Shown here one piece after another: positions 1 through 64,000 of a stretch of DNA of 64,000 nt (position 1 is the first letter of the stretch; the number at the start of each line of letters is the position of its first letter). Source of the DNA: Chloroflexaceae bacterium (GTDB lineage Bacteria; Chloroflexota; Chloroflexia; Chloroflexales; Chloroflexaceae); NCBI GenBank assembly GCA_028282325.1, contig JANQID010000052.1:62001-126000 (forward strand), written 5' to 3'. The notes under the pieces are model-generated. The model worked only from the letters and a program-made list of their open reading frames with translations, was not told the origin of the DNA and searched no databases. The translations under genes and the position numbers were made by a program.

Positions 1-2
1 CG

Positions 3-2018
3 CTGGCTGAAGGCGCTATCGTTCCCTGGCGACAGGGGAGTAAAGCCGAACAACGCTTCTACGCCGAGTTACAGGAATCGCTCGCCGAACATCTGGGTTT
101 TTCGCTTGATACGCCTGTGCGGTTGTTGCCGCCGGAGATTGTTGGTACGCTGCTGTACGGCTCGAACGGCGATGTGTTGCCGCTGCGCTATCGTGTGCGC
201 GGAGAATTACGTAGCGAACAAAAGCCTTTTGAAGGGGTCATTCCATGCTTGCGTCGCCGGCTGAGTGAAACCCAAAATGAACAGGAGCGCAGCCAGCTTA
301 ACCAGTATACGACACCGCGTATATGTTCGGCATGTCATGGCGCGCGCTTACGACCGGAAATCCTCGCCGTAACTGTTGCGGGTGCAACCATAGCTCAGGT
401 TGCCGCGATGACGGTACAAGCAGCGTTGACCTGGACAACCAACTTAAGTGATGAATGTACCTCACACGCAGCAAGGAGCGCGTCGGGTTTGGAAGAGACC
501 AATCAGCGCATGCTGCTGGATATGCTTTCGCAGCGTGAACGACTGATTGCCAGACCAATATTGAAAGAGATATGCTCCCGCCTCAGCTTTCTGATGGATG
601 TCGGCTTGAATTACTTGCAGCTTGATCGCCCGACCTCTACGCTCAGCGGTGGTGAAGCGCAACGCATTCGTCTGGCCACGCAGGTCGGCGCCGGATTGTC
701 CGGGGTGCTCTACGTTCTTGACGAGCCGAGCATTGGTCTGCACCCGCGGGACAATCAGCGATTGTTGCGAACGTTGTGCAACTTGCGCGAGCTGGGCAAC
801 AGTGTGCTGGTTGTTGAACATGATGAGGAAATCATTCGTGCTGCCGATTGGGTGATTGATATTGGACTAGGCGCGGGCGGCAAAGGCGGCTCGTTGGTCG
901 CCAGCGGCCCGCTTGAGGCTATTCAAACATGTGAGCATTCGATCACCGGACAGTTCCTGAATGGCGCGCGCCGGATCGCGATTCCAAAGACCAGGCGCAA
1001 AGGCAACGGGAAGAGCCTGACAATACGTGGCGCACGTGAGCACAATCTCAAAAACATTGACGTGAGTTTGCCGTTGGGTGTGTTTATATGTTTCACAGGC
1101 GTCAGTGGCAGTGGGAAGAGCACGCTCGTTATCGAAACATTGTACGCTCGCCTGGCTCAGATACTCTACAATGCGCGCGAGCGCCCTGGTCAGCACGATG
1201 CATTGTTTGGCAGCGAACATATTGACAAAGTCATCGCAATCGATCAAGCGCCAATTGGGCGAACGCCCCGGAGCAATCCGGCGACGTATACCAAAGTGTT
1301 CGACCCGATCCGCAATCTTTTTGCCCAGACGGCTGAGGCGCGCACCCGCGGCTATGATGCCAGCCGATTCTCATTCAACGTCAAAGGTGGACGTTGCGAG
1401 TCTTGCGGTGGCGAGGGGTTGATACAAGTTGAGATGCAATTTCTTCCCGATTTGTTTATACCCTGTGAAGTATGCGGCGGAACGCGCTATAACCGTGAGA
1501 CGCTGGAAGTGCGCTATCGTGGCCGGAATATCGCCGAAGTTCTTGATATGACTATCGAGGAAGCGGCTGATTTTTTTGCACGTATACCCACCATTCGTGA
1601 AAAGCTTCAGACTCTGATTGATGTCGGGCTGGGATATTTGCACCTGGGTCAGCCGGCCAATACGCTCAGCGGAGGCGAAGCGCAACGCATCAAATTGGCG
1701 AGTGAGTTATCGCGTCGAGCGACCGGGCGAACTCTCTATATTCTTGACGAACCTACGACAGGTTTGCATACCGCTGACATTGAACGCTTGCTTCTTATCC
1801 TCCAACGCCTGGTTGATGCCGGCAATACCGTGTTAGTTATTGAGCATAACCTGGATGTGATCAAATCTGCCGATTGGGTCATTGATATTGGGCCGGAGGG
1901 CGGAGATGACGGAGGTTATGTAGTAGCGGCCGGCACGCCCGAACAAGTTGCGGCGAGCGAGTCTCACACCGGCACTTATGTGCGGCGTGTGCTGAATATG
2001 GCTTCGGGTGTTCGTTGA
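3..2018 (+). CDS. uvrA: UvrA, excinuclease ABC subunit A (5' end outside window)
   Basis: DNA-damage recognition ATPase of nucleotide excision repair, acting with UvrB in the cytoplasm. The frame is open to the left edge, so the first ATPase head and the first zinc module are missing. Visible in order, counted from base 3: CSACHGARL near residue 107, the first ABC signature TLSGGEAQRIRLA near 213, Walker B VLDEPS, the second Walker A GVSGSGKST near 368, the zinc finger CESCGGEG...CEVCGG near 465-490, the second signature TLSGGEAQRIKLA near 556, and ILDEPTTGLH. Typical UvrA is about 950 residues, so roughly 670 are present here. The next gene starts 294 bp downstream, so this is probably the end of its transcript. 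A GTG at 117 is an internal codon and not the start. Confidence 0.96.
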   Translation: MAEGAIVPWRQGSKAEQRFYAELQESLAEHLGFSLDTPVRLLPPEIVGTLLYGSNGDVLPLRYRVRGELRSEQKPFEGVIPCLRRRLSETQNEQERSQLNQYTTPRICSACHGARLRPEILAVTVAGATIAQVAAMTVQAALTWTTNLSDECTSHAARSASGLEETNQRMLLDMLSQRERLIARPILKEICSRLSFLMDVGLNYLQLDRPTSTLSGGEAQRIRLATQVGAGLSGVLYVLDEPSIGLHPRDNQRLLRTLCNLRELGNSVLVVEHDEEIIRAADWVIDIGLGAGGKGGSLVASGPLEAIQTCEHSITGQFLNGARRIAIPKTRRKGNGKSLTIRGAREHNLKNIDVSLPLGVFICFTGVSGSGKSTLVIETLYARLAQILYNARERPGQHDALFGSEHIDKVIAIDQAPIGRTPRSNPATYTKVFDPIRNLFAQTAEARTRGYDASRFSFNVKGGRCESCGGEGLIQVEMQFLPDLFIPCEVCGGTRYNRETLEVRYRGRNIAEVLDMTIEEAADFFARIPTIREKLQTLIDVGLGYLHLGQPANTLSGGEAQRIKLASELSRRATGRTLYILDEPTTGLHTADIERLLLILQRLVDAGNTVLVIEHNLDVIKSADWVIDIGPEGGDDGGYVVAAGTPEQVAASESHTGTYVRRVLNMASGVR

Positions 2019-2312
2019 TATTTCGTCAGTGACAACCACTTGCTCTCCTGCGCCCCAAATCTGCAATCGCTAATCTCAAATGGCAGCGATGCCCAGGCAA
2101 AATCCCCCGAACCTGGAAAGATCTTCCTATGCTCTGCAATGAATGAGCAGCCGGTTACATGCTACAATACCAACAATCCTCAAGTTATAGTCGTCCTACA
2201 CGCTTGTGAACCTTTCAGGTGCGGCTCCTTATGTCGCCACATACGGCGACGAGCGAAAAAAAGGCGTTCGCAGAGGCTGATTTGCATCTGACAGGTTTGA
2301 TAAGGAGTTCTT

Positions 2313-3224
2313 ATGTCCATCAACGTTGGCTTCATCGGACTCGGGACGATCGGCGAACCAATGGCGGCGACGCTGCTGCGTGCGGGGTTTACGTTAACGA
2401 TTTGCGGACACAAAAATATGACTCCCGTCGAGCGGCTGCATGGCCAGGGTGCGCGAGTGGTCGCCAATTCGCGCGAAGTCGCCGCTTCTAGCGAGGTCGT
2501 GGTGGTGTGCGTTCCCGACGCGCCCCAGGTTGATGATGTCTGCCTGGGTGACGATGGCATTGTACACGGGGCGACGCCCGGCACGATCGTGGTGGATTGT
2601 AGCACCATCGCGCCTACCGAGTCGCAGCGTATCGCGGCGGCTCTGCGGGCGCGCGGCATTCTGATGCTCGATGCGCCGGTGAGCGGCGGCCCGGCGCGCG
2701 CGGCCACCGGCGAGCTGGCAATAATGGTTGGCGGTGAACCGGGCGTATTCGCGCGTGCGAAGCCGGTGCTCGACGCTCTGGGTAAGAATGTCGCTCACAT
2801 CGGGCCGAACGGCATGGGCGAGGTGATCAAGTTGGCAAACAATACCATCCTGGGCAGTTTGATGATCGCTATTGCCGAGGCGTTTACGATGGCGACGAAA
2901 GCTGGCGCCGACGCGGCTGCCGCCCGCGACGTGATTATGAAATCGGCAGGGGCGAATTTCCTGCTCGATCAGTGGCTGCGCGACCGTATGCTCAAGGACA
3001 ATTACGACCCCGGCTTCGCTACCGCCCTGATGCAGAAAGACCTCGGCGCAGCCCTGGAAACAGCGAAATCGCTGGGCGTGCCGATGATGATGACCGGCCT
3101 GGCCTACCAGTTGTATGAATTGGCCGAGGGCCAGGGTTATGCCGGCCAGGACTACAGCGCGGTGAGCAAGATCTACCAGGATGCCGCCGATATCACTATT
3201 GCCACCGGCAAATCGCGCAAATAG
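2313..3224 (+). CDS. NAD(P)-dependent 2-hydroxy-3-oxopropionate / 3-hydroxyisobutyrate reductase-like dehydrogenase
   Basis: A 303-residue beta-hydroxyacid dehydrogenase. The N-terminus carries the Rossmann motif GFIGLGTIGEPMA (residues 6-18). The family substrate-binding motif DAPVSGGPARAATGEL lies near 118-133, and the catalytic Lys is in EVIKLANN near 171. An ATAAGGAG Shine-Dalgarno ends about 8 bp before the ATG. It lies just upstream of the glycolate oxidase genes. That position favours tartronate semialdehyde reductase (GlxR/GarR), which reduces the product of glyoxylate condensation to glycerate. 3-Hydroxyisobutyrate dehydrogenase is the main alternative, because sequence motifs alone do not separate the two. 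No glyoxylate carboligase gene is in the window. Confidence 0.85.
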   Translation: MSINVGFIGLGTIGEPMAATLLRAGFTLTICGHKNMTPVERLHGQGARVVANSREVAASSEVVVVCVPDAPQVDDVCLGDDGIVHGATPGTIVVDCSTIAPTESQRIAAALRARGILMLDAPVSGGPARAATGELAIMVGGEPGVFARAKPVLDALGKNVAHIGPNGMGEVIKLANNTILGSLMIAIAEAFTMATKAGADAAAARDVIMKSAGANFLLDQWLRDRMLKDNYDPGFATALMQKDLGAALETAKSLGVPMMMTGLAYQLYELAEGQGYAGQDYSAVSKIYQDAADITIATGKSRK

Positions 3225-3315
3225 ACAATCGGAGAGCGGGTCAGAGGTATGCGCGCAATGAAGAATGCCTTATCCCCATCCTCGGCTCCCCTCGTCGTTG
3301 AAGGAGTGACCCTGT

Positions 3316-4818
3316 ATGGATCGTGCTCAACTCAGTGAAGAGCTGCGCCGGATTGTCGGGCCGCGCAGTGTTGTGGACAATCCCGACGCGCTGATGACGT
3401 ATGACTCCGACGGATGCGTGATGGATTTACACGATCCGCATATCGTCGTATTGCCCTCCGCCACCGAGCAGGTCGCGGCGGTGGTCAAGCTCGCGGCGCG
3501 CGCCGGCGTGCCGGTTGTGCCGCGCGGCGCGGGGACGGGGCTGTCCGGCGGAGCGACTCCGATGCACGGCGGCATTGTGATCACGACCTCACGGATGAAC
3601 AAGATCCTCGAATTCGACGCCCGCAACGAGCGGGTTCGTGTGCAGCCGGGCGTCATCAACTTCGAGCTTTCGCAATATCTCAACCAGTATGGCTATCAGT
3701 TCGCCGCCGATCCTTCATCGCAAAAGGCATGCACCATCGGCGGCAATATCGCCAACAACAGCGGCGGCCCCCATTGCATCAAGTATGGTGTCACCGGCAG
3801 CCACGTGCTCGGCCTGCAAGTCGTCCTGGCCGACGGCAGCGTCATCTGGACCGGCGACGGGACGCCCGATGCGCCCGGTTATGACCTGACCGGCATGCTG
3901 GTCGGCAGCGAGGGCACACTGGCGCTCGTCACCGAAGCGTGGCTCAAAGCTACTCGCCTGGCCGAATCAACGCGCGTGGTTATGGCGCTCTTCGATGACA
4001 TCGCCGGTACTGCCGCCACCGTTTCAGCCGTGATCGCCGGCGGATTCCTGCCCGCTGCGCTGGAGGTGATGGATCGGTTGGCGATCAAGGCGGTCAACGA
4101 TGCTTACAAGATGGGATTGCCCGAATCGGCGGGCGCGGCGTTGATCATCGAGGTTGATGGCGTGGATGACGGGTTGGATGAACTGCTGGCCGAGATCGTC
4201 GAGATTTGTCACCGACACGGCGCCATCGAAGTTCGTCCCGCGCGCACCGCCGCCGAGCAGACCCAGGTCTGGGCCGCGCGCAAGAATGCCTTCGGCGCAA
4301 TGGGCCGCCTCGCCCCGACCTACTACCTGGTTGATACGGTGGTGCCGCGCACCCGCCTGCCCTATATGATGGAGCAGGTTCAACTGATCTCGCAAACATT
4401 CAACCTGCCGATCGCCAACGTCTTCCACGCCGGTGACGGCAATCTGCACCCGATCGTGCTCTTCGATCGCCGCGATCCCGATCAACTGCATCGCGCGCAC
4501 GAGGCGGTGACTCAGGTGATGAAGCTGTCGATAGAGCAGGGCGGCGTCATCAGCGGCGAGCACGGCATCGGTATGGAAAAGCAAGATTATATGCCGCTGC
4601 TGTTCAACGACGACGACCTCGGAGCGATGGCGGCGGTTCACGAGAGCTTCGATCCAACCGATCTGATCAATCCGGGCAAGATTTTCCCGCGCAAGCAACC
4701 AGGTCATAACCTGGCAATGCAGCGCCGCGCGAAAGTCAATCTTGGTGACGAGGAGGAGAACGAGTTTGACAAAGCCACGCGCGTGATCAAGGCGCAAGGG
4801 GACAACGTATGGATTTAA
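3316..4818 (+). CDS. glcD: Glycolate/D-lactate oxidase FAD subunit GlcD
   Basis: A 500-residue FAD-linked 2-hydroxyacid oxidase subunit that oxidises glycolate to glyoxylate (or D-lactate to pyruvate). Visible PCMH-type FAD motifs are PRGAGTGLSGG near residue 73, DPSSQKACTIGGNIANNSGG near 132 and VGSEGTLALVTEA near 195. The C-terminal FAD-oxidase domain has FHAGDGNLHPIV near 371 and GGVISGEHGIGMEK near 412. The ATG at 3316 follows a GAAGGAG Shine-Dalgarno. Its stop overlaps the start of glcE by 10 bp, so translation is probably coupled. A close paralogue forms the N-terminal half of the gene at 6166. Confidence 0.93.
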   Translation: MDRAQLSEELRRIVGPRSVVDNPDALMTYDSDGCVMDLHDPHIVVLPSATEQVAAVVKLAARAGVPVVPRGAGTGLSGGATPMHGGIVITTSRMNKILEFDARNERVRVQPGVINFELSQYLNQYGYQFAADPSSQKACTIGGNIANNSGGPHCIKYGVTGSHVLGLQVVLADGSVIWTGDGTPDAPGYDLTGMLVGSEGTLALVTEAWLKATRLAESTRVVMALFDDIAGTAATVSAVIAGGFLPAALEVMDRLAIKAVNDAYKMGLPESAGAALIIEVDGVDDGLDELLAEIVEICHRHGAIEVRPARTAAEQTQVWAARKNAFGAMGRLAPTYYLVDTVVPRTRLPYMMEQVQLISQTFNLPIANVFHAGDGNLHPIVLFDRRDPDQLHRAHEAVTQVMKLSIEQGGVISGEHGIGMEKQDYMPLLFNDDDLGAMAAVHESFDPTDLINPGKIFPRKQPGHNLAMQRRAKVNLGDEEENEFDKATRVIKAQGDNVWI

Positions 4819-6149
4819 CAGCCCTTTCTCGGCACGTCAGTGAGAGCGTTGGCGCAGAACATGTGTTGAACGATCCTGCCGACTGCGCCCGCTACGCTCT
4901 TTGCGGCGCAACGCCAAATCTTGTCGTCACGCCCGGCAGTATTGGAGAGATGAGCCAGGTGATCGCTGCGGCGATGTCGGCCAACGCGATTGTGATTCCC
5001 TGGGGCGGCGGCACGCGTCAGGCGCAGGGCTATTCGCTCACGACCGATTCGGAAGGCCAGCGCCCCGTGCTGGTCGCGCGCACCAACCGGCTGACCCGCG
5101 TTGTCGAGCACGAACCGGCCGATCTGACGATCAAGGTCGAGACAGGCATGACGGCGACGGCATTCGATGCGCTGGTGCGACCGCATGGTCAGATGCTGCC
5201 GATCGACGCGCCGTTGCCTGACCACACAACCCTAGGCGGGATGATCGCCGCCGCCGTCGCCGGTCCGCGCCGCCTGGGCTATGGCACGTTGCGCGATCTG
5301 CTGCTGGGTGTCACCGTTGTCGAAGCCTCCGGGCGGGTGAGCAAGGCCGGCGGCACTGTTGTGAAGAATGTCAGCGGCTACGATATGATGAAGCTCTACC
5401 TGGGCAGCTACGGCACGCTGGCGATCATCGTCGAGGCAAGCTTTAAACTGATCCCCCGCCCGCGAGCGTCGGCGACGGTCTGGTGCGCATTCGAGTCGCA
5501 CACAGCGGCGTTCGATCTGATCGATGTGCTGCATTCGAGCCAGCTTACGCCCGTCGCGGCAGAGTACCTTGCCCAGGCGGGCGGGGTCGATGTGCTGGGC
5601 AGGTTGGTAAATGGCTGCACAATGCCCTACGCCGTCGCGGTACGCGCCGAGGGTTTGCCCGCCGCCGTTGAGCGGCATCTGCGCGACATTCCCCAATTCG
5701 CGACGGCGGCAGGCGCCGTAGATGCTCAGATTCTGCGTGACGCCGCGCACGATTTGCTCTGGGCGCGCATCGCCGATTTGCCCCAGACGATGGAAGCGAC
5801 CTCCGATGAGATGGTGATGCGACTGAGTTGCCTGCCCTCCGAGCTGGCGCGCGCCTTGCAGGATGCGGCCACGATTGCCGAGCGGCGCGATCTGCCCTTG
5901 TTGATCGATGCGCACGCGTTGAGTGGCGTGGCCTACTTGCGGGTAAGCGGCGCCAACGAGGCGTTGCAGTTCTGGCATCGCGAGATGTTGGCGCGCTGGC
6001 CCCGCCTGATCGTATTGGCCGCGCCGGCTGCAATCAGTGATGATCTGGCGCTGTGGGGCAGCGATCCGGTCGGACTGAATTTGATGCAACGGATCAAACG
6101 CGAGTTCGATCCTCGCGATATTCTCAACCCTGGTCGCTTTGTGGTTTGA
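4809..6149 (+). CDS. glcE: Glycolate oxidase FAD-binding subunit GlcE
   Basis: A 446-residue second FAD subunit of glycolate oxidase, longer than typical GlcE (about 350). The PCMH FAD motifs are IPWGGGTRQAQG near residue 62, the segment around DHTTLGGMIAAAVAGPRRLG near 140, VVKNVSGYDMMKLYLGSYGT near 185, and a C-terminal FDPRDILNPGRF. It overlaps glcD by 10 bp. The next gene starts 16 bp after its stop. The C-terminal half of the 6166-8901 protein is its paralogue, with the same GPRRLGYGTLRDL stretch in both. It would work with GlcD and GlcF in a membrane-associated complex that passes electrons to quinone. Confidence 0.9.
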   Translation: MDLTALSRHVSESVGAEHVLNDPADCARYALCGATPNLVVTPGSIGEMSQVIAAAMSANAIVIPWGGGTRQAQGYSLTTDSEGQRPVLVARTNRLTRVVEHEPADLTIKVETGMTATAFDALVRPHGQMLPIDAPLPDHTTLGGMIAAAVAGPRRLGYGTLRDLLLGVTVVEASGRVSKAGGTVVKNVSGYDMMKLYLGSYGTLAIIVEASFKLIPRPRASATVWCAFESHTAAFDLIDVLHSSQLTPVAAEYLAQAGGVDVLGRLVNGCTMPYAVAVRAEGLPAAVERHLRDIPQFATAAGAVDAQILRDAAHDLLWARIADLPQTMEATSDEMVMRLSCLPSELARALQDAATIAERRDLPLLIDAHALSGVAYLRVSGANEALQFWHREMLARWPRLIVLAAPAAISDDLALWGSDPVGLNLMQRIKREFDPRDILNPGRFVV

Positions 6150-6165
6150 TAGCAAAGGAAATACT

Positions 6166-8901
6166 ATGTGCCAGCATGAACTGGTTGATGAATTGCGCTG
6201 GATCTTTGGATCGAAAGGCGTGGTTGATCGCGACGAAGATTTGCAGACCTATGACGCCGATGGCAGCATGATCGTCGCTCACGCGCCACATATTGTTGTG
6301 TTGCCTGGTGCGCCCAGCAGTCGCGGGGACATTGCAGCTCAGGCAGCCGAAGCCGTCCGCCTGGCGCAGCGTGCGGGATTGCCCGTGGTGGCGCGCGGCG
6401 CGGGCACGGGTATCTCCGGCGGCGCAATTCCGGTACGCGGCGGCATATTGATCAGCACAGCTCGGATGGAACGCGTCGAGTCCGTTTCGCCGCGCGACCG
6501 CTGGGCCGTTGTGCAGACGGGTGTGGTTAACGCCGAATTGAGCGCGTATGTCGAGCCGCTTGGCCTTCAGTTTGCGCCCGATCCCTCGTCACAACGCGCT
6601 GCAACCATCGGCGGCAACATCGGCGAAAACGCCGGCGGGCCGCACTGCCTCAAATATGGCGTCACGACCAACCACGTGCTGGCGGTCGAGATAGTCCTGC
6701 ACAATGGCGCGATCCTCTGGACCGGTGACGGCATGGTTGACGCGGCGGGTTATGACCTGACCGGGCTGATCGTCGGCAGCGAGGGCACCTTCGGCGTCGT
6801 CACTCGCGCGCGGGTCAAGCTGACCCATCTTCCCGAAGCGAATCGCGTTGTTCAAGCGCTTTTCCCGATGATGGTTGATGCCGGGGAGACGGTCAGCGCG
6901 GTGATTGCGGCGGGTTATTTGCCCACTTCGCTGGAAGTTATGGACGCCAACGCGATCCGTGCAGTCAACCAGGCCTATCGCCTGGGCTTGCCCGAAACCG
7001 CCGGTGCGGCGCTGATCATCGAGGTCGATGGCGTGGAAGATGGGCTGGACGAAATGCTAGCCGAGATTCTCGACATTTGCCGCGCGAATGGCGCTTCTGA
7101 ACTACGCCCGGCCCGCACGCCCGAAGAACAGGCGCGTGTCTGGGCGGCGCGTAAGTCGGTCGCGGGTGCGATTGGGCGGTTGGCGCCAGCCTACTATATG
7201 GTCGATACCGTGGTGCCGCGCACCCGCCTGCCGCGTATGATGGAAGAAGTTGAGCGCTTGAGCCGCGAATATAGCCTCGATGTCGTAAACGTGTTTCACG
7301 CCGGCGACGGCAACTTGCACCCGCTGGTGCTCTATGACCCCCGTGACGCCGATCAGTATCGCCGGGCGCACGATATCGCGGCGAATGTCCTTAAGCTGAG
7401 CATTGAGGAAGGCGGCGTGATCAGCGGCGAGCATGGCATCGGCGTTGAGAAGCAAGAATACATCGGCCTGATGCTGAGCCAGTCCGATCTCCAGGCTCAC
7501 GCGACGCTCTACGCGATCTTCAATCCCAATCATCGCTTCAATCCGGCCAAAATGTTCCCGCCCGCCGTCGATCCGCTCGATCTGGCCGAACAGCGCCGCG
7601 TACGCATTGCCGCCAGCGTCGGGAGCAGCGATCTCGGACAGCTTGAGGCGACACTGAAGGAGATCGTCGGCGCAGAGGCGCTCTGTTCCGGCGGGGCGGC
7701 GATGGATTACACGATCCAGGGCCATATCCCGCGATATGTCGTCCTGCCGGCGAACGTCGAGCAGCTTGCTGCAGTAATGGCTGCTTGCCACTATGCTGGG
7801 GCGGTCGTCATACCCTGGGGCGGTGGGACGAAGCAGAATCGCGGGTATTTGCGCAGCGTGCCCGATGTGGTTGTAGCGACTCGCCGCCTGACGGGTGTGA
7901 CTCGTTATGAGCCGGAAGACCTGACGATTGGCATCGGCGCCGGCGCGACCCTGGCTGAACTCCAGGCAATTCTGGCAGAGCACGGCCAGATGCTGCCTCT
8001 GGATGCGCCGCAGCCTGAACAGGCCACGATCGGCGGACTGGTTGCCACAGCCGCCGATGGTCCACGCCGATTGGGCTATGGCACGTTGCGCGACCTCGTG
8101 CTCGGTATGATTGTGGTGGAGGTAGACGGAACGATCTTGCACGTTGGAGCGCAGGTGGTCAAGAATGTCACCGGCTACGATTTGACCAAACTCTTCCTGG
8201 GTAGCTACGGAACGCTGGGTATCATTGCCGGCGTCAGCCTGCGTACATTGCCTCGGTCACGCGGCGGGTCAACCCTGGTGCTCGACTTCGAGCAGCATGA
8301 CGCGGCGCTGGCGCTACTCGACGATCTGGCGGCGTCGACGCTCAACCCGACTGCCGTCGAATGCCTCGCCGAATCGGCGACGCTTCCGATGATCACCCTG
8401 GCGATACGTGTGGAGGGATCTCCCGCTGCGTGCGATCGCCACATGCGCGAATTGCGCTACCTGGCCGTTTGTCACAGCGCGGCTGACGTTCGCGAGTTGC
8501 ACGGCGAAGAGCAGACGGCGTTCTGGGCGCAGGTCGCCGACGTTGTTGCGGGCGAACTTGCCCACGCAAATGCCGCGTTACTGCGCGTTGCCGTCCCGCC
8601 CTCAGAGCTTGGTGCAGTGCTCGACGACCTGCTGGCGTGCGCCGCCGTCGAGCGTTTAAGTGCGCGCGCGCTCAACGGCGTGGTGTATGCTCACGTGCAT
8701 GGCGCCGATACCAATCTGCACAAATTGCAGACGCACCTGGTTGAACGCTGGCGCCATGCCCACGTGCTCGCCTGCGATCCGGATATTGCGGCTGACCTGC
8801 CGATCTGGGGCGCAACGCCCGCTGGGATCGATTTGATGCGTGCGATCAAACAATCATTTGACCCGCTGGACAAACTTAATCCAGGCCGATATATCGTTTA
8901 G
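6166..8901 (+). CDS. GlcD-GlcE fusion protein (two FAD-linked oxidase modules)
   Basis: A 911-residue fusion. Residues 1 to about 470 repeat the whole GlcD architecture: ARGAGTGISGGAIP, DPSSQRAATIGGNIGENAGG, VGSEGTFGVVTRA, FHAGDGNLHPLV and GGVISGEHGIGVEK. After a linker around 470-500, the rest repeats GlcE: IPWGGGTKQNRGY, QATIGGLVATAADGPRRLG, VVKNVTGYDLTKLFLGSYGT and a final FDPLDKLNPGRY. The ATG at 6166 has AAAGGA 6 bp upstream. A TTG at 6139 is in frame but would overlap glcE and lacks a ribosome site. The gene sits directly behind the separate glcD and glcE, so the pair was probably duplicated in tandem and one copy then fused. Substrate may be glycolate, D-lactate or another 2-hydroxyacid. 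Confidence 0.92.
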   Translation: MCQHELVDELRWIFGSKGVVDRDEDLQTYDADGSMIVAHAPHIVVLPGAPSSRGDIAAQAAEAVRLAQRAGLPVVARGAGTGISGGAIPVRGGILISTARMERVESVSPRDRWAVVQTGVVNAELSAYVEPLGLQFAPDPSSQRAATIGGNIGENAGGPHCLKYGVTTNHVLAVEIVLHNGAILWTGDGMVDAAGYDLTGLIVGSEGTFGVVTRARVKLTHLPEANRVVQALFPMMVDAGETVSAVIAAGYLPTSLEVMDANAIRAVNQAYRLGLPETAGAALIIEVDGVEDGLDEMLAEILDICRANGASELRPARTPEEQARVWAARKSVAGAIGRLAPAYYMVDTVVPRTRLPRMMEEVERLSREYSLDVVNVFHAGDGNLHPLVLYDPRDADQYRRAHDIAANVLKLSIEEGGVISGEHGIGVEKQEYIGLMLSQSDLQAHATLYAIFNPNHRFNPAKMFPPAVDPLDLAEQRRVRIAASVGSSDLGQLEATLKEIVGAEALCSGGAAMDYTIQGHIPRYVVLPANVEQLAAVMAACHYAGAVVIPWGGGTKQNRGYLRSVPDVVVATRRLTGVTRYEPEDLTIGIGAGATLAELQAILAEHGQMLPLDAPQPEQATIGGLVATAADGPRRLGYGTLRDLVLGMIVVEVDGTILHVGAQVVKNVTGYDLTKLFLGSYGTLGIIAGVSLRTLPRSRGGSTLVLDFEQHDAALALLDDLAASTLNPTAVECLAESATLPMITLAIRVEGSPAACDRHMRELRYLAVCHSAADVRELHGEEQTAFWAQVADVVAGELAHANAALLRVAVPPSELGAVLDDLLACAAVERLSARALNGVVYAHVHGADTNLHKLQTHLVERWRHAHVLACDPDIAADLPIWGATPAGIDLMRAIKQSFDPLDKLNPGRYIV

Positions 8902-8961
8902 TAGGAGCGAAAGGCGATTTGATCTACCTTCATCTCGCACGGTTGAAAGGATATTGTGTGC

Positions 8962-10371
8962 ATGACCACCGAGACCAGCAAGCCACGGGGTAACGTGAGC
9001 GATATTCCGCTGATTGGGTTCAGCGGTAAAGATAAGCCGAGTTCCGACGTTATCAACACCTGCGTTCACTGCGGGTTGTGTCTTTCGTCGTGCCCGACCT
9101 ATCGTGAGACCGGACTGGAAATGGCCTCGCCGCGCGGTCGCATCTACTTGATGAAAGCGGTTGACGACGGGCGCATCAGCATCGACAGCGAGGTCTTCCA
9201 GGAGCAGATGGGGTTGTGTCTGAACTGCCGCGCCTGCGAGGCAATCTGTCCGAGCGGCGTGCAATACGGCGCGATTCTCGAAGCGAGCCGGGCGCAGATC
9301 GAACAGCGTCGCCAGGGAACGCAAGCGAAACCTGAAGCCGAGCCAACGACTGCGGTTGAAGCGACGCCGGCTATCGAACCGCGCCCCTGGTGGCAGCAAG
9401 CGTTGCGCTTCGCCGTCTTCAAAGCCATATTCAAAGATATGCGCCTGTTCCGCGCTTTCTCGGCGTCAATGGCGCTGTATCAACGCAGCGGCGTTCAGTC
9501 ACTCGTCCGCAAAACCGGCATTCTGAAACTGATGGGCCTGGATGAAACCGAAACGATGCTGCCGGCGATCAGTTCGACGTTCACTGTACCTCAAGGCCAG
9601 ATCTACCCGGCCGAAGGTCAGCGGCGCTACGCAGTCGCTATGCTCACTGGCTGCATTATGAGCACTGCCTTCGCTGAGGTGCATCATGCAACCATTCGGG
9701 TTTTGCAAAAGAACGGCTGCGAGGTCATCCTGCCGCCGGATCAGGGCTGTTGCGGCGCGTTGCACACCCACAGCGGCGATCTCGATGGCGGGCGCGAGTT
9801 GGCGCGACGCAATATCGAAGCCTTTGAAGGGCTGGGCGTAGACACAATCATTTCTAATGCGGCCGGCTGCGGTAGTACACTCAAGGAATACGATCATCTG
9901 CTGCATGACGACCCAGCATGGCGCGAACGCGCTGCAGCGTTCACCGCAAAGGTCAAGGATATTCACCAATTCCTGGCGGAAATTAAACTCAACCGCGAAG
10001 CTTTGGGGCCGTTGCCGATCCAGGTGACTTATCAGGAGCCGTGCCACCTGGCCCATGCCCAGCGCATCACCGCCCAGCCGCGGACGCTGCTAAAGGCGAT
10101 TCCCAAACTGGAGCTGCGCGAGATGCACGAAAGCTCGTTGTGCTGCGGCAGCGCCGGAGTCTACAACATCACCCAACCGGATATGGCCCGCCAGTTGGGC
10201 GTGCGCAAGGTTGACAACGCGCTGGCGACCGGCGTGCACGTGATCGCCACCGGCAACCCCGGCTGTGCGCTGCAACTGGCGAGCGAACTCCGCCGCCGTG
10301 GCGAAGAAGTGCAGGTGCGGTATATCGTCGAATTGCTCGACGAGTCCTATCGCAACAGCGGCTCACGGTGA
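8962..10371 (+). CDS. glcF: Glycolate oxidase iron-sulfur subunit GlcF
   Basis: A 469-residue iron-sulfur subunit that takes electrons from the FAD subunits. The two ferredoxin-type clusters are CVHCGLCLSSCP near residue 32 and CLNCRACEAICP near 85. A charged Ala/Glu/Pro-rich linker follows near 115-135. Two cysteine-rich CCG domains (the heterodisulfide-reductase fold) follow, with CCGALHTHSGD near 262 and CCGSAGVYN near 392. I prefer the ATG at 8962, which has AGGA 10 bp upstream, over the GTG at 8956 only 4 bp from it. It is the last gene of the glycolate block and could serve both the separate GlcDE and the fused copy. Confidence 0.92.
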   Translation: MTTETSKPRGNVSDIPLIGFSGKDKPSSDVINTCVHCGLCLSSCPTYRETGLEMASPRGRIYLMKAVDDGRISIDSEVFQEQMGLCLNCRACEAICPSGVQYGAILEASRAQIEQRRQGTQAKPEAEPTTAVEATPAIEPRPWWQQALRFAVFKAIFKDMRLFRAFSASMALYQRSGVQSLVRKTGILKLMGLDETETMLPAISSTFTVPQGQIYPAEGQRRYAVAMLTGCIMSTAFAEVHHATIRVLQKNGCEVILPPDQGCCGALHTHSGDLDGGRELARRNIEAFEGLGVDTIISNAAGCGSTLKEYDHLLHDDPAWRERAAAFTAKVKDIHQFLAEIKLNREALGPLPIQVTYQEPCHLAHAQRITAQPRTLLKAIPKLELREMHESSLCCGSAGVYNITQPDMARQLGVRKVDNALATGVHVIATGNPGCALQLASELRRRGEEVQVRYIVELLDESYRNSGSR

Positions 10372-10413
10372 GGCGGTATAGATAAATCAGTTAGAGGTCG
10401 TACAATGTGGCTG

Positions 10414-10465
10414 TAGGACTGGCAGTCCTCGATTGTCTATTCTTAGGCTGATCTCTCTATATGTC
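10414..10465. repeat. Short hairpin repeat, copy 1 (AGGACTGGCAGTCCT)
   Basis: Downstream of glcF a perfect 6-bp stem (AGGACT/AGTCCT) is followed by CTCGATT and GGCTGATCTCTCTATAT. The same string, slightly changed, lies downstream of the PucR-type gene at 12785. It could be a weak terminator or a small dispersed repeat. No T-run follows it. Confidence 0.4.
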
Positions 10466-10484
10466 GATCTCAACTGCGAAGGGA

Positions 10485-10513
10485 TTGCACGGCAACTTGA
10501 GAATCCGTAGAAT
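10485..10513 (+). promoter_or_regulatory. Probable sigma-70 promoter for uspA
   Basis: TTGCAC (10485-10490), a 17-bp spacer and TAGAAT (10508-10513) lie about 38 bp before the uspA ATG, inside the 180-bp gap after glcF. Confidence 0.5.
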
Positions 10514-10551
10514 TGGGGTGTATGCCTGTCGATTTAGATGTGAGGAGGACA

Positions 10552-10971
10552 ATGATGTTCAAACGCATTCTCTTGGCTATCGACGGCTCGCCAGTTGTCG
10601 AGCGTGAAGTTCTCTACGCCGGGCATCTCGCCCGCGTCGAGGGAGCGGAAATTACTGTATTGCATGCCTACGAACCGCCCGATCGCTATCATGGGTATGA
10701 AGGCTATGAAAGCCTGGCTGAACAATATCGGGCTGTCGCCCAGTCCCTGGTTGACGAGATCGTGAACGAATTGCGGAGCGACGGCGTGGAAGCGCAAGGG
10801 GAACTGCGCGCCGGCGCGGCGGCGGAAGTGATTATTAACACTGCGAACGAATACGATATCGATCTTATTATTATGGGAACGCGCGGTAGCAGTAATCTGA
10901 GAGATATTCTCGGCAGCGTCAGTATGCAAGTCCTCCGTTTCGCCCGTTGTCCGGTGCTCGAAATCCCTTAG
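10552..10971 (+). CDS. Universal stress protein (UspA family)
   Basis: A 139-residue single-domain UspA protein. It starts MMFKRILLAIDGSP with the N-terminal strand and Asp of the nucleotide site. It ends with the ATP-binding consensus G-x2-G-x9-G-S as GTRGSSNLRDILGS, then VLRFARCPVLEIP. ATP-binding Usp proteins act as stress-related signalling or scaffold proteins; no partner can be read from the sequence. The ATG at 10552 (or 10555) follows a GAGGAGG Shine-Dalgarno. An in-frame upstream start at 10513 overlaps the proposed -10 box and is unlikely. It has its own promoter, so it is probably transcribed separately from glcF. Confidence 0.88.
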   Translation: MMFKRILLAIDGSPVVEREVLYAGHLARVEGAEITVLHAYEPPDRYHGYEGYESLAEQYRAVAQSLVDEIVNELRSDGVEAQGELRAGAAAEVIINTANEYDIDLIIMGTRGSSNLRDILGSVSMQVLRFARCPVLEIP

Positions 10972-11012
10972 ATGCAAGCTGGCGCCGGATTCGGCTCAAG
11001 AGTCGGGTTATT

Positions 11013-11045
11013 AGACCTGACAGGTTTTAAAAACCTGTCAGGTCT
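11013..11045. repeat. Perfect 16-bp inverted repeat, ACCTG-type hairpin copy 1
   Basis: Arms of 16 bp (AGACCTGACAGGTTTT and its exact complement) with a 1-nt loop lie between uspA and the PucR-type gene. Related hairpins are at 41453, 50018 and 53270. This copy could act as a bidirectional terminator for uspA. No separate T-run follows beyond the arm itself. Confidence 0.75.
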
Positions 11046-11093
11046 ATGTGTAAGCCCTCTAACCCAACAGTGATTGATGACAAACGCCTTGCT

Positions 11094-11124
11094 TTGTACC
11101 AACCTGATCGGAGCGTGCTATAAT
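11094..11124 (+). promoter_or_regulatory. Probable promoter of the PucR-family gene
   Basis: TTGTAC (11094-11099) and a consensus TATAAT (11119-11124) are separated by 19 bp, about 60 bp before the start codon. The spacer is longer than ideal. Confidence 0.45.
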
Positions 11125-11186
11125 AGCCGAAATCGCTGTTTACAGCATCAATTCTATGGTATCGCCATCAGCAAAGATACAAGGTA

Positions 11187-12749
11187 ATGCCTACGGTTAC
11201 CGTTCGTGATATTCTTCGTCTGGCTTTGCCTGCCGGAACAAGAGTGGTCGCCGGCGTCTCCGGTCTCACCCATCAATCTACTTGGGTCGCAATGTTGCGC
11301 GCCACACAGCCGGCCTTTGCCGAGCTTCGCGGCGGTGAAATCGTCCTTTTATCAGTCGCCGCCGCCCGCACGCTAGATCCGGGGCTGACGCTCCAGACGT
11401 TGGTACGGCGTCTCTCGTTGGCGCCGGTGCCCGTCGCTGCCGTGGTCGCCCTTGGCACAGTTACGTCCGAAGACGCCCAGGTCGCTGAACGAGCGCGCCT
11501 CCCGCTGCTCCAACTTCCCAACGACAGCGATTTGCGCGAAGTCGAGCGCGAGATCTCACGCCTATTCGGCGATTATGAAGCGCAACAAGAACGCCGCGCG
11601 GCGCAACTCTACAACTTGCTGACCCAACGTTCTCTGTCCGGCGATGGCATACGCGGATTACTCAACACGCTGTTTGAATACACCGGTCAGGGGGTGGCAT
11701 GCTATGCGTCAAACGGCGAATTGCGCGAGTTGCGCGCCCAGGGTTCGACCAAGATTGCGCTAAAAACGCTGCGCCCAACCAGCGACGGCGACAGCTCGTT
11801 GCCCAATCAGCAAATCTGGGTGGAAACTATCGGTTCGACCGAGTACCCGGCGGGGTATTTGGCGCTGGCCGGAGCATCTCTGGACGCGTGGGATCGGTTG
11901 GCAGCGGCGCGTGGCGCCGCTGCGCTTGCCCTGGAGTTTGCGAAAGAGTATGCCGTCCAGGCGGCTGAAGAGCGTCTGCGCGGCGACTTTCTGTCCAGCG
12001 TCCTGGCAGCCGGATCGGCGAACGAGATAGCCAACCTCTTGCGGCGTGGCGAAGAGCTAGGCTACAACCTGGCATTGCCGCACGTAGCGCTGCTGTGCCA
12101 ACCAGAAGATGTCAACCAGACCGAACTTGAGCGCATTCTCAGCAACCTGCAAAGCGAGATCAACCGACGCGGCGTTGCGGCGCCGTTAACCCGTCGCGAA
12201 AGCACCGTGTTGTGCATGCTGCCGGTGAGCGATTCTGCATTGCCACCGCGTGAGCTTGCCGAAGTGCTCCGCGAGCGCCTCAATCACGATCATCCGGGGA
12301 TTGCGCTGGCGCTGGGACGCCCTGCGGCAGAGTTGTCCGAATGGCGACGTGCGCTTGAAGAAGCCGATCAAGCGCTCAGTCTGGGGCGAGAACTGTTTGG
12401 CCCGGAACGAGTGCTGGCGTTTAGTGACCTCGGCGTCTATCGATTGCTGGTGCTTTTGCGTGATGCGCCCGAATTATGGTCATTCTACCGCGAGACTCTC
12501 TCGAAACTGGCCGCCTATGATCAAAAGCAAGGTGGTGAGCTGTTTAGAACGCTCGAAGCATATTTCAACCACCTGGGCAACTTGCGCGCCACTTCGGAGT
12601 CGCTGCATGTGCATCGCAATACGTTGCTCTATCGATTGGAGCGCATCAAACAAATTAGTGGCTTCGACTTGAATAACGCCGAAGAATTTTTTGCCATCTG
12701 GCTGGCGGTGCGCGCGCACCGGGTGTTACGCACGATGCAAGAGGTATAG
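11187..12749 (+). CDS. PucR/CdaR-family transcriptional regulator
   Basis: A 520-residue regulator. Residues 1-130 resemble the PucR N-terminal domain (start MPTVTVRDILRLALP, then a segment with GGEIVLLS and LPLLQLP). A middle GGDEF-like/CdaR region follows. The C-terminus near 460-515 is the HTH_30 helix-turn-helix, with the family signature LRATSESLHVHRNTLLYRLE. Family members respond to purine-derived or sugar-acid metabolites and control allantoin, glyoxylate, glycerate or glucarate catabolism. Its place after the glycolate genes suggests it regulates them, but that is inferred from position only. A TATAAT box lies about 60 bp upstream. Confidence 0.86.
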   Translation: MPTVTVRDILRLALPAGTRVVAGVSGLTHQSTWVAMLRATQPAFAELRGGEIVLLSVAAARTLDPGLTLQTLVRRLSLAPVPVAAVVALGTVTSEDAQVAERARLPLLQLPNDSDLREVEREISRLFGDYEAQQERRAAQLYNLLTQRSLSGDGIRGLLNTLFEYTGQGVACYASNGELRELRAQGSTKIALKTLRPTSDGDSSLPNQQIWVETIGSTEYPAGYLALAGASLDAWDRLAAARGAAALALEFAKEYAVQAAEERLRGDFLSSVLAAGSANEIANLLRRGEELGYNLALPHVALLCQPEDVNQTELERILSNLQSEINRRGVAAPLTRRESTVLCMLPVSDSALPPRELAEVLRERLNHDHPGIALALGRPAAELSEWRRALEEADQALSLGRELFGPERVLAFSDLGVYRLLVLLRDAPELWSFYRETLSKLAAYDQKQGGELFRTLEAYFNHLGNLRATSESLHVHRNTLLYRLERIKQISGFDLNNAEEFFAIWLAVRAHRVLRTMQEV

Positions 12750-12784
12750 ACGCTGTAATACCATCTGAGATTGCAGCGTTTAGA

Positions 12785-12826
12785 TAGGACTGGCAGCCCT
12801 CGATTATGGTCTGATCTCTATATACA
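12785..12826. repeat. Short hairpin repeat, copy 2
   Basis: TAGGACTGGCAGCCCTCGATT followed by GGTCTGATCTCTATATA matches the string at 10414-10465. Each copy follows the last gene of a transcript (glcF and the PucR-type gene). Confidence 0.4.
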
Positions 12827-12956
12827 AGTTATACTGGCAGATCTAAAGGTCGGGTGGCGGTTGTTCGATGAATTGGCAACGGCTGCACGGCCTTTCGATT
12901 TCTCCAAAGGCGACGCCGATAACCATTCGGCGTGGATTGCTCCTACCAGCTCTCTC

Positions 12957-12986
12957 TTGCCGCGTCGCCTGATACTCAGGTATAAT
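12957..12986 (+). promoter_or_regulatory. Probable sigma-70 promoter of secA
   Basis: TTGCCG (12957-12962), an 18-bp spacer and a perfect TATAAT (12981-12986) lie about 72 bp before the secA ATG. This explains most of the 309-bp gap after the PucR-type gene. Confidence 0.65.
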
Positions 12987-13058
12987 GCGCGGGAGAGCGC
13001 CGATACGGCAAGATTTATATTGGCTTGCCCGAGGCTTTCGTTTAAGGAGATAGCATCA

Positions 13059-16000
13059 ATGCTCAATTGGATAAAAAAATTGGTTGGAGATGGCAACGAA
13101 AAAGCGGCACGCCAGTTTCAACCGATAGTCGATAAAATCAACCAGCTAGAACCGGAAATTCAACAACTCTCAGATGATCAACTCCGCGAGAAAACCAACG
13201 AGTTTCGCGCCCGCCTGGATGAAGGCGAGAAGCTTGATGATCTGCTTCCCGAAGCTTTCGCCGCTGTGCGCGAAGTGTCCCGACGAGTTTTAGGGCAACG
13301 CCATTACGATGTGCAGTTGATCGGCGGCATCGTCTTGCATCATGGCAAAATTGCCGAGATGAAGACCGGCGAAGGCAAAACCCTGGTCGCGACACTGCCG
13401 TTGTATCTGAATGCCCTTGAAGGCAAAGGTTGCCACCTGGTGACAGTTAACGACTATCTGGCCAAAGTCGGCGCGGGCTGGATGGGGCCGATCTACCATT
13501 TTCTTGGCCTGTCGGTCGGTTTTATTGCCCACGACTTCAGCGCCCTGTTTGACCCTGACTATATCGATCCCAAAGCCAACCCGGAAGACCAGCGTCTGGT
13601 GCATTGGCGGCCTTGTCCCCGCCGCGAGGCATACCACGCCGACATCACCTATGGAACCAACAACGAGTTTGGCTTTGATTATCTGCGCGATAACATGGCC
13701 CTGGAGTTGGCTCAGTTGTCGCAACGCGATCTGCATTTCGCCATCATCGACGAAGTTGACAATATCTTGATCGACGAAGCGCGCACGCCGCTGATTATCA
13801 GCGGTCCGACCAAGCGGAATAGCGAACAATATCAGCGCGTGTCGCGGTTGGTGCCGAATCTCAAGCCCAGCTCGGTAACGCCCAAAGAAGTCAAAGATGG
13901 CGCTGAGCCGGATGGCGATTTCCTGGTCGAAGTACGCACCAAGAGCATCACGCTGACCGACCAGGGCATTGAGCGCCTGGAGAAATTGTTGGGCATCGCC
14001 GAAGATGAAAGCCTCTATGATCCGCAGTATTACGAACTGACGCACTACGTCGAAAACGCCCTCAAAGCCCAGTTCATCTTCCAGCGAGACAAAGATTATA
14101 TGGTGACGACCGAAGACGAGGTTGTGATCATCGACGAATTCACCGGACGGCCAATGCCAGGGCGGCGCTGGGGCGACGGTCTGCACCAGGCGGTTGAAGC
14201 CAAAGAGCGCGTGCCGATCCGCAATGAGAATGTCACTCTGGCAACCATCACTTTCCAGAATTACTTCCGTATGTATGCCAAGATTGCCGGTATGACCGGT
14301 ACGGCTTTCACCGAGCGTGAAGAATTCACCAAGATCTATAATCTCGACGTCATGATGATACCCACGAATAAGCCGATGATCCGGAATGATATGCCAGACC
14401 AGATCTATCGTTCCGAGCAGGCCAAATTTCATGCGGTAGTGCGCGAGGTCGCCGAGATGATCGAGCAGGGTCGCCCGGTTTTGATCGGTACAACATCCGT
14501 CGAAACATCGGAACGCCTGAGCAACCTGCTTTCGCGCACGAACATCCGTCACAGCGTGCTGAATGCAAAGCAGCACGAGCGCGAGGCTACTATCGTTACT
14601 CAAGCAGGGCGCGGCGGCGCCGTTACTGTAGCGACAAATATGGCTGGTCGCGGAACCGACATCTTGTTAGGCGGCAATCCCGATGGTCTGGTTGACGATA
14701 TTCTGCAACGCCAGGGCATTGCGTTCGAGGAGGCAACGCCGGAACAAAAACGAGCTGCGGTTGAAGAGGCCCGCCAGCAGACCGCCGCCGAACGGGAGTT
14801 GGTTCAGAAACGCGGCGGCTTGCATATTATCGGCACCGAGCGTCACGAAGCGCGCCGTATCGATAACCAGTTGCGTGGTCGTGCAGGACGCCAGGGCGAC
14901 CCTGGTTCGTCGCGCTTCTATCTCTCGATGGAAGATGAACTGATGCGCCGGTTTGGTCCGATGGATCGTATCAAGAACATTATGGGTCGGCTGGGGGTCG
15001 AGGAGGATATGCCGATCGAGGCGGGCTTGCTCGACAGGTCGATTGAAGGCGCGCAGACGCGGGTTGAAGGCTACAACTTCGACATTCGTAAGCACACCGT
15101 CGAATTTGACGATGTGATGAACAAACAACGCCAGATCATCTACGCCGACCGGCGGGCGATCCTGGAGGGCCAGGATATGCACGACCGCGTGCTGGAGTTG
15201 ATCGGCGAGGAAATCGCCGCCCTGGTTGACCAGCACCTGCCGGCGGAAGACTCGGATATGTGGGATTTAGAGGCGCTACTCCGCGCCATTCGGCGGATGG
15301 ATCCGCTGCTGCCGGCGACGTTCACTGCCGCAGAGTCGAGCGACAAGGATCGCGATGAGATCGAAAGCATGCTCGTTGACCGGGTCGAAGAGGCGTACGA
15401 AGAACGCGAACAGGCTATCAGCACCGAGCAGATGCGCTTTGTCGAGCGTCGCATGATGCTGGGCGCGATTGATCGCCAGTGGGTTGACTACCTCACGGCG
15501 ATGGATGATCTGCGCCAGTCGATCCTCCTCCAGGCCTTTGCCCAGCGTGACCCGCTGGTGGAGTTTAAACGCCAGTCGTTCGAGATGTTTGATGAACTGA
15601 AGGACAACATTACCCGCGACATTGTCTATCAGATCATCCCGGCGTCGTTCCAGTATGAAGAATACCTGCGAAGAATCGAAGCCGAGCAGCAACAGCGCCT
15701 TGCGGCGGCCCAGCGCGCCGGCGGCAGCAGCGAAGAGCAGTCGCGCGCGTCACGCACAGTGCGCAAGACGATAGATATCGGTCGCAATGATCTTTGTCCA
15801 TGCGGGAGTGGCAAGAAGTTTAAACATTGCCATATGGGGCGCGAAGAAGAGATTATGCACCTGCTTCAACCCGGCGTGGCTGCACAACCCGGTTTAGCGG
15901 CGACGCCCGTCGATGGCGATTCGGGCAGCGTCGCCGTTGCAACCCCAGCGCCGCCCAAAGCAAAATCGACGCAAGTGGCGCGCGGTCGAGCAGCGCCGCC

Positions 16001-16076
16001 GGCGGCCAAGCCGAAGAAGACGGGCGGTAACGGCAAAGCTGCGCCGGTTGCACGTGGAAAGCCCAAACGAAAATAG
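13059..16076 (+). CDS. secA: SecA, preprotein translocase ATPase
   Basis: A 1005-residue motor ATPase that drives protein export through SecYEG. Visible features are the N-terminal MLNWIKKLVGD, Walker A MKTGEGKTLVA near residue 105, TYGTNNEFGFDYLRDNM near 200, the DEAD-type box DEVDNILIDEARTP, EEFTKIYNLDVMMIPTNKP, GRGTDILLGGNPD and the helicase motif VI region QLRGRAGRQGDPGSSRFYLS. The C-terminal zinc motif is CPCGSGKKFKHCH near 910, followed by a roughly 85-residue Ala/Pro/Lys-rich tail. SecA is usually 800-950 residues; insertions near 165-190 and 255-290 and the tail explain the extra length. The ATG at 13059 is chosen for TTAAGGAGA 9 bp upstream and the conserved N-terminus. The promoter at 12957 also lies between it and the distal in-frame start at 12771. 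Confidence 0.97.
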   Translation: MLNWIKKLVGDGNEKAARQFQPIVDKINQLEPEIQQLSDDQLREKTNEFRARLDEGEKLDDLLPEAFAAVREVSRRVLGQRHYDVQLIGGIVLHHGKIAEMKTGEGKTLVATLPLYLNALEGKGCHLVTVNDYLAKVGAGWMGPIYHFLGLSVGFIAHDFSALFDPDYIDPKANPEDQRLVHWRPCPRREAYHADITYGTNNEFGFDYLRDNMALELAQLSQRDLHFAIIDEVDNILIDEARTPLIISGPTKRNSEQYQRVSRLVPNLKPSSVTPKEVKDGAEPDGDFLVEVRTKSITLTDQGIERLEKLLGIAEDESLYDPQYYELTHYVENALKAQFIFQRDKDYMVTTEDEVVIIDEFTGRPMPGRRWGDGLHQAVEAKERVPIRNENVTLATITFQNYFRMYAKIAGMTGTAFTEREEFTKIYNLDVMMIPTNKPMIRNDMPDQIYRSEQAKFHAVVREVAEMIEQGRPVLIGTTSVETSERLSNLLSRTNIRHSVLNAKQHEREATIVTQAGRGGAVTVATNMAGRGTDILLGGNPDGLVDDILQRQGIAFEEATPEQKRAAVEEARQQTAAERELVQKRGGLHIIGTERHEARRIDNQLRGRAGRQGDPGSSRFYLSMEDELMRRFGPMDRIKNIMGRLGVEEDMPIEAGLLDRSIEGAQTRVEGYNFDIRKHTVEFDDVMNKQRQIIYADRRAILEGQDMHDRVLELIGEEIAALVDQHLPAEDSDMWDLEALLRAIRRMDPLLPATFTAAESSDKDRDEIESMLVDRVEEAYEEREQAISTEQMRFVERRMMLGAIDRQWVDYLTAMDDLRQSILLQAFAQRDPLVEFKRQSFEMFDELKDNITRDIVYQIIPASFQYEEYLRRIEAEQQQRLAAAQRAGGSSEEQSRASRTVRKTIDIGRNDLCPCGSGKKFKHCHMGREEEIMHLLQPGVAAQPGLAATPVDGDSGSVAVATPAPPKAKSTQVARGRAAPPAAKPKKTGGNGKAAPVARGKPKRK

Positions 16077-16117
16077 TCGGCAGCCCTGGCTCTATTGAGC
16101 AGACAAAAAACATGCTG

Positions 16118-16151
16118 CGCCGTGTGCATCAGCCGGCTGATGCGCACGGCG
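16118..16151. terminator. Stem-loop after secA
   Basis: Two 17-bp arms with one G:T mismatch (CGCCGTGTGCATCAGCC / GGCTGATGCGCACGGCG). On the minus strand it is followed by TTTTTT at 16104-16110. On the plus strand there is no T-run, so termination of secA is likely but less certain. Confidence 0.5.
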
Positions 16152-16208
16152 TCGTCGTTCACAATGCTCGTGACGAAATAGGTTCTCTTGCCGTTAGAAA
16201 CAACACCT

Positions 16209-17042
16209 ATGGAACTACATATAGCATGTCTCATTCAGGCTTGCCAAGATATCGGGCTCGAGTATCAATTTCTGGATCGTGAGCATAATTTTGTTCGCAT
16301 CTGGATCAACAACGATCCTCTTTATTTTCAACTCAACAAAACGCCATTCAACTCGGCAGTTATGGCAAGCATCTGCATAGACAAAGAGCATACATACAGG
16401 CTGTTTCAAGATGCTATTCGTATGCCCAAAACCATTGGTTTCCTCGATTACAACACAGTCTCCCGATACCAAAAATATCTTACCTTCACATCTCTGGGAG
16501 CCATAACAACAGAAATCGAAAAGGAGCTTGCGTACCCGGTTATTGTCAAAAAGAACAAAGGCGGACTCGGCGTCAATGTGTTTATGTGCCAGAATAGAGC
16601 TGAAGCGCACCAGGCATTAAACGTCATCTTTGACAGGAATTCTTCTGATTACGATTATGTAGCGCTCGTTCAGGAATACCTGCCATTTGCGAAAGAATTC
16701 AGGCTGGTGTGTTTTCGCGGCGAAGCGATGCTGGCGTATGAACGCATATCTGGAAGCGCAGCATTCAACGCACGATACTGGGAATCTGAGCATAGCAGCA
16801 CGAGACACATAACAGACCAGAACATTATTGATGATCTGGTCGAATTTGTTTGCCCTGCTATGGGCATTAAAGGTCTGGAATTTATTGGCTTTGACATCGT
16901 ACTGGCAAAAGATGGAAACTATTATTTGTTAGAACTCAATTCCGGCCCTAGATTCGATCATTTCATACAATGCAACGGAACGGAAGCAGTGGTGGAAATG
17001 TACAGAAGGATCTTGAATAACGTTGGTGATGAAGTCAGATAG
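16209..17042 (+). CDS. ATP-grasp ligase (RimK/cyanophycin-synthetase-like)
   Basis: A 277-residue ATP-grasp protein. Visible motifs are YPVIVKKNKGGLGVNVFM near 113-130 (ATP-binding Lys and glycine loop), VQEYLPFAKEFRLVCFRGE near 157-175, and the metal site GFDIVLAKDGNYYLLELNSG near 226-245, where Glu and Asn of LELNS should bind Mg. ATP-grasp enzymes form amide bonds through an acyl-phosphate. The last coding bases overlap the next gene, a FolC-like Mur ligase, so the two are translationally coupled. Cyanophycin synthetase joins the same two enzyme classes in one chain. The ATG at 16209 is preferred to a TTG at 16188; neither has a strong ribosome site. The gene is more A/T-rich by eye than secA. 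Substrate unknown. Confidence 0.8.
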   Translation: MELHIACLIQACQDIGLEYQFLDREHNFVRIWINNDPLYFQLNKTPFNSAVMASICIDKEHTYRLFQDAIRMPKTIGFLDYNTVSRYQKYLTFTSLGAITTEIEKELAYPVIVKKNKGGLGVNVFMCQNRAEAHQALNVIFDRNSSDYDYVALVQEYLPFAKEFRLVCFRGEAMLAYERISGSAAFNARYWESEHSSTRHITDQNIIDDLVEFVCPAMGIKGLEFIGFDIVLAKDGNYYLLELNSGPRFDHFIQCNGTEAVVEMYRRILNNVGDEVR

Positions 17043-18384
17043 AAACAACGCTCGCATCTCAGAACTGCTGAATCTGCCAAAATTCGGCTATGGCATTGGT
17101 CTGCACCGAATGAGCTGGATTTGTTCTGACATCTTGCACACACCATGGATGGCAAATCTTGATGCGATAAAGATTACCGGTTCCAACGGCAAAGGCAGCG
17201 TATGTGCGATGAGCGCCGCTATATGCGAGGCGCTGGGCATTCGTTATGGTTTATATACCTCGCCGCACATCCTGCAATTCAATGAAAGAATTGTTGTCAA
17301 CGGTCACGCTATTAGCGATGCAGAGCTTGTAGAAGCGATACAGTGGTTTGTCTCTCAGAAAGACGATTACCTTAGCCTCTACCCTAAGGACATTATCGGC
17401 GCTTTTGAAGCATTCACTTCGGTAGCGTTATATCATTTTTATAAAATTCAACCGCAACTGGTCATTGCTGAGGCAGGTATCGGCGGGCGTTTTGATTCGA
17501 CCAGGATTATTCCAGGACGTTTTGTTGGTTTGACCTCCGTCGATCTGGAGCATACCAAATTATTAGGCGACACGTTAGAACACATTGCGTATGACAAAGC
17601 GGATATGTGCCCGGACTGCGGGACGCTGATCGTCGGAAAGGTTGACAACGAGATCCTCAGAAGGCTCAAATCTTATGCTTCGTTGCGCAATATACGCCTG
17701 ATCAGCGTCCAGGATCTCTGTCACATTGAAAACGTCGCCTTGGAACGTTCGGGGATGCGTGTTGACGTCACTGTAGACGATCTGTCGTTCAAAGATCTCT
17801 ATATAGCGCTGCAAGGACGTCACCAAATCAGCAATGCCGCGACTGCAATGATGTTGGTCTATGAATGGTCGCGAAAACATCTTCCACAACTCTCAAAGAG
17901 TCAATTTATGGAAGGCGTTCACAATGGTTTGGCATCGGTCGTCTGGCCAGGCCGTTTTCAGAAAATTTCCGTTAGTCCCGATGTGTTTATCGATGTTGGA
18001 CACACGCCTGATGCGATTGACAGCTTGATTGCCACCGTCAGGGCTGTAAATAACGGCCAACCCGTCGTTCTCGTTACCGGCGTTTCCTACGACAAAGAAG
18101 CCGAGTTGATAGTGTCAAAACTCACGGCCATCGCCGATGCTGTGATTTGTACCAGGGCATATCACAAGGGTCGATCGGTTAAGGAAATCAGCGCTATTGC
18201 CAAACGACAACGCCCTCGGCTGCCCATATTTGAAGCGGCGACAATCGAGGAGGCGGTTCACCTTGCCAAACAGTATGCAACAGATCATAGCATGGCCGTC
18301 GTTATTGCTGGAGGCCTATTTCTGGCTATCGAAGCTAAGGAAGCGCTAAACGGCAACGATCCTCAGAATTTGCAGTTTTTCTAG
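17029..18384 (+). CDS. FolC-like Mur ligase family protein
   Basis: A 451-residue ATP-dependent amino-acid ligase related to folylpolyglutamate synthase. The P-loop is ITGSNGKGSVCAM near 47, followed by the FolC-type string GLYTSPHILQFNERI near 75. LGDTLEHIAYDKADM near 180 contains the Lys expected to be carbamylated. The C-terminal domain has WPGRFQK near 305 and DVGHTPDAID near 322, where FolC has DGAHN. It overlaps the ATP-grasp gene by 14 bp from the ATG at 17029; TTG 17023 and GTG 17026 are alternative starts. A true FolC is possible. The overlap with an ATP-grasp partner and the changed C-terminal motif make an unknown conjugation product more likely. Confidence 0.78.
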   Translation: MKSDRNNARISELLNLPKFGYGIGLHRMSWICSDILHTPWMANLDAIKITGSNGKGSVCAMSAAICEALGIRYGLYTSPHILQFNERIVVNGHAISDAELVEAIQWFVSQKDDYLSLYPKDIIGAFEAFTSVALYHFYKIQPQLVIAEAGIGGRFDSTRIIPGRFVGLTSVDLEHTKLLGDTLEHIAYDKADMCPDCGTLIVGKVDNEILRRLKSYASLRNIRLISVQDLCHIENVALERSGMRVDVTVDDLSFKDLYIALQGRHQISNAATAMMLVYEWSRKHLPQLSKSQFMEGVHNGLASVVWPGRFQKISVSPDVFIDVGHTPDAIDSLIATVRAVNNGQPVVLVTGVSYDKEAELIVSKLTAIADAVICTRAYHKGRSVKEISAIAKRQRPRLPIFEAATIEEAVHLAKQYATDHSMAVVIAGGLFLAIEAKEALNGNDPQNLQFF

Positions 18385-18460
18385 CGATCGCGCCCAACGG
18401 GATCGTGCGTGAGACGCGAAAACACATTGCGGTTGCTTCAATACAACTCACCCACATCGT

Positions 18461-19237
18461 TCAAACCTTCACGGCAGAGAAGATAAAACGATTGACGCAA
18501 AAGAGATACGTACCAGCATCGCTCAGACGGCGAAGATCATCGAGCCATTCGGTCGCTTCCGACGGTTCTACCACACCTTGTTCCTGCGCATAGTGCGTGA
18601 TCCATCCAGCCATCCCTGCTGAAAAATTGTCCGGCGCATAGCCGGTATTCAGTATGGGCAGCGCTTCGAGCCGGATCGCCGCAAAACCCTGTTCTCGCAG
18701 CAACAAGCCGAGGCGTGCCGGGAGGTGCGGACTCGGTACAACAGAATCCCATGCCGCCAACATCTTGTGCGTCAATGCATCATTCGAACTATGGAAGAGA
18801 ACGCTTCGCCAATCGGTTTCGATGATTACAACGCGACCGCCGGGCTTGAGTGCGTTATAGATCGCAGCAAGCGCATGCGGCACATCGCGCACATAAAGCA
18901 AGACCTGTGTGCACGTCGCTGCGTCGAAGTGTGAACGCTCGTCAGCTATATCCTCTACGCCGCGTTCATACAGTGAGACCTGCGTTAACCCTTCGCAGCG
19001 CCGCCGCGCCAGGGCCAGCATATGCGGGCTGACATCGATTCCCGTCACATGCCCGCCAGAGCCGACCGTACGAGCAATATCGTTGACCAACAGCCCTGGG
19101 CCGCAGCCAACATCAAGCACGTGCTCGCCTGTTTTTGGATCAAGCGCCTCCAGCGTGCGAATCCGCTGGCGTGCCATCTCAGGCGTCAAATATATGCGCT
19201 CGGTTTCTTGCGCTGCACGCTCGTCATACACAACCAC
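18461..19237 (-). CDS. SAM-dependent methyltransferase (UbiE-like class I)
   Basis: A 258-residue class I methyltransferase. Motif I, which binds SAM, is VLDVGCGPGLLVNDIA near residue 40. TGIDVSPHMLALA near 65 is motif II, CTQVLLYVRD is the motif IV region and LKPGGRVVIIETDW near 130 is motif V. The C-terminal half is a substrate domain with no recognisable specificity. The GTG start at 19237 follows AAGGAGG 7 bp upstream. It converges on the Mur ligase gene with a 76-bp gap. Substrate unknown; related proteins methylate quinones, sterols or small metabolites. Confidence 0.85.
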   Translation of the reverse strand: MVVYDERAAQETERIYLTPEMARQRIRTLEALDPKTGEHVLDVGCGPGLLVNDIARTVGSGGHVTGIDVSPHMLALARRRCEGLTQVSLYERGVEDIADERSHFDAATCTQVLLYVRDVPHALAAIYNALKPGGRVVIIETDWRSVLFHSSNDALTHKMLAAWDSVVPSPHLPARLGLLLREQGFAAIRLEALPILNTGYAPDNFSAGMAGWITHYAQEQGVVEPSEATEWLDDLRRLSDAGTYLFCVNRFIFSAVKV

Positions 19238-19303
19238 CTCTTCGCCTCCTTGCCCTGTCGCGTGTCCATAGGCCCGCTTGCTATCTTGCTATACGCCCAA
19301 GTA

Positions 19304-19442
19304 TACCAAACCATATTGGAGACACCGCATGGGGTCATTCTGAGCGCAGCGAAGAATCTCAGATTCCCCCAACGCCGAGCCCCTTCACGCTGCCGGCGGC
19401 TTCGTTCAGGGTGCCATGCGGCATGGGTAGCATCGCTTGGTA
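19304..19442 (+). repeat. MITE-like element copy A (139 bp)
   Basis: Starts TACCAAACCATATTGGA and ends CATCGCTTGGTA, with the shared core TCATTCTGAGCGCAGCGAAG near 19335-19354. One of ten copies of the same family in this window; no coding capacity. Confidence 0.85.
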
Positions 19443-19491
19443 TATACGCACGGTTCGACGGGATCGTCAAACTTTGGCAGACAAACAGTGA

Positions 19492-19538
19492 TATAGCAAT
19501 CCTACCGCAATCTTTACGACTGCGGTAGGATTGCTATA
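19492..19538. repeat. Perfect 18-bp inverted repeat
   Basis: TATAGCAATCCTACCGCA and its exact complement are separated by an 11-nt loop. There is no T-run beyond the arm. It lies in the gap between the methyltransferase and the small membrane protein and is unrelated in sequence to the other repeats here. Confidence 0.75.
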
Positions 19539-19723
19539 CCTTACAAATTCGAATACGAGGAATTATTGTCAATTCATTCAGAATTCCTTATAATATTGAA
19601 TTAATAGAAATGCTGGATCTTCCTCCGCCCAGATCAAGCTTATGACATTTCGAATATGGAATGCAGTAGTGCAGAACCCATCCTCAACGGCAGTATGACA
19701 TCTCAATCGAATGGAGGCATTCA

Positions 19724-19825
19724 ATGGAACCGATCACATGGCTATTACTTGCAGGCGGTGCTGTTGGAGCGGCGGCAGTTTGGTATAGCTGGAAACGTCG
19801 CAATGAAGCGAAGAACAAACAATAA
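19724..19825 (+). CDS. 33-residue single-span membrane protein
   Basis: A short gene with a clear GGAGG Shine-Dalgarno at 19713-19717, 6 bp before the ATG. The protein has one hydrophobic segment (WLLLAGGAVGAAAVWYSW, residues 6-23) and then a positively charged tail (KRRNEAKNKQ). That predicts an N-out, C-in membrane microprotein. A stem-loop 78 bp after the stop would end the transcript. I do not recognise a family. Support comes from the ribosome site, the TM pattern and the terminator. Confidence 0.6.
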   Translation: MEPITWLLLAGGAVGAAAVWYSWKRRNEAKNKQ

Positions 19826-19902
19826 GTTGAGAGCGTACCTTCATAATCGCGTGAGATCCAGCACAACGCCCGTCACGCTCAATCACGTACGCTATTCCGG
19901 CT

Positions 19903-19931
19903 GCCCGTCACATACAAGATATGTGACGGGC
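19903..19931 (+). terminator. Stem-loop terminator after the 33-residue protein
   Basis: Arms GCCCGTCACAT / ATGTGACGGGC (11 bp) with a 7-nt loop, followed by TTGTATTTC. Confidence 0.65.
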
Positions 19932-20065
19932 TTGTATTTCTACCTGACAATACTTGCTTCCACAGCTTGACGAAGTGCGATCACCGTTGTATCTTCAATC
20001 TGTGCATAGCTCACGTTCCCGCAGCCAGTCCCCTGTAACCATAGCCTGAATTGCCAGAGGTTATT

Positions 20066-21052
20066 ATGCGTACCAAAGACGAGTGGAAACAGATTCTCGA
20101 AGAGACTCTACCGCCGAAGGAAGAGCACGTTGCGCGTAATCGTGCGATCACTGCTTACTATGCAAAATGGTATTTACAGAAGCCTGACCTGCTCAAGTGG
20201 GCTGGGATGGCGTCGTTTGCTTCGTTCCAGGTGGGCGTCGGGCTTGCACTAGCCGCGATGCTTGCAGCGCCGGATATGATGATTACGACCGCACAGCCGG
20301 ACAAGGAAGAAAATATTCTGGATCTGGCGCTCAAGCTCCCCGGTCTGGCACTCAATGTATTCTTCAGCATTCCGGTCGCGCTTCACGACGCCGCCACGCG
20401 CGAGTTGCTGCGCAACGATCTGGATCTAATCAAGCTGGGTAATGACGAAATTTTTAACGACATTGGATGGGCGCATTTGGCATATATCGAGGAAGGACTC
20501 GACGCTATCAAAGCCAATGCGTCGGAGCATGAACGCGAGTATATGTTACGCGGCTTTCAGATAATTGACGAAGGCGCGAAAATGCTTGACGATCCGGAGA
20601 AACGCGCAGCAGGAGAAAAGCAGATCTTCGAAGGCAACATTTCCTTGCTTCGGCAAGAACAACTGCAAACGCTACCGCCCATTTTCGCGCGCGTGACGAT
20701 GCTGGGCCGCGTTTTCTCCTCTGTAGGCAGTATGCTTGACTTTGCCAGCGCCGGTTTCGGCAGCGGGGGACGTGTATCCTCGTTCAGCTTCCACTTCGGC
20801 AACCTGACGGTGATCGCTGGTATGCGGAGTATTACCAACGCCGAGGATCGGTGGGAATGGATCGAGCAAGATATGCTGCCTGCATGGAAACAGGTGGAGG
20901 CGTCATTCGCTGAGGGATCAGGGCTGCACCGTCGGCTGGTTGCGATGGCCAACCAGGAACCGGCGCCGCTGCATCAGGTTGCCGATCTGATGAATACGCT
21001 ATATCCAGTATTAGGTATGAAGGCCAATCCGTTTGCGCCTGTGAGGGCATAA
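20066..21052 (+). CDS. Unrecognised protein with hydrophobic segments
   Basis: A 328-residue protein I cannot assign to a family. The N-terminus is charged and probably helical (MRTKDEWKQILEETLPPKEEH). One hydrophobic stretch (FASFQVGVGLALAAMLA) lies near residues 53-70 and a second (LALNVFFSIPVAL) near 94-107. The rest is acidic-helical, with a Gly/Ser-rich turn (SAGFGSGGRVSSFS) near 232-245 and several Trp residues near the C-terminus. The ATG at 20066 follows AGAGG; a TTG at 20051 overlaps that site. It stands alone between a terminator and a convergent methyltransferase. It could be a peripheral membrane or enzyme-like protein. Confidence 0.7.
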   Translation: MRTKDEWKQILEETLPPKEEHVARNRAITAYYAKWYLQKPDLLKWAGMASFASFQVGVGLALAAMLAAPDMMITTAQPDKEENILDLALKLPGLALNVFFSIPVALHDAATRELLRNDLDLIKLGNDEIFNDIGWAHLAYIEEGLDAIKANASEHEREYMLRGFQIIDEGAKMLDDPEKRAAGEKQIFEGNISLLRQEQLQTLPPIFARVTMLGRVFSSVGSMLDFASAGFGSGGRVSSFSFHFGNLTVIAGMRSITNAEDRWEWIEQDMLPAWKQVEASFAEGSGLHRRLVAMANQEPAPLHQVADLMNTLYPVLGMKANPFAPVRA

Positions 21053-21154
21053 CAGAGTCGCTGCCGTAACACAATCGGGCACATCAGCGTCGGGCGCTCA
21101 TACCAATATGCAGCGCCCGTTGCACTTGATGTGGGCAAACGAAACGCACGGCAA

Positions 21155-21961
21155 TTATGCTTCCTCAATGCGATGCCCCTTAAGCGCGACCACAACTTGC
21201 CACTGGCTGGCTTCTTCAAATGGCACGGGCGGCATAATTGCGTCACCGAAAATGCTGTGCGGCTGTAATCCAACCGCCCGTATGAGTGCGGCCAGTTCGG
21301 GAAAGCCATACAAACGAATACGATCGCCGGGATGGTGTATATCGAGACCCTGCGCCGGATCAAGATAGCGATAATTCATCACTAACGTTGCATCGCGCGG
21401 CTCGAAATGCGCCTGGCGCAAGACATATCCCTGGCTAATCTGATGCCAACCGGCGCGAAATTCGCGTAGGTAGGACTCGATCTGATAGGGATTCAGGCAC
21501 TGGAGCAACAAGCGACCGCCTGGAGCCAGCGCCCGCGCCGCACCGTCCAGCACTGCCTGGTTCGCGGCGTCATCAAAAAAACCAATGCTGCTGTTCATCA
21601 CCAACACTGCGTCGAAGCGCTCTGCATAGGTCAAAGCGCGCATATCGCCGACAACAAAGTTCGCGTTGGCTCCGATCTCGGCGGCGCGGCGGCGGGCGTG
21701 TTTCACCAACGACTCAACGGCATCCAGCCCTTCGACAGTATATCCGCGGTGCGCCAGCTCGATGGCATGGCGTCCCCCTCCGCAAGCCAGATCGAGGATG
21801 GTCTCCACGCCGGAGAGCGCCAGCGCCTGCTCGATGAAATCAACTTCCTGTCGAGTGAGATCGTCGGCATACGCCTGATAGTGGGCGAATTCGTGGATTT
21901 GAAACAGCTCTTCCCACCAATCGCGCAGCGCCTGTTCGGTCATAGTATGATTGTCTGTCAT
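21155..21961 (-). CDS. SAM-dependent methyltransferase
   Basis: A 268-residue class I methyltransferase. The SAM motif is ILDLACGGGRHAIELA near 55, with GLDAVESLVKHAR near 78 and VVGDMRALTYAERFDAVLVM near 102. LAPGGRLLLQCLNPYQIESY follows near 145. The C-terminal part has YRYLDPAQGLDIH and EASQWQVVVALKG. Substrate unknown. The ATG at 21961, behind AGGA in a GCAGGAAC context, is my choice; GTG codons at 21964 and 21985 and an ATG at 21943 are also in frame. The gene converges with the unrecognised gene at 20066. Confidence 0.85.
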   Translation of the reverse strand: MTDNHTMTEQALRDWWEELFQIHEFAHYQAYADDLTRQEVDFIEQALALSGVETILDLACGGGRHAIELAHRGYTVEGLDAVESLVKHARRRAAEIGANANFVVGDMRALTYAERFDAVLVMNSSIGFFDDAANQAVLDGAARALAPGGRLLLQCLNPYQIESYLREFRAGWHQISQGYVLRQAHFEPRDATLVMNYRYLDPAQGLDIHHPGDRIRLYGFPELAALIRAVGLQPHSIFGDAIMPPVPFEEASQWQVVVALKGHRIEEA

Positions 21962-22156
21962 CACAGAATGAGTTCCTGCATTCACGGCATCCGCCGCACC
22001 CGATGAGCACTTAATGTGGCGCGGTATCGGGCAATTGCAGCCTTCCCCTTGAACTTCATACGCGCATAAGCTTTACCGGTGCAATGACACGTTGCATTAT
22101 AGCACAGCGCTCATAGACATAATCAGACAGTCGTACACACGCTAATAGGTAGTAGA

Positions 22157-22295
22157 TACCAAACGATGCTACCCATGCCGCATGTCACCCTGAACAGCGC
22201 CGCAGGCAGCGTGAAGGGTCTCGGCGTTGTGGGAATCTGAGATTCTTCGCTGCGCTCAGAATGACACTATGCGGTGTCTTCCATATTGTTTGGTA
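22157..22295 (-). repeat. MITE-like element copy B (139 bp)
   Basis: TACCAAACGATG at the left end and TTGTTTGGTA at the right end, with the core in reverse orientation (CTTCGCTGCGCTCAGAATGA). It occupies part of the 669-bp gap before glnA. Confidence 0.85.
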
Positions 22296-22461
22296 GAAAC
22301 CCTGGCAAGTCCGCTATTTGTTCAAAACATCCAACGTTTCTTTAACAAATTTGTGCAATCCTGACGTAGCGTGAGTACGCCGATTCCTTGTAAGATGATA
22401 TGCAGCACATAAGCTTTATAAAGATACATTGCGCGACCAAGTATATGTCGATAGCCGAGTT

Positions 22462-22477
22462 TGTTCGTTCGAACGAA
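22462..22477. promoter_or_regulatory. 16-bp perfect palindrome upstream of glnA (candidate operator)
   Basis: GTTCGTTCGAACGAAC is fully self-complementary and lies 154 bp before the glnA ATG. A similar dyad, GTTCG-N7-CGAAC, lies upstream of amt at 24212. It may bind a nitrogen regulator. The rest of the 22296-22630 gap shows no gene I can support. Confidence 0.5.
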
Positions 22478-22630
22478 CCGTCGGTCTATGATTGTTTCAG
22501 GCACAGCGATGTGTGAACGAGCCCAGCCCAGCCGTCGACTTCATACTGCTTACAAACGTCATCATATATTTTCGCATCGTTTGGCACACATGTACCTTTC
22601 TGAAAAGCCCAATCTAAGGAGGCGCTCTTC

Positions 22631-24052
22631 ATGGCAATGACACCAAAAGGCGTGCTGGACCTCATCAAAGAGAAGGATATCAAAATGGTGGATGTTCGGT
22701 TCACCGATATGCCTGGCACCTGGCAACACTTCTCTCTTCCGGCAAACGTATTGAGTGAAAGTGATTTTACTGACGGTCTCGGTTTCGATGGCTCGTCCAT
22801 CCGCGGCTTTCAGGCGATCAACGAAAGCGATATGTTGGTCTTTCCTGATCCCGATACGGCCTTTGTTGACCCGATGCTCAAGATCCCCACTCTTGCGATC
22901 TATTGCGATATCCGCGATCCGCTGACGGGCGAGCCGTATTCGCGCGATCCGCGCAACATCGCACGCAAGGCCGAGTCCTATCTCTCATCAACGGGGATCG
23001 CCGATACCGCCTTCTTCGGGCCGGAAGCCGAATTTTTCCTCTTCACCGACATCCGCTTCGATCAGAACAGCTACAGCGGCTACTACTTCATCGATAGCGA
23101 TGAGGCAATTTGGAATAGCGGCAAGGATATGAATGGCCAGAACAAAGGCTATCGCCCACGTCATAAGGAAGGCTATTTCCCCGTGCCGCCGCTTGACTCG
23201 CTGCAAGATGTGCGATCGCAAATCGTGCTCAATATGATGGAAGCGGGTATCGACATCGAAGTGCACCACCACGAAGTGGCCACCGCAGGTCAATGTGAAA
23301 TCGATATGCGCTTCAAACCGCTGGTGCAGATGGCCGACCAGGTGATGCTCTACAAGTACATTGTCAAGAACACGGCGCAGCAGCTTGGCTACACGGCTAC
23401 GTTTATGCCCAAGCCGCTCTTCGGTGACAATGGTAGCGGTATGCACACCCACCAGAGCCTGTGGAAGAATGGCGAACCGCTGTTCTTTGACGAGAGCAAG
23501 TACGCGTTGTTGTCCGATATGGCCCGTTACTACATCGGCGGTATTCTCAAGCACGCCCCGACGCTGTTGGCTTTTGCGGCGCCGACGACAAACAGCTATC
23601 GCCGTCTGGTGCCCGGTTTTGAAGCGCCGATCAACCTGGTCTATTCACAACGCAACCGTTCGGCGGCGGTACGTATTCCGACCTATTCGTCATCGCCCAA
23701 GGCCCGCCGCATCGAGTTCCGTGCGCCCGACGCAATGGCCAATCCGTATCTGGCATTTGCCGCGATGCTGATGGCCGGTCTCGACGGCATTATCAACAAG
23801 ATCGAGCCGCCGCCTCCTCTGGATGTGGACATCTACGAATTGACGGCGGAGGAGAAGGCCGGCGTCCACGGCACGCCCGGCTCGCTTGCCGAAGCGCTCG
23901 ATGCCCTGGAAGAAGACAACGCGTTCTTGTTGCGCGGCGATGTCTTCACCGAAGACGTGGTCAGCACCTATCTCGACTACAAGCGGGTTGAGGCGACGCA
24001 GTTGGCGTTGCGTCCACATCCGTACGAATTCTTCCTCTATTACGACGCCTAA
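22631..24052 (+). CDS. glnA: Glutamine synthetase type I
   Basis: A 473-residue cytoplasmic enzyme that makes glutamine from glutamate, ammonia and ATP. Signatures in order: [16 protein letters not shown] near 23, [10 protein letters not shown] near 53, [11 protein letters not shown] near 125 (metal site), [19 protein letters not shown] near 258, [19 protein letters not shown] near 331, and RRIEFRAPD. It starts at the ATG behind AAGGAGGCG. Length and motifs fit the dodecameric GSI-beta or alpha class. A strong terminator follows, so glnA is monocistronic even though amt and the PII gene come next. The upstream palindrome suggests nitrogen control. No adenylyltransferase gene is present. Confidence 0.96.
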
Positions 24053-24082
24053 TAGCGGCGATCTTTATGGTATGTCCACGAG

Positions 24083-24113
24083 GGAGATGTGGAAAGAAAA
24101 CTTCCACATCTCC
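24083..24113 (+). terminator. Intrinsic terminator of glnA
   Basis: Arms GGAGATGTGGAA / TTCCACATCTCC (12 bp, 7-nt loop), then TTGCTTTTTATT, 30 bp after the glnA stop. Confidence 0.85.
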
Positions 24114-24211
24114 TTGCTTTTTATTGGAAAGCATATCTCATCAGAATAGTTTCCAGGAAGGATAGCCAGCAATGATTAATTGTTAGGCTACGCGCGATGG
24201 CACAACGAAAT

Positions 24212-24228
24212 GTTCGGTCTGGACGAAC
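24212..24228. promoter_or_regulatory. GTTCG-N7-CGAAC dyad upstream of amt (candidate operator)
   Basis: GTTCGGTCTGGACGAAC lies 59 bp before the amt ATG. It shares the half-site GTTCG/CGAAC with the palindrome upstream of glnA. The inner spacing differs by one base (6 versus 7), which weakens the match. Confidence 0.4.
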
Positions 24229-24287
24229 GACGATGTTCGTATGCATATGTCTTCGTTTGAGTACAAAGCTATGAAGGAGCAACTAGT

Positions 24288-25511
24288 ATGGAAGGCATCG
24301 ACACGGGTGATACAGCCTGGGTACTCGTCTCAACGGCATTGGTGCTTGTGATGACCCCAGCCCTGGCCTTCTTTTATGGCGGTATGGTTCGCAAGAAAAA
24401 CCTGCTTTCAACCCTGAACCTCAGTTTCGTGATGATCGGCGTGATCAGCCTCCAATGGGTTTTGTACGGATATTCGCTGGCCTTCGGAAACGACATCGGC
24501 GGTTGGATCGGCGATATGAAGTTCGCAGGCTTTTCCGGCGTCGGATCTGATCCCAACGCCGATTATGCCGCGACGATACCGCATCTGGCGTTCGCGGGAT
24601 ACCAGATGATGTTCGCGGTCATCACGCCAGCGCTGATTACCGGCGCTTTCGTTGAGCGGGTGCGCTTTCCCGCCTTCCTCATCTTCAGCGTGCTCTGGGC
24701 GACACTAGTCTACGATCCGGTCGCCCACTGGGTCTGGGGCGTCGGCGGCGTATTGCGCGAGATGGGCGCGTTAGACTTCGCCGGCGGCACGGTTGTGCAT
24801 GCGATTTCAGGCTTCTCAGCGCTGGTGTTTGCACTAGTCATCGGAGCACGGCGTGGCTTTGGCAGAGCGCCGATGGAACCTAACAACATCCCCTTCAGCG
24901 TGTTGGGCACAGGTCTGTTGTGGATGGGCTGGTTCGGTTTCAATGGTGGCAGCGCGCTAGGCGCGAATGGTCTGGCTGCAAACGCTATTGTCACGACAAA
25001 CACTGCCGCCGCCGCCGCTGGTCTGGTCTGGATGTTCTTGAGTTGGCAAGAAAATAAACCCAGCGTCCTCGGATTCGTAACTGGTGCAGTAGTCGGACTG
25101 GTTGCTATCACCCCCGCCGCCGGCTTCGTAACGCCGCTCGCGGCTATTGCAATCGGTGCCATTGCAGCGCCGATCAGCTACTACGCCATTCGCCTGCGCC
25201 AGAGGCTCAACTTCGATGAGTCACTGGATGTATGGGCGTGCCACGGGGTCGGCGGCACGTGGGGTGCACTGGCCACCGGTCTGTTCGCGACGACAGCGGT
25301 CAACCCAGGCGGGGCCGATGGATTATTCTACGGCAATCCTGGCCAATTCGTGACTCAGGCCATCGCGGTCTTCGGCGCAGTCATTTTCGCCTCTGTGCTG
25401 ACTTTTGTGATTGCCAAGCTGCTGCAAATGACGATTGGGCTGCGCGTAACGGAAAACGAAGAAGAAGTTGGGTTGGATATCAGCGAACACGGCGAGCGCG
25501 CTTACGCCTGA
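24288..25511 (+). CDS. amt: Ammonium transporter Amt (first copy)
   Basis: A 407-residue membrane protein of the Amt/MEP/Rh family with about 11 membrane spans. It starts GDTAWVLVSTALVLVMTPALA. The signature region DFAGGTVVHAISGFSALVFAL near 160 contains the first pore His. DESLDVWACHGVGGTWGALATG near 308-329 contains the second. The family usually conducts ammonium as a trimer. It has no obvious cleaved signal peptide. The PII gene follows after 45 bp with no terminator between, the classic amtB-glnK pairing in which PII plugs the transporter when nitrogen is sufficient. The start ATG follows GAAGGAG. Confidence 0.94.
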   Translation: MEGIDTGDTAWVLVSTALVLVMTPALAFFYGGMVRKKNLLSTLNLSFVMIGVISLQWVLYGYSLAFGNDIGGWIGDMKFAGFSGVGSDPNADYAATIPHLAFAGYQMMFAVITPALITGAFVERVRFPAFLIFSVLWATLVYDPVAHWVWGVGGVLREMGALDFAGGTVVHAISGFSALVFALVIGARRGFGRAPMEPNNIPFSVLGTGLLWMGWFGFNGGSALGANGLAANAIVTTNTAAAAAGLVWMFLSWQENKPSVLGFVTGAVVGLVAITPAAGFVTPLAAIAIGAIAAPISYYAIRLRQRLNFDESLDVWACHGVGGTWGALATGLFATTAVNPGGADGLFYGNPGQFVTQAIAVFGAVIFASVLTFVIAKLLQMTIGLRVTENEEEVGLDISEHGERAYA

Positions 25512-25556
25512 GTGCGGACGTCTGCCTCTATATCATAAGATCTGGAGTGATCACCG

Positions 25557-25931
25557 ATGACCAAGAAAATCGAGGCTATCATTCGCGAAGAGAAGCTCAA
25601 CGACGTCAAAGATGCACTGCGCGAGATTGGCATCATTGGGATGAATGTCTACGAAGTGCGCGGACACGGACGGCAGGGCGGCATCACTCTGGCCGGGCGC
25701 ATTGGAACGTATCAAATTGATATGTTACCTCGCCTTCAACTTAACATCATTCTGAGCGATCATAATGTTGAGAAGACGATCGAGACTATTCGACGCGCAG
25801 CGTCAACTGGCAGGCAAGGCGATGGCGTGATTTTCATCTACCCGGTTGATGAAGTCATTCGTATCCGTACCGGCGAGCGCGGCAAAGAAGCATTGACTTA
25901 CGAAGGCGACATCGACGATCGCCAGAGTTAA
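25557..25931 (+). CDS. glnK: PII nitrogen signalling protein (GlnB/GlnK), without the usual modified Tyr
   Basis: A 124-residue trimeric regulator that binds ATP/ADP and 2-oxoglutarate and usually docks on Amt. MTKKIEAIIREEKLNDVK is the typical N-terminus, and TGRQGDGVIFIYPVDEVIRI near 83-102 is the C-terminal signature with the ATP-binding loop. The T-loop reads GRQGGITLAGRIGTYQIDML. Aligned to E. coli GlnB, the uridylylated Tyr51 is replaced by Gly and the cyanobacterial phospho-Ser49 position is also Gly. So this PII probably works by ligand binding alone. It is cotranscribed with amt and ends at a strong terminator. Confidence 0.93.
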   Translation: MTKKIEAIIREEKLNDVKDALREIGIIGMNVYEVRGHGRQGGITLAGRIGTYQIDMLPRLQLNIILSDHNVEKTIETIRRAASTGRQGDGVIFIYPVDEVIRIRTGERGKEALTYEGDIDDRQS

Positions 25932-25970
25932 CGATAACTACAGCTTCTCAATACATTCCTCAACGACAAC

Positions 25971-26006
25971 AACGCCGCCCTGATTATCAGATCAGGGCGG
26001 CGTTTT
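25971..26006. terminator. Intrinsic terminator after the amt-PII operon
   Basis: Arms AACGCCGCCCTGAT / ATCAGGGCGGCGTT (14 bp, 6-nt loop), then TTGG. It lies between the PII gene and the convergent small gene at 26058 and could serve both. Confidence 0.85.
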
Positions 26007-26057
26007 GGTTTATAGGTAAATACCGATCAGAAACGAACGGGAATGATGTGACGCGGC

Positions 26058-26339
26058 TCAGTGGCGTGTTCGCCAGCGGAATGATAAGAGCGACATAACC
26101 AGCGCCAACATCATTGTTGTGCCACCGCAGTAGAGCATCAACGCATTCGCATCAAGCGTTCCTCGATAGACAAGCGCCCCCGCCGCCAGGAACATCCACG
26201 CCGCCCAGCTAAACACGACCATCGCGCGTTGCTCGATCACGTTCAACTTCGGCGAATCAAGGGCCAACAACGCTGTCGCCGTCCAGCCGATCAAAGCAAT
26301 CAGAATCCCCTGAAGATGCGGTATCGCCTCTACTATCAT
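26058..26339 (-). CDS. Small three-span membrane protein, unrecognised
   Basis: A 93-residue hydrophobic protein starting MIVEAIPHLQGILIALIGW. Three probable membrane helices lie near residues 9-26, 40-60 and 68-86, ending in SFRWRTRH (positive, so cytoplasmic). The ATG at 26339 follows a strong AGGAGG. An upstream in-frame ATG at 26441 would add a non-conserved hydrophilic leader and lies beyond that site. It is convergent with the PII gene. The nitrogen context is positional only and gives no function. Confidence 0.6.
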   Translation of the reverse strand: MIVEAIPHLQGILIALIGWTATALLALDSPKLNVIEQRAMVVFSWAAWMFLAAGALVYRGTLDANALMLYCGGTTMMLALVMSLLSFRWRTRH

Positions 26340-26489
26340 ACATCCGCCTCCTATGCCGCTACGCATGGTATCTCGAACATCGTTGCTCGTGTGGTATGTG
26401 GTCATAGTAACAGATGTTTTGGATACTTTCAACAATACCAAAGAGGTTTATTTTGTGCAATATGCACAAATTTTGATATTACTGGCAGA

Positions 26490-26628
26490 TACCAAACAAT
26501 ATTGGAGACACCGCATGCGGTCATTCTGAGCGCAGCGAAGAATCTCGGATTTCAAGGCCATTGAGACCCTTCACGCCGCCTGCGGCTCCGTTCAGGGTGA
26601 CATGCAGCATACGCATCATCGTTTGGCA
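26490..26628 (+). repeat. MITE-like element copy C (139 bp)
   Basis: TACCAAACAATATTGG to ATCGTTTGGCA (last base of the terminal repeat changed). Together with copy D it forms a direct repeat on either side of the terminator at 26657. Confidence 0.85.
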
Positions 26629-26656
26629 GATACCGGTACATCCGCGCAGACACAAA

Positions 26657-26695
26657 AAGCCCCTGGCCTGAGTACATCGCTCAGACCAGGGGCTT
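26657..26695 (-). terminator. Intrinsic terminator, probably of the second amt gene
   Basis: Arms AAGCCCCTGGCCTGAG / CTCAGACCAGGGGCTT (16 bp, one mismatch). On the minus strand TTTTTGTG follows, as expected for the amt transcript that ends at 26950. Confidence 0.75.
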
Positions 26696-26720
26696 GTCAA
26701 CGTTAACTTTACTCAGTATC

Positions 26721-26859
26721 TACCAAACAATATTGGAAACACCGTATGGTGTCATTCTGAGCGCAGCGAAGAATCTCCGATTCCCCCAACGCTGAGACCC
26801 TTCACGCCGCCTGCGGCTCCGTTCAGGGTGACATGCAGCATACGCATCATCGTTTGGTA
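26721..26859 (+). repeat. MITE-like element copy D (139 bp)
   Basis: TACCAAACAATATTGG to ATCGTTTGGTA, with both terminal repeats intact. It lies between the second amt gene and that gene's apparent terminator, so it is probably transcribed in the 3' UTR. Confidence 0.85.
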
Positions 26860-26949
26860 CCTTGATCTATCTCAACGCATCATTGCGATATACATAACAA
26901 CCTCGTTGCGCAAACAACGCCGCACTCTTGACAACCTTAAGCTGTATAC

Positions 26950-28374
26950 TTACTTCGCGGGCGAATGGCTGACGCCGCTCATCGCCGGAGCCGGTTCCGG
27001 AAGACTCAGGTCAGGATACGCCAGCGAACCATGCTCGCCTACATCCAGCCCGGCCTCTTCTTCCTCAGCGCTCACGCGGAGACCGACGGTCATCTTGATT
27101 CCCAGGAACAATGCCCCAGAAAGCCCTACTGTCCACAACCCGACCGCGAGGACACCGACAACCTGAGCAATGAGCAGGGTCATGCCGCCGCCGGCGAATA
27201 GCCCCAGCGTGCCCGTGTTGCCCTCGATGGTAGCGAAGAGACCGACAGCCAGCGTACCCCAAACGCCATTCACCAGGTGCGCCGGAACCGCGCCAACCGG
27301 ATCGTCAATCTTCAGCTTCTCCATCCAATCGGCAGAGAAGACAATCAGCGAACCGGCAACCAGACCAATGATCACCGCGGCGAGCGGTCCAACATACGCG
27401 CAGGGAGCGGTGATCGCCACCAAGCCGCCGATCACGCCATTGAGCGTCATACTAATATCGGGCTTGCCCTTCATAATCCAGGTCGTGAGCATCGCAGTCA
27501 CAGCGCCAGCTGCCGCCGCCAGGGTGGTGTTGACTGCCACCAGTGCGATTGCGCTTGCATCAGCCTGTGACGAGAACGCCAACTGGCTGCCGGGGTTGAA
27601 GCCATACCATCCGAGCCAGAGGATGAAGACGCCCAGCGCGCCCAGCGCGATGTTGTGCCCTGGAATGGCGCGCGGCTTGCCATCGGCAGCAAAGCGCCCC
27701 AGACGCGGACCAAGAATGAGCGCTCCCATCAACGCCGCCCATCCGCCGACGCTATGCACCACGGTGCTACCGGCAAAATCGGTGAAGCCCCAGTTGCCCT
27801 CGGTGCTGCCGCTGTAGGTGTTCAACCAGCCCGATCCACTCCATACCCAGTGGACCACGACCGGGTAAATAATCAATGTAATGACTGCGCTAAAGATCAG
27901 ATAGCTGCTAAACTTGGTGCGTTCTGACATTGCGCCGGAGACGATAGTCGCCGCTGTTCCGGCAAACACAACCTGGAAGAGCCAACTTGCCAGCAGCGGA
28001 ACGCCGACTTCGCTCGCGTCATAACCAATGAAAAACTGATCTGTACCGATAAAGCCGCCAGCCGACGTGCCGTATGCCAGACCCCAACCAATCGCCCAGA
28101 ACGTCAACGCAGCGACCGAGAAGTCCATCAGGTTCTTCATTAAGATATTGACCGTGTTCTTTGAGCGAGTGAAACCCGCCTCAAGCAAGGCAAAGCCGGC
28201 CTGCATAAAGAACACCAGAAAAGCAGCAACGAGCAGCCACATCGCGTCCAGAGCTACTGCATGATCCTCTACCACAGCAGCTGCATCCTGTGCAAATGCA
28301 GTTCCGCTTAATGCGAACCAGATCCCCGCGGCACCCGCAATACCTATGCCCCACTTGCGCAACGATCGTTTCAT
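26950..28374 (-). CDS. amt: Ammonium transporter Amt (second copy, with signal peptide)
   Basis: A 474-residue Amt family transporter. It begins with a signal peptide (MKRSLRKWGIGIAGAAGIWF, likely cleaved after ALSGTAFA). The mature part then has MWLLVAAFLVFFMQAGFALL, GFTDFAGSTVVHSVGGWAAL with the first pore His, and DDPVGAVPAHLVNGVWGTLA with the second. It differs from the first Amt in its signal peptide, N-terminal extension and length, so the two are not a recent duplication. The ATG at 28374 is preferred for GGAGGG upstream and the signal peptide. There is no PII gene beside it. Confidence 0.93.
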   Translation of the reverse strand: MKRSLRKWGIGIAGAAGIWFALSGTAFAQDAAAVVEDHAVALDAMWLLVAAFLVFFMQAGFALLEAGFTRSKNTVNILMKNLMDFSVAALTFWAIGWGLAYGTSAGGFIGTDQFFIGYDASEVGVPLLASWLFQVVFAGTAATIVSGAMSERTKFSSYLIFSAVITLIIYPVVVHWVWSGSGWLNTYSGSTEGNWGFTDFAGSTVVHSVGGWAALMGALILGPRLGRFAADGKPRAIPGHNIALGALGVFILWLGWYGFNPGSQLAFSSQADASAIALVAVNTTLAAAAGAVTAMLTTWIMKGKPDISMTLNGVIGGLVAITAPCAYVGPLAAVIIGLVAGSLIVFSADWMEKLKIDDPVGAVPAHLVNGVWGTLAVGLFATIEGNTGTLGLFAGGGMTLLIAQVVGVLAVGLWTVGLSGALFLGIKMTVGLRVSAEEEEAGLDVGEHGSLAYPDLSLPEPAPAMSGVSHSPAK

Positions 28375-28611
28375 TTGAATTCGTCCCTCCATAATTGTAG
28401 TGATCGTGACCAAAAACTTGTCACGTAACAACTATTACTACGACGAGAGAGCTTTTGGTGACTCCGCAGCCTGATGCGGTGAAATGCATTTCAGAACATC
28501 TGAGTGCTATGTGATGAATGGCTGTCCAAAGCCTTACTCAAAAAGGTCTCGTTGTAGTACTATTCTCTATAAATACCTGTAATTCGTGTTTTAGAGTACA
28601 CAAAAAAACAC

Positions 28612-28637
28612 AGATCAACCGTCGTAACGGTTGATCT
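28612..28637 (-). terminator. Intrinsic terminator on the minus strand
   Basis: Arms AGATCAACCGT / ACGGTTGATCT (11 bp, 4-nt loop), followed on the minus strand by TGTGTTTTTTTGTG. It sits upstream of the second amt gene and would end transcripts coming from the Fur-like remnant. Confidence 0.75.
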
Positions 28638-28899
28638 CTGCTTCTTCGCTACAGTTATAGCCGCTCTTTGCACTAATGCTGGCAACTACAACTTATTTAA
28701 GCTGTCGATTGTGTTTCTGATAATGATAATAACAAAACCGAAGAGCAATAGCTACAGTAAAGTTAAACAAAATCCCTCTGCTTTTAACTGGATAGATGAT
28801 CCAAGTACCCAGGCTCATCGTGTACAGGCAATAATGCTGAAGAGCGGCGGCTGAACGCGCTTCGAGTCATATGAGGCATTGCAACAACGGGGATCAGAC

Positions 28900-29030
28900 A
28901 ATAGACCGTTGCCTGGCTAATCATCGGAAACGCCGCTCGCACACGGTCAAAAACCTCTGCAATGGTGGGATGTCCGCCGTGCTCCACCAGAGCCTGGCAA
29001 ACAGCATGGCGTTTCGGTCGTGGGCAAACC
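28900..29030 (-). pseudogene. Fragment of a Fur-family regulator gene
   Basis: The minus strand encodes RHAVCQALVEHGG followed by HPTIAEVFDRVRAAFPMISQ and ATVY. This is the winged-helix DNA-binding region of Fur/PerR/Zur proteins (compare the family string HPTAEEIY...ISLATVYR). After ATVY the frame runs into unrelated sequence. The metal-binding and dimerisation half is absent and no proper start precedes it. I read it as a decayed remnant. Confidence 0.65.
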
Positions 29031-29586
29031 TGTACTGTCGCCCTTACAGCTTTTCTGCGCCTGATACGCTAGAGTAAATTGTGTGGCAGGATGTTTCTGG
29101 CCAAGACCCGCACTATCGTAGTCGAACCCTCTACTATGCCATCTACATAAAATTTGTTGCAATATGATCGTAATTGCCGACGCGAATCGTTTAGCCATGT
29201 CGAAAGCAACCAGGTAGCGCTCACGTCGTTTATCGGCGGTAATCTCATCTGAGAATCTATAATGAAGCTCTCAAACTCCCTCTTAAGACTGGCTAACTAT
29301 CTGGTCCAGATGTAGATGATAGGTTTGCTTGCTCTGTAAGTTGAAGGTTGCTCTATGGGTAATGGTTTTATTTATACTAAGGTAAGAGCAATGTACTACG
29401 AAAAAGTCATTTGAGCAGATCGAAGGCGGATAGCATTTACTTCTTGCTATCTTCAAGCGAACGAGTGAACTAATGTTAATGTAGTTACTAGACACATGAA
29501 AGCGTTTGTCATTGTATCTTGCTACGCTCTTTATGGTGGGTATCGGTCGGAATCGCACACTGACAAAGTGCAGAAGAGGTTCAGCT
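29031..29586. other. Gap with no supported gene
   Basis: About 550 bp of A/T-rich sequence before the sugar transferase. I found no convincing coding frame, hairpin or repeat copy. Open frames here lack ribosome sites and recognisable motifs. It may hold the promoter of the exopolysaccharide genes. Confidence 0.4.
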
Positions 29587-30363
29587 ATGGCGGCAACAAG
29601 CATTGAACATAATCAGCGCGATGAGCAATCTTCCGCAGATCAAGGAACGCTTGATGAGAAGACTTTGCAAATGATTGAGATATTCGCCGAACGTCGTTTC
29701 CAAAGCTTCCAGGCGAACCAGCGCATCCGCTTTCATTTGACGATTTGGATCATTCGCACCAAGATTATCCAGAACTTGAAGCGAGCGCTTGATATACTCA
29801 TAGCCTCTGGTGCAATCGTTGCTTCTTCTCCAATTATGGGGATAACCGCAGTTGCGATCAAGCTTAACTCCCCTGGCCCTGTGATATTTCGCCAGACCAG
29901 AGTCGGCAAATGGGGATCAACCTTCCAATGCTATAAGTTTCGTTCTATGTATACTGATGCAGAGCAACGGTTGAAAGGACTTATGGCGCATAATGAAGCC
30001 GACGGCCCAGTGTTCAAAATGAAGCACGATCCACGTATTACCCGCGTGGGAAGGATCATTCGCAAGCTGAGCATCGATGAGTTACCGCAACTCTTCAACG
30101 TGTTGAAGGGTGAGATGAGTCTGGTGGGACCACGTCCGGCGCTGCCCCACGAGGTCGCAACGTACAGCTTTGATGAACGCCAACGCCTCAACGCTATCCC
30201 TGGCATCACTGGATTGCAGCAAGTTTCCGGGCGAAGCGATATAGACTTTAAACGCTGGGTTGAGCTTGATGTGCAATACATCTCAGAGCAGAGTCTGTGG
30301 AAGGATATTGAGATCCTTTTCAAGACTATTCCCGCAGTCTTGTTTAGCAAAGGCGCATATTGA
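29587..30363 (+). CDS. Undecaprenyl-phosphate sugar-1-phosphate transferase (short PGT type)
   Basis: A 258-residue bacterial sugar transferase (monotopic phosphoglycosyl transferase), which puts the first sugar-phosphate on the lipid carrier. LKRALDILIASGAIVASSPI near 63-82 is the membrane-entering helix. FRQTRVGKWGSTFQCYKFRSM follows near 101-121. The catalytic Asp-Glu pair is in LSIDELPQLFNVLKGEMSLV near 162-181, followed by GPRPALP, and GLQQVSGR lies near 207. It lacks the four-helix N-terminal half of WcaJ/WbaP. The ATG at 29587 has AGAGG upstream; an earlier GTG/TTG-type extension lacks support. It heads the exopolysaccharide/partner-switch block. Confidence 0.9.
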   Translation: MAATSIEHNQRDEQSSADQGTLDEKTLQMIEIFAERRFQSFQANQRIRFHLTIWIIRTKIIQNLKRALDILIASGAIVASSPIMGITAVAIKLNSPGPVIFRQTRVGKWGSTFQCYKFRSMYTDAEQRLKGLMAHNEADGPVFKMKHDPRITRVGRIIRKLSIDELPQLFNVLKGEMSLVGPRPALPHEVATYSFDERQRLNAIPGITGLQQVSGRSDIDFKRWVELDVQYISEQSLWKDIEILFKTIPAVLFSKGAY

Positions 30364-30462
30364 ACCGGTCTCCAGGATCGATGTGAGCTAATCCATAAGC
30401 TGTTATCGTTCCAATTGTATTGGCAGCAGGGTAACGGCATGTTTTGAGGAGGGATAGCGCAT

Positions 30463-31920
30463 ATGCGAAAGCTGCTCATTGTTCTGGGCGTTCCCATCGA
30501 TGATCTGATTATAGACGAGGCTCTTAACCGCATCGAGAGCTTCATTGCCGTGGGTCGCGCTACAAAGAAATGTCATCAAATTGCAACCATTAATGCAGAC
30601 TTTGTTGTAAACTCACTCTATGATCCTGATCTTCGCCGAATTCTTCAGCAGGCGGATATGGCAACAGCTGATGGCATGCCGCTGGTATGGGGAGCAAGAT
30701 TGCTAGGGGTTCATCTCGAAGATCGCGTTACTGGCGCGGATCTTGTGCCGGCGTTGGCTGAACGTTCCGCCCAAAAGGGATTTTCAATTTATCTGTTGGG
30801 AGCGAAGCCAGGAGTCGCCGCTCGGGCAGCCGAAGTGTTACGTGATCGCTACCCGGGAGTCAATATCGTCGGTGTCGTATCTCCGCCATATGGGCCGATC
30901 CGTGAAATGGATCGCTCTATAATTAACGACATTAAAGCGGCTCGCCCGGACATTCTAATGGTTGCGCTTGGCAACCCGAAACAAGAAAAATGGATTGATA
31001 TGTACGCGCCGGAATTAAACGTTCCGGTATGCCTTGGCATTGGCGGTACGCTTGATTTTATTGCCGGCGTGACAAAGCGTGCGCCTGTATGGATGCAGAG
31101 GAGCGGCGTAGAGTGGATATATCGGCTGATGCAAGAACCACGGCGCCTCTGGAAACGCTACGTCCAAGATCTATTCTACTTTAGCTCATTTTTTGTTCGG
31201 CAGTGGTGGTCGATGCGTCAGGGATATCAAACAACGACATTGATTCCTTCATCCGATGCAGTGATGATGATCGATCAAACCGCTATTATGAATATCCAGG
31301 GACGGTTGGATGTTCGAAACTATGCGACGTTTATGGCCAGAGCAGAACAAGCGCTCGCTCTGAGTCCTTTCATCATTGTGAATCTTGCCAACACAGCATT
31401 TCTGGATAGTTCGGCGATGGGGGCGCTAGTTACCCTGGCCAATCGGGCACGAGGAAATGGGGGCGATCTCTGGCTGGTGAATGTACCGAAACACATCGCG
31501 GATATTCTGTCGATTATCAAGCTCGATCAATTCTTCGATATGCTGGATGATGTGGAGTCTGCGCTCCAGATCCGGCGGACAAGAGAAACTCTAGCAGCGC
31601 CAAAAGAAAGCGATACTGATGAATGGCAGGTGGTGAAGGCTCCGCGCATCGTTGATGGATCGCTTGAAACGGTGGTGATAAACAACCATATTCCTGATCC
31701 ACTGACGGATGCGCGTTTAATCATTGACTTGAGTGATACCATTATTATGTCGCAAGATGGCATTAATTCGCTGCTTCGGCTTGATCAGAAAATGCGTGTT
31801 AACAAGGGTCAATTGCGCATTGCGGGTTGCTCTGGAGATGTTTTACAGAGTTTTCAATCTATGCACCTCGATACTGTTCTAACAATCTGCCAAGATGTGG
31901 AAACCGCAGCTACATCATAA
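30463..31920 (+). CDS. WecG/TagA/CpsF glycosyltransferase fused to two STAS domains
   Basis: A 485-residue fusion. Residues 1-245 are a WecG/TagA-type glycosyltransferase: TINADFVVNSLYDPDLRRIL near 43, the catalytic-Asp string ATADGMPLVWGARL near 66, and ALGNPKQEKWID near 168. Residues about 268-365 form a STAS (anti-anti-sigma) domain, with a conserved core and FLDSSAMGALVTL at the usual phospho-Ser site. Residues about 385-483 form a second, more diverged STAS-like domain, with IMSQDGINSLLRL at the same place. There Asp replaces the phospho-Ser. The start ATG follows GAGGAGGG. Downstream genes encode the matching STAS, phosphatase and kinase, so the transferase itself may be a target of partner switching. 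Confidence 0.85.
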   Translation: MRKLLIVLGVPIDDLIIDEALNRIESFIAVGRATKKCHQIATINADFVVNSLYDPDLRRILQQADMATADGMPLVWGARLLGVHLEDRVTGADLVPALAERSAQKGFSIYLLGAKPGVAARAAEVLRDRYPGVNIVGVVSPPYGPIREMDRSIINDIKAARPDILMVALGNPKQEKWIDMYAPELNVPVCLGIGGTLDFIAGVTKRAPVWMQRSGVEWIYRLMQEPRRLWKRYVQDLFYFSSFFVRQWWSMRQGYQTTTLIPSSDAVMMIDQTAIMNIQGRLDVRNYATFMARAEQALALSPFIIVNLANTAFLDSSAMGALVTLANRARGNGGDLWLVNVPKHIADILSIIKLDQFFDMLDDVESALQIRRTRETLAAPKESDTDEWQVVKAPRIVDGSLETVVINNHIPDPLTDARLIIDLSDTIIMSQDGINSLLRLDQKMRVNKGQLRIAGCSGDVLQSFQSMHLDTVLTICQDVETAATS

Positions 31921-31934
31921 GGATATATGAAGCG

Positions 31935-33653
31935 ATGCAAGTTTTATTGCTGGCAACTGGTGAAAATGAGCATCTGGCCCCGCTTACTACAAAACGACCG
32001 TCTCCTATGGTGGCGGTTGTTGATCGTCCAGTTATGGCCATTGCTATAGAAAACTTGGTTCGTGCGGGCATTAAACGGGTTCTGGTCAGCCTCTACAATC
32101 AAGGCAGCAGTGTTGTATCATATTTTGGGGATGGTCGACGTTGGGGAATAAAAATTGAATATTTGCCTCAGAACCAGTTGTGGGGATCGGCAGGCATACT
32201 CAAATGGATTGCCCGACGTTTGCAGGAGTCAGTACTGGTGTTGCCTGCAGATGCCATCATTGATCTCGACGCGAGTATGGCAATGAAAGCGCACCATGCC
32301 GGCGGCAGCGGTATGACGTTGGTTCTCCATCAACCACAACACAAACACGAGGAACGGCTGGTCAACCTGGATGCACACAATAAGATCTGCGCTATTGGCG
32401 AGGAGACATCAACCGATACAACACTTGCCAACTTTACGGGAGCATTTATTTTTGATCCCGGCATGCTTGAATACATTCCGGCGAATACCGAATATAATGT
32501 TTATGAGGATCTCTTGCCACAGTTGCTCAGTTCGGGCGTAGAAGTTACTGGTTATATGATGCCAGGGTACTGGAACGCACTCAGTACTTTCAATGACTAC
32601 CAGTCTGCGCAAGTAACATATTTGCGGAACGCACGGGCGCAGAGCGATAATTCAGACGAGCAAGCGAGCGATATAAAACTCCTGCGCTACACATTAATGA
32701 ATCAGGCGCGTCAGATCGCTCCTGGCGTATGGGTCGGTGCAAATAGCTATATTCATCCTGATGCTCGGATTGCATCTCCGATCTATATTGGCAGCAATTG
32801 CTCAATTGGAGGCAATGTAGAATTAGGCCCAGAAGCTGTTATTGGATCAGGAGTTATCATTGACAGCGGAGCGACCGTCCAGTACAGTACAATTTTGGAA
32901 CATACGTACGTTGGCCAGTTTGTAAACGTTGACTCCCGGATAGTGGAACAAACAATGATCATTGATCCTGCCACTTCCAGCACAACCAATACTGTCGATC
33001 CGTTTCTCCTTTCAGAGACGACACGCACTGAAACAACTCGTCAAGCGTGGCTTTCCGTACTAGTAGCTGCGTTTCTTTTGTTCCTGTCGCTTCCGTTAAC
33101 CATACCAATCAGCTTACTGCTTTTTGTTGCGGCGCGCGGTCAAGTATTTAGTCGTACTCCCCATATCCATAGCCGACGAATTGGTCAGCCACCTTCCGCA
33201 ACACATACTAATCCGGAATCCTTTGATTTGTTGCGCTTTTCAACCCAGCGTCGTGATGGTTCCCTGAGTCGGCTAGGAAGCTGGCTGTGTAAGCGGGAGA
33301 TTGATCGAATACCAACGCTTTGGAATGTCGTTCGCGGGGATATCGGTTTAGTAGGAGTCAAGCCGCTCACACTAGAAGAAGCTGCTAATCTGACGGACGA
33401 TTGGCAGTTGCGTCGTTATACGTGTCCCGCTGGTTTTACGGGTCTTTGGTATACACAGGCTGATGCCGATAGCAATCTGGAGACCATCCTGATCACGGAC
33501 GCTTATTACGCAGCGACCCGAAGTTGGTTAGAGGACTTACGCATTTTGATCCGAACGCCTATGGTATGGCTCCGACGTACACGTTCTTCCCAGGCATCTG
33601 ACCATCAGCTTTCGTCATCCAAGGAACAGGTTGATGAAGTACATATAGCATAG
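31935..33653 (+). CDS. Nucleotidyltransferase-like / beta-helix / sugar transferase fusion
   Basis: A 572-residue three-part protein. Residues 1-235 resemble a sugar-nucleotide pyrophosphorylase, but the GGxGxRLxPLT loop reads ATGENEHLAPLT, without the catalytic Arg. Residues about 260-350 are hexapeptide repeats (IGSNCSIGGNVELGPEAVIG) forming a left-handed beta-helix, as in GlmU-type proteins. A membrane helix (WLSVLVAAFLLFLSLPLTIP) follows near 376, then a PGT-like domain. In that domain DELPQLxNVLxGxxSLVGPRP appears as DRIPTLWNVVRGDIGLVG, so the catalytic Glu is missing. Both enzyme halves look altered, which suggests a binding or scaffold role. The start is the ATG at 31935, 14 bp after the previous stop. 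Confidence 0.75.
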   Translation: MQVLLLATGENEHLAPLTTKRPSPMVAVVDRPVMAIAIENLVRAGIKRVLVSLYNQGSSVVSYFGDGRRWGIKIEYLPQNQLWGSAGILKWIARRLQESVLVLPADAIIDLDASMAMKAHHAGGSGMTLVLHQPQHKHEERLVNLDAHNKICAIGEETSTDTTLANFTGAFIFDPGMLEYIPANTEYNVYEDLLPQLLSSGVEVTGYMMPGYWNALSTFNDYQSAQVTYLRNARAQSDNSDEQASDIKLLRYTLMNQARQIAPGVWVGANSYIHPDARIASPIYIGSNCSIGGNVELGPEAVIGSGVIIDSGATVQYSTILEHTYVGQFVNVDSRIVEQTMIIDPATSSTTNTVDPFLLSETTRTETTRQAWLSVLVAAFLLFLSLPLTIPISLLLFVAARGQVFSRTPHIHSRRIGQPPSATHTNPESFDLLRFSTQRRDGSLSRLGSWLCKREIDRIPTLWNVVRGDIGLVGVKPLTLEEAANLTDDWQLRRYTCPAGFTGLWYTQADADSNLETILITDAYYAATRSWLEDLRILIRTPMVWLRRTRSSQASDHQLSSSKEQVDEVHIA

Positions 33654-33692
33654 GTCGTTCGTTAAGATGTGGATCTAAGGAGTAATAGATTT

Positions 33693-34031
33693 ATGGATCT
33701 GACAATCCGTTCGGAAGGTAACGTGACCATCCTTGAGATTTCTGGCCGGTTTGACAACCGTACCGCGCCAGCGGTCGCCGAAGAGTTGGAAAAAGTGACT
33801 CGGACTGAACCAGCGCGGCTTGTCGTGAATATGACAAACGTTTCATTTGTTGACTCCACGGCGCTGGCAACGTTGGTACAGGGACTCAAACGCTGCCGAC
33901 AACGTCGGGGTGAGCTCTATCTGTGTGGTTTGCAAAATCAGGTCTACATGATTTTTGAGTTGACTCGCCTTGACAAGGCTTTCACTATCTTTCCCGATGA
34001 GGCAAACGCTCTGCAGGCATTTGAGAACTAA
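33693..34031 (+). CDS. STAS-domain anti-sigma factor antagonist (SpoIIAA/RsbV-like)
   Basis: A 112-residue stand-alone STAS protein: MDLTIRSEGNVTILEISGRF, VNMTNVSFVDSTALATLV near 48-65, and GELYLCGLQNQVYMIFELTRL. The phosphorylation site of this family (second Ser in DSS) is Thr here (DST). In partner switching, the unphosphorylated form binds the RsbW-type kinase and the phosphatase restores it. The AAGGAG site lies 9 bp before the ATG at 33693. The next gene begins 6 bp after its stop. Confidence 0.9.
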   Translation: MDLTIRSEGNVTILEISGRFDNRTAPAVAEELEKVTRTEPARLVVNMTNVSFVDSTALATLVQGLKRCRQRRGELYLCGLQNQVYMIFELTRLDKAFTIFPDEANALQAFEN

Positions 34032-34037
34032 GCGACA

Positions 34038-35576
34038 ATGGCTGATATCCTTTCAATGCTCGTGAACTCCCAGCATGATCGATTCGATGATATTGCCGAG
34101 TCGTGGCTTGCGATGGGAGCTACGTCATTCAGTATCTGGGAAAATAATCAGATGTTGGCGCATTGGCCCCAACATCATCAGATTCAACCTGGTGAGCTAG
34201 TTGCCCCCATTGTCGCTGGCGATGCAATCCTCGGCGAACTGCATGTGACGGGTCTGGCAGATCCGGCTTCGGTTATGCGACTCAAAGCCGAAGCGGGTAT
34301 AATTTCATATGTGAGCCAGTTAGAATATGATCTGGATATGATGACGTCCGAGTTAGTTCAGCATCAAGATCAACTACTGGCTATCTATAAGCTTACTCGC
34401 TCGATGCATAGCCAGATGACTATCGATGCTATGCTGAACTTCTCCTTACTTGAGGCGCTTCGTATGATCGGAGCGCAGAGCGGGTTTGCCGCGATTGTGC
34501 CGACCAATCAGGAAGCGCTGCTGGTGCAATATCCTGAAGGTATTCTTGACGAGGCAGCGCTCTGGCGCTACTTCTGGCAAATGCATACTCGTGATCGAGA
34601 ATTTGTCTTGATTTCGATGCATGAGCAAGACAAACTGTTGCTTCCGCCAGGCGTTTCCAACGTTTTGTTTATCCCAATCAATATTCGGAATACAGTCGCA
34701 GCGGGAGTAGGATTCCTGAACAAGCCGGAGGAAGATTTCAGCGCCCCCGACATCAAATTAGCGCGTGCTATCGCATCACAGGTGAGTGCTCAAATCGAAA
34801 TGTTCCTCCTTTATCATGAAACATTTGAGCAGGCTAAGCTGCAATCTGAAATGGATCTCGCGCGTCGCGTCCAACTCAATCTATTGCCGCAGCATTTGCC
34901 AATGGTGACTGGTCTCGATCTCTATGCCACCACACGCCCGGCTTTCAAAGTGGGCGGAGATTTCTATGATGTCATCGCCAACGAGCAACGTCCGTTCTTC
35001 TTTTCGGTCGGCGATATCACAGGCAAAGGTCTCTCAGCGGCCCTGCTTATGACGATGGCTCTTTCGGCAATTCGTGCAAAAGCGAGCTTTATGCCCAACC
35101 CAACGCCTGAAACGATTATGCGGCAGTCAAATGAAGACCTGTACAATAACTTCACGCAGTTGGGGGTTTTCGCTACGGTGTTTATTGGTCAGTACCTTCC
35201 TGAACAACAGCAAATGGTTTTCGCGAATGCTGGTCATTCGCCTGTCATCTACAGGCCGTACAATACACACGCACGTTTACTCAAGGCTGCTAGTACGGCC
35301 ATTGGAATATTACCGGATATCTTCTGTACGAACGAGAATATTGTGTTTCGTCCTGGGGATATATTGGTGGTCGCAACAGATGGATTCAGCGAGGCGTGCA
35401 ACCAACAAGAAAGCATGTTCGGCTATGATCGGATGCTTGACCTCATCGATGAGAAAGCAGACCGGTCAGCACAAGAGATCGCAGAGGCGTTGTTTTCAGC
35501 TGTAGAGCAGTTTCGCGAGAACCACCCCCAGGAAGATGATCAGACATTGATTGTACTCAAAGGAGTGGCAGCGTGA
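34038..35576 (+). CDS. RsbU-like PP2C phosphatase with GAF-type sensor
   Basis: A 512-residue SpoIIE-type serine phosphatase. Residues about 125-265 form a GAF-like sensor (LLEALRMIGAQSGFAAIVP). A coiled linker (EQAKLQSEMDLARRVQLNLL) leads to the catalytic domain, near 290-510. Its metal-binding Asp motifs are FKVGGDFYDV, VGDITGKGLSAALLM, VVATDGFSEA and EDDQTLIVLKG. It should dephosphorylate the STAS proteins or domains. The next gene starts in the GTGA overlap at its stop, so the phosphatase and kinase are translationally coupled. The signal sensed by the GAF region is unknown. Confidence 0.9.
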   Translation: MADILSMLVNSQHDRFDDIAESWLAMGATSFSIWENNQMLAHWPQHHQIQPGELVAPIVAGDAILGELHVTGLADPASVMRLKAEAGIISYVSQLEYDLDMMTSELVQHQDQLLAIYKLTRSMHSQMTIDAMLNFSLLEALRMIGAQSGFAAIVPTNQEALLVQYPEGILDEAALWRYFWQMHTRDREFVLISMHEQDKLLLPPGVSNVLFIPINIRNTVAAGVGFLNKPEEDFSAPDIKLARAIASQVSAQIEMFLLYHETFEQAKLQSEMDLARRVQLNLLPQHLPMVTGLDLYATTRPAFKVGGDFYDVIANEQRPFFFSVGDITGKGLSAALLMTMALSAIRAKASFMPNPTPETIMRQSNEDLYNNFTQLGVFATVFIGQYLPEQQQMVFANAGHSPVIYRPYNTHARLLKAASTAIGILPDIFCTNENIVFRPGDILVVATDGFSEACNQQESMFGYDRMLDLIDEKADRSAQEIAEALFSAVEQFRENHPQEDDQTLIVLKGVAA

Positions 35577-36001
35577 AACAACGCCAATCGGACATCATAC
35601 GGCTAGAATTGCCGGCAACGTACACGTATTTACCGCTGTTGAGCGCATGTATTGCCGAAATGATCGAGCAAATTGACTCGGTCAACGATCGAAACGTTGT
35701 AGCATATAACATTCAGCTGTCAGCTCACGAAGTGTGCGCGAATATCGTCGATCACGCCTATGAACATCAGGATGGCAAGTTCTTCGAGGTCACGCTTACA
35801 TTGTCGTTTGAAGCACGCAGTCTGGTAATTGAGATGCACGATACGGGGGACGCATTTAATCTTGCCAGTGTACCGAAGCCTGATCTGGATGAAGTTCATG
35901 AGCATGGGTATGGGTTGTTTCTTGTTCACAGTTTGATGGATGAGGTTGTCTATCAATCACAACCGGATGGGAACCACTGGCGTCTGGTTAAGTATCTATA
36001 A
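35573..36001 (+). CDS. RsbW-like anti-sigma/serine kinase (HATPase_c_2)
   Basis: A 142-residue GHKL ATPase of the RsbW/SpoIIAB type. The N-box is HEVCANIVDHAYEHQ near 50-64, the G1 box DTGDAFNLAS near 88 and the G2 box EHGYGLFLVHSL near 108. It should phosphorylate STAS partners. The GTG start overlaps the phosphatase stop by 4 bp (GTGA). No sigma factor gene lies nearby, so the target is probably not a sigma factor. The fused STAS domains of the glycosyltransferase are the nearest candidates. Confidence 0.88.
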   Translation: MKQRQSDIIRLELPATYTYLPLLSACIAEMIEQIDSVNDRNVVAYNIQLSAHEVCANIVDHAYEHQDGKFFEVTLTLSFEARSLVIEMHDTGDAFNLASVPKPDLDEVHEHGYGLFLVHSLMDEVVYQSQPDGNHWRLVKYL

Positions 36002-36021
36002 GACACCAAGGATACACTATT

Positions 36022-36453
36022 ATGGCAACGATACTTATCGTCGATGACTATTCGCCTATTCAACGTTTGATGAGCTTTATTCTCCGGCAGGAGCATTACG
36101 AGGTCATAATTGCCTCAAACGGTCAGCAGGCGCTTGAAAAAATGTTTACAACGCCAGTAGATCTCATCATTACGGACTGGTGTATGCCAAATATGGATGG
36201 CTATACATTGTTGAAACATATACGAACTGACGGTCGATTGAGTCATATACCGATTATTATTCTGACAGCGAGCGGTGACGATCGTGACCGCCGGCGTGCA
36301 TGCGAAGCTGGCGCAAGTCATTTTCTTACCAAGCCGGTCGAGTCTGAGGAAATCCTGCATATTGTAAACCAGTTGTTGATACAACGCCATAATGATGTAA
36401 AAGAGGAAAGTGTCGTTCGTCAACCATCTCTTGCATATATGCCTGCCGCGTAA
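36022..36453 (+). CDS. CheY-like response regulator (single receiver domain)
   Basis: A 143-residue receiver domain with no output domain. The acidic pair is ILIVDDYSP near 7, the phospho-Asp is in LIITDWCMPNMDGY near 50, Thr is in IIILTASGDD near 78 and Lys is in HFLTKPVESE near 103. A short hydrophilic tail follows. No histidine kinase is encoded here. It closes the partner-switch operon, 20 bp after the kinase, and may pass a phosphorelay signal to the phosphatase or to polysaccharide enzymes. Its exact role is not visible. Confidence 0.88.
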   Translation: MATILIVDDYSPIQRLMSFILRQEHYEVIIASNGQQALEKMFTTPVDLIITDWCMPNMDGYTLLKHIRTDGRLSHIPIIILTASGDDRDRRRACEAGASHFLTKPVESEEILHIVNQLLIQRHNDVKEESVVRQPSLAYMPAA

Positions 36454-36602
36454 GAAGGAGGGCTGATTCCAGTCCAGAGATGACGCACGATCCTGGCATT
36501 TGTGATGTTTTGGAGTATCGCTGAGATAATCTGCAATATGTGCTGAGTGATACCTATCACAAAACCTTTCCCCACATATCACCATATTGTATACGAACAG
36601 AG

Positions 36603-36622
36603 GCCGCTGTATCATCAGCGGC
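36603..36622 (+). terminator. Possible terminator after the response regulator
   Basis: Arms GCCGCTG / CAGCGGC (7 bp, 6-nt loop) in the 300-bp gap before rfbF. The following sequence is not T-rich, so this is weak. I see nothing else in that gap. Confidence 0.4.
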
Positions 36623-36753
36623 ACTATGTTTGCCCCGAAGCATATATAACTGAATATCTATTTCCAATGAAGCTGAATTTGTCTGTTGATTACTGCCTAT
36701 TCTTGGGCGTTCCGTGTGTTGCCTGACGAATATTGAAAGGACAAGAAAGTGGT

Positions 36754-37536
36754 ATGAAAGCTGTTATTCTCGCAGGAGGGCATGGTACGCGGATCAGTGA
36801 AGAGAGCAACATTCGTCCGAAGCCGATGGTAGAGATTGGCGGCAAACCCATTCTCTGGCATATCATGAAGATTTACTCGGCGCATGGAATTAATGATTTC
36901 GTCGTTTGCTGCGGCTACAAAGCCTATGTTATCAAGGAATATTTCTCGAATTATTTCTTGCATACCGCTGATGTGACCTTCGATATGCGTTATAACTCTA
37001 TGCAAGTTCATCATGCTAGCACAGATCCCTGGAAGGTGACTCTAGTTGATACAGGCGAGAATACGATGACGGGCGGTCGCCTGAAGCGAGTCAAGGAATA
37101 CCTCAGTAACGAGACGTTCTGTATGACCTATGGCGATGGCGTTAGCGATGTGGATATTACTCGGCAGCTTGAATATCATCGCGAGCAGGGAGTCTTGGCA
37201 ACTTTAACCGCTGTTCAGCCGCCAGGGCGTTTTGGCGCATTTGTGTTGGGTGAGGATCAGGCTCGTATCTCTTCCTTCAAAGAAAAGCCTCAGGGAGACG
37301 GCGAAGGCGCCTGGATCAATGGCGGTTTCTTTGTTCTTGAACCTCAAGTGCTTGATTATATCGAAGGCGATACTACGGTGTGGGAGCGTGAGCCATTAGA
37401 GCAACTCGCACACAATGACCAACTCACGGCATATCGGCACACCGGATTCTGGCAACCAATGGATACCCTACGCGACAAGAATTTTCTGGAGGGATTGTGG
37501 CAGCAAGGCAATCCTCCCTGGAAGGTTTGGGAATAG
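36754..37536 (+). CDS. rfbF: Glucose-1-phosphate cytidylyltransferase
   Basis: A 260-residue nucleotidyltransferase that makes CDP-glucose from CTP and glucose-1-phosphate. [19 protein letters not shown] is the nucleotide loop. [20 protein letters not shown] near 21-40 and [11 protein letters not shown] near 126 (metal Asp) are typical of RfbF, as is [17 protein letters not shown]. The expected next enzyme, CDP-glucose 4,6-dehydratase (RfbG), may be the SDR at 37619 or may lie elsewhere. The ATG at 36754 fits the conserved N-terminus; GAAAGGACA is a moderate ribosome site. Confidence 0.9.
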
Positions 37537-37618
37537 AATCACGCTTATGCTGTGTGGTACGTTTCTGAGGCCAAATTCTATGCTTTGGCGAGCAGCATAC
37601 CATTAAGGAATAGCTTAT

Positions 37619-38650
37619 ATGAACGTGTTACTCACTGGAAGCGGCGGCTATATTGGAACTGTTACCGCGTCTGCGTTGATGAGTCAGGGATTTGATGTAA
37701 CCGGTGTTGACACCGGTTACTATGCTAGCGGCTGGTTGTATCACGGAGTCATACAGGCGCCGCGGTGGATCGTCAAGGACATTCGCCAGATTACCGTCGA
37801 GGATCTGGCTGGATACGACGCCGTCGTCCATATGGCTGAGTTGTCGAACGATCCGCTGGGCCAGCTCAACCCGGAAGTTACCTATATCATCAACCATCAA
37901 GGCAGCGTTGCGCTGGCGAAGAAGGCTCGGCAGGCGGGCGTTTCTCGCTTCGTTTATATGTCATCGTGCAGTGTCTACGGCGTCGGCTCCGACGATTTCA
38001 AGACGGAGGAGTCCGAGACAAATCCTCAGACCGCCTACGCCAAGAGCAAGGTTATGGTTGAGCGCGATGTCTCGCAAATGGCGAATGATGAATTTTCGCC
38101 CACGTTCTTACGCAATGCAACGGCGTTTGGCGCTTCCCCGCGGATGCGTTTCGACGTGGTTTTGAATAACTTGTCGGGTCTAGCCTGGACGACGGGTGAG
38201 ATTCGTATGACCAGCGACGGAACGCCGTGGCGACCGCTGGTGCACATTCTCGATATTTCGCAGGCGATCGGCAGCGTATTGAAGGCGCCGCGTGAAATCG
38301 TGCATAATCAGATATTCAATACTGGCGACTCCCAGCAGAATTACCGCGTGCGCGAGATCGCCGAAATTGTCGCCGAGACGTTTCCGGGCTGTGAGTTGAG
38401 CTTTGGTGCAAGCGATAAAGATAATCGCAGTTATCGCGTCTCGTTTGAGAAAATCAACACGCAGTTGCCCGGTTTCAAGTGCCGCTATGATGCGGCAAAA
38501 GGAGCGGAGCAACTCCGTGAGGTATTCGAAGGCATTGGCATGACGCGCGAGATCTTCGGGGCACCTCCGTATACTCGCTTGAAGATGCTCCAGCTATTGA
38601 TTAACACCGGACAAGTCGATAATCAGCTCTTCTGGAGGGATCTGCCATGA
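37619..38650 (+). CDS. NAD-dependent epimerase/dehydratase (extended SDR) for nucleotide sugars
   Basis: A 343-residue extended SDR. NAD binding is by NVLLTGSGGYIGTVTASAL at the N-terminus. The active-site strings are VYMSSCSVYG near 120 and AYAKSKV near 139 (YxxxK). VHILDISQAIGSVL near 210 is a typical substrate-domain region. It lies between the CDP-glucose synthase and RfbC, so it probably acts on a nucleotide sugar, either as the 4,6-dehydratase step or as a later reductase or epimerase. Its stop overlaps the rfbC start (ATGA), so the two are translationally coupled. Confidence 0.85.
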   Translation: MNVLLTGSGGYIGTVTASALMSQGFDVTGVDTGYYASGWLYHGVIQAPRWIVKDIRQITVEDLAGYDAVVHMAELSNDPLGQLNPEVTYIINHQGSVALAKKARQAGVSRFVYMSSCSVYGVGSDDFKTEESETNPQTAYAKSKVMVERDVSQMANDEFSPTFLRNATAFGASPRMRFDVVLNNLSGLAWTTGEIRMTSDGTPWRPLVHILDISQAIGSVLKAPREIVHNQIFNTGDSQQNYRVREIAEIVAETFPGCELSFGASDKDNRSYRVSFEKINTQLPGFKCRYDAAKGAEQLREVFEGIGMTREIFGAPPYTRLKMLQLLINTGQVDNQLFWRDLP

Positions 38651-39177
38651 TTTTTACCGAAACAGCCTTGCACGGTGCGTACATTATTGATCCGGAAAAG
38701 CGCGCGGATCCGCGCGGATTTTTTGCCCGCGCCTGGTGCCAGCGTGAATTTGAAGAGCATAATCTGGTTCCGCGTATTGTGCAAGTCAACCTTTCCTACA
38801 ATAAAACCGAGGGGACGCTGCGCGGAATGCACTATCAGCGCGCGCCATATGCGGAAACAAAGCTGATCCGCTGCACTCGCGGCGCAATCTATGATGTTAT
38901 CATTGATTTGCGCCCCGAATCACCTACCTACAAGCAGTGGATCGGCGTTGAGTTGACTGCTGACAATTATCGGATGCTCTTTGTTCCAGAAGGCTTCGCG
39001 CACGGCTTCCAGACCTTGGAAGACAGCACGGATGTAACGTATCAGGTTTCAGAGTTCTACACTCCTGGCGTCGAAGGCGGCGTGCGTTACAATGATCCGC
39101 TGTTTTCTATTCAGTGGCCATTGGAAGTCACTGTCATCAGCGACAAAGATCGCTCGTGGCCGGATTATGAGGTATAG
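38647..39177 (+). CDS. rfbC: dTDP-4-dehydrorhamnose 3,5-epimerase family protein
   Basis: A 176-residue cupin-fold sugar epimerase. FTETALHGAYIIDPEKRADP at the N-terminus, RGFFARAWCQREFEEHNLV near 21-39, LRGMHYQRAPYAETKLIRC near 59-77 (active-site His) and MLFVPEGFAHGFQTLED near 111 are all family features. It overlaps the SDR gene by 4 bp. Because it sits behind a CDP-glucose synthase it may epimerise a CDP-sugar rather than dTDP-4-keto-6-deoxyglucose. The dTDP route is still possible because rfbB is at 52184. Confidence 0.9.
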   Translation: MIFTETALHGAYIIDPEKRADPRGFFARAWCQREFEEHNLVPRIVQVNLSYNKTEGTLRGMHYQRAPYAETKLIRCTRGAIYDVIIDLRPESPTYKQWIGVELTADNYRMLFVPEGFAHGFQTLEDSTDVTYQVSEFYTPGVEGGVRYNDPLFSIQWPLEVTVISDKDRSWPDYEV

Positions 39178-39248
39178 GGCGATGTTGCATAATATCAACG
39201 CTTGTCCTCGTCATTTACATACGGACATTGCACAGAGGAGCATAATCA

Positions 39249-40565
39249 ATGATCATTGTTGACAATGCTTTGGAGCAATGCGAGGCTGAAGGTAAGCCAA
39301 TTCGCGTGGGAATGATTGGCGCCGGCTTTATGGCTCGTGGTACAGCGCTCCAGATTATCAAATATACCAAAGGAATGCGTCTGGTTGCCATCGCCAACCG
39401 TACGCTTGAACGCGCGCGCCAGGCTTATGTCGAATCTGGCGTTGAAGCTACTGACGTTCGTGTCGTTGAAAGCCAGGCGGCGCTTGAACAGGCTATCGCC
39501 GACGGCGCTCCAGTGATCACCGATGATGCCCTGATGATCTGCCGCGCCGAAGGCATCGATGTCATCCTCGAAATTACCGGTGCGGTTGAGTTTGGCGCTC
39601 ATGTCGCAATGACAGCGATTGAGCATGGGAAGCACATCGTGACGATGAACGCCGAGTTGGATGGCACCATCGGCGCGATCCTCAGAACCTATGCGGAGAA
39701 AGCCGGGGTGATCCTCTCGGTGTCTGATGGCGATCAGCCCGGCGTGACGATGAACCTTTATCGCTTTGTCAAAGGTCTCGGCGTACGTCCGGTGCTCTGC
39801 GGCAATATCAAAGGGCTGCATGATCCCTACCGCAATCCGACGACGCAAGAGGGATTCGCTAAAAAGTGGGGCCAGAATCCGTATATGGTCACATCGTTTG
39901 CCGACGGTACGAAGATATCGTTCGAGCAGGCGATTGTCGCCAATGCCACCGGTATGCGCGTCGCACAGCGCGGGATGTTCGGCCCGACTGTGCCGTCTGG
40001 CACCCACTTGCAGGAAGTGACCAACAGCCTGTATCCGCTAGAGGCGCTCCTCGAAGGTTCGGGGGTCGTCGATTACGTTGTCGGCGCGATACCGGCTCCG
40101 GGGGTATTTGTGCTCGGTACGCATGACCATCCGACTATGCAGCATTATTTGAATCTGTACAAGCTGGGGCAGGGGCCGCTCTATCTGTTCTACACCCCTT
40201 ACCATCTGTGTCACTTTGAAGTTCCGAATACTGTCGCTCGCGTCGCATTGCTTGGCGACGCGGCATTGCGACCATTGGGCGCGCCGACTGTCGATGTCGT
40301 AGCCGCTGCCAAGATCGATCTCAAGGCTGGGCAAATGCTCGATGGTCTGGGCGGGTATTGTACGTACGGCCTGGCAGAGAACAGCGATGTGGCATCGGCG
40401 GAGAACTTGCTGCCGATCGGTTTGGCCGAAGATTGCCGATTGAAACGCGATGTCGCGAAGGATCAGGTTATTACGTATGACGATATTGAGATGCCTGCCG
40501 GGCGTTTGAGCGATCGCCTGCGCAAAGAGCAAGATGCCTATTTCGCGAAAACGCTGGCGGTGTAG
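39249..40565 (+). CDS. NAD(P)-dependent oxidoreductase with C-terminal SAF domain
   Basis: A 438-residue protein. Residues 1-150 have a homoserine-dehydrogenase-type NAD-binding domain (IRVGMIGAGFMARGTALQII; VILEITGAVEFGAH). The middle carries SVSDGDQPGVTMNLYRFVKG near 155-175 and GNIKGLHDPYRNPTTQEGFA near 183. The C-terminus near 350-420 is a SAF domain of the sialic-acid-synthase/antifreeze type (AAAKIDLKAGQMLDGLGGY). Its place at the end of the rfb cassette suggests it oxidises or rearranges a nucleotide-sugar intermediate. No reaction can be named. The ATG follows AGAGGAG. Confidence 0.8.
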   Translation: MIIVDNALEQCEAEGKPIRVGMIGAGFMARGTALQIIKYTKGMRLVAIANRTLERARQAYVESGVEATDVRVVESQAALEQAIADGAPVITDDALMICRAEGIDVILEITGAVEFGAHVAMTAIEHGKHIVTMNAELDGTIGAILRTYAEKAGVILSVSDGDQPGVTMNLYRFVKGLGVRPVLCGNIKGLHDPYRNPTTQEGFAKKWGQNPYMVTSFADGTKISFEQAIVANATGMRVAQRGMFGPTVPSGTHLQEVTNSLYPLEALLEGSGVVDYVVGAIPAPGVFVLGTHDHPTMQHYLNLYKLGQGPLYLFYTPYHLCHFEVPNTVARVALLGDAALRPLGAPTVDVVAAAKIDLKAGQMLDGLGGYCTYGLAENSDVASAENLLPIGLAEDCRLKRDVAKDQVITYDDIEMPAGRLSDRLRKEQDAYFAKTLAV

Positions 40566-40611
40566 TAGTGCAATAGGTACATCAACCGCCAGGGTCATGT
40601 GATTTTCAGAT

Positions 40612-40670
40612 CTGATGGGTTGGAGCAAGCGGAGAATCCGTTTACCCCAACCCATCAGGTTTTTGTTTTT
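40612..40670 (+). terminator. Intrinsic terminator after the nucleotide-sugar cassette
   Basis: Arms CTGATGGGTTGG / CCAACCCATCAG (12 bp) around a 23-nt loop, followed by GTTTTTGTTTTT, 46 bp after the SAF-domain gene. Confidence 0.85.
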
Positions 40671-40781
40671 GGCGATGCGGTGCTGACGCGCAGCAGCGGT
40701 ATAGCTCACCTTTCGATAGTGCTTGAGGGGGTATTTTTTCCAGGTCTGATTTGCGGCAACTGGCGCATTTTCCCGCCACGA

Positions 40782-40920
40782 TACCAAACAATACTGGAGA
40801 CACCGCAAGCGGTCATTCTGAGCGCAGCGAAGAATCTCGGATTCCAAGGCCATCGAGACCCTTCCTCTTCGCTTCGCTCAGGATCAGGGTGACATGCAGC
40901 ATACTCATCATCGTTTGGTA
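40782..40920 (+). repeat. MITE-like element copy E (139 bp)
   Basis: TACCAAACAATACTGGAG to ATCATCGTTTGGTA. First of three copies in the 1-kb gap 40566-41577. Confidence 0.85.
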
Positions 40921-41121
40921 GATTGATCAGCGAAGGTGCTAAAACAACTAGGGTGCGCCACCAATTTCGGGCTACGTTCAACCGTAGCTACCAAACGAAT
41001 TTGGATCTACCGCATGCGGTCATTCTGAGCGGAGCGACGAATCCCGGCTGTCAGGGAAGCCGAGACCCTTCGCTCCGCTCAGGGTCAGGGTGACATGCAG
41101 CATACGCATCATCGTTTGGTA
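40921..41121 (+). repeat. 201-bp tandem duplication, first unit (contains MITE-like copy F, 40989-41121)
   Basis: The segment starting GATTGATCAGCGAAGGTGCT and running through a copy of the element (TACCAAACGAATTTGG, 133 bp) repeats at an offset of 201 bp, starting again at 41122. Copy F belongs to the shorter AATTTGGATCTACCG subtype. Confidence 0.8.
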
Positions 41122-41315
41122 GATTGATCAACGAAGGTGCTAAAACAACTAGGGTGCGCCACCAATCTCGGGCTACGTACAACCGTAGCTACCAAACGAA
41201 TTTGGATCTACCGCATGCGGTCATTCTGAGCGCAGCGAAGAATCCCGGCTGTCAGGGAAGCCGAGACCCTTCGCTCCGCTCAGGGTGGCATGCGGCCTGT
41301 TCATTATGTTTGGCA
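41122..41315 (+). repeat. 201-bp tandem duplication, second unit (contains MITE-like copy G, 41190-41315)
   Basis: GATTGATCAACGAAGGTGCT, then the same spacer and a 126-bp element ending ATGTTTGGCA. The two units differ by few substitutions in the spacer, but their elements end differently. Confidence 0.8.
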
Positions 41316-41452
41316 GCATCTGATCATTTGTTCTATTCCTGACTGGAACGCCATAGAAAAATGCTGAAACTATCTCTGGACTATCGAAAGGTGAAGTATA
41401 ATTGGCCGTAACGGCCTGCTGCTGCCATTGCGTGAAGAAGATGGCGCATATG

Positions 41453-41518
41453 AGACCTGTCAGGTGGGCGCAACGGCGTACAGCTTCAACAGGCGCAATA
41501 CCAGCGCCTGACAGGTCT
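41453..41518. repeat. ACCTG-type inverted repeat with long loop, copy 2
   Basis: Arms AGACCTGTCAGG / CCTGACAGGTCT (12 bp) around a 42-nt loop, upstream of the SDR gene at 41578. Same half-site as 11013. Confidence 0.6.
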
Positions 41519-41577
41519 TTGCCAGGGCGCCCCAATGCTTTGGTAGCTTCAGCATAAGCATTGGAGGTCAGATAGCA

Positions 41578-42414
41578 ATGCAAAACCGAGTCATACTCAT
41601 CACCGGCGCTAATCGGGGGATTGGCAAGGAGACAACCAGAGGGCTGGCGCGGATGGGAGCGACGATTTGTATAGCTTGTCGCAATCTGCTTCAGGCCGAA
41701 GCCGTCTGCGATGAGATCAAAGCGGAGAGCGGCAATTCCCACATCAATGTGATGCATCTAGATCTGGCTTCGCTTGCGTCGATTCGTACTTTTGTCGAGC
41801 AGTTTGCAAGCGCATACAATCAGCTGAACGTGTTGATCAACAATGCGGGTAGTTTCAGTATGCAGCGTGAAGAGACGGCGGATGGTCTTGAACGCACTAT
41901 TGGCACGAACTATCTGGGTCCGTTTTTGCTCACGCATCTGTTATTGCCGGTTATACAAACGCCGGGCGCGCGGATTATCAATGTTGCGTCCGATGCAGCG
42001 TTCTATGGCAAGCTCGATCTTGATGATTTGCATATGACCAGGCGTTACGAAGGTTTTCGCGCCTATGCGGCATCGAAGCAGGCGATCGTGTTGTTTACCC
42101 GCGAACTGGCAGAGCGGCTACGCTCCGATGGCATTACAGTCAACGCGGTGCATCCCGGCCATGTCGCAACGGACATCTGGCCGAACAATACCTGGTATCT
42201 CGCACTGATCAGCGCCATCGTCAAGCGGTTTATGATTTCGGCGGAGGCTGGCGCTCAGACGAGCATCTATCTGGCGACTGCCGAGGCGGTGAGCAATGTC
42301 ACCGGAGCCTATTTTGTGAAACAGAAGCCGCGTGAAGTTCCCGCAATTTGCAGAGATCCACGGATGCAGCGTGCATTGTGGCAGCTCAGCGAGCAGTTGA
42401 CCGGAGTGGGATAA
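41578..42414 (+). CDS. Short-chain dehydrogenase/reductase (retinol-dehydrogenase-like)
   Basis: A 278-residue classical SDR. VILITGANRGIGKETTRGLA holds the NAD(P) motif TGxxxGIG; VLINNAGSFS near 85 is NNAG; INVASDAAF near 138 holds the catalytic Ser; YAASKQAIVLFTRELAERL near 162 holds YxxxK. VNAVHPGHVATDIW follows. Substrate unknown; many relatives reduce retinal-like or lipid ketones. The ATG follows GGAGGTC. It stands alone between a repeat-rich gap and a convergent gene whose stop lies 12 bp away. Confidence 0.88.
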   Translation: MQNRVILITGANRGIGKETTRGLARMGATICIACRNLLQAEAVCDEIKAESGNSHINVMHLDLASLASIRTFVEQFASAYNQLNVLINNAGSFSMQREETADGLERTIGTNYLGPFLLTHLLLPVIQTPGARIINVASDAAFYGKLDLDDLHMTRRYEGFRAYAASKQAIVLFTRELAERLRSDGITVNAVHPGHVATDIWPNNTWYLALISAIVKRFMISAEAGAQTSIYLATAEAVSNVTGAYFVKQKPREVPAICRDPRMQRALWQLSEQLTGVG

Positions 42415-42426
42415 TGGACGGCGATC

Positions 42427-43617
42427 TTATGCGTTGCTGCCAACCTGAATCATCCGTTTCCCAAGCTGGAGCGTTTCTTTCCCAAATGCGCGTAATAATC
42501 CGTGGCTGACAAAGATAAAGGGTGACGTGCCGCCAAAAGCTCCTGCGATGGCGTAGATTGTGCGCGGCGAAATGCGTCGCTCGCTGGTGATTGCATACAG
42601 AGGTTCCCAATAGTCAGGGAGAAATTTGGCTTTGAAGGCGTCTAGCCCATCGAAGTTATAGAAGCGTTGACCAAGCGAGCGCGTGGCATCGAGCAGCCAG
42701 CGCAGCCAGATCGGCTGATCTTGAGACGACACATTCGCACGCTGTGAAAGCGGCGAAAGTCCAAGCGTGACATAGGTTGCGCCGCTGGCGTTGAGATGGT
42801 GCATTGCAGCGTCGAGAAGGAGTTCAGATGTTCCGTTTGGCGCGTCGCCGCACCGCACCATATGCTCGATCAGCCAGCCGTTGCGCAACGGCACAGGAGA
42901 AGCGATCAGAAACCCGACAGTGTGATGGTCGCGTTCGGCGACATACACTCGCCGATCACACAAGTTGTCAAACGTGTCGGGTTCTACCAGAAAGTGCATC
43001 GGCGGCAATCCGCGTCCATCAAGCCATTCGTCCAGACAGCGACACAGCCCGGAATGATTGGTCGCTTGTTCAGGCCTCCACGGCATGACCGAGACATGCT
43101 TGTTGCGAGCGCGCGCGATCTGTGCGCGCACCGACGATTTGCGCTTCACAATCTCCGGCCAGCTTCGCGGATCCCAGGCTGGCTGCGCACCCAACAACAA
43201 CTGCGCCTCCGGCGAGCGATCGGTCAGCATTTCCAGAAAATACTCTTGAGCGCCGAAGTAGCAAACTTGCTGTCGATGACGGCGCGCATCGGCTTCGAAA
43301 GCGGCGACGACTTCGGTGAGGCGGGTTGGTTCGCCGATCGGCGCTCCGGCGACAACCCGAAATCCTCCGCTGGACACATATCCGACGGCTGCGTCGTAGT
43401 TCGGGGAGAACCAGAGGTGCATACCGATATTCAGGATCTGGAACGCCATCGTGCTTCTGCCGTGGAGCAACACGAGTTCGCGCGCCCGCCACCACGCGCG
43501 GTAGGATATTGGATCGGTTCGGATATGAGTTGGGGTTCTACATTCTGCTGCGGAAATAATGTTAGGATGGGGTGTCGTTTCAAATGTTGTTTGATGAGCG
43601 GGCTGAACGATGTCCAC
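42427..43617 (-). CDS. DUF2156 / MprF C-terminal-domain-like acyltransferase
   Basis: A 396-residue soluble protein resembling the catalytic GNAT-fold domain of phosphatidylglycerol lysyltransferase (MprF). Recognisable stretches are SYRAWWRARELVLLHGRSTM near 38-57, GGFRVVAGAPIGE near 84, KRKSSVRAQIARARNKHVSV near 158-177, LPPMHFLVEPDTFDNL near 205 and FYNFDGLDAFKAKFLPDYWE near 334-353. The MprF flippase half is absent, although a homologue of that type is encoded separately at 62147. The GTG at 43617 is the most upstream usable start. It could transfer an aminoacyl group to a lipid. The acceptor is not visible. Confidence 0.8.
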   Translation of the reverse strand: MDIVQPAHQTTFETTPHPNIISAAECRTPTHIRTDPISYRAWWRARELVLLHGRSTMAFQILNIGMHLWFSPNYDAAVGYVSSGGFRVVAGAPIGEPTRLTEVVAAFEADARRHRQQVCYFGAQEYFLEMLTDRSPEAQLLLGAQPAWDPRSWPEIVKRKSSVRAQIARARNKHVSVMPWRPEQATNHSGLCRCLDEWLDGRGLPPMHFLVEPDTFDNLCDRRVYVAERDHHTVGFLIASPVPLRNGWLIEHMVRCGDAPNGTSELLLDAAMHHLNASGATYVTLGLSPLSQRANVSSQDQPIWLRWLLDATRSLGQRFYNFDGLDAFKAKFLPDYWEPLYAITSERRISPRTIYAIAGAFGGTSPFIFVSHGLLRAFGKETLQLGKRMIQVGSNA

Positions 43618-43839
43618 ACAAACCTCTATGTATACGGGTTTTTTCTCTCTTGTTTAGCTGCTGTGCGTCACATTCTCGCGTTAGATTGTACGTCGGTTTT
43701 AAAACAATTGACATCCCACAAATGATTGTCATAAACGTCGCTGCTTATGGTTGCGCAACTTCTCACGACACTGGCGCAGGGTATCCGAACTCTGTACTTA
43801 TCATACCTCACCATTACTAAAAACACCAGTTCCAGTATG

Positions 43840-43892
43840 GCGTTGGGGGAATCGGAGATTCTTCGCTGCGCTCAGAATGACACCATTTGGTA
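43840..43892 (-). repeat. MITE-like element copy H (truncated, 53 bp)
   Basis: GCGTTGGGGGAATCGGAGAT through the CTTCGCTGCGCTCAGAATGA core to CACCATTTGGTA. The left half is missing, and about 19 bp are deleted before the right terminal repeat. Confidence 0.75.
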
Positions 43893-43895
43893 GCG

Positions 43896-44095
43896 TCAAC
43901 CGTTTCGGGAATGATTGACTCAAAGGCTTTGCCGGAGAGGTGGAAGCCTCCTGCGACGCCGTAGATAGGCAGCCCTTCTGTCAGATTGCACACGTAGTGC
44001 AACACATTCACAATACCCGAGTGGCTGCACGCGGACAACGCCAGCAGACCTTCATAGCGGATGCGCGGGTAGAGTATCTGCCAAGTCCGCGCCAT
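43896..44095 (-). pseudogene. Remnant of a metallo-beta-lactamase fold protein, abutted by a repeat
   Basis: The minus strand encodes EGLLALSACSHSGIVNVLHY then NLTEGLPIYGVAGGFHLSG and ends IIPETV. This matches the middle of COG1237-type metallo-hydrolases (compare GCGHAGIVN and GGFHL). The N-terminal metal-binding HxHxDH part is absent, with a stop just upstream. The repeat copy at 43840-43892 begins 3-6 bp after the homology ends. The element probably inserted into, or recombined at, this gene. Confidence 0.7.
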
Positions 44096-44209
44096 ATTCG
44101 GTTATCATACACATAAGGCTTGATCCCAAATCACCACAATGATGGCTATCAAGCTTGGCAGCTGTACAGCCGCAGTTCATAAACTTTCAAATCTGGATGA
44201 GGAACAACA

Positions 44210-45340
44210 ATGACGAAGTACGTCGGCGTGCTTACTGCCGGGGGCGACAGCCCCGGTTTGAACGCGGCGTTGCGTGGCGCAGGCAAGGCTGCGCTGGGGC
44301 GCTTTGGCATGCAGGTTATTGGCTTTCGTGACGGCTTTCGCGGGTTAATGGAAAACCGGACGGTGCGATTGGATGAAACGGCGCTATCGGGTATCCTGAC
44401 GCTTGGCGGCACCATTCTGGGGACGAGTCGCGACAAACCGCACCGAATGCCGATTGGTAATTCGGTGCTCGACATGACCGAGCTAATCGTTGACAACTAT
44501 TGCAAGCATCACCTCGATGTGTTAGTGTGCATGGGCGGCGGCGGCACCCAGAAAAACGCCTACCACTTGCTGCAACATGGATTGAATATCGTGACGCTGC
44601 CCAAGACGATCGACAATGACTTAGCGATGACCGACGTCACTTTCGGGTTTGATACGGCTCTGGGCATCGCGACCGAAGCGATCGACCGATTGCATAGCAC
44701 GGCGCATAGCCACCACCGCATTATCGTGGTAGAAATTATGGGTCACAAAACCGGATGGCTGGCGTTGGGCTCCGGGATTGCCGGTGGGGCTGATGTAATT
44801 CTCATTCCCGAAATTCCTTACGACATCGAGAAAGTCGCTGAGGCGATACTTCAGCGCAGTCGGGGCGGCAAGCGCTTCAGCATCGTCGCTGTGGCCGAGG
44901 GAGCGATCTCGAACGATCAGGTTGAACTTGTCGATTCCGCCGAATCTCCCAGCGGCAACCCAGATAACGCTGCTGCGAAGAAACACAAGAAAACGATTGC
45001 TTCTGAAGGCAATGGGTTGGATCGAGGAGCCAACGGAGGAATCTTGCACCTGGCGCGGAGATTGGAAGAATTAACCAGCCTCGAATCGCGGATAACGATG
45101 TTGGGGCATCTCCAACGCGGCGGCGCGCCTTCCGCAACGGATCGATTGTTAGCGACGCGCTTGGGGACGGCGTGTGCTGCGCTGATCGATCAAGGCGTGT
45201 ATGGCGTTATGGTGGCCGCACGTGGCGAAGGTGTCGATGTGGTGCCGCTTAAGGATGTCGTTGGCAAGCGGAAAACGGTGCCGCTCGATCATCCCTGGAT
45301 CGAAAGCGCCCGCAGTGTTGGCACGAGCCTGGGCGATTAA
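44210..45340 (+). CDS. pfkA: 6-phosphofructokinase
   Basis: A 376-residue glycolytic enzyme that phosphorylates fructose-6-phosphate. [18 protein letters not shown] is the N-terminal loop, [13 protein letters not shown] lies near 65, and [20 protein letters not shown] near 130 holds the catalytic Asp. [19 protein letters not shown] and [16 protein letters not shown] complete the site. The nucleotide-site motif is GGGGT where E. coli has GGDGS, and Lys replaces Gly in PKTIDND. Gly at the position equivalent to 104 points to ATP use, while the Lys is shared with PPi enzymes. ATP dependence is therefore likely but not certain. A short insert lies near 235-260. Confidence 0.92.
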
Positions 45341-45509
45341 GCGTGCTATGCACACGCCTTGCCCCGGATCGAATCGCGCCGCCGACAATGTTGGGAAGCC
45401 GTCGCAGCCGATGCGATCACTGCTGTAATGGCTATTTCAGGTTATACAGATAAGCAAGGCCTTCATACGAGCGTGGCTTTATAGCCAGTGCGATACGCTT
45501 CGTTAAGCT

Positions 45510-45538
45510 TTGCACTGGCCGTATGGGCGTGCTATAAT
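45510..45538 (+). promoter_or_regulatory. Sigma-70 promoter upstream of fabF
   Basis: TTGCAC (45510-45515), a 17-bp spacer and TATAAT (45533-45538), leaving a leader of roughly 85-95 nt before the start codon. Confidence 0.65.
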
Positions 45539-45632
45539 CGCGGGTCAAAATGGCAAAAACTTCTTATACGCTGCAAGGCCCCTTATGCTATGCTGCCATG
45601 TGGGCGGCGCACAAATAATATAACATTGGTTG

Positions 45633-47060
45633 ATGCTTATGGCGCGGATACGACAGATGCGAAGCAAAGCGCTGCGACGACAATTACTATCGCTGGCTCA
45701 GGCAGGCGTTGCCGGCTCCAGAGAGACCATCGATGAGCAAATTGATCATCTTCTTGCTGAGATGTTGGATGAAACGCCAATAACCGCACCTGCTCTGTTG
45801 CCAATCGATGAAGTTGATCCCAATCAACGGATTGTTGTTACCGGTATAGGCCTGGTTACGCCTTTCGGCGTCGGCATTGAACCGTTCTGGTCGGGTCTGA
45901 TTGAAGGTCGCAGCGCCGTGTCGCGCATTGTGCGCTTTGATACAAGCGAGTTTGCATGCCAGATTGCAGGACAGGTTGAGGATTTCGAGCCGCGTGAGTT
46001 CATCGAAGCCAAAGACGCGCGGCGTATGTCGCGCAGCAGTCAGTTTGCCGTCGCTGCGGCGCGGATGGCGATTGATCATGCCGACCTCGAAATTCACGCT
46101 GGAAATTGCGATGACATTGGCGTGTATGTAGCGTGCGGTTCAACGTCGCTGCCTGAAACTGAGCAGGCGGTTGAGACTCTGCTCAACAAGGGCCCTATGC
46201 GAATTAGTCCATTGTATATTCCTTCCGCATTGCCCAATATGCCCTCGTGTCAGGTGGCGATACAGCTTGGCTTGTATGGCTACAACTCGACGATCGCCAC
46301 AGCTTGCGCCGCGAGCGCTCAGGCAATCGGCGAAGCTGCCGCGATCATTCGGCGCGGCGATGCAGAGGTGATGCTGGCCGGCGGGACGGACGCGTCGATA
46401 AGTCGCCTGGCGCTGGGTAGTTTTAGCGTCATGCGGGCGTTGAGCACGCGCAACGACGAACCGGAGCGAGCTTCGCGCCCGTTCGATGCCCAGCGCGATG
46501 GATTTGTCGCCAGCGAGGGCGCCGGGGTGCTGGTGTTGGAACGGTTGTCGCATGCTCACCAGCGCGACGCGCGTGTATACGCCGAGTTGCTCGGCTATGG
46601 CGGCTCGTGCGACGCCTATCATGTCACCGCCCCTGATCCGACCGGAAGGTCCGCAGCGCGAGCCATGCGCCGTGCATTGGCCAACGCCCGCGTCGATCCG
46701 CAGCAAGTCGATTATATCAACGCCCACGCGACCAGTACCGTCGCGGGCGACATTGCCGAGACGATCGCGATCAAGCAGGTGTTTGACGAATATGCTTACA
46801 GCATACCGGTTAGTTCGACGAAATCGATGACCGGACACCTGACCGGCTCGGCGGGCGTGGTGGAGGCGGCGGCGGTGATTCTGGCATTGAATCATAGCAT
46901 CCTGCCGCCGACGATCAATCAGGAATTTCCCGATCCTCAATGTGACCTGGATTATATTCCCAATATGGCGCGCCAGAGTGACGCCCAGATTGCAATGTCA
47001 AACTCTTTTGGCTTTGGCGGCGTCAACGCGGTGCTCATATTCAAGCGGCATGATCAGTAG
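45633..47060 (+). CDS. fabF: 3-oxoacyl-[acyl-carrier-protein] synthase II (FabF-like)
   Basis: A 475-residue condensing enzyme that elongates fatty acids. The domain starts at RIVVTGIGLVTPFGVGIEPF near 66-85. The catalytic Cys is in ATACAASAQAIGEAA near 220. The two His are in YINAHATSTVAGD near 363 and KSMTGHLTGSAG near 397. A roughly 60-residue helical, charged N-terminal extension (RIRQMRSKALRRQLLSLAQ) precedes the fold and is unusual for FabF. ATGs at 45633 and 45639 are both possible; neither has a clear ribosome site. No other fatty-acid gene is nearby. It could serve a specialised pathway. Confidence 0.88.
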   Translation: MLMARIRQMRSKALRRQLLSLAQAGVAGSRETIDEQIDHLLAEMLDETPITAPALLPIDEVDPNQRIVVTGIGLVTPFGVGIEPFWSGLIEGRSAVSRIVRFDTSEFACQIAGQVEDFEPREFIEAKDARRMSRSSQFAVAAARMAIDHADLEIHAGNCDDIGVYVACGSTSLPETEQAVETLLNKGPMRISPLYIPSALPNMPSCQVAIQLGLYGYNSTIATACAASAQAIGEAAAIIRRGDAEVMLAGGTDASISRLALGSFSVMRALSTRNDEPERASRPFDAQRDGFVASEGAGVLVLERLSHAHQRDARVYAELLGYGGSCDAYHVTAPDPTGRSAARAMRRALANARVDPQQVDYINAHATSTVAGDIAETIAIKQVFDEYAYSIPVSSTKSMTGHLTGSAGVVEAAAVILALNHSILPPTINQEFPDPQCDLDYIPNMARQSDAQIAMSNSFGFGGVNAVLIFKRHDQ

Positions 47061-47095
47061 CAACAGAAATCGGATTCGGCATTCCGCGAGCGCAT

Positions 47096-48127
47096 ATGAA
47101 TTGGAACATCATCGGTCACGAGTGGGCCGTACACTATTTGCGGCAAAGCATCGCGTGCAAGCGCGAGGCGCATGCCTACTTGATCACCGGCCCGGCGAGC
47201 GTGGGGAAGGCGCTGTTGGCGTTGCGCCTGGCACAGACGTTGAATTGTGAACAAGGCGGCGATGAGCCGTGTCTGGCGTGTCGCACCTGTCGGCGAATCG
47301 AGCGCGGCAACTATCCGGATGTACGGATCGCAAGTATGGCCACGCAAGCTGCTGGCCTTAAACCGGACGAGGCGGCACGGCAGAAAGAACTCAAGATCGG
47401 GACGATTCGCGAGTGGCGAGGTGACATCACTTTGAAGCCCTACGAAGGCCGCCGACGGGTGTTCATACTGCACGATGCCGAGCGGCTCAACGAAGAAGCC
47501 TCCAACGCGATGCTCAAGACGCTGGAAGAACCGCCCGCATTCGCTAACTTGATCCTGATCGCCAACAGTACGGATCTGTTGCCTACGATTGTCTCGCGCT
47601 GCCAGGTCATTCGCCTGCGACCGCTCCCACGCCGGCAGGTCGCTGCGGCGCTGTCCGAACGGGTGGATATAAGTGTGGAGGATGCGGCTTTGCTGGCCGC
47701 CTGGAGCGGCGGACGAATTGGATGGGCTTTGCGTATGGCCGAAGATTCGGAGGCGTTGCAGGCGCGCCAGGATCAACTCGCCGCCTTGCTTGAACTGCAC
47801 AACCAGCCGTTGAGCGTAGCGTTTCGCTGGGCCGAGGAGCGCGCCAAAGAATATCGCGGCGGCGAACAGCAGATGGTCTTTGAATGGATCGAACTCTGGC
47901 AGAGCTGGTGGCGTGATGTGATGCTCGCTGCTGCCGGTTGCCTGGAGAGCATTGCGAACATTGACCGGCGCGCCGACTTGGAACGGCTCGCGCGCGCTTA
48001 CGAACTAGAGCGCGTCTATGGCTTCACCAGGCGTCTGAGTGAGGCGATGCAACAACTCCGTGAGAACGTCTCGCCGCAACTGGTCTTGGAGAATTTGCTT
48101 GTGCATATGCCTGCCCGCGCGCGATAA
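47096..48127 (+). CDS. holB: DNA polymerase III subunit delta'
   Basis: A 343-residue clamp-loader subunit. NIIGHEWAVHYLRQSI is the typical start. AYLITGPASVGKALLALRLA near 24-43 is a P-loop ending GKA rather than GKT/S, as expected for delta', which does not hydrolyse ATP. CEQGGDEPCLACRTCRRIE near 51-69 is the zinc module. KPYEGRRRVFILHDAERLNE and NAMLKTLEEPP near 138-148 are conserved sensor regions. It begins 35 bp after fabF and probably shares its transcript. Confidence 0.9.
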   Translation: MNWNIIGHEWAVHYLRQSIACKREAHAYLITGPASVGKALLALRLAQTLNCEQGGDEPCLACRTCRRIERGNYPDVRIASMATQAAGLKPDEAARQKELKIGTIREWRGDITLKPYEGRRRVFILHDAERLNEEASNAMLKTLEEPPAFANLILIANSTDLLPTIVSRCQVIRLRPLPRRQVAAALSERVDISVEDAALLAAWSGGRIGWALRMAEDSEALQARQDQLAALLELHNQPLSVAFRWAEERAKEYRGGEQQMVFEWIELWQSWWRDVMLAAAGCLESIANIDRRADLERLARAYELERVYGFTRRLSEAMQQLRENVSPQLVLENLLVHMPARAR

Positions 48128-48132
48128 CCACT

Positions 48133-48678
48133 ATGTCGCATATACTGCTCACGAAACTTCACCGCCCGCCAATCGCTCCCACATACATCCCACGCCCGCA
48201 CCTTCAACAGCGATTGGATGCCGGCCTGGCCGAGCAACGGCGTTTGACGCTGGTCTCCGCGCCGGCCGGTTTTGGCAAAACCTCCTGTGTCAGCGCCTGG
48301 GTCGGCGGGCTGGATTGCCCGGTGAGCTGGCTCGCGCTGGATGCCGCAGATGATGAGCCGGGGCGTTTTTTCACCTATGTAATCACCGCGCTGCAAACGA
48401 TCGATGCCAATCTTGGCCGCGAAATCGAAGGCTTGCTGCGCGCCGGTCAGCTCCCACCCGGCGAGATTATCATCACCACGTTCAGCAACGATCTGCTGAA
48501 GCTGTCTGATCGCTGCGTGCTTGTCCTGGATGATTTTCAGGTAATTGAAGATCGTTTCATCCTCAATGTCTTGCAGCAGTTGCTGGCCAATCTGCCGGAA
48601 TCACTTCACCTGGCGCTGCTCACCCGCGAAGATCGAATGGCGTCATTCCAGGCTTATTCATTCTTGGTAAATGAATGA
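48133..48678 (+). pseudogene. N-terminal fragment of a LuxR/MalT-type STAND regulator
   Basis: An 181-residue open frame matching only the NTPase start of MalT-like regulators (normally about 900 residues with a C-terminal LuxR HTH): LLTKLHRPPIAPTYIPRPHL, Walker A LVSAPAGFGKTSCVSAWV near 41-58, WLALDAADDEPGRFFTYVI near 68, Walker B VLVLDDFQVIED near 134, and LHLALLTREDR near 158. The frame then ends in unrelated residues. The TPR and HTH parts are absent, so DNA-binding function is lost. It starts 5 bp after holB. Confidence 0.75.
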
Positions 48679-48721
48679 TACAATTTAGTGACTTAGGTTG
48701 TAAAACCTGCTGATCGAGCGT

Positions 48722-48750
48722 TTGACACGCCCTGACAGCTTTGCTATAAT
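48722..48750 (+). promoter_or_regulatory. Consensus sigma-70 promoter for the rplU operon
   Basis: TTGACA (48722-48727), exactly 17 bp, then TATAAT (48745-48750): a full consensus, the strongest promoter in the window, about 115 bp before rplU. Confidence 0.8.
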
Positions 48751-48756
48751 CGTATG

Positions 48757-48866
48757 AGCTAAGGGCGGTTCATCCGCTCTCTTTTCATGTCGCCGCAAAC
48801 ACGAGAAGCCGCCAGCGAGCGCAGGGACTGGCTCTTGCGCTGCGTGTTTGCTGAAGGAGCACAGGC
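48757..48866 (+). ncRNA. Structured leader of rplU (candidate L21 autoregulatory leader)
   Basis: About 110 nt lie between the promoter and the GTG start. A 9-bp pair GCAAACACG (48795-48803) / CGTGTTTGC (48843-48851) encloses further short G/C pairs. It ends 1-2 bp before the GAAGGAG ribosome site. Ribosomal-protein leaders of this kind often bind the encoded protein. This one is an inference from structure and position. Confidence 0.4.
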
Positions 48867-49178
48867 GTGTACGCAATAGTTCGCGACCGCGGGATGCAAT
48901 ACCGCGTCGAGCCAGGACAGACACTTCGGGTCGATTTGCTTGATGTCGAACCGGGCGCAGTGGTCGATTTCGATGAAGTATTGATGGTCAGCAACGATAG
49001 CGGCGTCAAAGTTGGCGCGCCGCTGGTCGAAGGCGCAAAAGTGCGCGCCAAAGTTGTGGGCAATATTAAAGGCCAGAAAATTATCGTCTTTCGTTATCGC
49101 AACAAAAAGCGCTATCGTCGCCGCACCGGCCATCGTCAGAAGTATACCAACGTCAAGATCAACGAGATTATCGTGTAA
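48867..49178 (+). CDS. rplU: 50S ribosomal protein L21
   Basis: 103 residues, the normal L21 length. MYAIVRDRGMQYRVEPGQTL, GAKVRAKVVGNIKGQKIIVF and YRNKKRYRRRTGHRQKYTNV are hallmark stretches. L21 binds 23S rRNA in the large subunit. The GTG start has GAAGGAG 7 bp upstream. It is followed by rpmA (L27), the near-universal pairing, and then rpmE. Confidence 0.97.
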   Translation: MYAIVRDRGMQYRVEPGQTLRVDLLDVEPGAVVDFDEVLMVSNDSGVKVGAPLVEGAKVRAKVVGNIKGQKIIVFRYRNKKRYRRRTGHRQKYTNVKINEIIV

Positions 49179-49280
49179 GCGAACGCAGAAAAATGGAGCG
49201 CTTGCACAGACAGGTCAGAAGCACGTGATGTGATTCTTGCGAGCGTACCTTTAATTTATCAGTCACGAGGAGTGTGGGCA

Positions 49281-49577
49281 ATGGCACACAAAAAAGGCGT
49301 CGGCAGTTCGCGCAACGGGCGTGATAGCAAGCCGAAAATGCGTGGCGTAAAGTGTTTTGGGGGCGAGCACGTCATCCCTGGCAACATCATCGTACGCCAG
49401 TGCGGAACGAAAATCAAACCCGGCCCAAACGTTGGCATGGGTCGCGACTATACTATCTATGCTCTTGTTGAAGGCCATGTCTACTTCCAGCCTTATTCGC
49501 GAACCCAGAAAATGGTGAGCGTTGTTCCAATCGAAAGCGCGCCCGCCTCGCCGGAGGCTGCATCGTCCGGTGCATAA
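49281..49577 (+). CDS. rpmA: 50S ribosomal protein L27
   Basis: 98 residues. [19 protein letters not shown] is the conserved N-terminus that reaches the peptidyl-transferase centre. [20 protein letters not shown] and [16 protein letters not shown] follow. The start has no Firmicutes-type N-terminal extension, so no Prp-type cleavage is expected. The C-terminus has a short Ala/Ser/Pro tail. The ATG at 49281 is set by the conserved MAHKK. It lies 102 bp after rplU. Confidence 0.97.
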
Positions 49578-49610
49578 CGCGCTATGATGCAGGCATTGAG
49601 GAGCATCGAC

Positions 49611-49913
49611 GTGAGAAAAGATATTCACCCGAAAGCATATACGACAGGCGTCGTTTGCAGTACGTGCGGCACGGTTTGGGATGTGCGCTCCAGCCGTGAG
49701 AATCTGCGCGTGGATATTTGTTCAAATTGCCACCCATTCTTCACCGGCGAGCAGCGCATTGTTGATACCGCCGGCCAGGTTGATCGCTTTATGAAGCGTC
49801 TGGCTAACTCACAAGAGCGCCAGGCCGATCAGCAACGCCGCAAGGCCAAAGCTGAAGAGCCGCCCGAAAAGAAGAAGAGCTTGCTCAAAGAGATCTACGG
49901 TGACGAAGCCTGA
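49611..49913 (+). CDS. rpmE: 50S ribosomal protein L31, zinc-binding type, with extended tail
   Basis: 100 residues; L31 is usually about 70. RKDIHPKAYTTGVVCSTCGT starts the protein. CSTC near 15-18 and ICSNCHPFFTGEQRIVDTAG near 37-56 supply the Cys pairs of the zinc (C+) form. After GQVDRFMKRL comes a charged, helical tail (AEEPPEKKKSLLKEIYGDEA). I chose the GTG at 49611 for its GAGGAG site; an ATG at 49584 would add nine non-conserved residues. Confidence 0.93.
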   Translation: MRKDIHPKAYTTGVVCSTCGTVWDVRSSRENLRVDICSNCHPFFTGEQRIVDTAGQVDRFMKRLANSQERQADQQRRKAKAEEPPEKKKSLLKEIYGDEA

Positions 49914-50017
49914 TCTGCGTTTGGTGCGGGGAGAGTCGAAAAGCTACAATCCGACGCGCGTCTGTCATCAATGACGGGCGCGTTTCTCATACCAAATGCG
50001 GTTGAAGATTTCCGCGA

Positions 50018-50050
50018 AAACCTGCCAGGTTTTAGGAACCTGGCAGGTTT
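50018..50050. repeat. ACCTG-type inverted repeat, copy 3
   Basis: Arms AAACCTGCCAGGTT / AACCTGGCAGGTTT (14 bp, 5-nt loop) between rpmE and a convergent small gene. Probably a bidirectional terminator. Confidence 0.7.
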
Positions 50051-50062
50051 GACATGCGAGCG

Positions 50063-50263
50063 CTACATAAAGAACGCCGCCGCGATCATCGCTGCAAGTA
50101 ACAAGCCGCCCCAGATAAGAATACGCACGAGATCGGCACGCACATAGGCATAGTCAGCCGAGTAGTCTACTGGTTGAACGGCGGTTCGCTGCGGCGCCTG
50201 GGCCTGGCGACGCTGCGGCGAGCGCACCGGCTGGCGGCGACGTTGACGAGATTGAGCGGGCAT
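50063..50263 (-). CDS. Small tail-anchored membrane protein
   Basis: 66 residues. The first 35 are very basic and Gln-rich (RQRRRQPVRSPQRRQAQAPQ). A single C-terminal membrane helix (LIWGGLLLAAMIAAAFFM) ends the protein, so it should sit N-in with its tail in the membrane. I do not recognise a family. It faces rpmE across a hairpin and diverges from purK. Confidence 0.6.
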   Translation of the reverse strand: MPAQSRQRRRQPVRSPQRRQAQAPQRTAVQPVDYSADYAYVRADLVRILIWGGLLLAAMIAAAFFM

Positions 50264-50380
50264 ATCTGCATGCTCCCTGGCTGCTATCTTGACACATTGT
50301 GCATTATACCATCTGTTACGTCTGTGCCGAGAAACGGCGTACGCTTGCGCAAGCCGCGATCTCCAGCTATGATAACGCCC

Positions 50381-51511
50381 ATGATACGATTAGGAGTTCT
50401 TGGCGGCGGCCAACTCGCCCAGATGCTAACCCAGGCGGCGATCTCGCTTGGGATCGATATGACGATCTTTGAACGGAGCGCGGACAGTCCTGCCGGCCGG
50501 CTGACCCGGCGCGAGATCATCGGCGCTTGGTCAGATGAAGCTGCGCTCGAAGCATTCGCGACACAATGCGATCTCGCCACGCTCGAAAACGAATTTGTGG
50601 ACGCTGCGTTTGTGCAATGGCTGGAGCGCCGTGGTCTGCCAGTCTACCCAACCTCAGCCACGCTGGCGATCGTGCAGGACAAGCTGCTTCAAAAACAATG
50701 CCTAGAGGTCGCCGGGTTGCCGGCGCCGCGTTATTGTGAGGTTGCAACGCCAGATGTAGTGCATGCCGCCGCCGAGCGTTGCGGCTGGCCGCTACTACTG
50801 AAGGCGCGTCGCGACGGTTACGACGGCTATGGCAATGCGACGCTGCATACGCCCGACGACATTCCGGCGGCCTGGGCTCGGCTGGCAACCAACAATCGCC
50901 AGCTTATGGCCGAGTCGTTCGTGCCCTTCGCCAAAGAGCTGGCGGTGATGGTCGTACGCGGCCACGATGGAGAGACGCGCACATACCCGGTTGTGGAAAC
51001 CGTGCAGCGTAACCACATCTGCCACATTGTGCGCGCTCCCGCTCCTATCGCCGAAAGCATCGCCACACGTGCACAAACGCTAGCTCACCGCGCGGTGCAA
51101 GCCATCGACGGAATCGGCATCTTTGGCATCGAGTTTTTTCTCCTGGCCGATGGCACGCTGCTCGTCAATGAAGTGGCCCCGCGTCCTCACAACTCCGGGC
51201 ACTATAGCATTGAGGGCTGCGTCACCTCACAGTTCGAAAATCACCTGCGCGCCGTGTTGAACTGGCCGTTGGGTCCGACCGACTTGCGCACACCAGCGGT
51301 GGTCATGATTAATGTGTTAGGTCAGCGCAATGGCGAGGCTCGCGGCGATGGCCTGGATGAAGCGCTGGCCGTTCCGGGCGCCCATCTGCACATCTATGGG
51401 AAACGCCAGGTGCGCGTCGGACGCAAGATGGGCCATGTCACCGCGCTGGGACATACGCTCGAAGAGTCCGAAGCGCTCGCCCAGCGCGCGGCGGATCTTA
51501 TCCGTTTGTAG
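50381..51511 (+). CDS. purK: 5-(carboxyamino)imidazole ribonucleotide synthase PurK
   Basis: A 376-residue ATP-grasp enzyme of purine synthesis: AIR + bicarbonate + ATP to N5-CAIR. MIRLGVLGGGQLAQMLTQAA is the PurK N-terminus, TLENEFVDAAFVQWLERRG lies near 70, LLLKARRDGYDGYGN near 136, and EVAPRPHNSGHYSIEGCVTS near 265 is the Mg/ATP region. The start at 50381 matches the conserved beginning; 50369 (MITP) is possible. No clear ribosome site is visible. purE follows after 51 bp. Confidence 0.93.
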   Translation: MIRLGVLGGGQLAQMLTQAAISLGIDMTIFERSADSPAGRLTRREIIGAWSDEAALEAFATQCDLATLENEFVDAAFVQWLERRGLPVYPTSATLAIVQDKLLQKQCLEVAGLPAPRYCEVATPDVVHAAAERCGWPLLLKARRDGYDGYGNATLHTPDDIPAAWARLATNNRQLMAESFVPFAKELAVMVVRGHDGETRTYPVVETVQRNHICHIVRAPAPIAESIATRAQTLAHRAVQAIDGIGIFGIEFFLLADGTLLVNEVAPRPHNSGHYSIEGCVTSQFENHLRAVLNWPLGPTDLRTPAVVMINVLGQRNGEARGDGLDEALAVPGAHLHIYGKRQVRVGRKMGHVTALGHTLEESEALAQRAADLIRL

Positions 51512-51562
51512 CCACATGCGCTTTGCTATGAGCAGAACTTCAGATAATGAAAGCGACACCCT

Positions 51563-52078
51563 ATGGCAGCACTGATTGGCATTATTATGGGCAGCGACAG
51601 CGATTTGCCGACGATGCAAGGGGCGATCGACGTCTGTCGTCAGTTTGGTGTTCCCATTGAAGTACGGGTGGTTTCGGCGCACCGCACGCCGCAAGATATG
51701 ATCGAGTACGGTCGCACCGCGCACCAGCGTGGGTTAAAAGTGATCATCGCCGGAGCGGGTGGTGCGGCGCATTTGCCGGGCATGATTGCCGCCGTATCGC
51801 CGTTGCCGGTCATCGGCATTCCCGTGCCGAGCAAGGCGCTCAACGGATTCGACTCGCTGCTTTCCATCGTGCAAATGCCGGCCGGCGTTCCTGTGGCGAC
51901 GGTGGCGATTAGCGGAGGGCGCAACGCCGGGTTACTGGCTATCCAGATCCTCGCCACATCTGCTCCCAGATTGCTCGAACAAATGATCCAATATAAAGCT
52001 GAACTGGCCGATCAGTCGCGCGCCAAGAATGCGGCCATACGCGATGTGGCAGGCTCCGAGGAAGAAACTCCGCATTGA
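51563..52078 (+). CDS. purE: N5-carboxyaminoimidazole ribonucleotide mutase PurE
   Basis: 171 residues, normal for class I PurE, which converts N5-CAIR to [44 protein letters not shown] near 34-53 (catalytic His), [15 protein letters not shown] near 63, and [19 protein letters not shown] near 95 are diagnostic. It forms a two-gene operon with purK. Confidence 0.95.
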
Positions 52079-52183
52079 CTCCCGTCGTTGCGATTGCTAC
52101 ACCGACATTCGGCCATCAGGCGGCTTCGAGTCGCCGCCAATACGAACGCCTAACCATGCCATTCATATTATACTGGAGGAACT

Positions 52184-53194
52184 ATGCGCAACCTGCTCGT
52201 CACCGGCGGCGCCGGCTTCATCGGCTCCAACTTCGTTGCCTATATGCTCGAACACCATCCCGACTATTGCATTGTCGTATACGACAAGCTGACATACGCT
52301 GGACGGCTTGAGAACCTCGAACGTGTGGCGAGCCACCCCAACTTTGCGTTTGTACGCGGCGACATCTGCGATATGGAGGCCGTACGCGCAGCCGTGATCG
52401 AGCACAGCATTGACACGATTGTCAACTTTGCGGCGGAAACTCACGTTGACCGCTCGATTATGGAGCCCGACGCCGTGGTCAGAACCAACGTGAATGGCAC
52501 ATGGACACTGCTAGAGATCGCCCGCGAGCATCAACTAGAACGCTTCCACCAGATCAGCACCGACGAAGTGTACGGGGCGATTCCCGCGCCGAATCGCTCA
52601 CGCGAGGGCGATCCGCTGGAGCCGCGCAGCCCGTACTCTGCCAGCAAAGCCGCAGCCGAGCACCTGGTCTATGCCTACCATATTACCTATGGCCTGGTGA
52701 CAACGATGACCCGTGGTTCAAACAACATTGGCCCGTACCACTATCCGGAGAAAGCTGTGCCGCTGTTTACGACCAATGCGATTGATGGTGTTCCGCTGCC
52801 CATTTATGGCGATGGTCGGCAAATGCGCGATTACCAGTATGTGCTTGACCACTGCGAAGGCATCGACATCGTGCTGCACAAGGGACAGCCCGGTGAAGCC
52901 TATAACGTGGGTACCGAAGTTGAGACCTACAACATCGATATGGCGCACAAGATTTTGGATATTCTCGGCAAGCCGCATACACTGATCCAGCATGTGACTG
53001 ACCGCGCCGGGCATGACCGACGCTACGCGCTCGATTGTAGCAAGCTACGAGCGCTCGGCTGGCGTAGCCGGCATACCTTCGACGAGGCGTTGGAGAAAAC
53101 GGTGCGCTGGTACGTAGAGAATCAGTCCTGGTGGCGACCGATCAAATCGGGCGAGTATCTGGAATACTATCGCCGCCAATACGCAGAGCGCTAA
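52184..53194 (+). CDS. rfbB: dTDP-glucose 4,6-dehydratase
   Basis: A 336-residue extended SDR. LLVTGGAGFIGSNFVAYML binds NAD. VNFAAETHVDRSI near 79 and FHQISTDEVYGAI near 118 (Thr-Asp-Glu catalytic triplet), then YSASKAAAEHLVYAYHITY near 148 (YxxxK), define RfbB. RGSNNIGPYHYPEKAVPLF follows. It makes dTDP-4-keto-6-deoxyglucose, the precursor for rhamnose and related sugars used in the polysaccharide genes upstream. It has GGAGGAAC before the ATG and stands apart from the other rfb genes. Confidence 0.94.
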   Translation: MRNLLVTGGAGFIGSNFVAYMLEHHPDYCIVVYDKLTYAGRLENLERVASHPNFAFVRGDICDMEAVRAAVIEHSIDTIVNFAAETHVDRSIMEPDAVVRTNVNGTWTLLEIAREHQLERFHQISTDEVYGAIPAPNRSREGDPLEPRSPYSASKAAAEHLVYAYHITYGLVTTMTRGSNNIGPYHYPEKAVPLFTTNAIDGVPLPIYGDGRQMRDYQYVLDHCEGIDIVLHKGQPGEAYNVGTEVETYNIDMAHKILDILGKPHTLIQHVTDRAGHDRRYALDCSKLRALGWRSRHTFDEALEKTVRWYVENQSWWRPIKSGEYLEYYRRQYAER

Positions 53195-53269
53195 GCAACC
53201 CGCATCTTGTTGCTCTATCCGTCTTGTCTTGCATACTCACATCAAATTCGATTAAAGACGTACCCAAAG

Positions 53270-53298
53270 ACCTGACCGATTTTGGAAATCGGTCAGGT
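53270..53298. repeat. ACCTG-type inverted repeat, copy 4
   Basis: Arms ACCTGACCGATTT / AAATCGGTCAGGT (13 bp, 3-nt loop) between rfbB and tdk; probably ends the rfbB transcript. Confidence 0.7.
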
Positions 53299-53356
53299 AA
53301 CAACTCGACTTTTGAGCCGAAACTGGTATCAGATATGGTGTAAAGGAAATAGTACT

Positions 53357-53938
53357 ATGACCCGTCCTAGTTCAAGCGGGCGCGTTGAGATCATCTGCGG
53401 CTGTATGTACAGCGGTAAAACCGAGGAGTTGATCCGGCGCATTCGCCAGGTACGTATCGCCCGACAGCAATTCCGTATCTTTACGCCACACCTGGATACG
53501 CGCTACGGCGAGGATCAAATCGCCAGTCATACCGGCGCACGTCTGGAAGCGCAACCGGTCTCCTCAATCGCCGAGGTTCTCGCCCGATCGGAAGATGCCC
53601 AGGTCATCGCCATTGACGAACTACACTTTCTCAATGACACGCCGCAGTCGATCGTTGACGGATGTCAGACATTGGCCGATCGCGGGTTGCGCGTGCTGAT
53701 CGCTGGTCTAGACCAGAACTATCGCGCCGAGCCGTTTGAAGCAGTGTCCCGGTTGATGGCCGTTGCCGAACAGGTGGACAAACTCTACGCGATTTGCGTG
53801 CGCTGCGGAGCGTACGCTACCCGCTCGCAACGGTTGATCGACGGCAAGCCCGCGCCGCACGATGCGCCAACACTCGTTGTCGGCGGGCTCGATTTGTACG
53901 AGGCGCGCTGCCGAGCCTGTTATGAGCCGGCTTTGTAA
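53357..53938 (+). CDS. tdk: Thymidine kinase
   Basis: A 193-residue type II thymidine kinase of the pyrimidine salvage pathway. The P-loop [20 protein letters not shown] lies near 15-34. [10 protein letters not shown] near 92 is the metal/Walker B site, with His where many members have Gln in DEAQF. The zinc ligands are CVRCG near 161 and CRAC near 186, and the lasso domain contains [10 protein letters not shown]. The ATG at 53357 follows AAAGGAAA. It stands alone, with a terminator after it. Confidence 0.93.
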
Positions 53939-53988
53939 TTGCATGGTACAGCGCAAAACTCGGCGTGCGCCTATGAGCGTGCACACCA

Positions 53989-54022
53989 GAAGCCCGGAGC
54001 CGCTATAGCAACTCCGGGCTTC
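53989..54022. terminator. Stem-loop between tdk and pspA
   Basis: Arms GAAGCCCGGAG / CTCCGGGCTTC (11 bp, 12-nt loop) between the two convergent genes; probably ends both transcripts. No long T-run. Confidence 0.65.
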
Positions 54023-54059
54023 GGTATAATCCGTTCCGTTACGCAGCGCCGATTGCTTG

Positions 54060-54719
54060 CTACATTCCCAGCTTGCGCTTCAACTCTTCCAGTTCGGAGT
54101 CAACCTCCTGGTTACGCTCCAGATCACGGAAGCGATTATCCAGCGAGTCGCCCTCCAGTTTGGACATTGCCTCGGCTTTCGCCAATCGGTCATCCACCTT
54201 CTCTTCGAGCTGATCGAGCTTGTCGAGCGCGCCCACCTGCCCCATACTTCGCATCGTACTCTGGAGCGCCTCCTGAGTCTGGGCTCGATTCTTTTTCGCG
54301 ATGATCAACTCTTTCTTCGCCTTGGTCTCGGCAATCCGGGTCTCAAGATCGACGAGCGCTTCTTGCAGCGCGTCAACCTGCTCCTCCTGCGCAGCATGCT
54401 GCGTCCGATACTGATCGGCCATCTTCTGGGCCTGCACTTTGCGTGACAGCGCCGCCTTGGCCAATTCTTCGTCCCCCGCTCGCAATGCCGCCTCGGCCTT
54501 GGATTGCCACTGATCAGCCTGACCCTGGAACTCGACCATTTTCTGTTCCAGCTTTGTCTCATCAGCCATTGCAGCAGCAACGTTGGTTCGGGCCTCGTAA
54601 AGCTCGTTCGTAAGCTGGCGTAGATACTCGTTCGCCATCTTCTCCGGATCTTCAGCCTTATCCAACATCGAGTTGATGTTGGCGCTCAACAAATCCTTGA
54701 TGCGACCCAGAATGGACAT
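54060..54719 (-). CDS. pspA: PspA/IM30 family membrane-stress protein
   Basis: A 219-residue, almost wholly helical coiled-coil protein. MSILGRIKDLLSANINSMLD is the amphipathic N-terminus that binds membranes. AEDPEKMANEYLRQL near 22 and repeated heptads up to DKLDQLEEKVDDRLAKAEAM are typical of PspA/IM30. These proteins assemble ESCRT-III-like polymers that protect the membrane under stress. The ATG at 54719 fits that N-terminus and has AGGAGG upstream. An earlier in-frame ATG at 54785 adds Cys-containing non-family residues. Confidence 0.9.
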   Translation of the reverse strand: MSILGRIKDLLSANINSMLDKAEDPEKMANEYLRQLTNELYEARTNVAAAMADETKLEQKMVEFQGQADQWQSKAEAALRAGDEELAKAALSRKVQAQKMADQYRTQHAAQEEQVDALQEALVDLETRIAETKAKKELIIAKKNRAQTQEALQSTMRSMGQVGALDKLDQLEEKVDDRLAKAEAMSKLEGDSLDNRFRDLERNQEVDSELEELKRKLGM

Positions 54720-54903
54720 ATGAACAACCTCCTTGTCGAATTCCTTGCAGCGAGTATTCAAAGATGCGCAAATAGCCGATAGCAAACATTTCCATCAGTC
54801 ATCATTCTAGCATGATGCGCTGACATTCTACAACTCTTGTTACGCAATTAGCGGCAAATCGTTGCATCTCTATAACTATACGCCTGTCGCATAGGGAGAA
54901 AGC

Positions 54904-55041
54904 TACCAAACAATATTGGAGGCACCGCATGCGGTCATTCTTCGCTGCGCTCAGAATCTCAGATTCCCACAACGCCGAGACCCTTCCCCTTCGCTTCGCT
55001 CCGTTCAGGGTGACATGCGGCGTGTGTATCATCATTTGGTA
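54904..55041 (+). repeat. MITE-like element copy I (138 bp, core inverted)
   Basis: TACCAAACAATATTGGAGGC to ATCATCATTTGGTA. The 21-bp core (54937-54957), which runs ATTCTGAG...GAAT in other copies, is present here as its exact reverse complement. Confidence 0.85.
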
Positions 55042-55096
55042 GCATCATCCGTAAAGGCCCTATTTTCCATCTGCGTTTCTGCGAATGATTGTTCCA

Positions 55097-55816
55097 TCAG
55101 AGCGGACGCCGCGTAGGGACGCCAACTATACGTGGATAGCTCGGCGGCGTCGGGGCGCGTTTTTCAACCACCACCAGGGTTTTCGGTTCAACGCCGGGCA
55201 ACGCTACCGGCTCAATGGATTGCACAATGCCGCCCAGCAGTGAGATCGCGGGTTGCGCGGCGGCGACTTCAGCGGCGACATCGGCGCCTTTGGGAGCAAG
55301 CAGACGACCTCCGATCCGCAAAAGAGGCAGGCCATACTCGGCCAGCACACGCATATCGGCGACGGCGCGCATTGTCACCACATTGTAGCGTTCGCGGTGC
55401 TGCACATCGTGCCCCGCCTGTTCAACTCGATCTGTGAGAATAGTCACTTCGTCCAGGCCCAGGATCCGCACGATATGTTCCAGAAATGCCGTTTTCTTGG
55501 CCACCGACTCGATCAGCGTGAGTTGCAACGTTGGATATAACAGCTTGAGCGGCAAGCCGGGAAATCCCGCCCCGCTGCCAATATCCGCCAGCAGCGCCGG
55601 CTCCTGATCCCAGGAGAGCGCGCAACGCAGCGAGTCCAGGAAATGTCGGACGACTATAGCCTCCAGATCCGTGATTGCTGTCAGGTTGACTCGCTCGTTC
55701 CAGCGTTGCAATTCGCTCGCGTAGATTGCAAACTGCTCGATGTGATGATCTGTCAGTGATAAGCCCCAGGCAGACGCTGTTTGGATGAGGATGGCGAATG
55801 CAGAGGAATGCATCAT
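55097..55816 (-). CDS. rsmG: 16S rRNA (guanine-527-N7)-methyltransferase
   Basis: A 239-residue SAM-dependent RsmG/GidB enzyme. LADIGSGAGFPGLPLKLLYP near 75-94 is the SAM-binding loop. LTAITDLEAIVVRHFLDSLR near 44-63 and VTMRAVADMRVLAEYGLPLL near 145 are family-specific. ATGs at 55816 and 55813 are adjacent possible starts with no clear ribosome site. It is followed by no close gene. nadD lies 16 bp upstream on the same strand, so they probably share a transcript. Confidence 0.92.
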   Translation of the reverse strand: MMHSSAFAILIQTASAWGLSLTDHHIEQFAIYASELQRWNERVNLTAITDLEAIVVRHFLDSLRCALSWDQEPALLADIGSGAGFPGLPLKLLYPTLQLTLIESVAKKTAFLEHIVRILGLDEVTILTDRVEQAGHDVQHRERYNVVTMRAVADMRVLAEYGLPLLRIGGRLLAPKGADVAAEVAAAQPAISLLGGIVQSIEPVALPGVEPKTLVVVEKRAPTPPSYPRIVGVPTRRPL

Positions 55817-55831
55817 AGGTTAAGATATCGC

Positions 55832-56455
55832 TTACATTGCCCCATACAACCGTTGCGCGCGAATATACTCCAGAACTGAATCGGGAAGCTGATAGCGTAC
55901 CGGCTGACCGGATGCGAGTCGCTGGCGCAACACGCTGCTGGAAATATCTAGTCCTGGCCCGTCGATGAGTGTGACGCGATCGGCGATGCCGGGCAGATGC
56001 ACTGCAAGGGCATTGAGATCAACACTCATGCCGGGGCGCATCACCACAGCCAGACGCGCCAGTTCAACAACATGCTCAGGGTGATGCCAGCGGGGCAGGC
56101 TGGCCAATGCATCGCCGCCCAGTACAAACCAGAGTTCTGGTTTGGGGCCAAGCAGCGTGCGGAAAGCGCGTAACGTATCGGCAGTGTAGGACGGTGGTTC
56201 GCTATAGATTTCAATATCCGAGGGAATAAACGCGGGGTTGTCAGCGCAGGCCAGTTGCACCATCATCAAACGTTGTTGAGGGCTTGCCGCGTGGCCTTCC
56301 GGCTTTAGTGGTTGTCGAGCGACCGGCGTTAAGTATACACATTTCAGCCCGATACTCCAGCGCACTTCCTCAGCGATTGCAAGATGGCCATAATGTATCG
56401 GGTCGAACGTACCGCCAAAAATGCCGATGCGCTGGTGCTTAGTGTGTTTGTACAG
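55832..56455 (-). CDS. nadD: Nicotinate-nucleotide adenylyltransferase NadD, apparent non-ATG start
   Basis: The enzyme makes deamido-NAD in NAD synthesis. The frame encodes RIGIFGGTFDPIHYGHLAIA (the nucleotidyltransferase loop with HYGH) and then EEVRWSIGLKC, LYLTPVARQPLK-type residues, LWFVLGGDALASLPRWH near 108 and ISSSVLRQRLASGQPVRYQL near 172. Between the upstream stop TGA and this motif there is no ATG, GTG or TTG. The first usual start codon is a GTG at 56365, inside EEVRW and past the active site. A CTG at 56453-56455, 7-8 bp after GAGAG, is the best candidate and gives 207 residues. A sequencing error is the alternative. Confidence 0.82.
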   Translation of the reverse strand: MYKHTKHQRIGIFGGTFDPIHYGHLAIAEEVRWSIGLKCVYLTPVARQPLKPEGHAASPQQRLMMVQLACADNPAFIPSDIEIYSEPPSYTADTLRAFRTLLGPKPELWFVLGGDALASLPRWHHPEHVVELARLAVVMRPGMSVDLNALAVHLPGIADRVTLIDGPGLDISSSVLRQRLASGQPVRYQLPDSVLEYIRAQRLYGAM

Positions 56456-56483
56456 CGATTCGTGCTCTCAGTAAACAGTCGGA

Positions 56484-56735
56484 TTAGTATTGACGCACGC
56501 TATCGATTTCAAACGCATCCTGAAATAGATGCCAGATTATCCAAGGAACAGATCGCTGATCGGCGATATGCAGATCGCTGATATATTCGGCAACCAGCTC
56601 AGCCACATCACTGCGCTGCAAGAGATACACGCGCGGGCCAAAGCTATTGTGCAATTGAAGTGCTAACGCATCGGCCAGATCATAGAGGTCACGCTCCGGT
56701 AGCCGTGCATTGGTGCTGTATCGCATAGCTCGCAT
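56484..56735 (-). CDS. Small hypothetical protein upstream of nadD
   Basis: 83 residues, MRAMRYSTNARLPERDLYDL then ADALALQLHNSFGPRVYLLQ. No membrane helix, cysteine motif or known fold. Regularly spaced Leu and acidic residues suggest helices. It ends 28 bp before the proposed nadD start, on the same strand, so the two could be coupled. I do not recognise it. Confidence 0.45.
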   Translation of the reverse strand: MRAMRYSTNARLPERDLYDLADALALQLHNSFGPRVYLLQRSDVAELVAEYISDLHIADQRSVPWIIWHLFQDAFEIDSVRQY

Positions 56736-56805
56736 ACGTTGCCCTCATCGCCTTGATCGTCGCAATAGATGACATATTTCTTGTTTGGGTCGCCACAGAC
56801 AAAAT

Positions 56806-57657
56806 CTACGAATGCGCATCCGTATTATGTGGAACCGGCAACTTTTCTGTTGGTCGCGCACGCTTTGGCATTAAACTATTGTCAACTAACGTATCGGAGA
56901 CATAATCCAGATAGCCGCGGATATCTTCATTATCTTCGAGACTCTGAAACGGAACCGTGGCGCCGCTGACAGTTTTAACGCTTTGTCCGATCTCGCCAAG
57001 GGTTTTATCGATGCCCTTCACCAGACCGCGCATTACGCTGGCCAGCTCTTCGCGCTCCTGAACGGTGAGATTTGCGAAGCCGACCAGCGCTTTCTCCTGG
57101 GCACGCAGCAACGTAGCGCGCAGGATAGCAATATCAGCCTGCGTTTGCAGCTCGTAACGTCGCACCAGGTGCGCCTGACGCACCTGCTCAACGAGCTCTT
57201 CGCTCGTCACCGGCGTCCAGAGCAATGCGGGAATAATGATGAAGCCAATAATGCCAATGATTACCTGTTGGAGGATCAAGCCGGTATCGGCGACGGTAGG
57301 CTGTGCAGACCACCAGGAATACTGTATTTCAAAGCTATAATACAGAAGGTACAACGCTGCGCCAATGACAACAATGTACCCCCATGTGCGGACATTGATC
57401 TTCTGCAAGAGCATACCGCCGGGCGACCAGGGTATCAAAAACGACGTCAGACTCGGCGGAGCAAGCACAAGGATGGCGGTGAATGCAGCGGCGACCACTA
57501 CATCACTCGTGAGCTGGCTCTGCACTCCCCACCAGTACACTGCGGAGCCCAACATCGCTATAACTGCGAGAATGGCAAGGAGCGATTTAGCAGTAAATTG
57601 CACTCCGCTGCCGCGTCGACGTTGCCCTCGCACCATGTCTAAATATCGGCTCATCAT
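56806..57657 (-). CDS. Unrecognised membrane protein with C-terminal helical domain
   Basis: 283 residues. The N-terminus is basic (SRYLDMVRGQRRRGSG). Four probable membrane helices follow, near 22-40, 46-66, 84-102 and 120-145. From about 155 the protein is soluble and helical (RAQEKALVGFANLTVQEREE; MRGLVKGIDKTLGEIGQSV). ATGs at 57657 and 57654 directly follow GAGGAGG. A region upstream has in-frame codons but lies beyond that site. I know no family. The arrangement suggests a membrane anchor with a cytoplasmic coiled domain. Confidence 0.65.
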   Translation of the reverse strand: MMSRYLDMVRGQRRRGSGVQFTAKSLLAILAVIAMLGSAVYWWGVQSQLTSDVVVAAAFTAILVLAPPSLTSFLIPWSPGGMLLQKINVRTWGYIVVIGAALYLLYYSFEIQYSWWSAQPTVADTGLILQQVIIGIIGFIIIPALLWTPVTSEELVEQVRQAHLVRRYELQTQADIAILRATLLRAQEKALVGFANLTVQEREELASVMRGLVKGIDKTLGEIGQSVKTVSGATVPFQSLEDNEDIRGYLDYVSDTLVDNSLMPKRARPTEKLPVPHNTDAHS

Positions 57658-57826
57658 TACCTCCTCGGTCACACCATTGCTCGCCTGAACATCCCTGCCG
57701 CTCACATCACATACGAAACATAGCAAAAAGCAACCTGACAACCCAATGTGTCGCCTGGCTGCTACTAAGAGAAAAGCTATCGCGAGGGACAAGAGGCCAT
57801 AATATTCTTTCCCTCGAACCGAGCAT

Positions 57827-58483
57827 TCAACGAGATTGCACGTTTGGCGCTACGAAAGCATAGGTTTCAACCCATTCTTCGTAGCCGGCCGCATTCAGCC
57901 GCTGTACTAACGATGGGGATAGCGAAGTCAAGCCATAACGCTTATTAATCTGATAGGGCACTTCCAGAGCTGGCGATCCCTGACCGCGCAGGGTAAAGGT
58001 CGCCTGGACTTCAAACTCCCCAGAGAAGGCGCCGAGAATGACGTGCTGCTGATTCACCGGATCATACCACCACAACTCACTGCCGGTCGTTGTATAGATT
58101 CGAGACTGATCAAACGTCTGACGGCCAAGTTGCTGATTCCGCCAGCGCTGTTCATGGCTCAAATTACTTGGCGTTGGCGGCGCTATCGTTTCAACAGGCA
58201 ATGGGGTAATATCGGTGACAACAGTTGTCGGGGGCGCACCGGGCGCAACATCATTCGGCGTCAGCAGATCGGTCGGTCGAGTCTCAACAGCAAGTTGTGA
58301 CATCACAGTCGGCGTATCAGACATCCCAGGCGAACCTTCGAGCATTTCATCCACCGACACTGATAACGGCGGAGATGGCGAAGCCGGGTTCGAGCTATCG
58401 CCTGTTTGTAGTTCCGCCATACAGCCCGATACCAACAACGCCGCGCATATCAACATAAGCGTCAGCAGGGATGTGTGCTTCAT
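57827..58483 (-). CDS. Lipoprotein of unknown function
   Basis: 218 residues. The N-terminus is a type II signal peptide with lipobox LVSGC (MKHTSLLTLMLICAALLVSG, then Cys). A Ser/Pro/Thr-rich linker follows to about residue 105. A compact C-terminal part contains YTTTGSELWWYDPVNQQHVI and ALEVPYQINKRYG. The protein should be anchored outside the cytoplasmic membrane. I recognise no enzyme motif. Confidence 0.75.
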   Translation of the reverse strand: MKHTSLLTLMLICAALLVSGCMAELQTGDSSNPASPSPPLSVSVDEMLEGSPGMSDTPTVMSQLAVETRPTDLLTPNDVAPGAPPTTVVTDITPLPVETIAPPTPSNLSHEQRWRNQQLGRQTFDQSRIYTTTGSELWWYDPVNQQHVILGAFSGEFEVQATFTLRGQGSPALEVPYQINKRYGLTSLSPSLVQRLNAAGYEEWVETYAFVAPNVQSR

Positions 58484-58831
58484 TGCTTATAGGCCATACC
58501 TTGAACAATCCATAAACAATCTATCGTCCCAGATAAACAGTCAGATTGTACTGCAAGAACAAGAACATTTGTACTGAACCATACTATACCACATTTCCTA
58601 CTCAATCTCAAGAACTCCAATGAATATGTATTTACACTCGCGCAAATTTTCGCTTACTATTTAGACACCTACGACTCTGAGTCATAGTCTGGGGAAAAAT
58701 CGCATCCGAAGGCATTGTGTACTATGGGCAGGCTCAATAGCTCATCAGTTCTTATTTTACATAAACAAGACTCCATAATAGAAGATGATAACACATTGCC
58801 AACTAAGTGTCAAAAGTTTGCCAGAAAAAGA
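58484..58831. other. Gap with no supported gene
   Basis: About 350 bp of A/T-rich sequence between the lipoprotein start and the terminator of the DUF4397 gene. I see no repeat copy, convincing hairpin or coding frame. Confidence 0.4.
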
Positions 58832-58867
58832 CCTCCTCCTCGTTCAACGTTCTGAACAAGGAGGAGG
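58832..58867 (-). terminator. Intrinsic terminator of the DUF4397 gene
   Basis: Arms CCTCCTCCTCGTTCA / TGAACAAGGAGGAGG (one mismatch, 6-nt loop). On the minus strand TTTTTCTGG follows, about 55 bp after the gene's stop. Confidence 0.7.
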
Positions 58868-58920
58868 CGCTTGAACGGTTGCGATATTTGCGAGCCTGGT
58901 CGCTTATGCAGGAGATGTCG

Positions 58921-59721
58921 TTAGCGAAGAACGCGCTGACGAATCATTGCCGCCGCGCCGACGCCGACCAGCAACAATGCACCGATGACCAGCCAGGGCA
59001 GTGTCACCTCATTGCCATTCGAGGTCGTGGGCAGAGTCGTTGGAGCAGGTGCTGACGAACCAGCCGTCACCTTCAGTTCAGGCGTGATCGAAGCCAGTTC
59101 GTTGGTTGCAAACACTTCATACGTGTTTCCGGCTTCCAAAGTCGTGCCGGAGAGATCGATAACCACAGCATCGCCGCCAGCCGGTGTCACAACGATATCA
59201 TACGAACCAGCATCGACTTCCAGATAATCGCTGGCATTTGGGAAGGCCAGACCTGGAATCAGGGTTGCGCCATCCTTGAGTTTCACATCAACAGCCGGTG
59301 CGTCAGGGGAGAAGTGGTAAACGCGCACTTTGGCCTTTCCCGACGCCGGAGCAGACATATCATCGACAATGATCGTCGGCTGGATCTCGGCCAGGTTGCC
59401 GGTAGCGGCTACCGTGTAGGCTATGCCAGCATCAACCGTTGCCGTCGCATCGATAACCGCATCGTCGGGCGAACCGCCAGCCGCCGTAACCTGGAAACGA
59501 TGCTCGCCGGCCGGCACATCCAGATAATCGCTCACCGCGAAGAACGGCACACTGCTCAATACCTTGCTTCCATCGACATAGACATCAACTGCCGGGGCAT
59601 CCGGCGAGGCGTGAATGACCCGAACTTTTGCATTGCCCGACTGAGCAGATGCTATGGGGACGAGGGCCATTGCCAGAATAAGAGCCAACAGGCTCAGCAT
59701 CGCTGATACGATAGACTTCAC
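58921..59721 (-). CDS. Surface protein with two DUF4397 domains and a C-terminal anchor
   Basis: 266 residues with an N-terminal signal peptide (MKSIVSAMLSLLALILAMAL, likely cut after ASA). Two DUF4397 repeats follow: KVRVIHASPDAPAVDVYVDG near 32-51 and KVRVYHFSPDAPAVDVKLKD near 131-150. A Pro/Thr-rich spacer, one membrane helix (LPWLVIGALLLVGVGAAAMI) and RQRVLR close the protein. The last part resembles a cell-wall or membrane anchor. DUF4397 proteins are thought to be extracellular beta-sandwich proteins; no ligand is known. Confidence 0.85.
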   Translation of the reverse strand: MKSIVSAMLSLLALILAMALVPIASAQSGNAKVRVIHASPDAPAVDVYVDGSKVLSSVPFFAVSDYLDVPAGEHRFQVTAAGGSPDDAVIDATATVDAGIAYTVAATGNLAEIQPTIIVDDMSAPASGKAKVRVYHFSPDAPAVDVKLKDGATLIPGLAFPNASDYLEVDAGSYDIVVTPAGGDAVVIDLSGTTLEAGNTYEVFATNELASITPELKVTAGSSAPAPTTLPTTSNGNEVTLPWLVIGALLLVGVGAAAMIRQRVLR

Positions 59722-60027
59722 GAAACTTCCTCCTCAAATTACAGTGCTACTTGCCAAAGCTTCCGAGAATGCAAAGAGATGACTTGTGGAGCTGCCAGAA
59801 GCACGAACATCCACCAATTGCTTGTTGTGCGCCTGGTAACTGTGGTTTTCATCTCATCACTCGACAAAACAGAGATGGTGCATGAATATTTGCATTCTCG
59901 ATGCAAAACGCTTGCATACTGTCTATACGGACAGGTTCCAGGGGGTGGATGTATAGCGCGGCTCTGAATCGTGGTGATGTGGAAAACCTAGGCCGGTATC
60001 TGTCGCATACGCGGCTTTGCGGGAAGA

Positions 60028-60154
60028 TACCAAACGATAATGAACAGGCCGCATGTCACCCTGAGCGGAGCAAAGGGTCTCGGCGTCCCCGACAGCCGGG
60101 ATTCTTCGCTGCGCTCAGAATGACCGCTTGCGGTAGATCCAAATTCGTTTGGTA
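60028..60154 (-). repeat. MITE-like element copy J (127 bp)
   Basis: TACCAAACGATAATGAAC at the left, AAATTCGTTTGGTA at the right; short subtype like copies F and G, in reverse orientation. It lies in the 548-bp gap 59722-60269, which otherwise shows only the hairpin at 60207. Confidence 0.85.
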
Positions 60155-60206
60155 GATGTGTTCAGATCGATTCTCAGTGGAAGCTCAGGAGGAACAATCA
60201 ACAAAG

Positions 60207-60237
60207 CGGGCGGGTTTCCGCTATGGAAACCCGCCCG
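60207..60237 (-). terminator. Stem-loop terminator of the 60270 gene
   Basis: Arms CGGGCGGGTTTCC / GGAAACCCGCCCG (13 bp, 5-nt loop), 33 bp past the stop of the membrane protein gene on the minus strand; followed there by GCTTTGTTG, a weak T-run. Confidence 0.65.
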
Positions 60238-60269
60238 TCACAGAGGCCGAGACCTGGAGGAGAACCCCG

Positions 60270-60947
60270 TTATGCGTGCGCGCCCTTGCCGTGGAACAAC
60301 AGCGGACGCACCCGCAGAGCCATGCCAAGATCGAGCAAAATGTGCAAGAACACGACCGTCCAGATGTCTTGTGTCAGCCAGAAGCACAGACTCCAGCCGA
60401 TGACCAGACCTACCTCGGCCAGCGGTCGATACTTGCGGATAGCTACCGATAGCGGTGCGTCATCAAGGTGCGGCGGCAGCAAACGCAACCAAAACAGCGC
60501 GTGAATGAGCCCGCCGTAGACCATAAAGAAGAGTACGCCGACAACCAGCCCCGCAATGCTCGCCGCCGCCGGTGCAAACGCGTCGACAGCCCAGTAGCCA
60601 AACATTTCACCCAGACGGTAGGCAACGCCAAACGCAAACACTTCGGCAATGCCATTGCCAATCGTAAACGCCAATACCGAACTCAGACTGATTGGACGAT
60701 TGCCGTGTCGCGCAATGATGAGATAAAGACTCTGACTGAGCGCCCAGGTAAGCACGAGATAGCCTACCAGCCAGAAATGCGAAAGGGTGGCTCCGACATT
60801 CCAATTCATAATCCAGTCGCGCAAGAAAACGACCCCCAAAACACAGGAGATCGCCCAGTATGCCAGAACCGACCATTCTTCCCGCTTCAAGCGCTGTTGA
60901 GCGCGCGCCTGCGTTCGGTTCAAACCTGCGTTGAACTGCACATCCAT
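60270..60947 (-). CDS. Polytopic membrane protein, unrecognised
   Basis: 225 residues with about six hydrophobic helices: VLAYWAISCVLGVVFLRDWI near 27, WLVGYLVLTWALSQSLYLII near 59, a middle pair around 88-110 and 122-145, and VGLVIGWSLCFWLTQDIWTV near 178, followed by VFLHILLDLGMAL. The final His in a membrane helix resembles some CPBP-type intramembrane proteases, but the paired EExxR motif is missing, so I do not assign that family. The first 25 residues are basic and Gln/Arg-rich. Confidence 0.65.
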   Translation of the reverse strand: MDVQFNAGLNRTQARAQQRLKREEWSVLAYWAISCVLGVVFLRDWIMNWNVGATLSHFWLVGYLVLTWALSQSLYLIIARHGNRPISLSSVLAFTIGNGIAEVFAFGVAYRLGEMFGYWAVDAFAPAAASIAGLVVGVLFFMVYGGLIHALFWLRLLPPHLDDAPLSVAIRKYRPLAEVGLVIGWSLCFWLTQDIWTVVFLHILLDLGMALRVRPLLFHGKGAHA

Positions 60948-61175
60948 ACGTTGTCATCACTCCATTAAATTGGTTTTGTTGCGAGATCCTGAGGGTTATC
61001 GCCTGCGCCAATGCGCTTGTACATATAAACACAATCACCTACAAATATTATAAAAACTTTGCGTCGAGATGTATTAGTGCATGGTAGGCAAAAAATGTTA
61101 TATATGCAATAGTATACCATTTCAACGAATTTTATCAAGAGGCATTATGCAGTATCTTATGCAAAACTATTGCCA

Positions 61176-61220
61176 GCAAAAAGCCTCTGTGTCAATGGGC
61201 GTGACACAGAGGCTTTTTGC
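61176..61220 (-). terminator. Strong bidirectional terminator
   Basis: A perfect 19-bp stem (GCAAAAAGCCTCTGTGTCA and its complement) with a 7-nt loop and T-runs on both strands. It should end the 61280 gene, which runs toward it on the minus strand. The rest of 60948-61279 shows nothing else. Confidence 0.85.
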
Positions 61221-61279
61221 TGCGGGATGTTGGGGGAATGTATAGAACGCTCGAACCGGCGGTGCGCTCAACGGACGTG

Positions 61280-61507
61280 TTAGCGACGTTGTGTCAGACG
61301 CGTCCCGCGAGGAACATTGACGATCTCGGCGGCATTCTCGTCTTCCTCGACTTCTTCAACGTCAGAATGCGTCGCCTCCGGTTCAGCATGATGCCCGTGA
61401 CCATGCCCCATACCATATTCGACAACTTCACTGGCGGCCCTGATCCGGCGCTCATACTCTTTATCGACAAACTGAATAAACCGCTGCAACAAATTTGGAG
61501 ACCCCAT
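61280..61507 (-). CDS. Small His-rich acidic protein
   Basis: 75 residues. MGSPNLLQRFIQFVDKEYER is helical and basic/acidic. A His cluster (YGMGHGHGHHAEPEATHSD near 31-49) is followed by a strongly acidic run (VEEVEEDENAAE). The His cluster could bind a divalent metal such as nickel, zinc or copper. GAGG lies about 10 bp before the ATG. The downstream terminator supports real expression. No family recognised. Confidence 0.6.
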   Translation of the reverse strand: MGSPNLLQRFIQFVDKEYERRIRAASEVVEYGMGHGHGHHAEPEATHSDVEEVEEDENAAEIVNVPRGTRLTQRR

Positions 61508-61731
61508 TATTTTCGCCCTCGTGCTCGATTCGTTTCTTCGGCTGATTCTGGGGCGATTATACGTTTATCGGGGCAAGATTGCAATCAGGCTAATAAACTC
61601 AACCTACGTTTGTGTCGCTGCGTTACTGGCACGGCGATGTTCGGCGATACGTTTGCACTGTACTGTAGAAGCGCATCCGATTTTCGCCCCATCACTCACG
61701 AGGCAGGCTCGATCCCGTTGTACAATGAGCC

Positions 61732-61899
61732 TCAGGCGGCATCACGAAAGTATTGCATATTCAACAGCTCGAATACAAGCTGATCCAGCGTCGCTTCTGC
61801 TTCGCGGTATGTGCGCGCAAACCCGATCAATTCCTCATTGAGGAACATCGCAAAGTCGCGCGTTTCGGGATCGTACACGATTTTCTTCTTGTACATCAT
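61732..61899 (-). CDS. 55-residue conserved-looking small protein
   Basis: A short frame: MMYKKKIVYDPETRDFAMFL, NEELIGFARTYREAEATLDQ and LVFELLNMQYFRDAA. It looks like a small folded protein with a strand-helix pattern. A similar short string (YDxETxDFAMYLDGELVG) is familiar to me from other Chloroflexota genomes, but I cannot name a function. The ATG pair has AAAGGGCAGG upstream. A tiny frame ending LEDLERAG overlaps it by ATGA, so it may be the second gene of a very short operon. Confidence 0.6.
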   Translation of the reverse strand: MMYKKKIVYDPETRDFAMFLNEELIGFARTYREAEATLDQLVFELLNMQYFRDAA

Positions 61900-62146
61900 C
61901 CTGCCCTTTCCAGATCCTCCAGCGTTTGTTTCATGCGCCGGGGCGTCCTTGTCGCCTGTATACCGGAAGCACGGTCGGTCAAAGATACTTGGCTAGAATT
62001 ATTATAGCACTTTTGTTCTAATTTTCAAGTCCTTTGACAACGAATCTTGGCACGAGTATTATTACGGCGGCGGGCAGGCTATGCTCGTCTTTCATTTGAC
62101 TATCGATATAAGCGCTATTACCTTACTCTACGCTAAGGAGCATCGG

Positions 62147-63229
62147 TTGCGAAGCTGGAAGATCTGGTTAGGCCTTGTCGTAAGCGTCGTTTTCCTCGCC
62201 TTTGCCTTGCAAGGGCTGGACCTGGCCCACTTCTGGCAAGCGCTTAAGGGTGCGAATTACTGGTGGGTTCTGCCCGGAATCGCGATCTATTTTGTTACAG
62301 TGCTGGCGCGTACGTGGCGTTGGCACTATATGCTCAGGCATATCAAGCGTATCGCGACGATGCGTTTGTTCCCCATTGTCGTCATCGGGTATATGGGCAA
62401 CAATGTATACCCCGTCCGCGCGGGCGAGTTGTTGCGCAGTTATGTCCTGCGGCGCAAGGAAGGCGTTCCGATGAGCGCGTCGCTGGCCACCGTCGTGCTT
62501 GAACGCCTGTTTGACGGTCTGGTGATGCTGTTTTTCGTGTTCGCCACGCTGCCGTTCGCTCCGCTACCGACCGCCTATCGCCTCCTGGTGATCGGGTTCA
62601 GCATCGTGTTCGGCGTTGCATTGCTGCTCTTCTTCTTCGTTGCCGCCCGCCCGGAACGCATTGGGCGCGTGTATGCCATGCTGGTTGATCGCTTGTTGCC
62701 CTCATCGCTCCGCCCCCGTGTGCATAGCCTGTTTGATCGTTTCATCATCGGCCTGCAATCACTGCGCAGCCCGCGCGAGATGGCGATGATTTTTCTTACA
62801 TCGACGGCGATCTGGCTTGGCGAGACCACGAAGTACTGGTTTGTAATGCATGCCTTTCCGTTTGAGGTTTCATTCCCGGTGTTGATGCTGATGACGGCGG
62901 TGGTCAATCTGTTTACAACTATTCCTTCGACGCCCGGCTACGTTGGCACATTCGATGCGCCAGGCATCGCGATCTTGACCCAATTTGGCGTACCCCAGGC
63001 CATTGCCGCAGGATATACTATCGTGCTGCATGTTGCGCTGTGGCTGCCGATCACGCTGTTGGGCGCGTTGTATATGCTACGCGAGAGTGTGAGTTGGCAC
63101 GACATTGAAGAAGCCGCCAGCGGCGTTGCACAATCGGATGCATCGTCTGTCGAACCAATACCGACCGACGTCCAGAATATAGCCGAAGACGTTGAAAACG
63201 ATGATGTCGCCGCGGGAGTTCTATCGTGA
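62147..63229 (+). CDS. Lysylphosphatidylglycerol synthase TM-region / UPF0104 membrane protein
   Basis: A 360-residue integral membrane protein of the LPG_synthase_TM family (flippase-like half of MprF, also AglD-like). WLGLVVSVVFLAFALQGLDL near 7-26, VTVLARTWRWHYMLR near 54, IGYMGNNVYPVRAGELLRSY near 80-99, LATVVLERLFDGLVM near 113 and TTIPSTPGYVGTFDAPG near 260-276 are family strings. The C-terminal 45 residues are acidic. The TTG at 62147 follows AAGGAG at 6-7 bp; an earlier ATG at 62081 lacks a site. It overlaps the next gene by GTGA. Relatives help transfer or flip lipid-linked groups. Confidence 0.85.
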   Translation: MRSWKIWLGLVVSVVFLAFALQGLDLAHFWQALKGANYWWVLPGIAIYFVTVLARTWRWHYMLRHIKRIATMRLFPIVVIGYMGNNVYPVRAGELLRSYVLRRKEGVPMSASLATVVLERLFDGLVMLFFVFATLPFAPLPTAYRLLVIGFSIVFGVALLLFFFVAARPERIGRVYAMLVDRLLPSSLRPRVHSLFDRFIIGLQSLRSPREMAMIFLTSTAIWLGETTKYWFVMHAFPFEVSFPVLMLMTAVVNLFTTIPSTPGYVGTFDAPGIAILTQFGVPQAIAAGYTIVLHVALWLPITLLGALYMLRESVSWHDIEEAASGVAQSDASSVEPIPTDVQNIAEDVENDDVAAGVLS

Positions 63230-64000
63230 AAATCGGTATTATCGGTGCAGGCATCGCTGGATTAACGGCTGCGTATGATCTCAGCCTGGCCGGTCATCAG
63301 GTGACGGTTTATGAAGCCGCGACGCAAGCCGGCGGCCTGGCTTCGGGGTTTCGCGATCGAGACTGGGATTGGCCGCTGGAGCGTTTTTACCACCATATAT
63401 TCCAGACCGACCGGGCGATCCTTGATTTGATCGATACCATCGGTTATCGTCACGCGTTGTTCTTCCGCGGGCCGGTCACCGCCCAGTGGTGGCGGGGGCG
63501 CGTTTACCCCCTCGACGGCGTGACGCCGGTGTTGCGTTTCCCGGCATTGCCTTTCATCGACCGGGTGCGCTTTGGCTTGGTCATCGCGTATTTAAAGTAT
63601 GCACTCCGCGATTGGCGAACGCTTGAGCATACAACCGCGGCGGATTGGACGCGCCACTGGGCGGGCGAGGAAGCCTATCGAGCCATTTTGCTCCCGTTGC
63701 TTGAAGGCAAGTTCGGTCCTCATGCCGAAGAGGTTAATATGGCCTGGCTCTGGGCCCGCTTCAAGTCGCGCAGTTTCAAGCTCGGCTATTTTGTGGGCGG
63801 CTTCCAAAGCTTTGCCGATGCATTGCAGACGACGGTCGCCCAACTCGGCGCAGATGTGCGCTTGAGTATGCCGGTATACCAACTCACGCCCGATACATCG
63901 GGGTGGAAAGTGCAGAGCGCGGATGGGGCGCACGCGTACGATCGCATCATCGCCACGGTCTCGCCGCAAATCTTGAACCAGCTTGTCCCGCAACTTCCCT
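63226..64000 (+). CDS. FAD-dependent amine oxidase / protoporphyrinogen-oxidase-like protein (3' end outside window)
   Basis: At least 258 residues. MKIGIIGAGIAGLTAAYDLS is the N-terminal dinucleotide-binding loop, then VTVYEAATQAGGLASGF near 26-42. HHIFQTDRAILDLIDTIGY lies near 56-74 and YFVGGFQSFADALQTTV near 187-203. It resembles NAD(P)/FAD-binding proteins annotated as protoporphyrinogen oxidase or phytoene-desaturase-like. Such genes often sit beside glycosyltransferase or LPG_synthase_TM genes in lipid-sugar loci. The GTG start overlaps the previous stop (GTGA). The frame is open at the right edge. Confidence 0.8.
   Translation, partial: MKIGIIGAGIAGLTAAYDLSLAGHQVTVYEAATQAGGLASGFRDRDWDWPLERFYHHIFQTDRAILDLIDTIGYRHALFFRGPVTAQWWRGRVYPLDGVTPVLRFPALPFIDRVRFGLVIAYLKYALRDWRTLEHTTAADWTRHWAGEEAYRAILLPLLEGKFGPHAEEVNMAWLWARFKSRSFKLGYFVGGFQSFADALQTTVAQLGADVRLSMPVYQLTPDTSGWKVQSADGAHAYDRIIATVSPQILNQLVPQLP

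Follow-up and report, generated by a model that had tools for sequence, protein, structure and literature searches.

The gene pair

Two ligase genes follow one another downstream of secA in the window, the term used here for the whole 64,000-nucleotide stretch of Chloroflexaceae bacterium DNA that was analyzed. The first encodes an ATP-grasp ligase, P0001, and the second a FolC-like Mur ligase, P0002 (Table 1). Both frames were located where a preliminary description of this DNA had placed them, and they overlap as it had indicated. Two further in-frame starts are available to P0002, GTG 17026 and TTG 17023; initiation at the latter yields a protein of 453 aa, whose numbering is employed for P0002 residues throughout, and extends the overlap to 20 nt. 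The arrangement is consistent with translational coupling of the two genes, as judged from the reading frames.

The pair had also been described as richer in A/T than secA, and base composition bears this out: the GC content is 43.4% for the P0001 ORF and 48.5% for that of P0002, against 56.3% for the upstream secA and 54.7% for the window. The P0001 ORF has the lowest GC content among the 39 long, non-overlapping ORFs compared in the window.

Table 1. Coordinates of the gene pair and of other features in the window.
Feature	Position	Strand	Details
Inverted repeat	16118-16151		17 nt, 94% complementary, no spacer, no T-run; between secA and the ATP-grasp gene
ATP-grasp ligase gene (product P0001)	16209..17042	+	ATG 16209 to TAG 17042, 277 aa
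P0001/P0002 frame overlap	17029..17042	+	14 nt, read from the sequence
FolC-like Mur ligase gene (product P0002)	17029..18384	+	ATG 17029 to TAG 18384, 451 aa
Inverted repeat	19492-19538		21 nt (95%), 5-nt loop; in the gap of ~800 bases from a methyltransferase gene to the DUF2515 gene
DUF2515 gene	20051-21049		PF10720, 1.4e-55; family of unknown function
Second A/T-rich block	29506-37533		GC about 0.48-0.50

The ATP-grasp ligase

P0001 matches the RimK family of Pfam (6.7e-14), and the metal-site string LELNSG reported for it is indeed present, as LLELNSGP. The protein keeps K114, R165, D229, E242, and N244, which do not vary across alignments of 11 and of 18 relatives, and which we take to be its ATP and metal residues. 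The best structural match of its AlphaFold model (pLDDT 82.8) is LysX/ArgX (Z 19.8, 237 residues, rmsd 3.3), with the ATP-grasp domain of CphA1 (Z 18.5, 249 residues, rmsd 3.3), D-Ala-D-Ala ligase (Z 17.9), and RimK (Z 17.8) close behind; given that these matches are nearly tied, what the model names is a fold, of the RimK/LysX/CphA type, and not a substrate. The fold and metal site that P0001 shares with LysX/ArgX and RimK make the use of an amino acid plausible. The protein remains under the cut-offs of four profile models: 46.9 versus 143.4 bits for RimK, 39.4 versus 275.6 for LysX, 38.2 versus 300 for CofF, and 19.4 versus 350 for MptN.

P0001 falls within a standalone ATP-grasp family, defined here, to whose members it is mostly 31-39% identical over nearly the full length, with the invariant residues kept. 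By its sequence it is a divergent member: the GNLSPLHW stretch conserved in the family is absent, the alignment reading NAR----YW at this place, and A233 is found where 50 of 50 family rows have D. Relatives within the Chloroflexota (31-35% identity) occur in Chloroflexi bacterium AL-N1 and in Herpetosiphon, and the family is also found in Albibeggiatoa and in cyanobacteria, where it is carried by 12 of 234 genomes in a draw across the phylum and by 39 of 252 in a draw at the level of the order. The best tree of ATP-grasp proteins places P0001 near proteins of Chloroflexota, Okeania, and Hormoscilla (92/92), and not with those of two cyanobacterial genomes, G825 and G859, that are central to what follows. 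The highest identities of P0001 are, however, to the latter two proteins (39-43%, one of them over a fragment of 129 residues), and a rare arginine is common to P0001 and the G825 protein; constraining the three to group together costs 2.66 log units, and this grouping is not rejected (p-AU 0.386). Scans for close relatives of P0001 gave no match in viral contigs, genome contigs, or plasmids, and PHROGs returned a weak match to a RimK-like family.

Two loci of this family display features of their own. In genome G764 (L208), two P0001-type copies are neighbors, the second being devoid of both GNLSPLHW and the E/N metal motif. In the Herpetosiphon loci (L032-L035), a DinB-type gene comes after the ATP-grasp gene, and in no fewer than three of the four a HAD-type gene comes next.

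The FolC-like ligase

P0002 carries Pfam matches to Mur_ligase_C (1.6e-14) and Mur_ligase_M (7.9e-9), and passes the NCBIfam subfamily model for folC, TIGR01499 (276.7 bits, cut-off 162.65), while lying below the folC equivalog cut-offs NF008101 (132.9 versus 360) and NF047860 (162.4 versus 700). The top 17 structural matches of its model (pLDDT 74.9) are all FolC/FPGS enzymes, with Z scores of 32.9-37.1, and the FolC fold extends over the whole chain. P0002 thus resembles known enzymes of this group (PDB 2vor, 1jbv, 1w78) in its full-length fold (Z 37), its P-loop, its TSPH string, and its E/H/K residues. The motifs singled out in the preliminary description were recovered in part: YTSPH and DVGHT are present, but the P-loop reads GSNGKGS, and that of FolC is usually GT(N/K)GKGS. 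P0002 keeps GKGS, E150, H177, K192, R311, D324, and H327, all of them unchanged or almost unchanged across 18 aligned FolCs, the E/H/K residues being presumably those that hold the metal and the carbamate. Since its catalytic residues are kept, P0002 would be expected to be an active ATP-dependent ligase.

P0002 differs from FolC/FPGS in that identity to 17 aligned FolCs reaches only 24-30%, in its changed DGAHN, GSL, DATN, and EKAGI motifs, and in its position in a separate clade. It is, in addition, a second copy. Another FolC, on contig C78 of the same genome, scores higher with the folC model (336.3 versus 276.7 bits) and is 29% identical to P0002, which is not the genome's ordinary FolC. 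Tandem FolC matches, two in number, were seen in a relative, G013 (C34:24414-26953). P0002 matches a PHROGs family of unknown function, phrog_16655 (1.8e-67), a match that is not taken as a sign of viral origin; a pattern search of viral contigs gave no match, phage and plasmid records hold distant FolCs alone (best about 31%), and defence models gave no match.

The coexistence of an ATP-grasp and a Mur-type ligase brings to mind cyanophycin synthetase, CphA1 (TIGR02068), which combines the same two enzyme types, and the preliminary description had drawn this parallel. A split system of this kind, building a polymer of two amino acids, could draw on the CphA1 match of the P0001 model described above, and on a cyanobacterial genome, G502, where a different FolC-like gene precedes two ATP-grasp genes, one of them cyanophycin synthetase-like (1.9e-47). 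The Mur half of CphA1 is not known to be FolC-like. CphA1 is, moreover, a single chain that includes an N-domain; here the two proteins are separate and no CphA N-domain is present, the P0002 model matches FolC at Z 37.1 and cyanophycin synthetase, which ranks after FolC/FPGS, at Z 25.0, and P0002 reaches 30.6 bits with TIGR02068, far under the cut-off of 850. The absence of cyanophycinase and peptidoglycan genes nearby, also noted in that description, holds for the 14 neighboring proteins scanned. A split synthetase is most improbable. The profile comparison that had been proposed with CphA, CapB/PgsB, and MptN, to which CofF was added, likewise left neither protein of the pair above a cut-off (P0002 scores 18.9 bits with PgsB/CapB TIGR04012, cut-off 222.7).

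A distinct FolC-derived clade

In a tree of 35 rows, P0002 and its orthologs from G825 (47% identity over 442 residues, gapless) and G859 (48%) form a clade with 100/100 support that stands outside the 27 ordinary FolC rows; the stem of this clade measures 1.55 in a tree that is unrooted and includes long branches. The concern that the Mur ligase might sit inside true FolC is thus answered in the negative. Two other groups of FolC-like proteins appear in the tree: one represented by a neighbor of an ATP-grasp gene in cyanobacterial genome G606 (F2-type), which is a weak sister of the P0002-type clade (88/72, long branches), and a third, 'C-type' clade from G502 and G859. P0002 and the G606 FolC were considered as orthologs and rejected as such, with 28% identity and placement in different clades. 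The notion that the 'C-type' proteins are certainly non-folate enzymes was also dropped, since in Albibeggiatoa no FolC match other than their sister L069 was found; no ATP-grasp gene lies in the fetched flank of L069.

The altered DVGHT string, previously noted in P0002 alone, proved to be part of a signature common to the three members of the clade, in which DGAHN becomes D[VL]GH[TS], GSL becomes GGL, and DATN becomes DSTR. N328 is replaced by T, S, and S, and S431 by G, at positions where ordinary FolCs have N and S in 27 of 27 rows each, and whose equivalents are fixed in 44 of 44 FolC rows of a wider set. The GA of DGAHN is altered as well (26 of 27 ordinary rows keep each residue), and all three proteins show N161 to R (N in 25 of 27), P165 to G (P in 26), G194 to D or E (G in 26), and K197 to P (K in 25). 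The pterin-side loop that holds the DATN change also has G in place of T/S, and the EKAGI motif is changed too. In Lactobacillus casei FPGS, the counterparts of S431 and of the DGAHN histidine are placed at the glutamate site; in E. coli FolC, those of the T-x-FE and DATN loops belong to the pterin site. That the substrate of P0002 has changed is a sound inference from these sequence differences, although not a demonstration. Few ligand data exist for FPGS, whose glutamate site has been modeled by overlay (PMC10861534).

These substitutions bear on a scheme in which P0002 is a specialized folyl- or pterin-polyglutamate ligase and P0001 adds a different amino acid to cap or lengthen the tail, in the way that CofF acts on F420 and MptN on methanopterin. 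The folC score of P0002 agrees with such a role, as do its retained TSPH..NERI and FE..T motifs and H/K/E catalytic residues, and P0001 does match CofF, MptN, and RimK, if weakly; but its scores of 19-47 bits lie far under cut-offs of 143-350, fixed or nearly fixed FolC sites are changed in the pterin-side loop, GSL, and DGAHN, and no folate gene was found among the 14 neighboring proteins scanned. Modification of a folate tail is distinctly unlikely.

Recurrence beside ATP-grasp genes

The flanks of P0001-type ATP-grasp genes were collected from 45 loci in 44 cyanobacterial genomes, mostly with 5-6 kb per side and less at contig ends. A FolC-like gene lies within them in three of the 44 carriers (G606, G859, and G825), which speaks against the pair being found only here by chance. 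If each genome of 6.3 Mb has two FolC copies, approximately 0.17 such cases would be expected by chance (P(>=3) = 7e-4), a rough figure given that the loci were not chosen blind and that carriers and FolC rows stem from the same searches.

The arrangements vary. In G606, the FolC-like gene begins 4 nt after the ATP-grasp gene on the same strand and is a second copy (255.3 bits), an ordinary FolC being found elsewhere (358.5 bits). In G859 (L231:6721-10027), one strand carries in succession a FolC-like gene, another ATP-grasp gene, and the P0001-type gene, and the ortholog of P0002 is on a different contig. On the 4.5-kb contig of G825, the end of a FolC-like gene is followed by an unrelated ORF, the P0002 ortholog, and an acetyltransferase gene; next comes the C-terminal part of the ATP-grasp gene, on the opposite strand (convergent) and separated from the P0002 ortholog by one gene. 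The set in G502 (L223:5396-8754) involves ATP-grasp genes of other types; its second gene includes one in-frame stop, and the last ATP-grasp also matches N-acetylglutaminylglutamine synthetase models. All four neighborhoods resemble the pair in having a FolC-like ligase beside at least one ATP-grasp ligase, but they differ from it in gene order and orientation, and their FolC partners are spread over three clades.

P0002-type genes were detected at E <= 1e-45 in two of 256 genomes drawn around G825 (G825 itself and G859). Both carry the ATP-grasp, a coincidence that independent genes would show with a probability of 0.024, taking 39 of 252 from the overlapping order draw. Only two draws, that of the order and the one around G825, recovered these orthologs; at 1e-47, none was present in the 244 genomes that represented cyanobacteria in the draw across the phylum. 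No FolC was found in the fetched flanks of the remaining 41 of 44 cyanobacterial carriers, nor in those of the Herpetosiphon, Chloroflexi AL-N1, and Albibeggiatoa loci. The ATP-grasp ligase therefore needs no FolC partner, and the FolC-like/ATP-grasp pair is not a fixed unit.

P0002 could be an ordinary second FolC, with, for example, dihydrofolate synthesis and tail extension divided between two copies, and the ATP-grasp gene an unrelated neighbor. The many carriers without FolC nearby are what this would predict, several other Chloroflexales genomes hold two FolC matches, and a precedent exists in Lactobacillus reuteri, whose two FolC genes, folC2 and folC, are reported to have distinct roles (PMC5061717). 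Such a reading does not account for the overlapping frames, the conserved clade signature, or the recurrence beside the same ATP-grasp family in another phylum, and P0002 has no near relative at 1e-70 in 399 other Chloroflexota genomes; we consider it unlikely.

Origin of the pair

The genes were probably acquired by transfer, as the preliminary description had suggested, and both base composition and relatives fit this view. Transfer is favored by the composition, by the fact that the nearest orthologs are in cyanobacteria and have 41% GC, and by the absence of P0002 from 399 other Chloroflexota genomes at 1e-70; the best P0002 match in another genome was 1.2e-42, in a set of 61 that included its own genome. 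Of the groups sampled, cyanobacteria would be the most likely source. Congruence between the P0001 and P0002 trees is not plain, and with the p-AU value given above co-transfer is neither shown nor excluded. Nine stretches on the downstream side of secA were read in relatives, one of them just 294 bases long, and none contains the pair or its downstream neighbors, so synteny is not conserved. Foreign genes may also be decaying ones that serve no present function, as the composition unlike that of the host and the A233 substitution of P0001 might indicate. Both frames are nonetheless intact and overlapping, with catalytic residues kept in both proteins, and decay is highly unlikely.

A putative amide-ligase cassette

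Enzymes of both superfamilies employ ATP to convert a carboxylate into an acyl phosphate and then into an amide. We infer that P0001 and P0002 act in one pathway, as well as the order of steps and the chemistry that follow. Each enzyme would activate a carboxylate as an acyl phosphate, which is then joined to an amine. P0002 would most likely attach an amino acid to an acceptor bound in its altered pterin/folate pocket, probably without following the folate enzymes in their use of glutamate; P0001 could then attach a second unit to the product of P0002, or prepare the unit being added. The product would probably be a small soluble conjugate rather than a protein tag or a long polymer.

In this scheme the two proteins constitute a two-enzyme, NRPS-independent cassette acting on a small molecule, to which we assign an even chance of being correct. 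It is favored by the overlapping frames, by the two folds with catalytic residues kept, by the second, higher-scoring FolC elsewhere in the genome, by a conserved P0002-type clade altered at sites fixed in ordinary FolC, and by the three cyanobacterial genomes in which FolC-like genes lie beside members of this ATP-grasp family; that similar pairs occur in a few cyanobacteria suggests that the two enzymes probably cooperate on a small amide-linked compound. Against it stand the P0002 ortholog of G859, which lies away from the ATP-grasp gene, the majority of carriers without FolC nearby, partners drawn from three FolC clades with a weak grouping of P0002-type and F2-type proteins, and P0001 itself, which lacks GNLSPLHW and does not join the G825 and G859 proteins in the best tree. 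The adjacency count, in addition, was not blind, and one shared transfer island could co-locate unrelated genes.

More tentatively, P0002 and its cyanobacterial orthologs might represent a distinct class of FolC-derived amide ligases whose acceptor and amino acid are both new, and which, with ATP-grasp partners, make undescribed amide-linked small molecules through cassettes exchanged between cyanobacteria and Chloroflexota. What stands is that the pairing is real and recurring and involves a distinct FolC-derived clade, its function being putative. No paper on a FolC-like/ATP-grasp pair was found in an open-access library, which is weak evidence of novelty. Genome pipelines will label P0002 a folate enzyme, since it passes the folC model, and a clade that does so while altered at fixed sites marks annotations to be distrusted. 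The pair also offers a compact, readily expressed two-gene system for direct tests of new ligase chemistry.

Other features of the window

Searches for tRNA and Rfam families gave no match in the window. The inverted repeat upstream of the ATP-grasp gene may separate the transcription units of secA and the pair; a second one precedes the DUF2515 gene (Table 1). The second A/T-rich block encodes sugar transferases, a WecG-type glycosyltransferase-STAS fusion, a STAS protein, a SpoIIE phosphatase, a HATPase, and a response regulator, and looks like a region for exopolysaccharide synthesis under partner-switch control.

Follow-up and report, generated by a model that had tools for sequence, protein, structure and literature searches.

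A partner-switching gene set of Chloroflexota with STAS domains fused to a WecG/TagA-type glycosyltransferase, a candidate for direct control of polysaccharide synthesis

Genes of a partner switch were found in a Chloroflexaceae bacterium together with a WecG/TagA-type glycosyltransferase which carries two STAS domains of its own. Judged from the sequences, the switch appears to be of the known RsbUVW type, from which it differs by the fusion of a STAS to a glycosyltransferase. We put it at an even chance that this switch acts directly on the WecG/TagA enzyme at its regulatory C-terminus, and we infer the phosphorylation, the binding and the sign of the control.

The window analysed here is a stretch of 64,000 nucleotides. 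A Pfam profile scan of its ORFs identified seven genes at 29587-36453, all in one direction on the + strand, encoding in order a polyprenyl-phosphate glycosyl-1-phosphate transferase (PGT), the WecG/TagA-STAS-STAS protein, a pseudo-nucleotidyltransferase/PGT protein (gene 3), a free STAS protein, a GAF-PP2C phosphatase, an RsbW-like kinase and a receiver. This is the same-strand run, with all its domains, that an earlier note had described, and the gaps of 6-100 bp with one 4-bp overlap given there were measured as 99, 14, 15, 6, -4 and 20 bp. The likely start of gene 1 is ATG 29587 and that of gene 3 is ATG 31935, rather than TTG 31827 upstream. The free STAS gene may start at ATG 33693 or GTG 33669, and with ATG 33693 the gap before it is 39 bp instead of 15 bp. 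A terminator-like hairpin (36603..36622, + strand) lies 3' of the receiver gene; it is a consensus match only, and terminator-like sites were not enriched over shuffles in the scan that gave it. Rfam had no match anywhere in the window.

The search of Chloroflexota genomes for the fused gene with linked rsbU/rsbW, which had been proposed before, gave 17 other loci with the identical seven-gene order (18 loci with this one). Repeated in these 17 loci of two classes, the arrangement is not chance. The fusion was present in 28 of 158 genomes of the own class and in 15 of 396 genomes of the class of locus L044, counts which ignore shared ancestry. Its bearers are green filamentous bacteria and related Chloroflexota, among them many culturable and uncultured members, and genes for the kinase and phosphatase usually adjoin it. 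Two genomes (G011 and G023) have split loci, where the kinase gene follows PGT, fusion and gene 3 and has no second close homologue elsewhere in the genome, while STAS, phosphatase and receiver are on another contig. Neutral co-transcription would mean that the parts share an operon and do not interact. The order kept in 18 loci of two classes, the covalent fusion itself and the kinase kept beside the fusion after the locus splits all speak against it, and we regard it as most improbable. As a rejected candidate, long WecG ORFs (681-713 aa) of other Chloroflexota were considered as STAS fusions; on reading their sequences they have an N-terminal family-2-like transferase instead.

The fused protein begins with a WecG/TagA/CpsF domain which includes the C-terminal appendage (aa 1-250, 30463..31212, + strand; PF03808, 2.5e-65). 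The scores were 219.8 bits against a cut-off of 27.4 for PF03808 and 152.8 against 69 for TIGR00696, and the TarA, EpsA and WecG equivalog models did not reach their cut-offs in the NCBIfam scan. Its model has the GT-E fold and matches the TagA structures 7mpk, 7n41 and 5wfg with Z of about 27 (27.3). Residues T42, D70, R221 and R228, which are conserved among homologues, correspond to Thr37, Asp65, Arg214 and Arg221 of TagA, whose roles we took from PMC6493773; together with R232 they provide the catalytic Thr/Asp and the appendage Arg. The protein is a member of the WecG/TagA/CpsF (GT26) glycosyltransferase family by these sequence features, with predicted activity.

Directly after the appendage is placed a tandem of about 230 residues, where the STAS profile matched in two stretches (Pfam, 4.2e-24). 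STAS1 (about aa 262-372, 31246..31578, + strand, Pfam) has the motif LDSSAMG, and its Asp315-Ser316 (Ser316 codon 31408-31410) is invariant in 24/24 aligned homologues. The STAS1 model matched the SpoIIAA chain of the SpoIIAB complex 1th8 with Z 17.7, and its fold also matches the RsbV chain from a kinase complex. STAS2 (about aa 386-480, 31618..31902, + strand, from AF2 secondary structure) is degenerate, with SQDG in place of [AST]S[AIT]G (Gln431 codon 31753-31755). The Ser of STAS2 was present in 22 of the 23 aligned rows with a residue and is Gln solely in this genome, and the Asp is absent from all aligned homologues. The AlphaFold check suggested earlier bore out the STAS fold in the fusion, for the AF2 model shows both STAS folds, in agreement with Pfam and with the STAS1 match. 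A switch acting on the enzyme itself had been suggested before, as STAS is part of it; the invariant acceptor of STAS1 agrees with this, but STAS2 is here without its Ser. The invariant Asp-Ser of STAS1 could also be structural in part.

A tree of STAS domains placed fused STAS1 in one clade, fused STAS2 in another and the free second STAS that occurs in related modules in a third, and STAS2 of this genome had a long branch (1.24). The tree is compatible with a single origin of the fusion; its 109 columns give no sister relation among the three clades, and a fused STAS might derive from the free second STAS.

The first gene encodes a PGT of the EPS_sugtrans family (29587..30363, + strand; PF02397 Bac_transf, 1.2e-67), which scored above the TIGR03025 cut-off, near EpsZ/WbaP, and keeps the catalytic Asp-Glu (DELPQ) in all aligned homologues. 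It is predicted to be the initiating enzyme. NCBIfam models of the Myxococcus EpsZ/EpsA initiation pair were matched below cut-off by the PGT and the WecG-type enzyme, whereas STAS domains and switch genes are added here. Gene 3 (31935..33653, + strand) encodes NTP_transferase (7.5e-26), Hexapep and Bac_transf (7.9e-21) domains by Pfam, arranged as pseudo-nucleotidyltransferase, left-handed beta-helix, membrane helix and pseudo-PGT. Its GxGTR nucleotide-binding signature is lost in all aligned homologues, as expected of no active NDP-sugar pyrophosphorylase, and at the C-terminus the Asp-Glu dyad of active PGTs is gone, with Glu changed to Arg/Gln in nearly all aligned homologues and Asp replaced in most. 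The nucleotidyltransferase part resembles tlr0611 and GMPPA/GMPPB-type pyrophosphorylases in a structure model whose pTM of 0.48 is too weak for the arrangement of beta-helix and PGT. The fusion of both domains had been seen correctly, but the loss of both catalytic motifs was overlooked. The gene 3 product is likely to be a conserved pseudoenzyme, probably with a role as scaffold or nucleotide-sugar sensor.

The name "exopolysaccharide locus" given before is thin because no flippase, polymerase or additional glycosyltransferase was found beside the seven genes among the window ORFs scanned. Neighbouring nucleotide-sugar genes (36754..39177, + strand) encode an NTP_transferase like glucose-1-phosphate cytidylyltransferase, an epimerase and a dTDP-sugar isomerase. 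They lie outside the conserved block, and such genes are also present upstream of the block in loci L036 and L151.

The free STAS protein is RsbV-like (33693..34031, + strand, alternative start as above; Pfam 1.4e-23, TIGR00377 above cut-off) with the motif FVDST, and its Asp-Ser acceptor is conserved among homologues; both this protein and fused STAS1 have the acceptor typical of RsbUVW systems. The phosphatase (34038..35576, + strand) has GAF_2 and SpoIIE (3.8e-41) Pfam domains, and the metal-binding Asp motifs of RsbU/SpoIIE enzymes (GGDF, GD.[TS]GKG, TDG, DDQT) are conserved. The RsbW-like GHKL Ser kinase (35573..36001, + strand; PF13581, HATPase_c_2, 3.2e-22) has conserved N-, G1- and G2-boxes, with N-box E53/N57, DxG and GxG. 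The last gene encodes a single-domain CheY-like receiver (36022..36453, + strand; PF00072, 6e-31), in which D9 and the phospho-acceptor Asp52 are conserved in nearly all homologues.

The conserved linkage, the invariant Asp-Ser of STAS1 and the kinase staying with the fusion in split loci suggest direct control of the transferase. Several variants stand against it: three complete genomes (G003, G019, G027) have STAS, phosphatase, kinase and receiver without the fusion or a full gene 3, two MAGs (G423, G424) have the fusion with gene 3 but no close match to the phosphatase (the best one is weak and within a different, larger protein, open frames 958-967 residues), the fusion of Chloroploca is located away from the module, and the STAS2 Ser is lost in this genome. 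The first two variants, with the missing Asp of STAS2 in all aligned homologues and its missing Ser here, would fit a constitutive assembly or localisation domain, stressosome- or MlaB-like, which joins PGT, glycosyltransferase and gene 3 while RsbUVW acts on the free STAS only, for another output. We consider this rather unlikely, as the STAS1 acceptor is kept without exception and the kinase remains beside the fusion in G011 and G023. In another reading the fused STAS would be an input: capture of the kinase would report the state or substrate load of the transferase, with the free STAS directed at some other target. The four switch genes can occur without the fusion, and a second free STAS adjoins the kinase in related modules (G020, G022, G035, G046), both in line with this; the conserved block has no other consistently linked output gene, however, and we find such a role quite improbable. 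In favour of direct control, another STAS fusion to an enzyme, PHP-STAS, is within the module of locus L052.

An ordinary sigma-factor switch within a polysaccharide operon would give transcriptional control. The kinase does score against RsbW/SpoIIAB models, though below their cut-offs, and in L136 and L137 a gene which by its sequence reads as an ECF-like sigma factor is located at a distance of about 5 kb. Against this, no sigma factor was found among the window ORFs scanned, and the genome has five region-3 sigma factors, all with region 1.2 and none SigB/F/G-like; the three scanned against NCBIfam had 129-136 bits, the SigB/F/G cut-off being 234 bits. The survey covered region-3 sigma factors, and an ECF or group 2 sigma factor might be a target. 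We hold a sigma-factor switch for very unlikely.

Under direct control of the transferase, the phosphatase, STAS and kinase would form the switch, with the receiver as likely input and the polysaccharide enzyme, not a sigma factor, as output. The PGT would make the first lipid-linked sugar and the WecG/TagA enzyme would add the second, which commits the lipid carrier. The kinase may bind and phosphorylate Ser316 of STAS1 and keep the transferase inactive in this way. Input by way of the receiver and the GAF domain would activate the phosphatase, which may remove phosphate from the free STAS and from STAS1; the dephosphorylated free STAS would capture the kinase, and the transferase would work. 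STAS2 could be a non-switching partner for assembly or docking, and the gene 3 product could serve, without catalytic activity, as a scaffold or as a sensor of nucleotide sugars.

Like the RsbU/RsbV/RsbW and SpoIIE/SpoIIAA/SpoIIAB systems of B. subtilis, the present locus encodes PP2C phosphatase, Asp-Ser STAS and GHKL kinase together, but here no cognate sigma factor was found and the second STAS is built into a glycosyltransferase. Partner-switch parts are also linked to a polysaccharide locus in Vibrio fischeri (SypA/SypE) and in Nostoc (HmpU/V/W). SypA and HmpV act without sigma factor, and the target of their STAS output is described as unknown (review PMC8256260); they are described as stand-alone STAS proteins, whereas here the candidate target is covalently attached. 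In Pseudomonas SiaABCD, SiaC switches the enzyme SiaD under kinase SiaB and PP2C phosphatase SiaA (PMC7278518, PMC8457831). The likeness is a switch that targets an enzyme, and SiaA was the top NCBIfam model of our phosphatase, below cut-off; but SiaD is a diguanylate cyclase bound non-covalently, while the switch proteins here are STAS and the block is without GGDEF. In Caulobacter, HfiA keeps the WecG/TagA enzyme HfsJ inactive by binding through the HfsJ C-terminus (PMC3900383), a direct post-translational control like the one proposed here; the inhibitor, however, is a small protein without phospho-switch, and HfsJ is not described with STAS domains. TagA activity is gated by the C-terminal appendage (PMC6493773). 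TagA/TarA (GT26) share fold, catalytic residues and appendage with our enzyme, which differs by the added tandem STAS.

No paper on a STAS-WecG or STAS-glycosyltransferase fusion was found in one limited collection of papers. That this is the first partner switch which targets a glycosyltransferase with its own phospho-switchable STAS, the balance of kinase and phosphatase directly setting chain initiation, we judge slightly short of an even chance. A STAS domain with an invariant acceptor Ser is within the likely committing enzyme, beside a candidate kinase and phosphatase, so the action of a STAS switch on a glycosyltransferase is directly testable with few purified proteins. If true, polysaccharide synthesis would be started and stopped in the cell at the enzyme itself, and by Rosetta-stone logic WecG/TagA-type enzymes would be candidate STAS targets in other polysaccharide systems such as those of SypA and HmpV.

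Pfam gave all seven products expected in 29587-36453, and NCBIfam agreed, so the domain reading in the earlier note is correct. In order, the genes encode a PGT, a WecG/TagA protein with STAS domains (the fusion), an NTase/hexapeptide/PGT protein (gene 3), a free STAS protein, a GAF-SpoIIE phosphatase, an HATPase_c_2 protein and a receiver. The tight same-strand run described before was also seen, with all seven genes on the + strand and gaps of 99, 14, 15-39, 6, -4 and 20 bp. The locus adjoins a nitrogen-assimilation group (22631-28431); by sequence reading, one of its ORFs resembles glutamine synthetase, two resemble ammonium transporters, and another product is P-II-like.

The AF2 model of the fusion was built with 24 sequences (pLDDT 79.9, pTM 0.72). 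Its first 204 residues matched TagA (Z 27), and residues 260-374 matched SpoIIAA as bound to SpoIIAB (Z 17.7), which bears out the STAS fold that had been proposed for an AlphaFold check. Four TagA residues whose roles are described (PMC6493773), Thr37, Asp65, Arg214 and Arg221, align with T42, D70, R221 and R228 of the fusion. All four are conserved, and therefore the WecG/TagA domain is probably active. In the first STAS domain (STAS1), Asp315-Ser316 was present in 24/24 aligned rows, while the second (STAS2) never has Asp preceding the Ser position; Ser itself was found there in 22 of the 23 rows having a residue, and the window genome has Gln431. For this reason STAS1 is likely the switch domain. 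Locus L050 (Kouleothrix) has an ORF that stops after STAS1, but the contig itself ends about 77 bp away, so a single-STAS form is uncertain there. In four loci from other Chloroflexota families (L064, L065, L066, L072), a WecG/TagA domain is read from sequence as the C-terminal fusion partner of a family-2-like glycosyltransferase that has membrane helices.

The locus is real and widely conserved. A WecG relative with STAS was present in 24 of the 27 loci from the contig scan. The search of Chloroflexota genomes for the fused gene with linked switch genes, which the earlier note had suggested, returned 17 loci besides the window, counted over scan loci and stretches taken from other genomes, with the order PGT, WecG-STAS, gene 3, STAS, phosphatase, kinase and receiver on one strand. 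This seven-gene arrangement is not chance. The fusion occurred in 28/158 genomes of its own class, only in its own family and one other, and in 15/396 genomes of the class of L044, a locus whose record is labelled Anaerolineae. Among 61 related genomes, 23 had the fusion and a full-length gene 3, one had the fusion alone, one had gene 3 alone and 36 had neither (Fisher p 1.5e-14, shared ancestry uncorrected). The label Candidatus Gracilibacteria on the record of locus L055 (JAAUTF010000001.1) looks wrong; its counterpart G016:C272 was placed in the window's own family.

Among aligned homologues, the metal-binding motifs of the phosphatase, the N and G boxes of the kinase and Asp52 of the receiver are conserved with few exceptions; the receiver Asp is gone in locus L035. 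Natural splits of the locus inform on the partners. In the related genomes G011 and G023 the order is PGT, fusion, gene 3 and kinase, with STAS, phosphatase and receiver on a separate contig, and the kinase behind gene 3 is the sole close kinase homologue in each genome. In Chloroploca the fusion stands alone, adjoining genes read as ABC-export-like and family-2-like transferase genes, and the remaining genes are kept together away from it. A second free STAS lies beside the kinase in related modules of four genomes (G020, G022, G035, G046), and locus L052 carries, within a related switch module, a second kind of enzyme-STAS fusion, a PHP-domain enzyme with C-terminal STAS (5607-6725). From these splits and variants we suggest, weakly, that STAS serves as a tag putting various clients under the module.

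The module is predicted to work like a sigma-factor partner switch but differs in the sigma factor: none was found among the scanned window ORFs. The genome, surveyed for region-3 sigma factors, has five, with region 1.2 in 5/5; three of them were scanned against NCBIfam, and all were far below the SigB/F/G cut-off. Switch control of the WecG/TagA enzyme is a likely prediction. We hold it no firmer than this, because G003, G019 and G027 have the module without the fusion and without full gene 3, and G423 and G424 have the fusion and gene 3 with a weak best phosphatase match. The parts are known singly: HfsJ is a WecG/TagA enzyme controlled by a bound protein, HfiA (PMC3900383), for TagA, gating occurs at the C-terminus (PMC6493773), and SiaABCD is a phospho-switch acting on an enzyme (PMC7278518). 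A phospho-switch and a WecG/TagA enzyme joined covalently in one protein were not found in the literature searched, and this combination would be the new element.

Elsewhere in the window, a dispersed intergenic repeat family of about 140-200 nt containing GGTCATTCTGAGCGCAGCGAAGAATC lies at 19304-19440, 26490-26857, 40782-41326 and 54904-55049 (+) and in opposite orientation at 22154-22297, 43830-43913 and 60025-60156. It is partly tandem (40867-41268, 96% identical). A 920-aa ORF (6139-8901) has two FAD_binding_4 stretches and FAD-oxidase_C; two more FAD-oxidase genes precede it and an Fe-S/CCG protein comes after it, a GlcDEF-like set.

Gene 3 (31935-33653) joins an inactive-looking NTase and an inactive-looking PGT through a beta-helix and a membrane helix. 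In aligned homologues GxGTR is gone from the NTase part, which resembles tlr0611 and GMPPA/GMPPB. In the PGT part the catalytic Glu is gone in nearly all homologues and the Asp in most, unlike gene 1, which retains DELPQ. A conserved pseudoenzyme is the best reading of gene 3, and this candidate merits study in its own right; to give it a role in sensing would be speculation.
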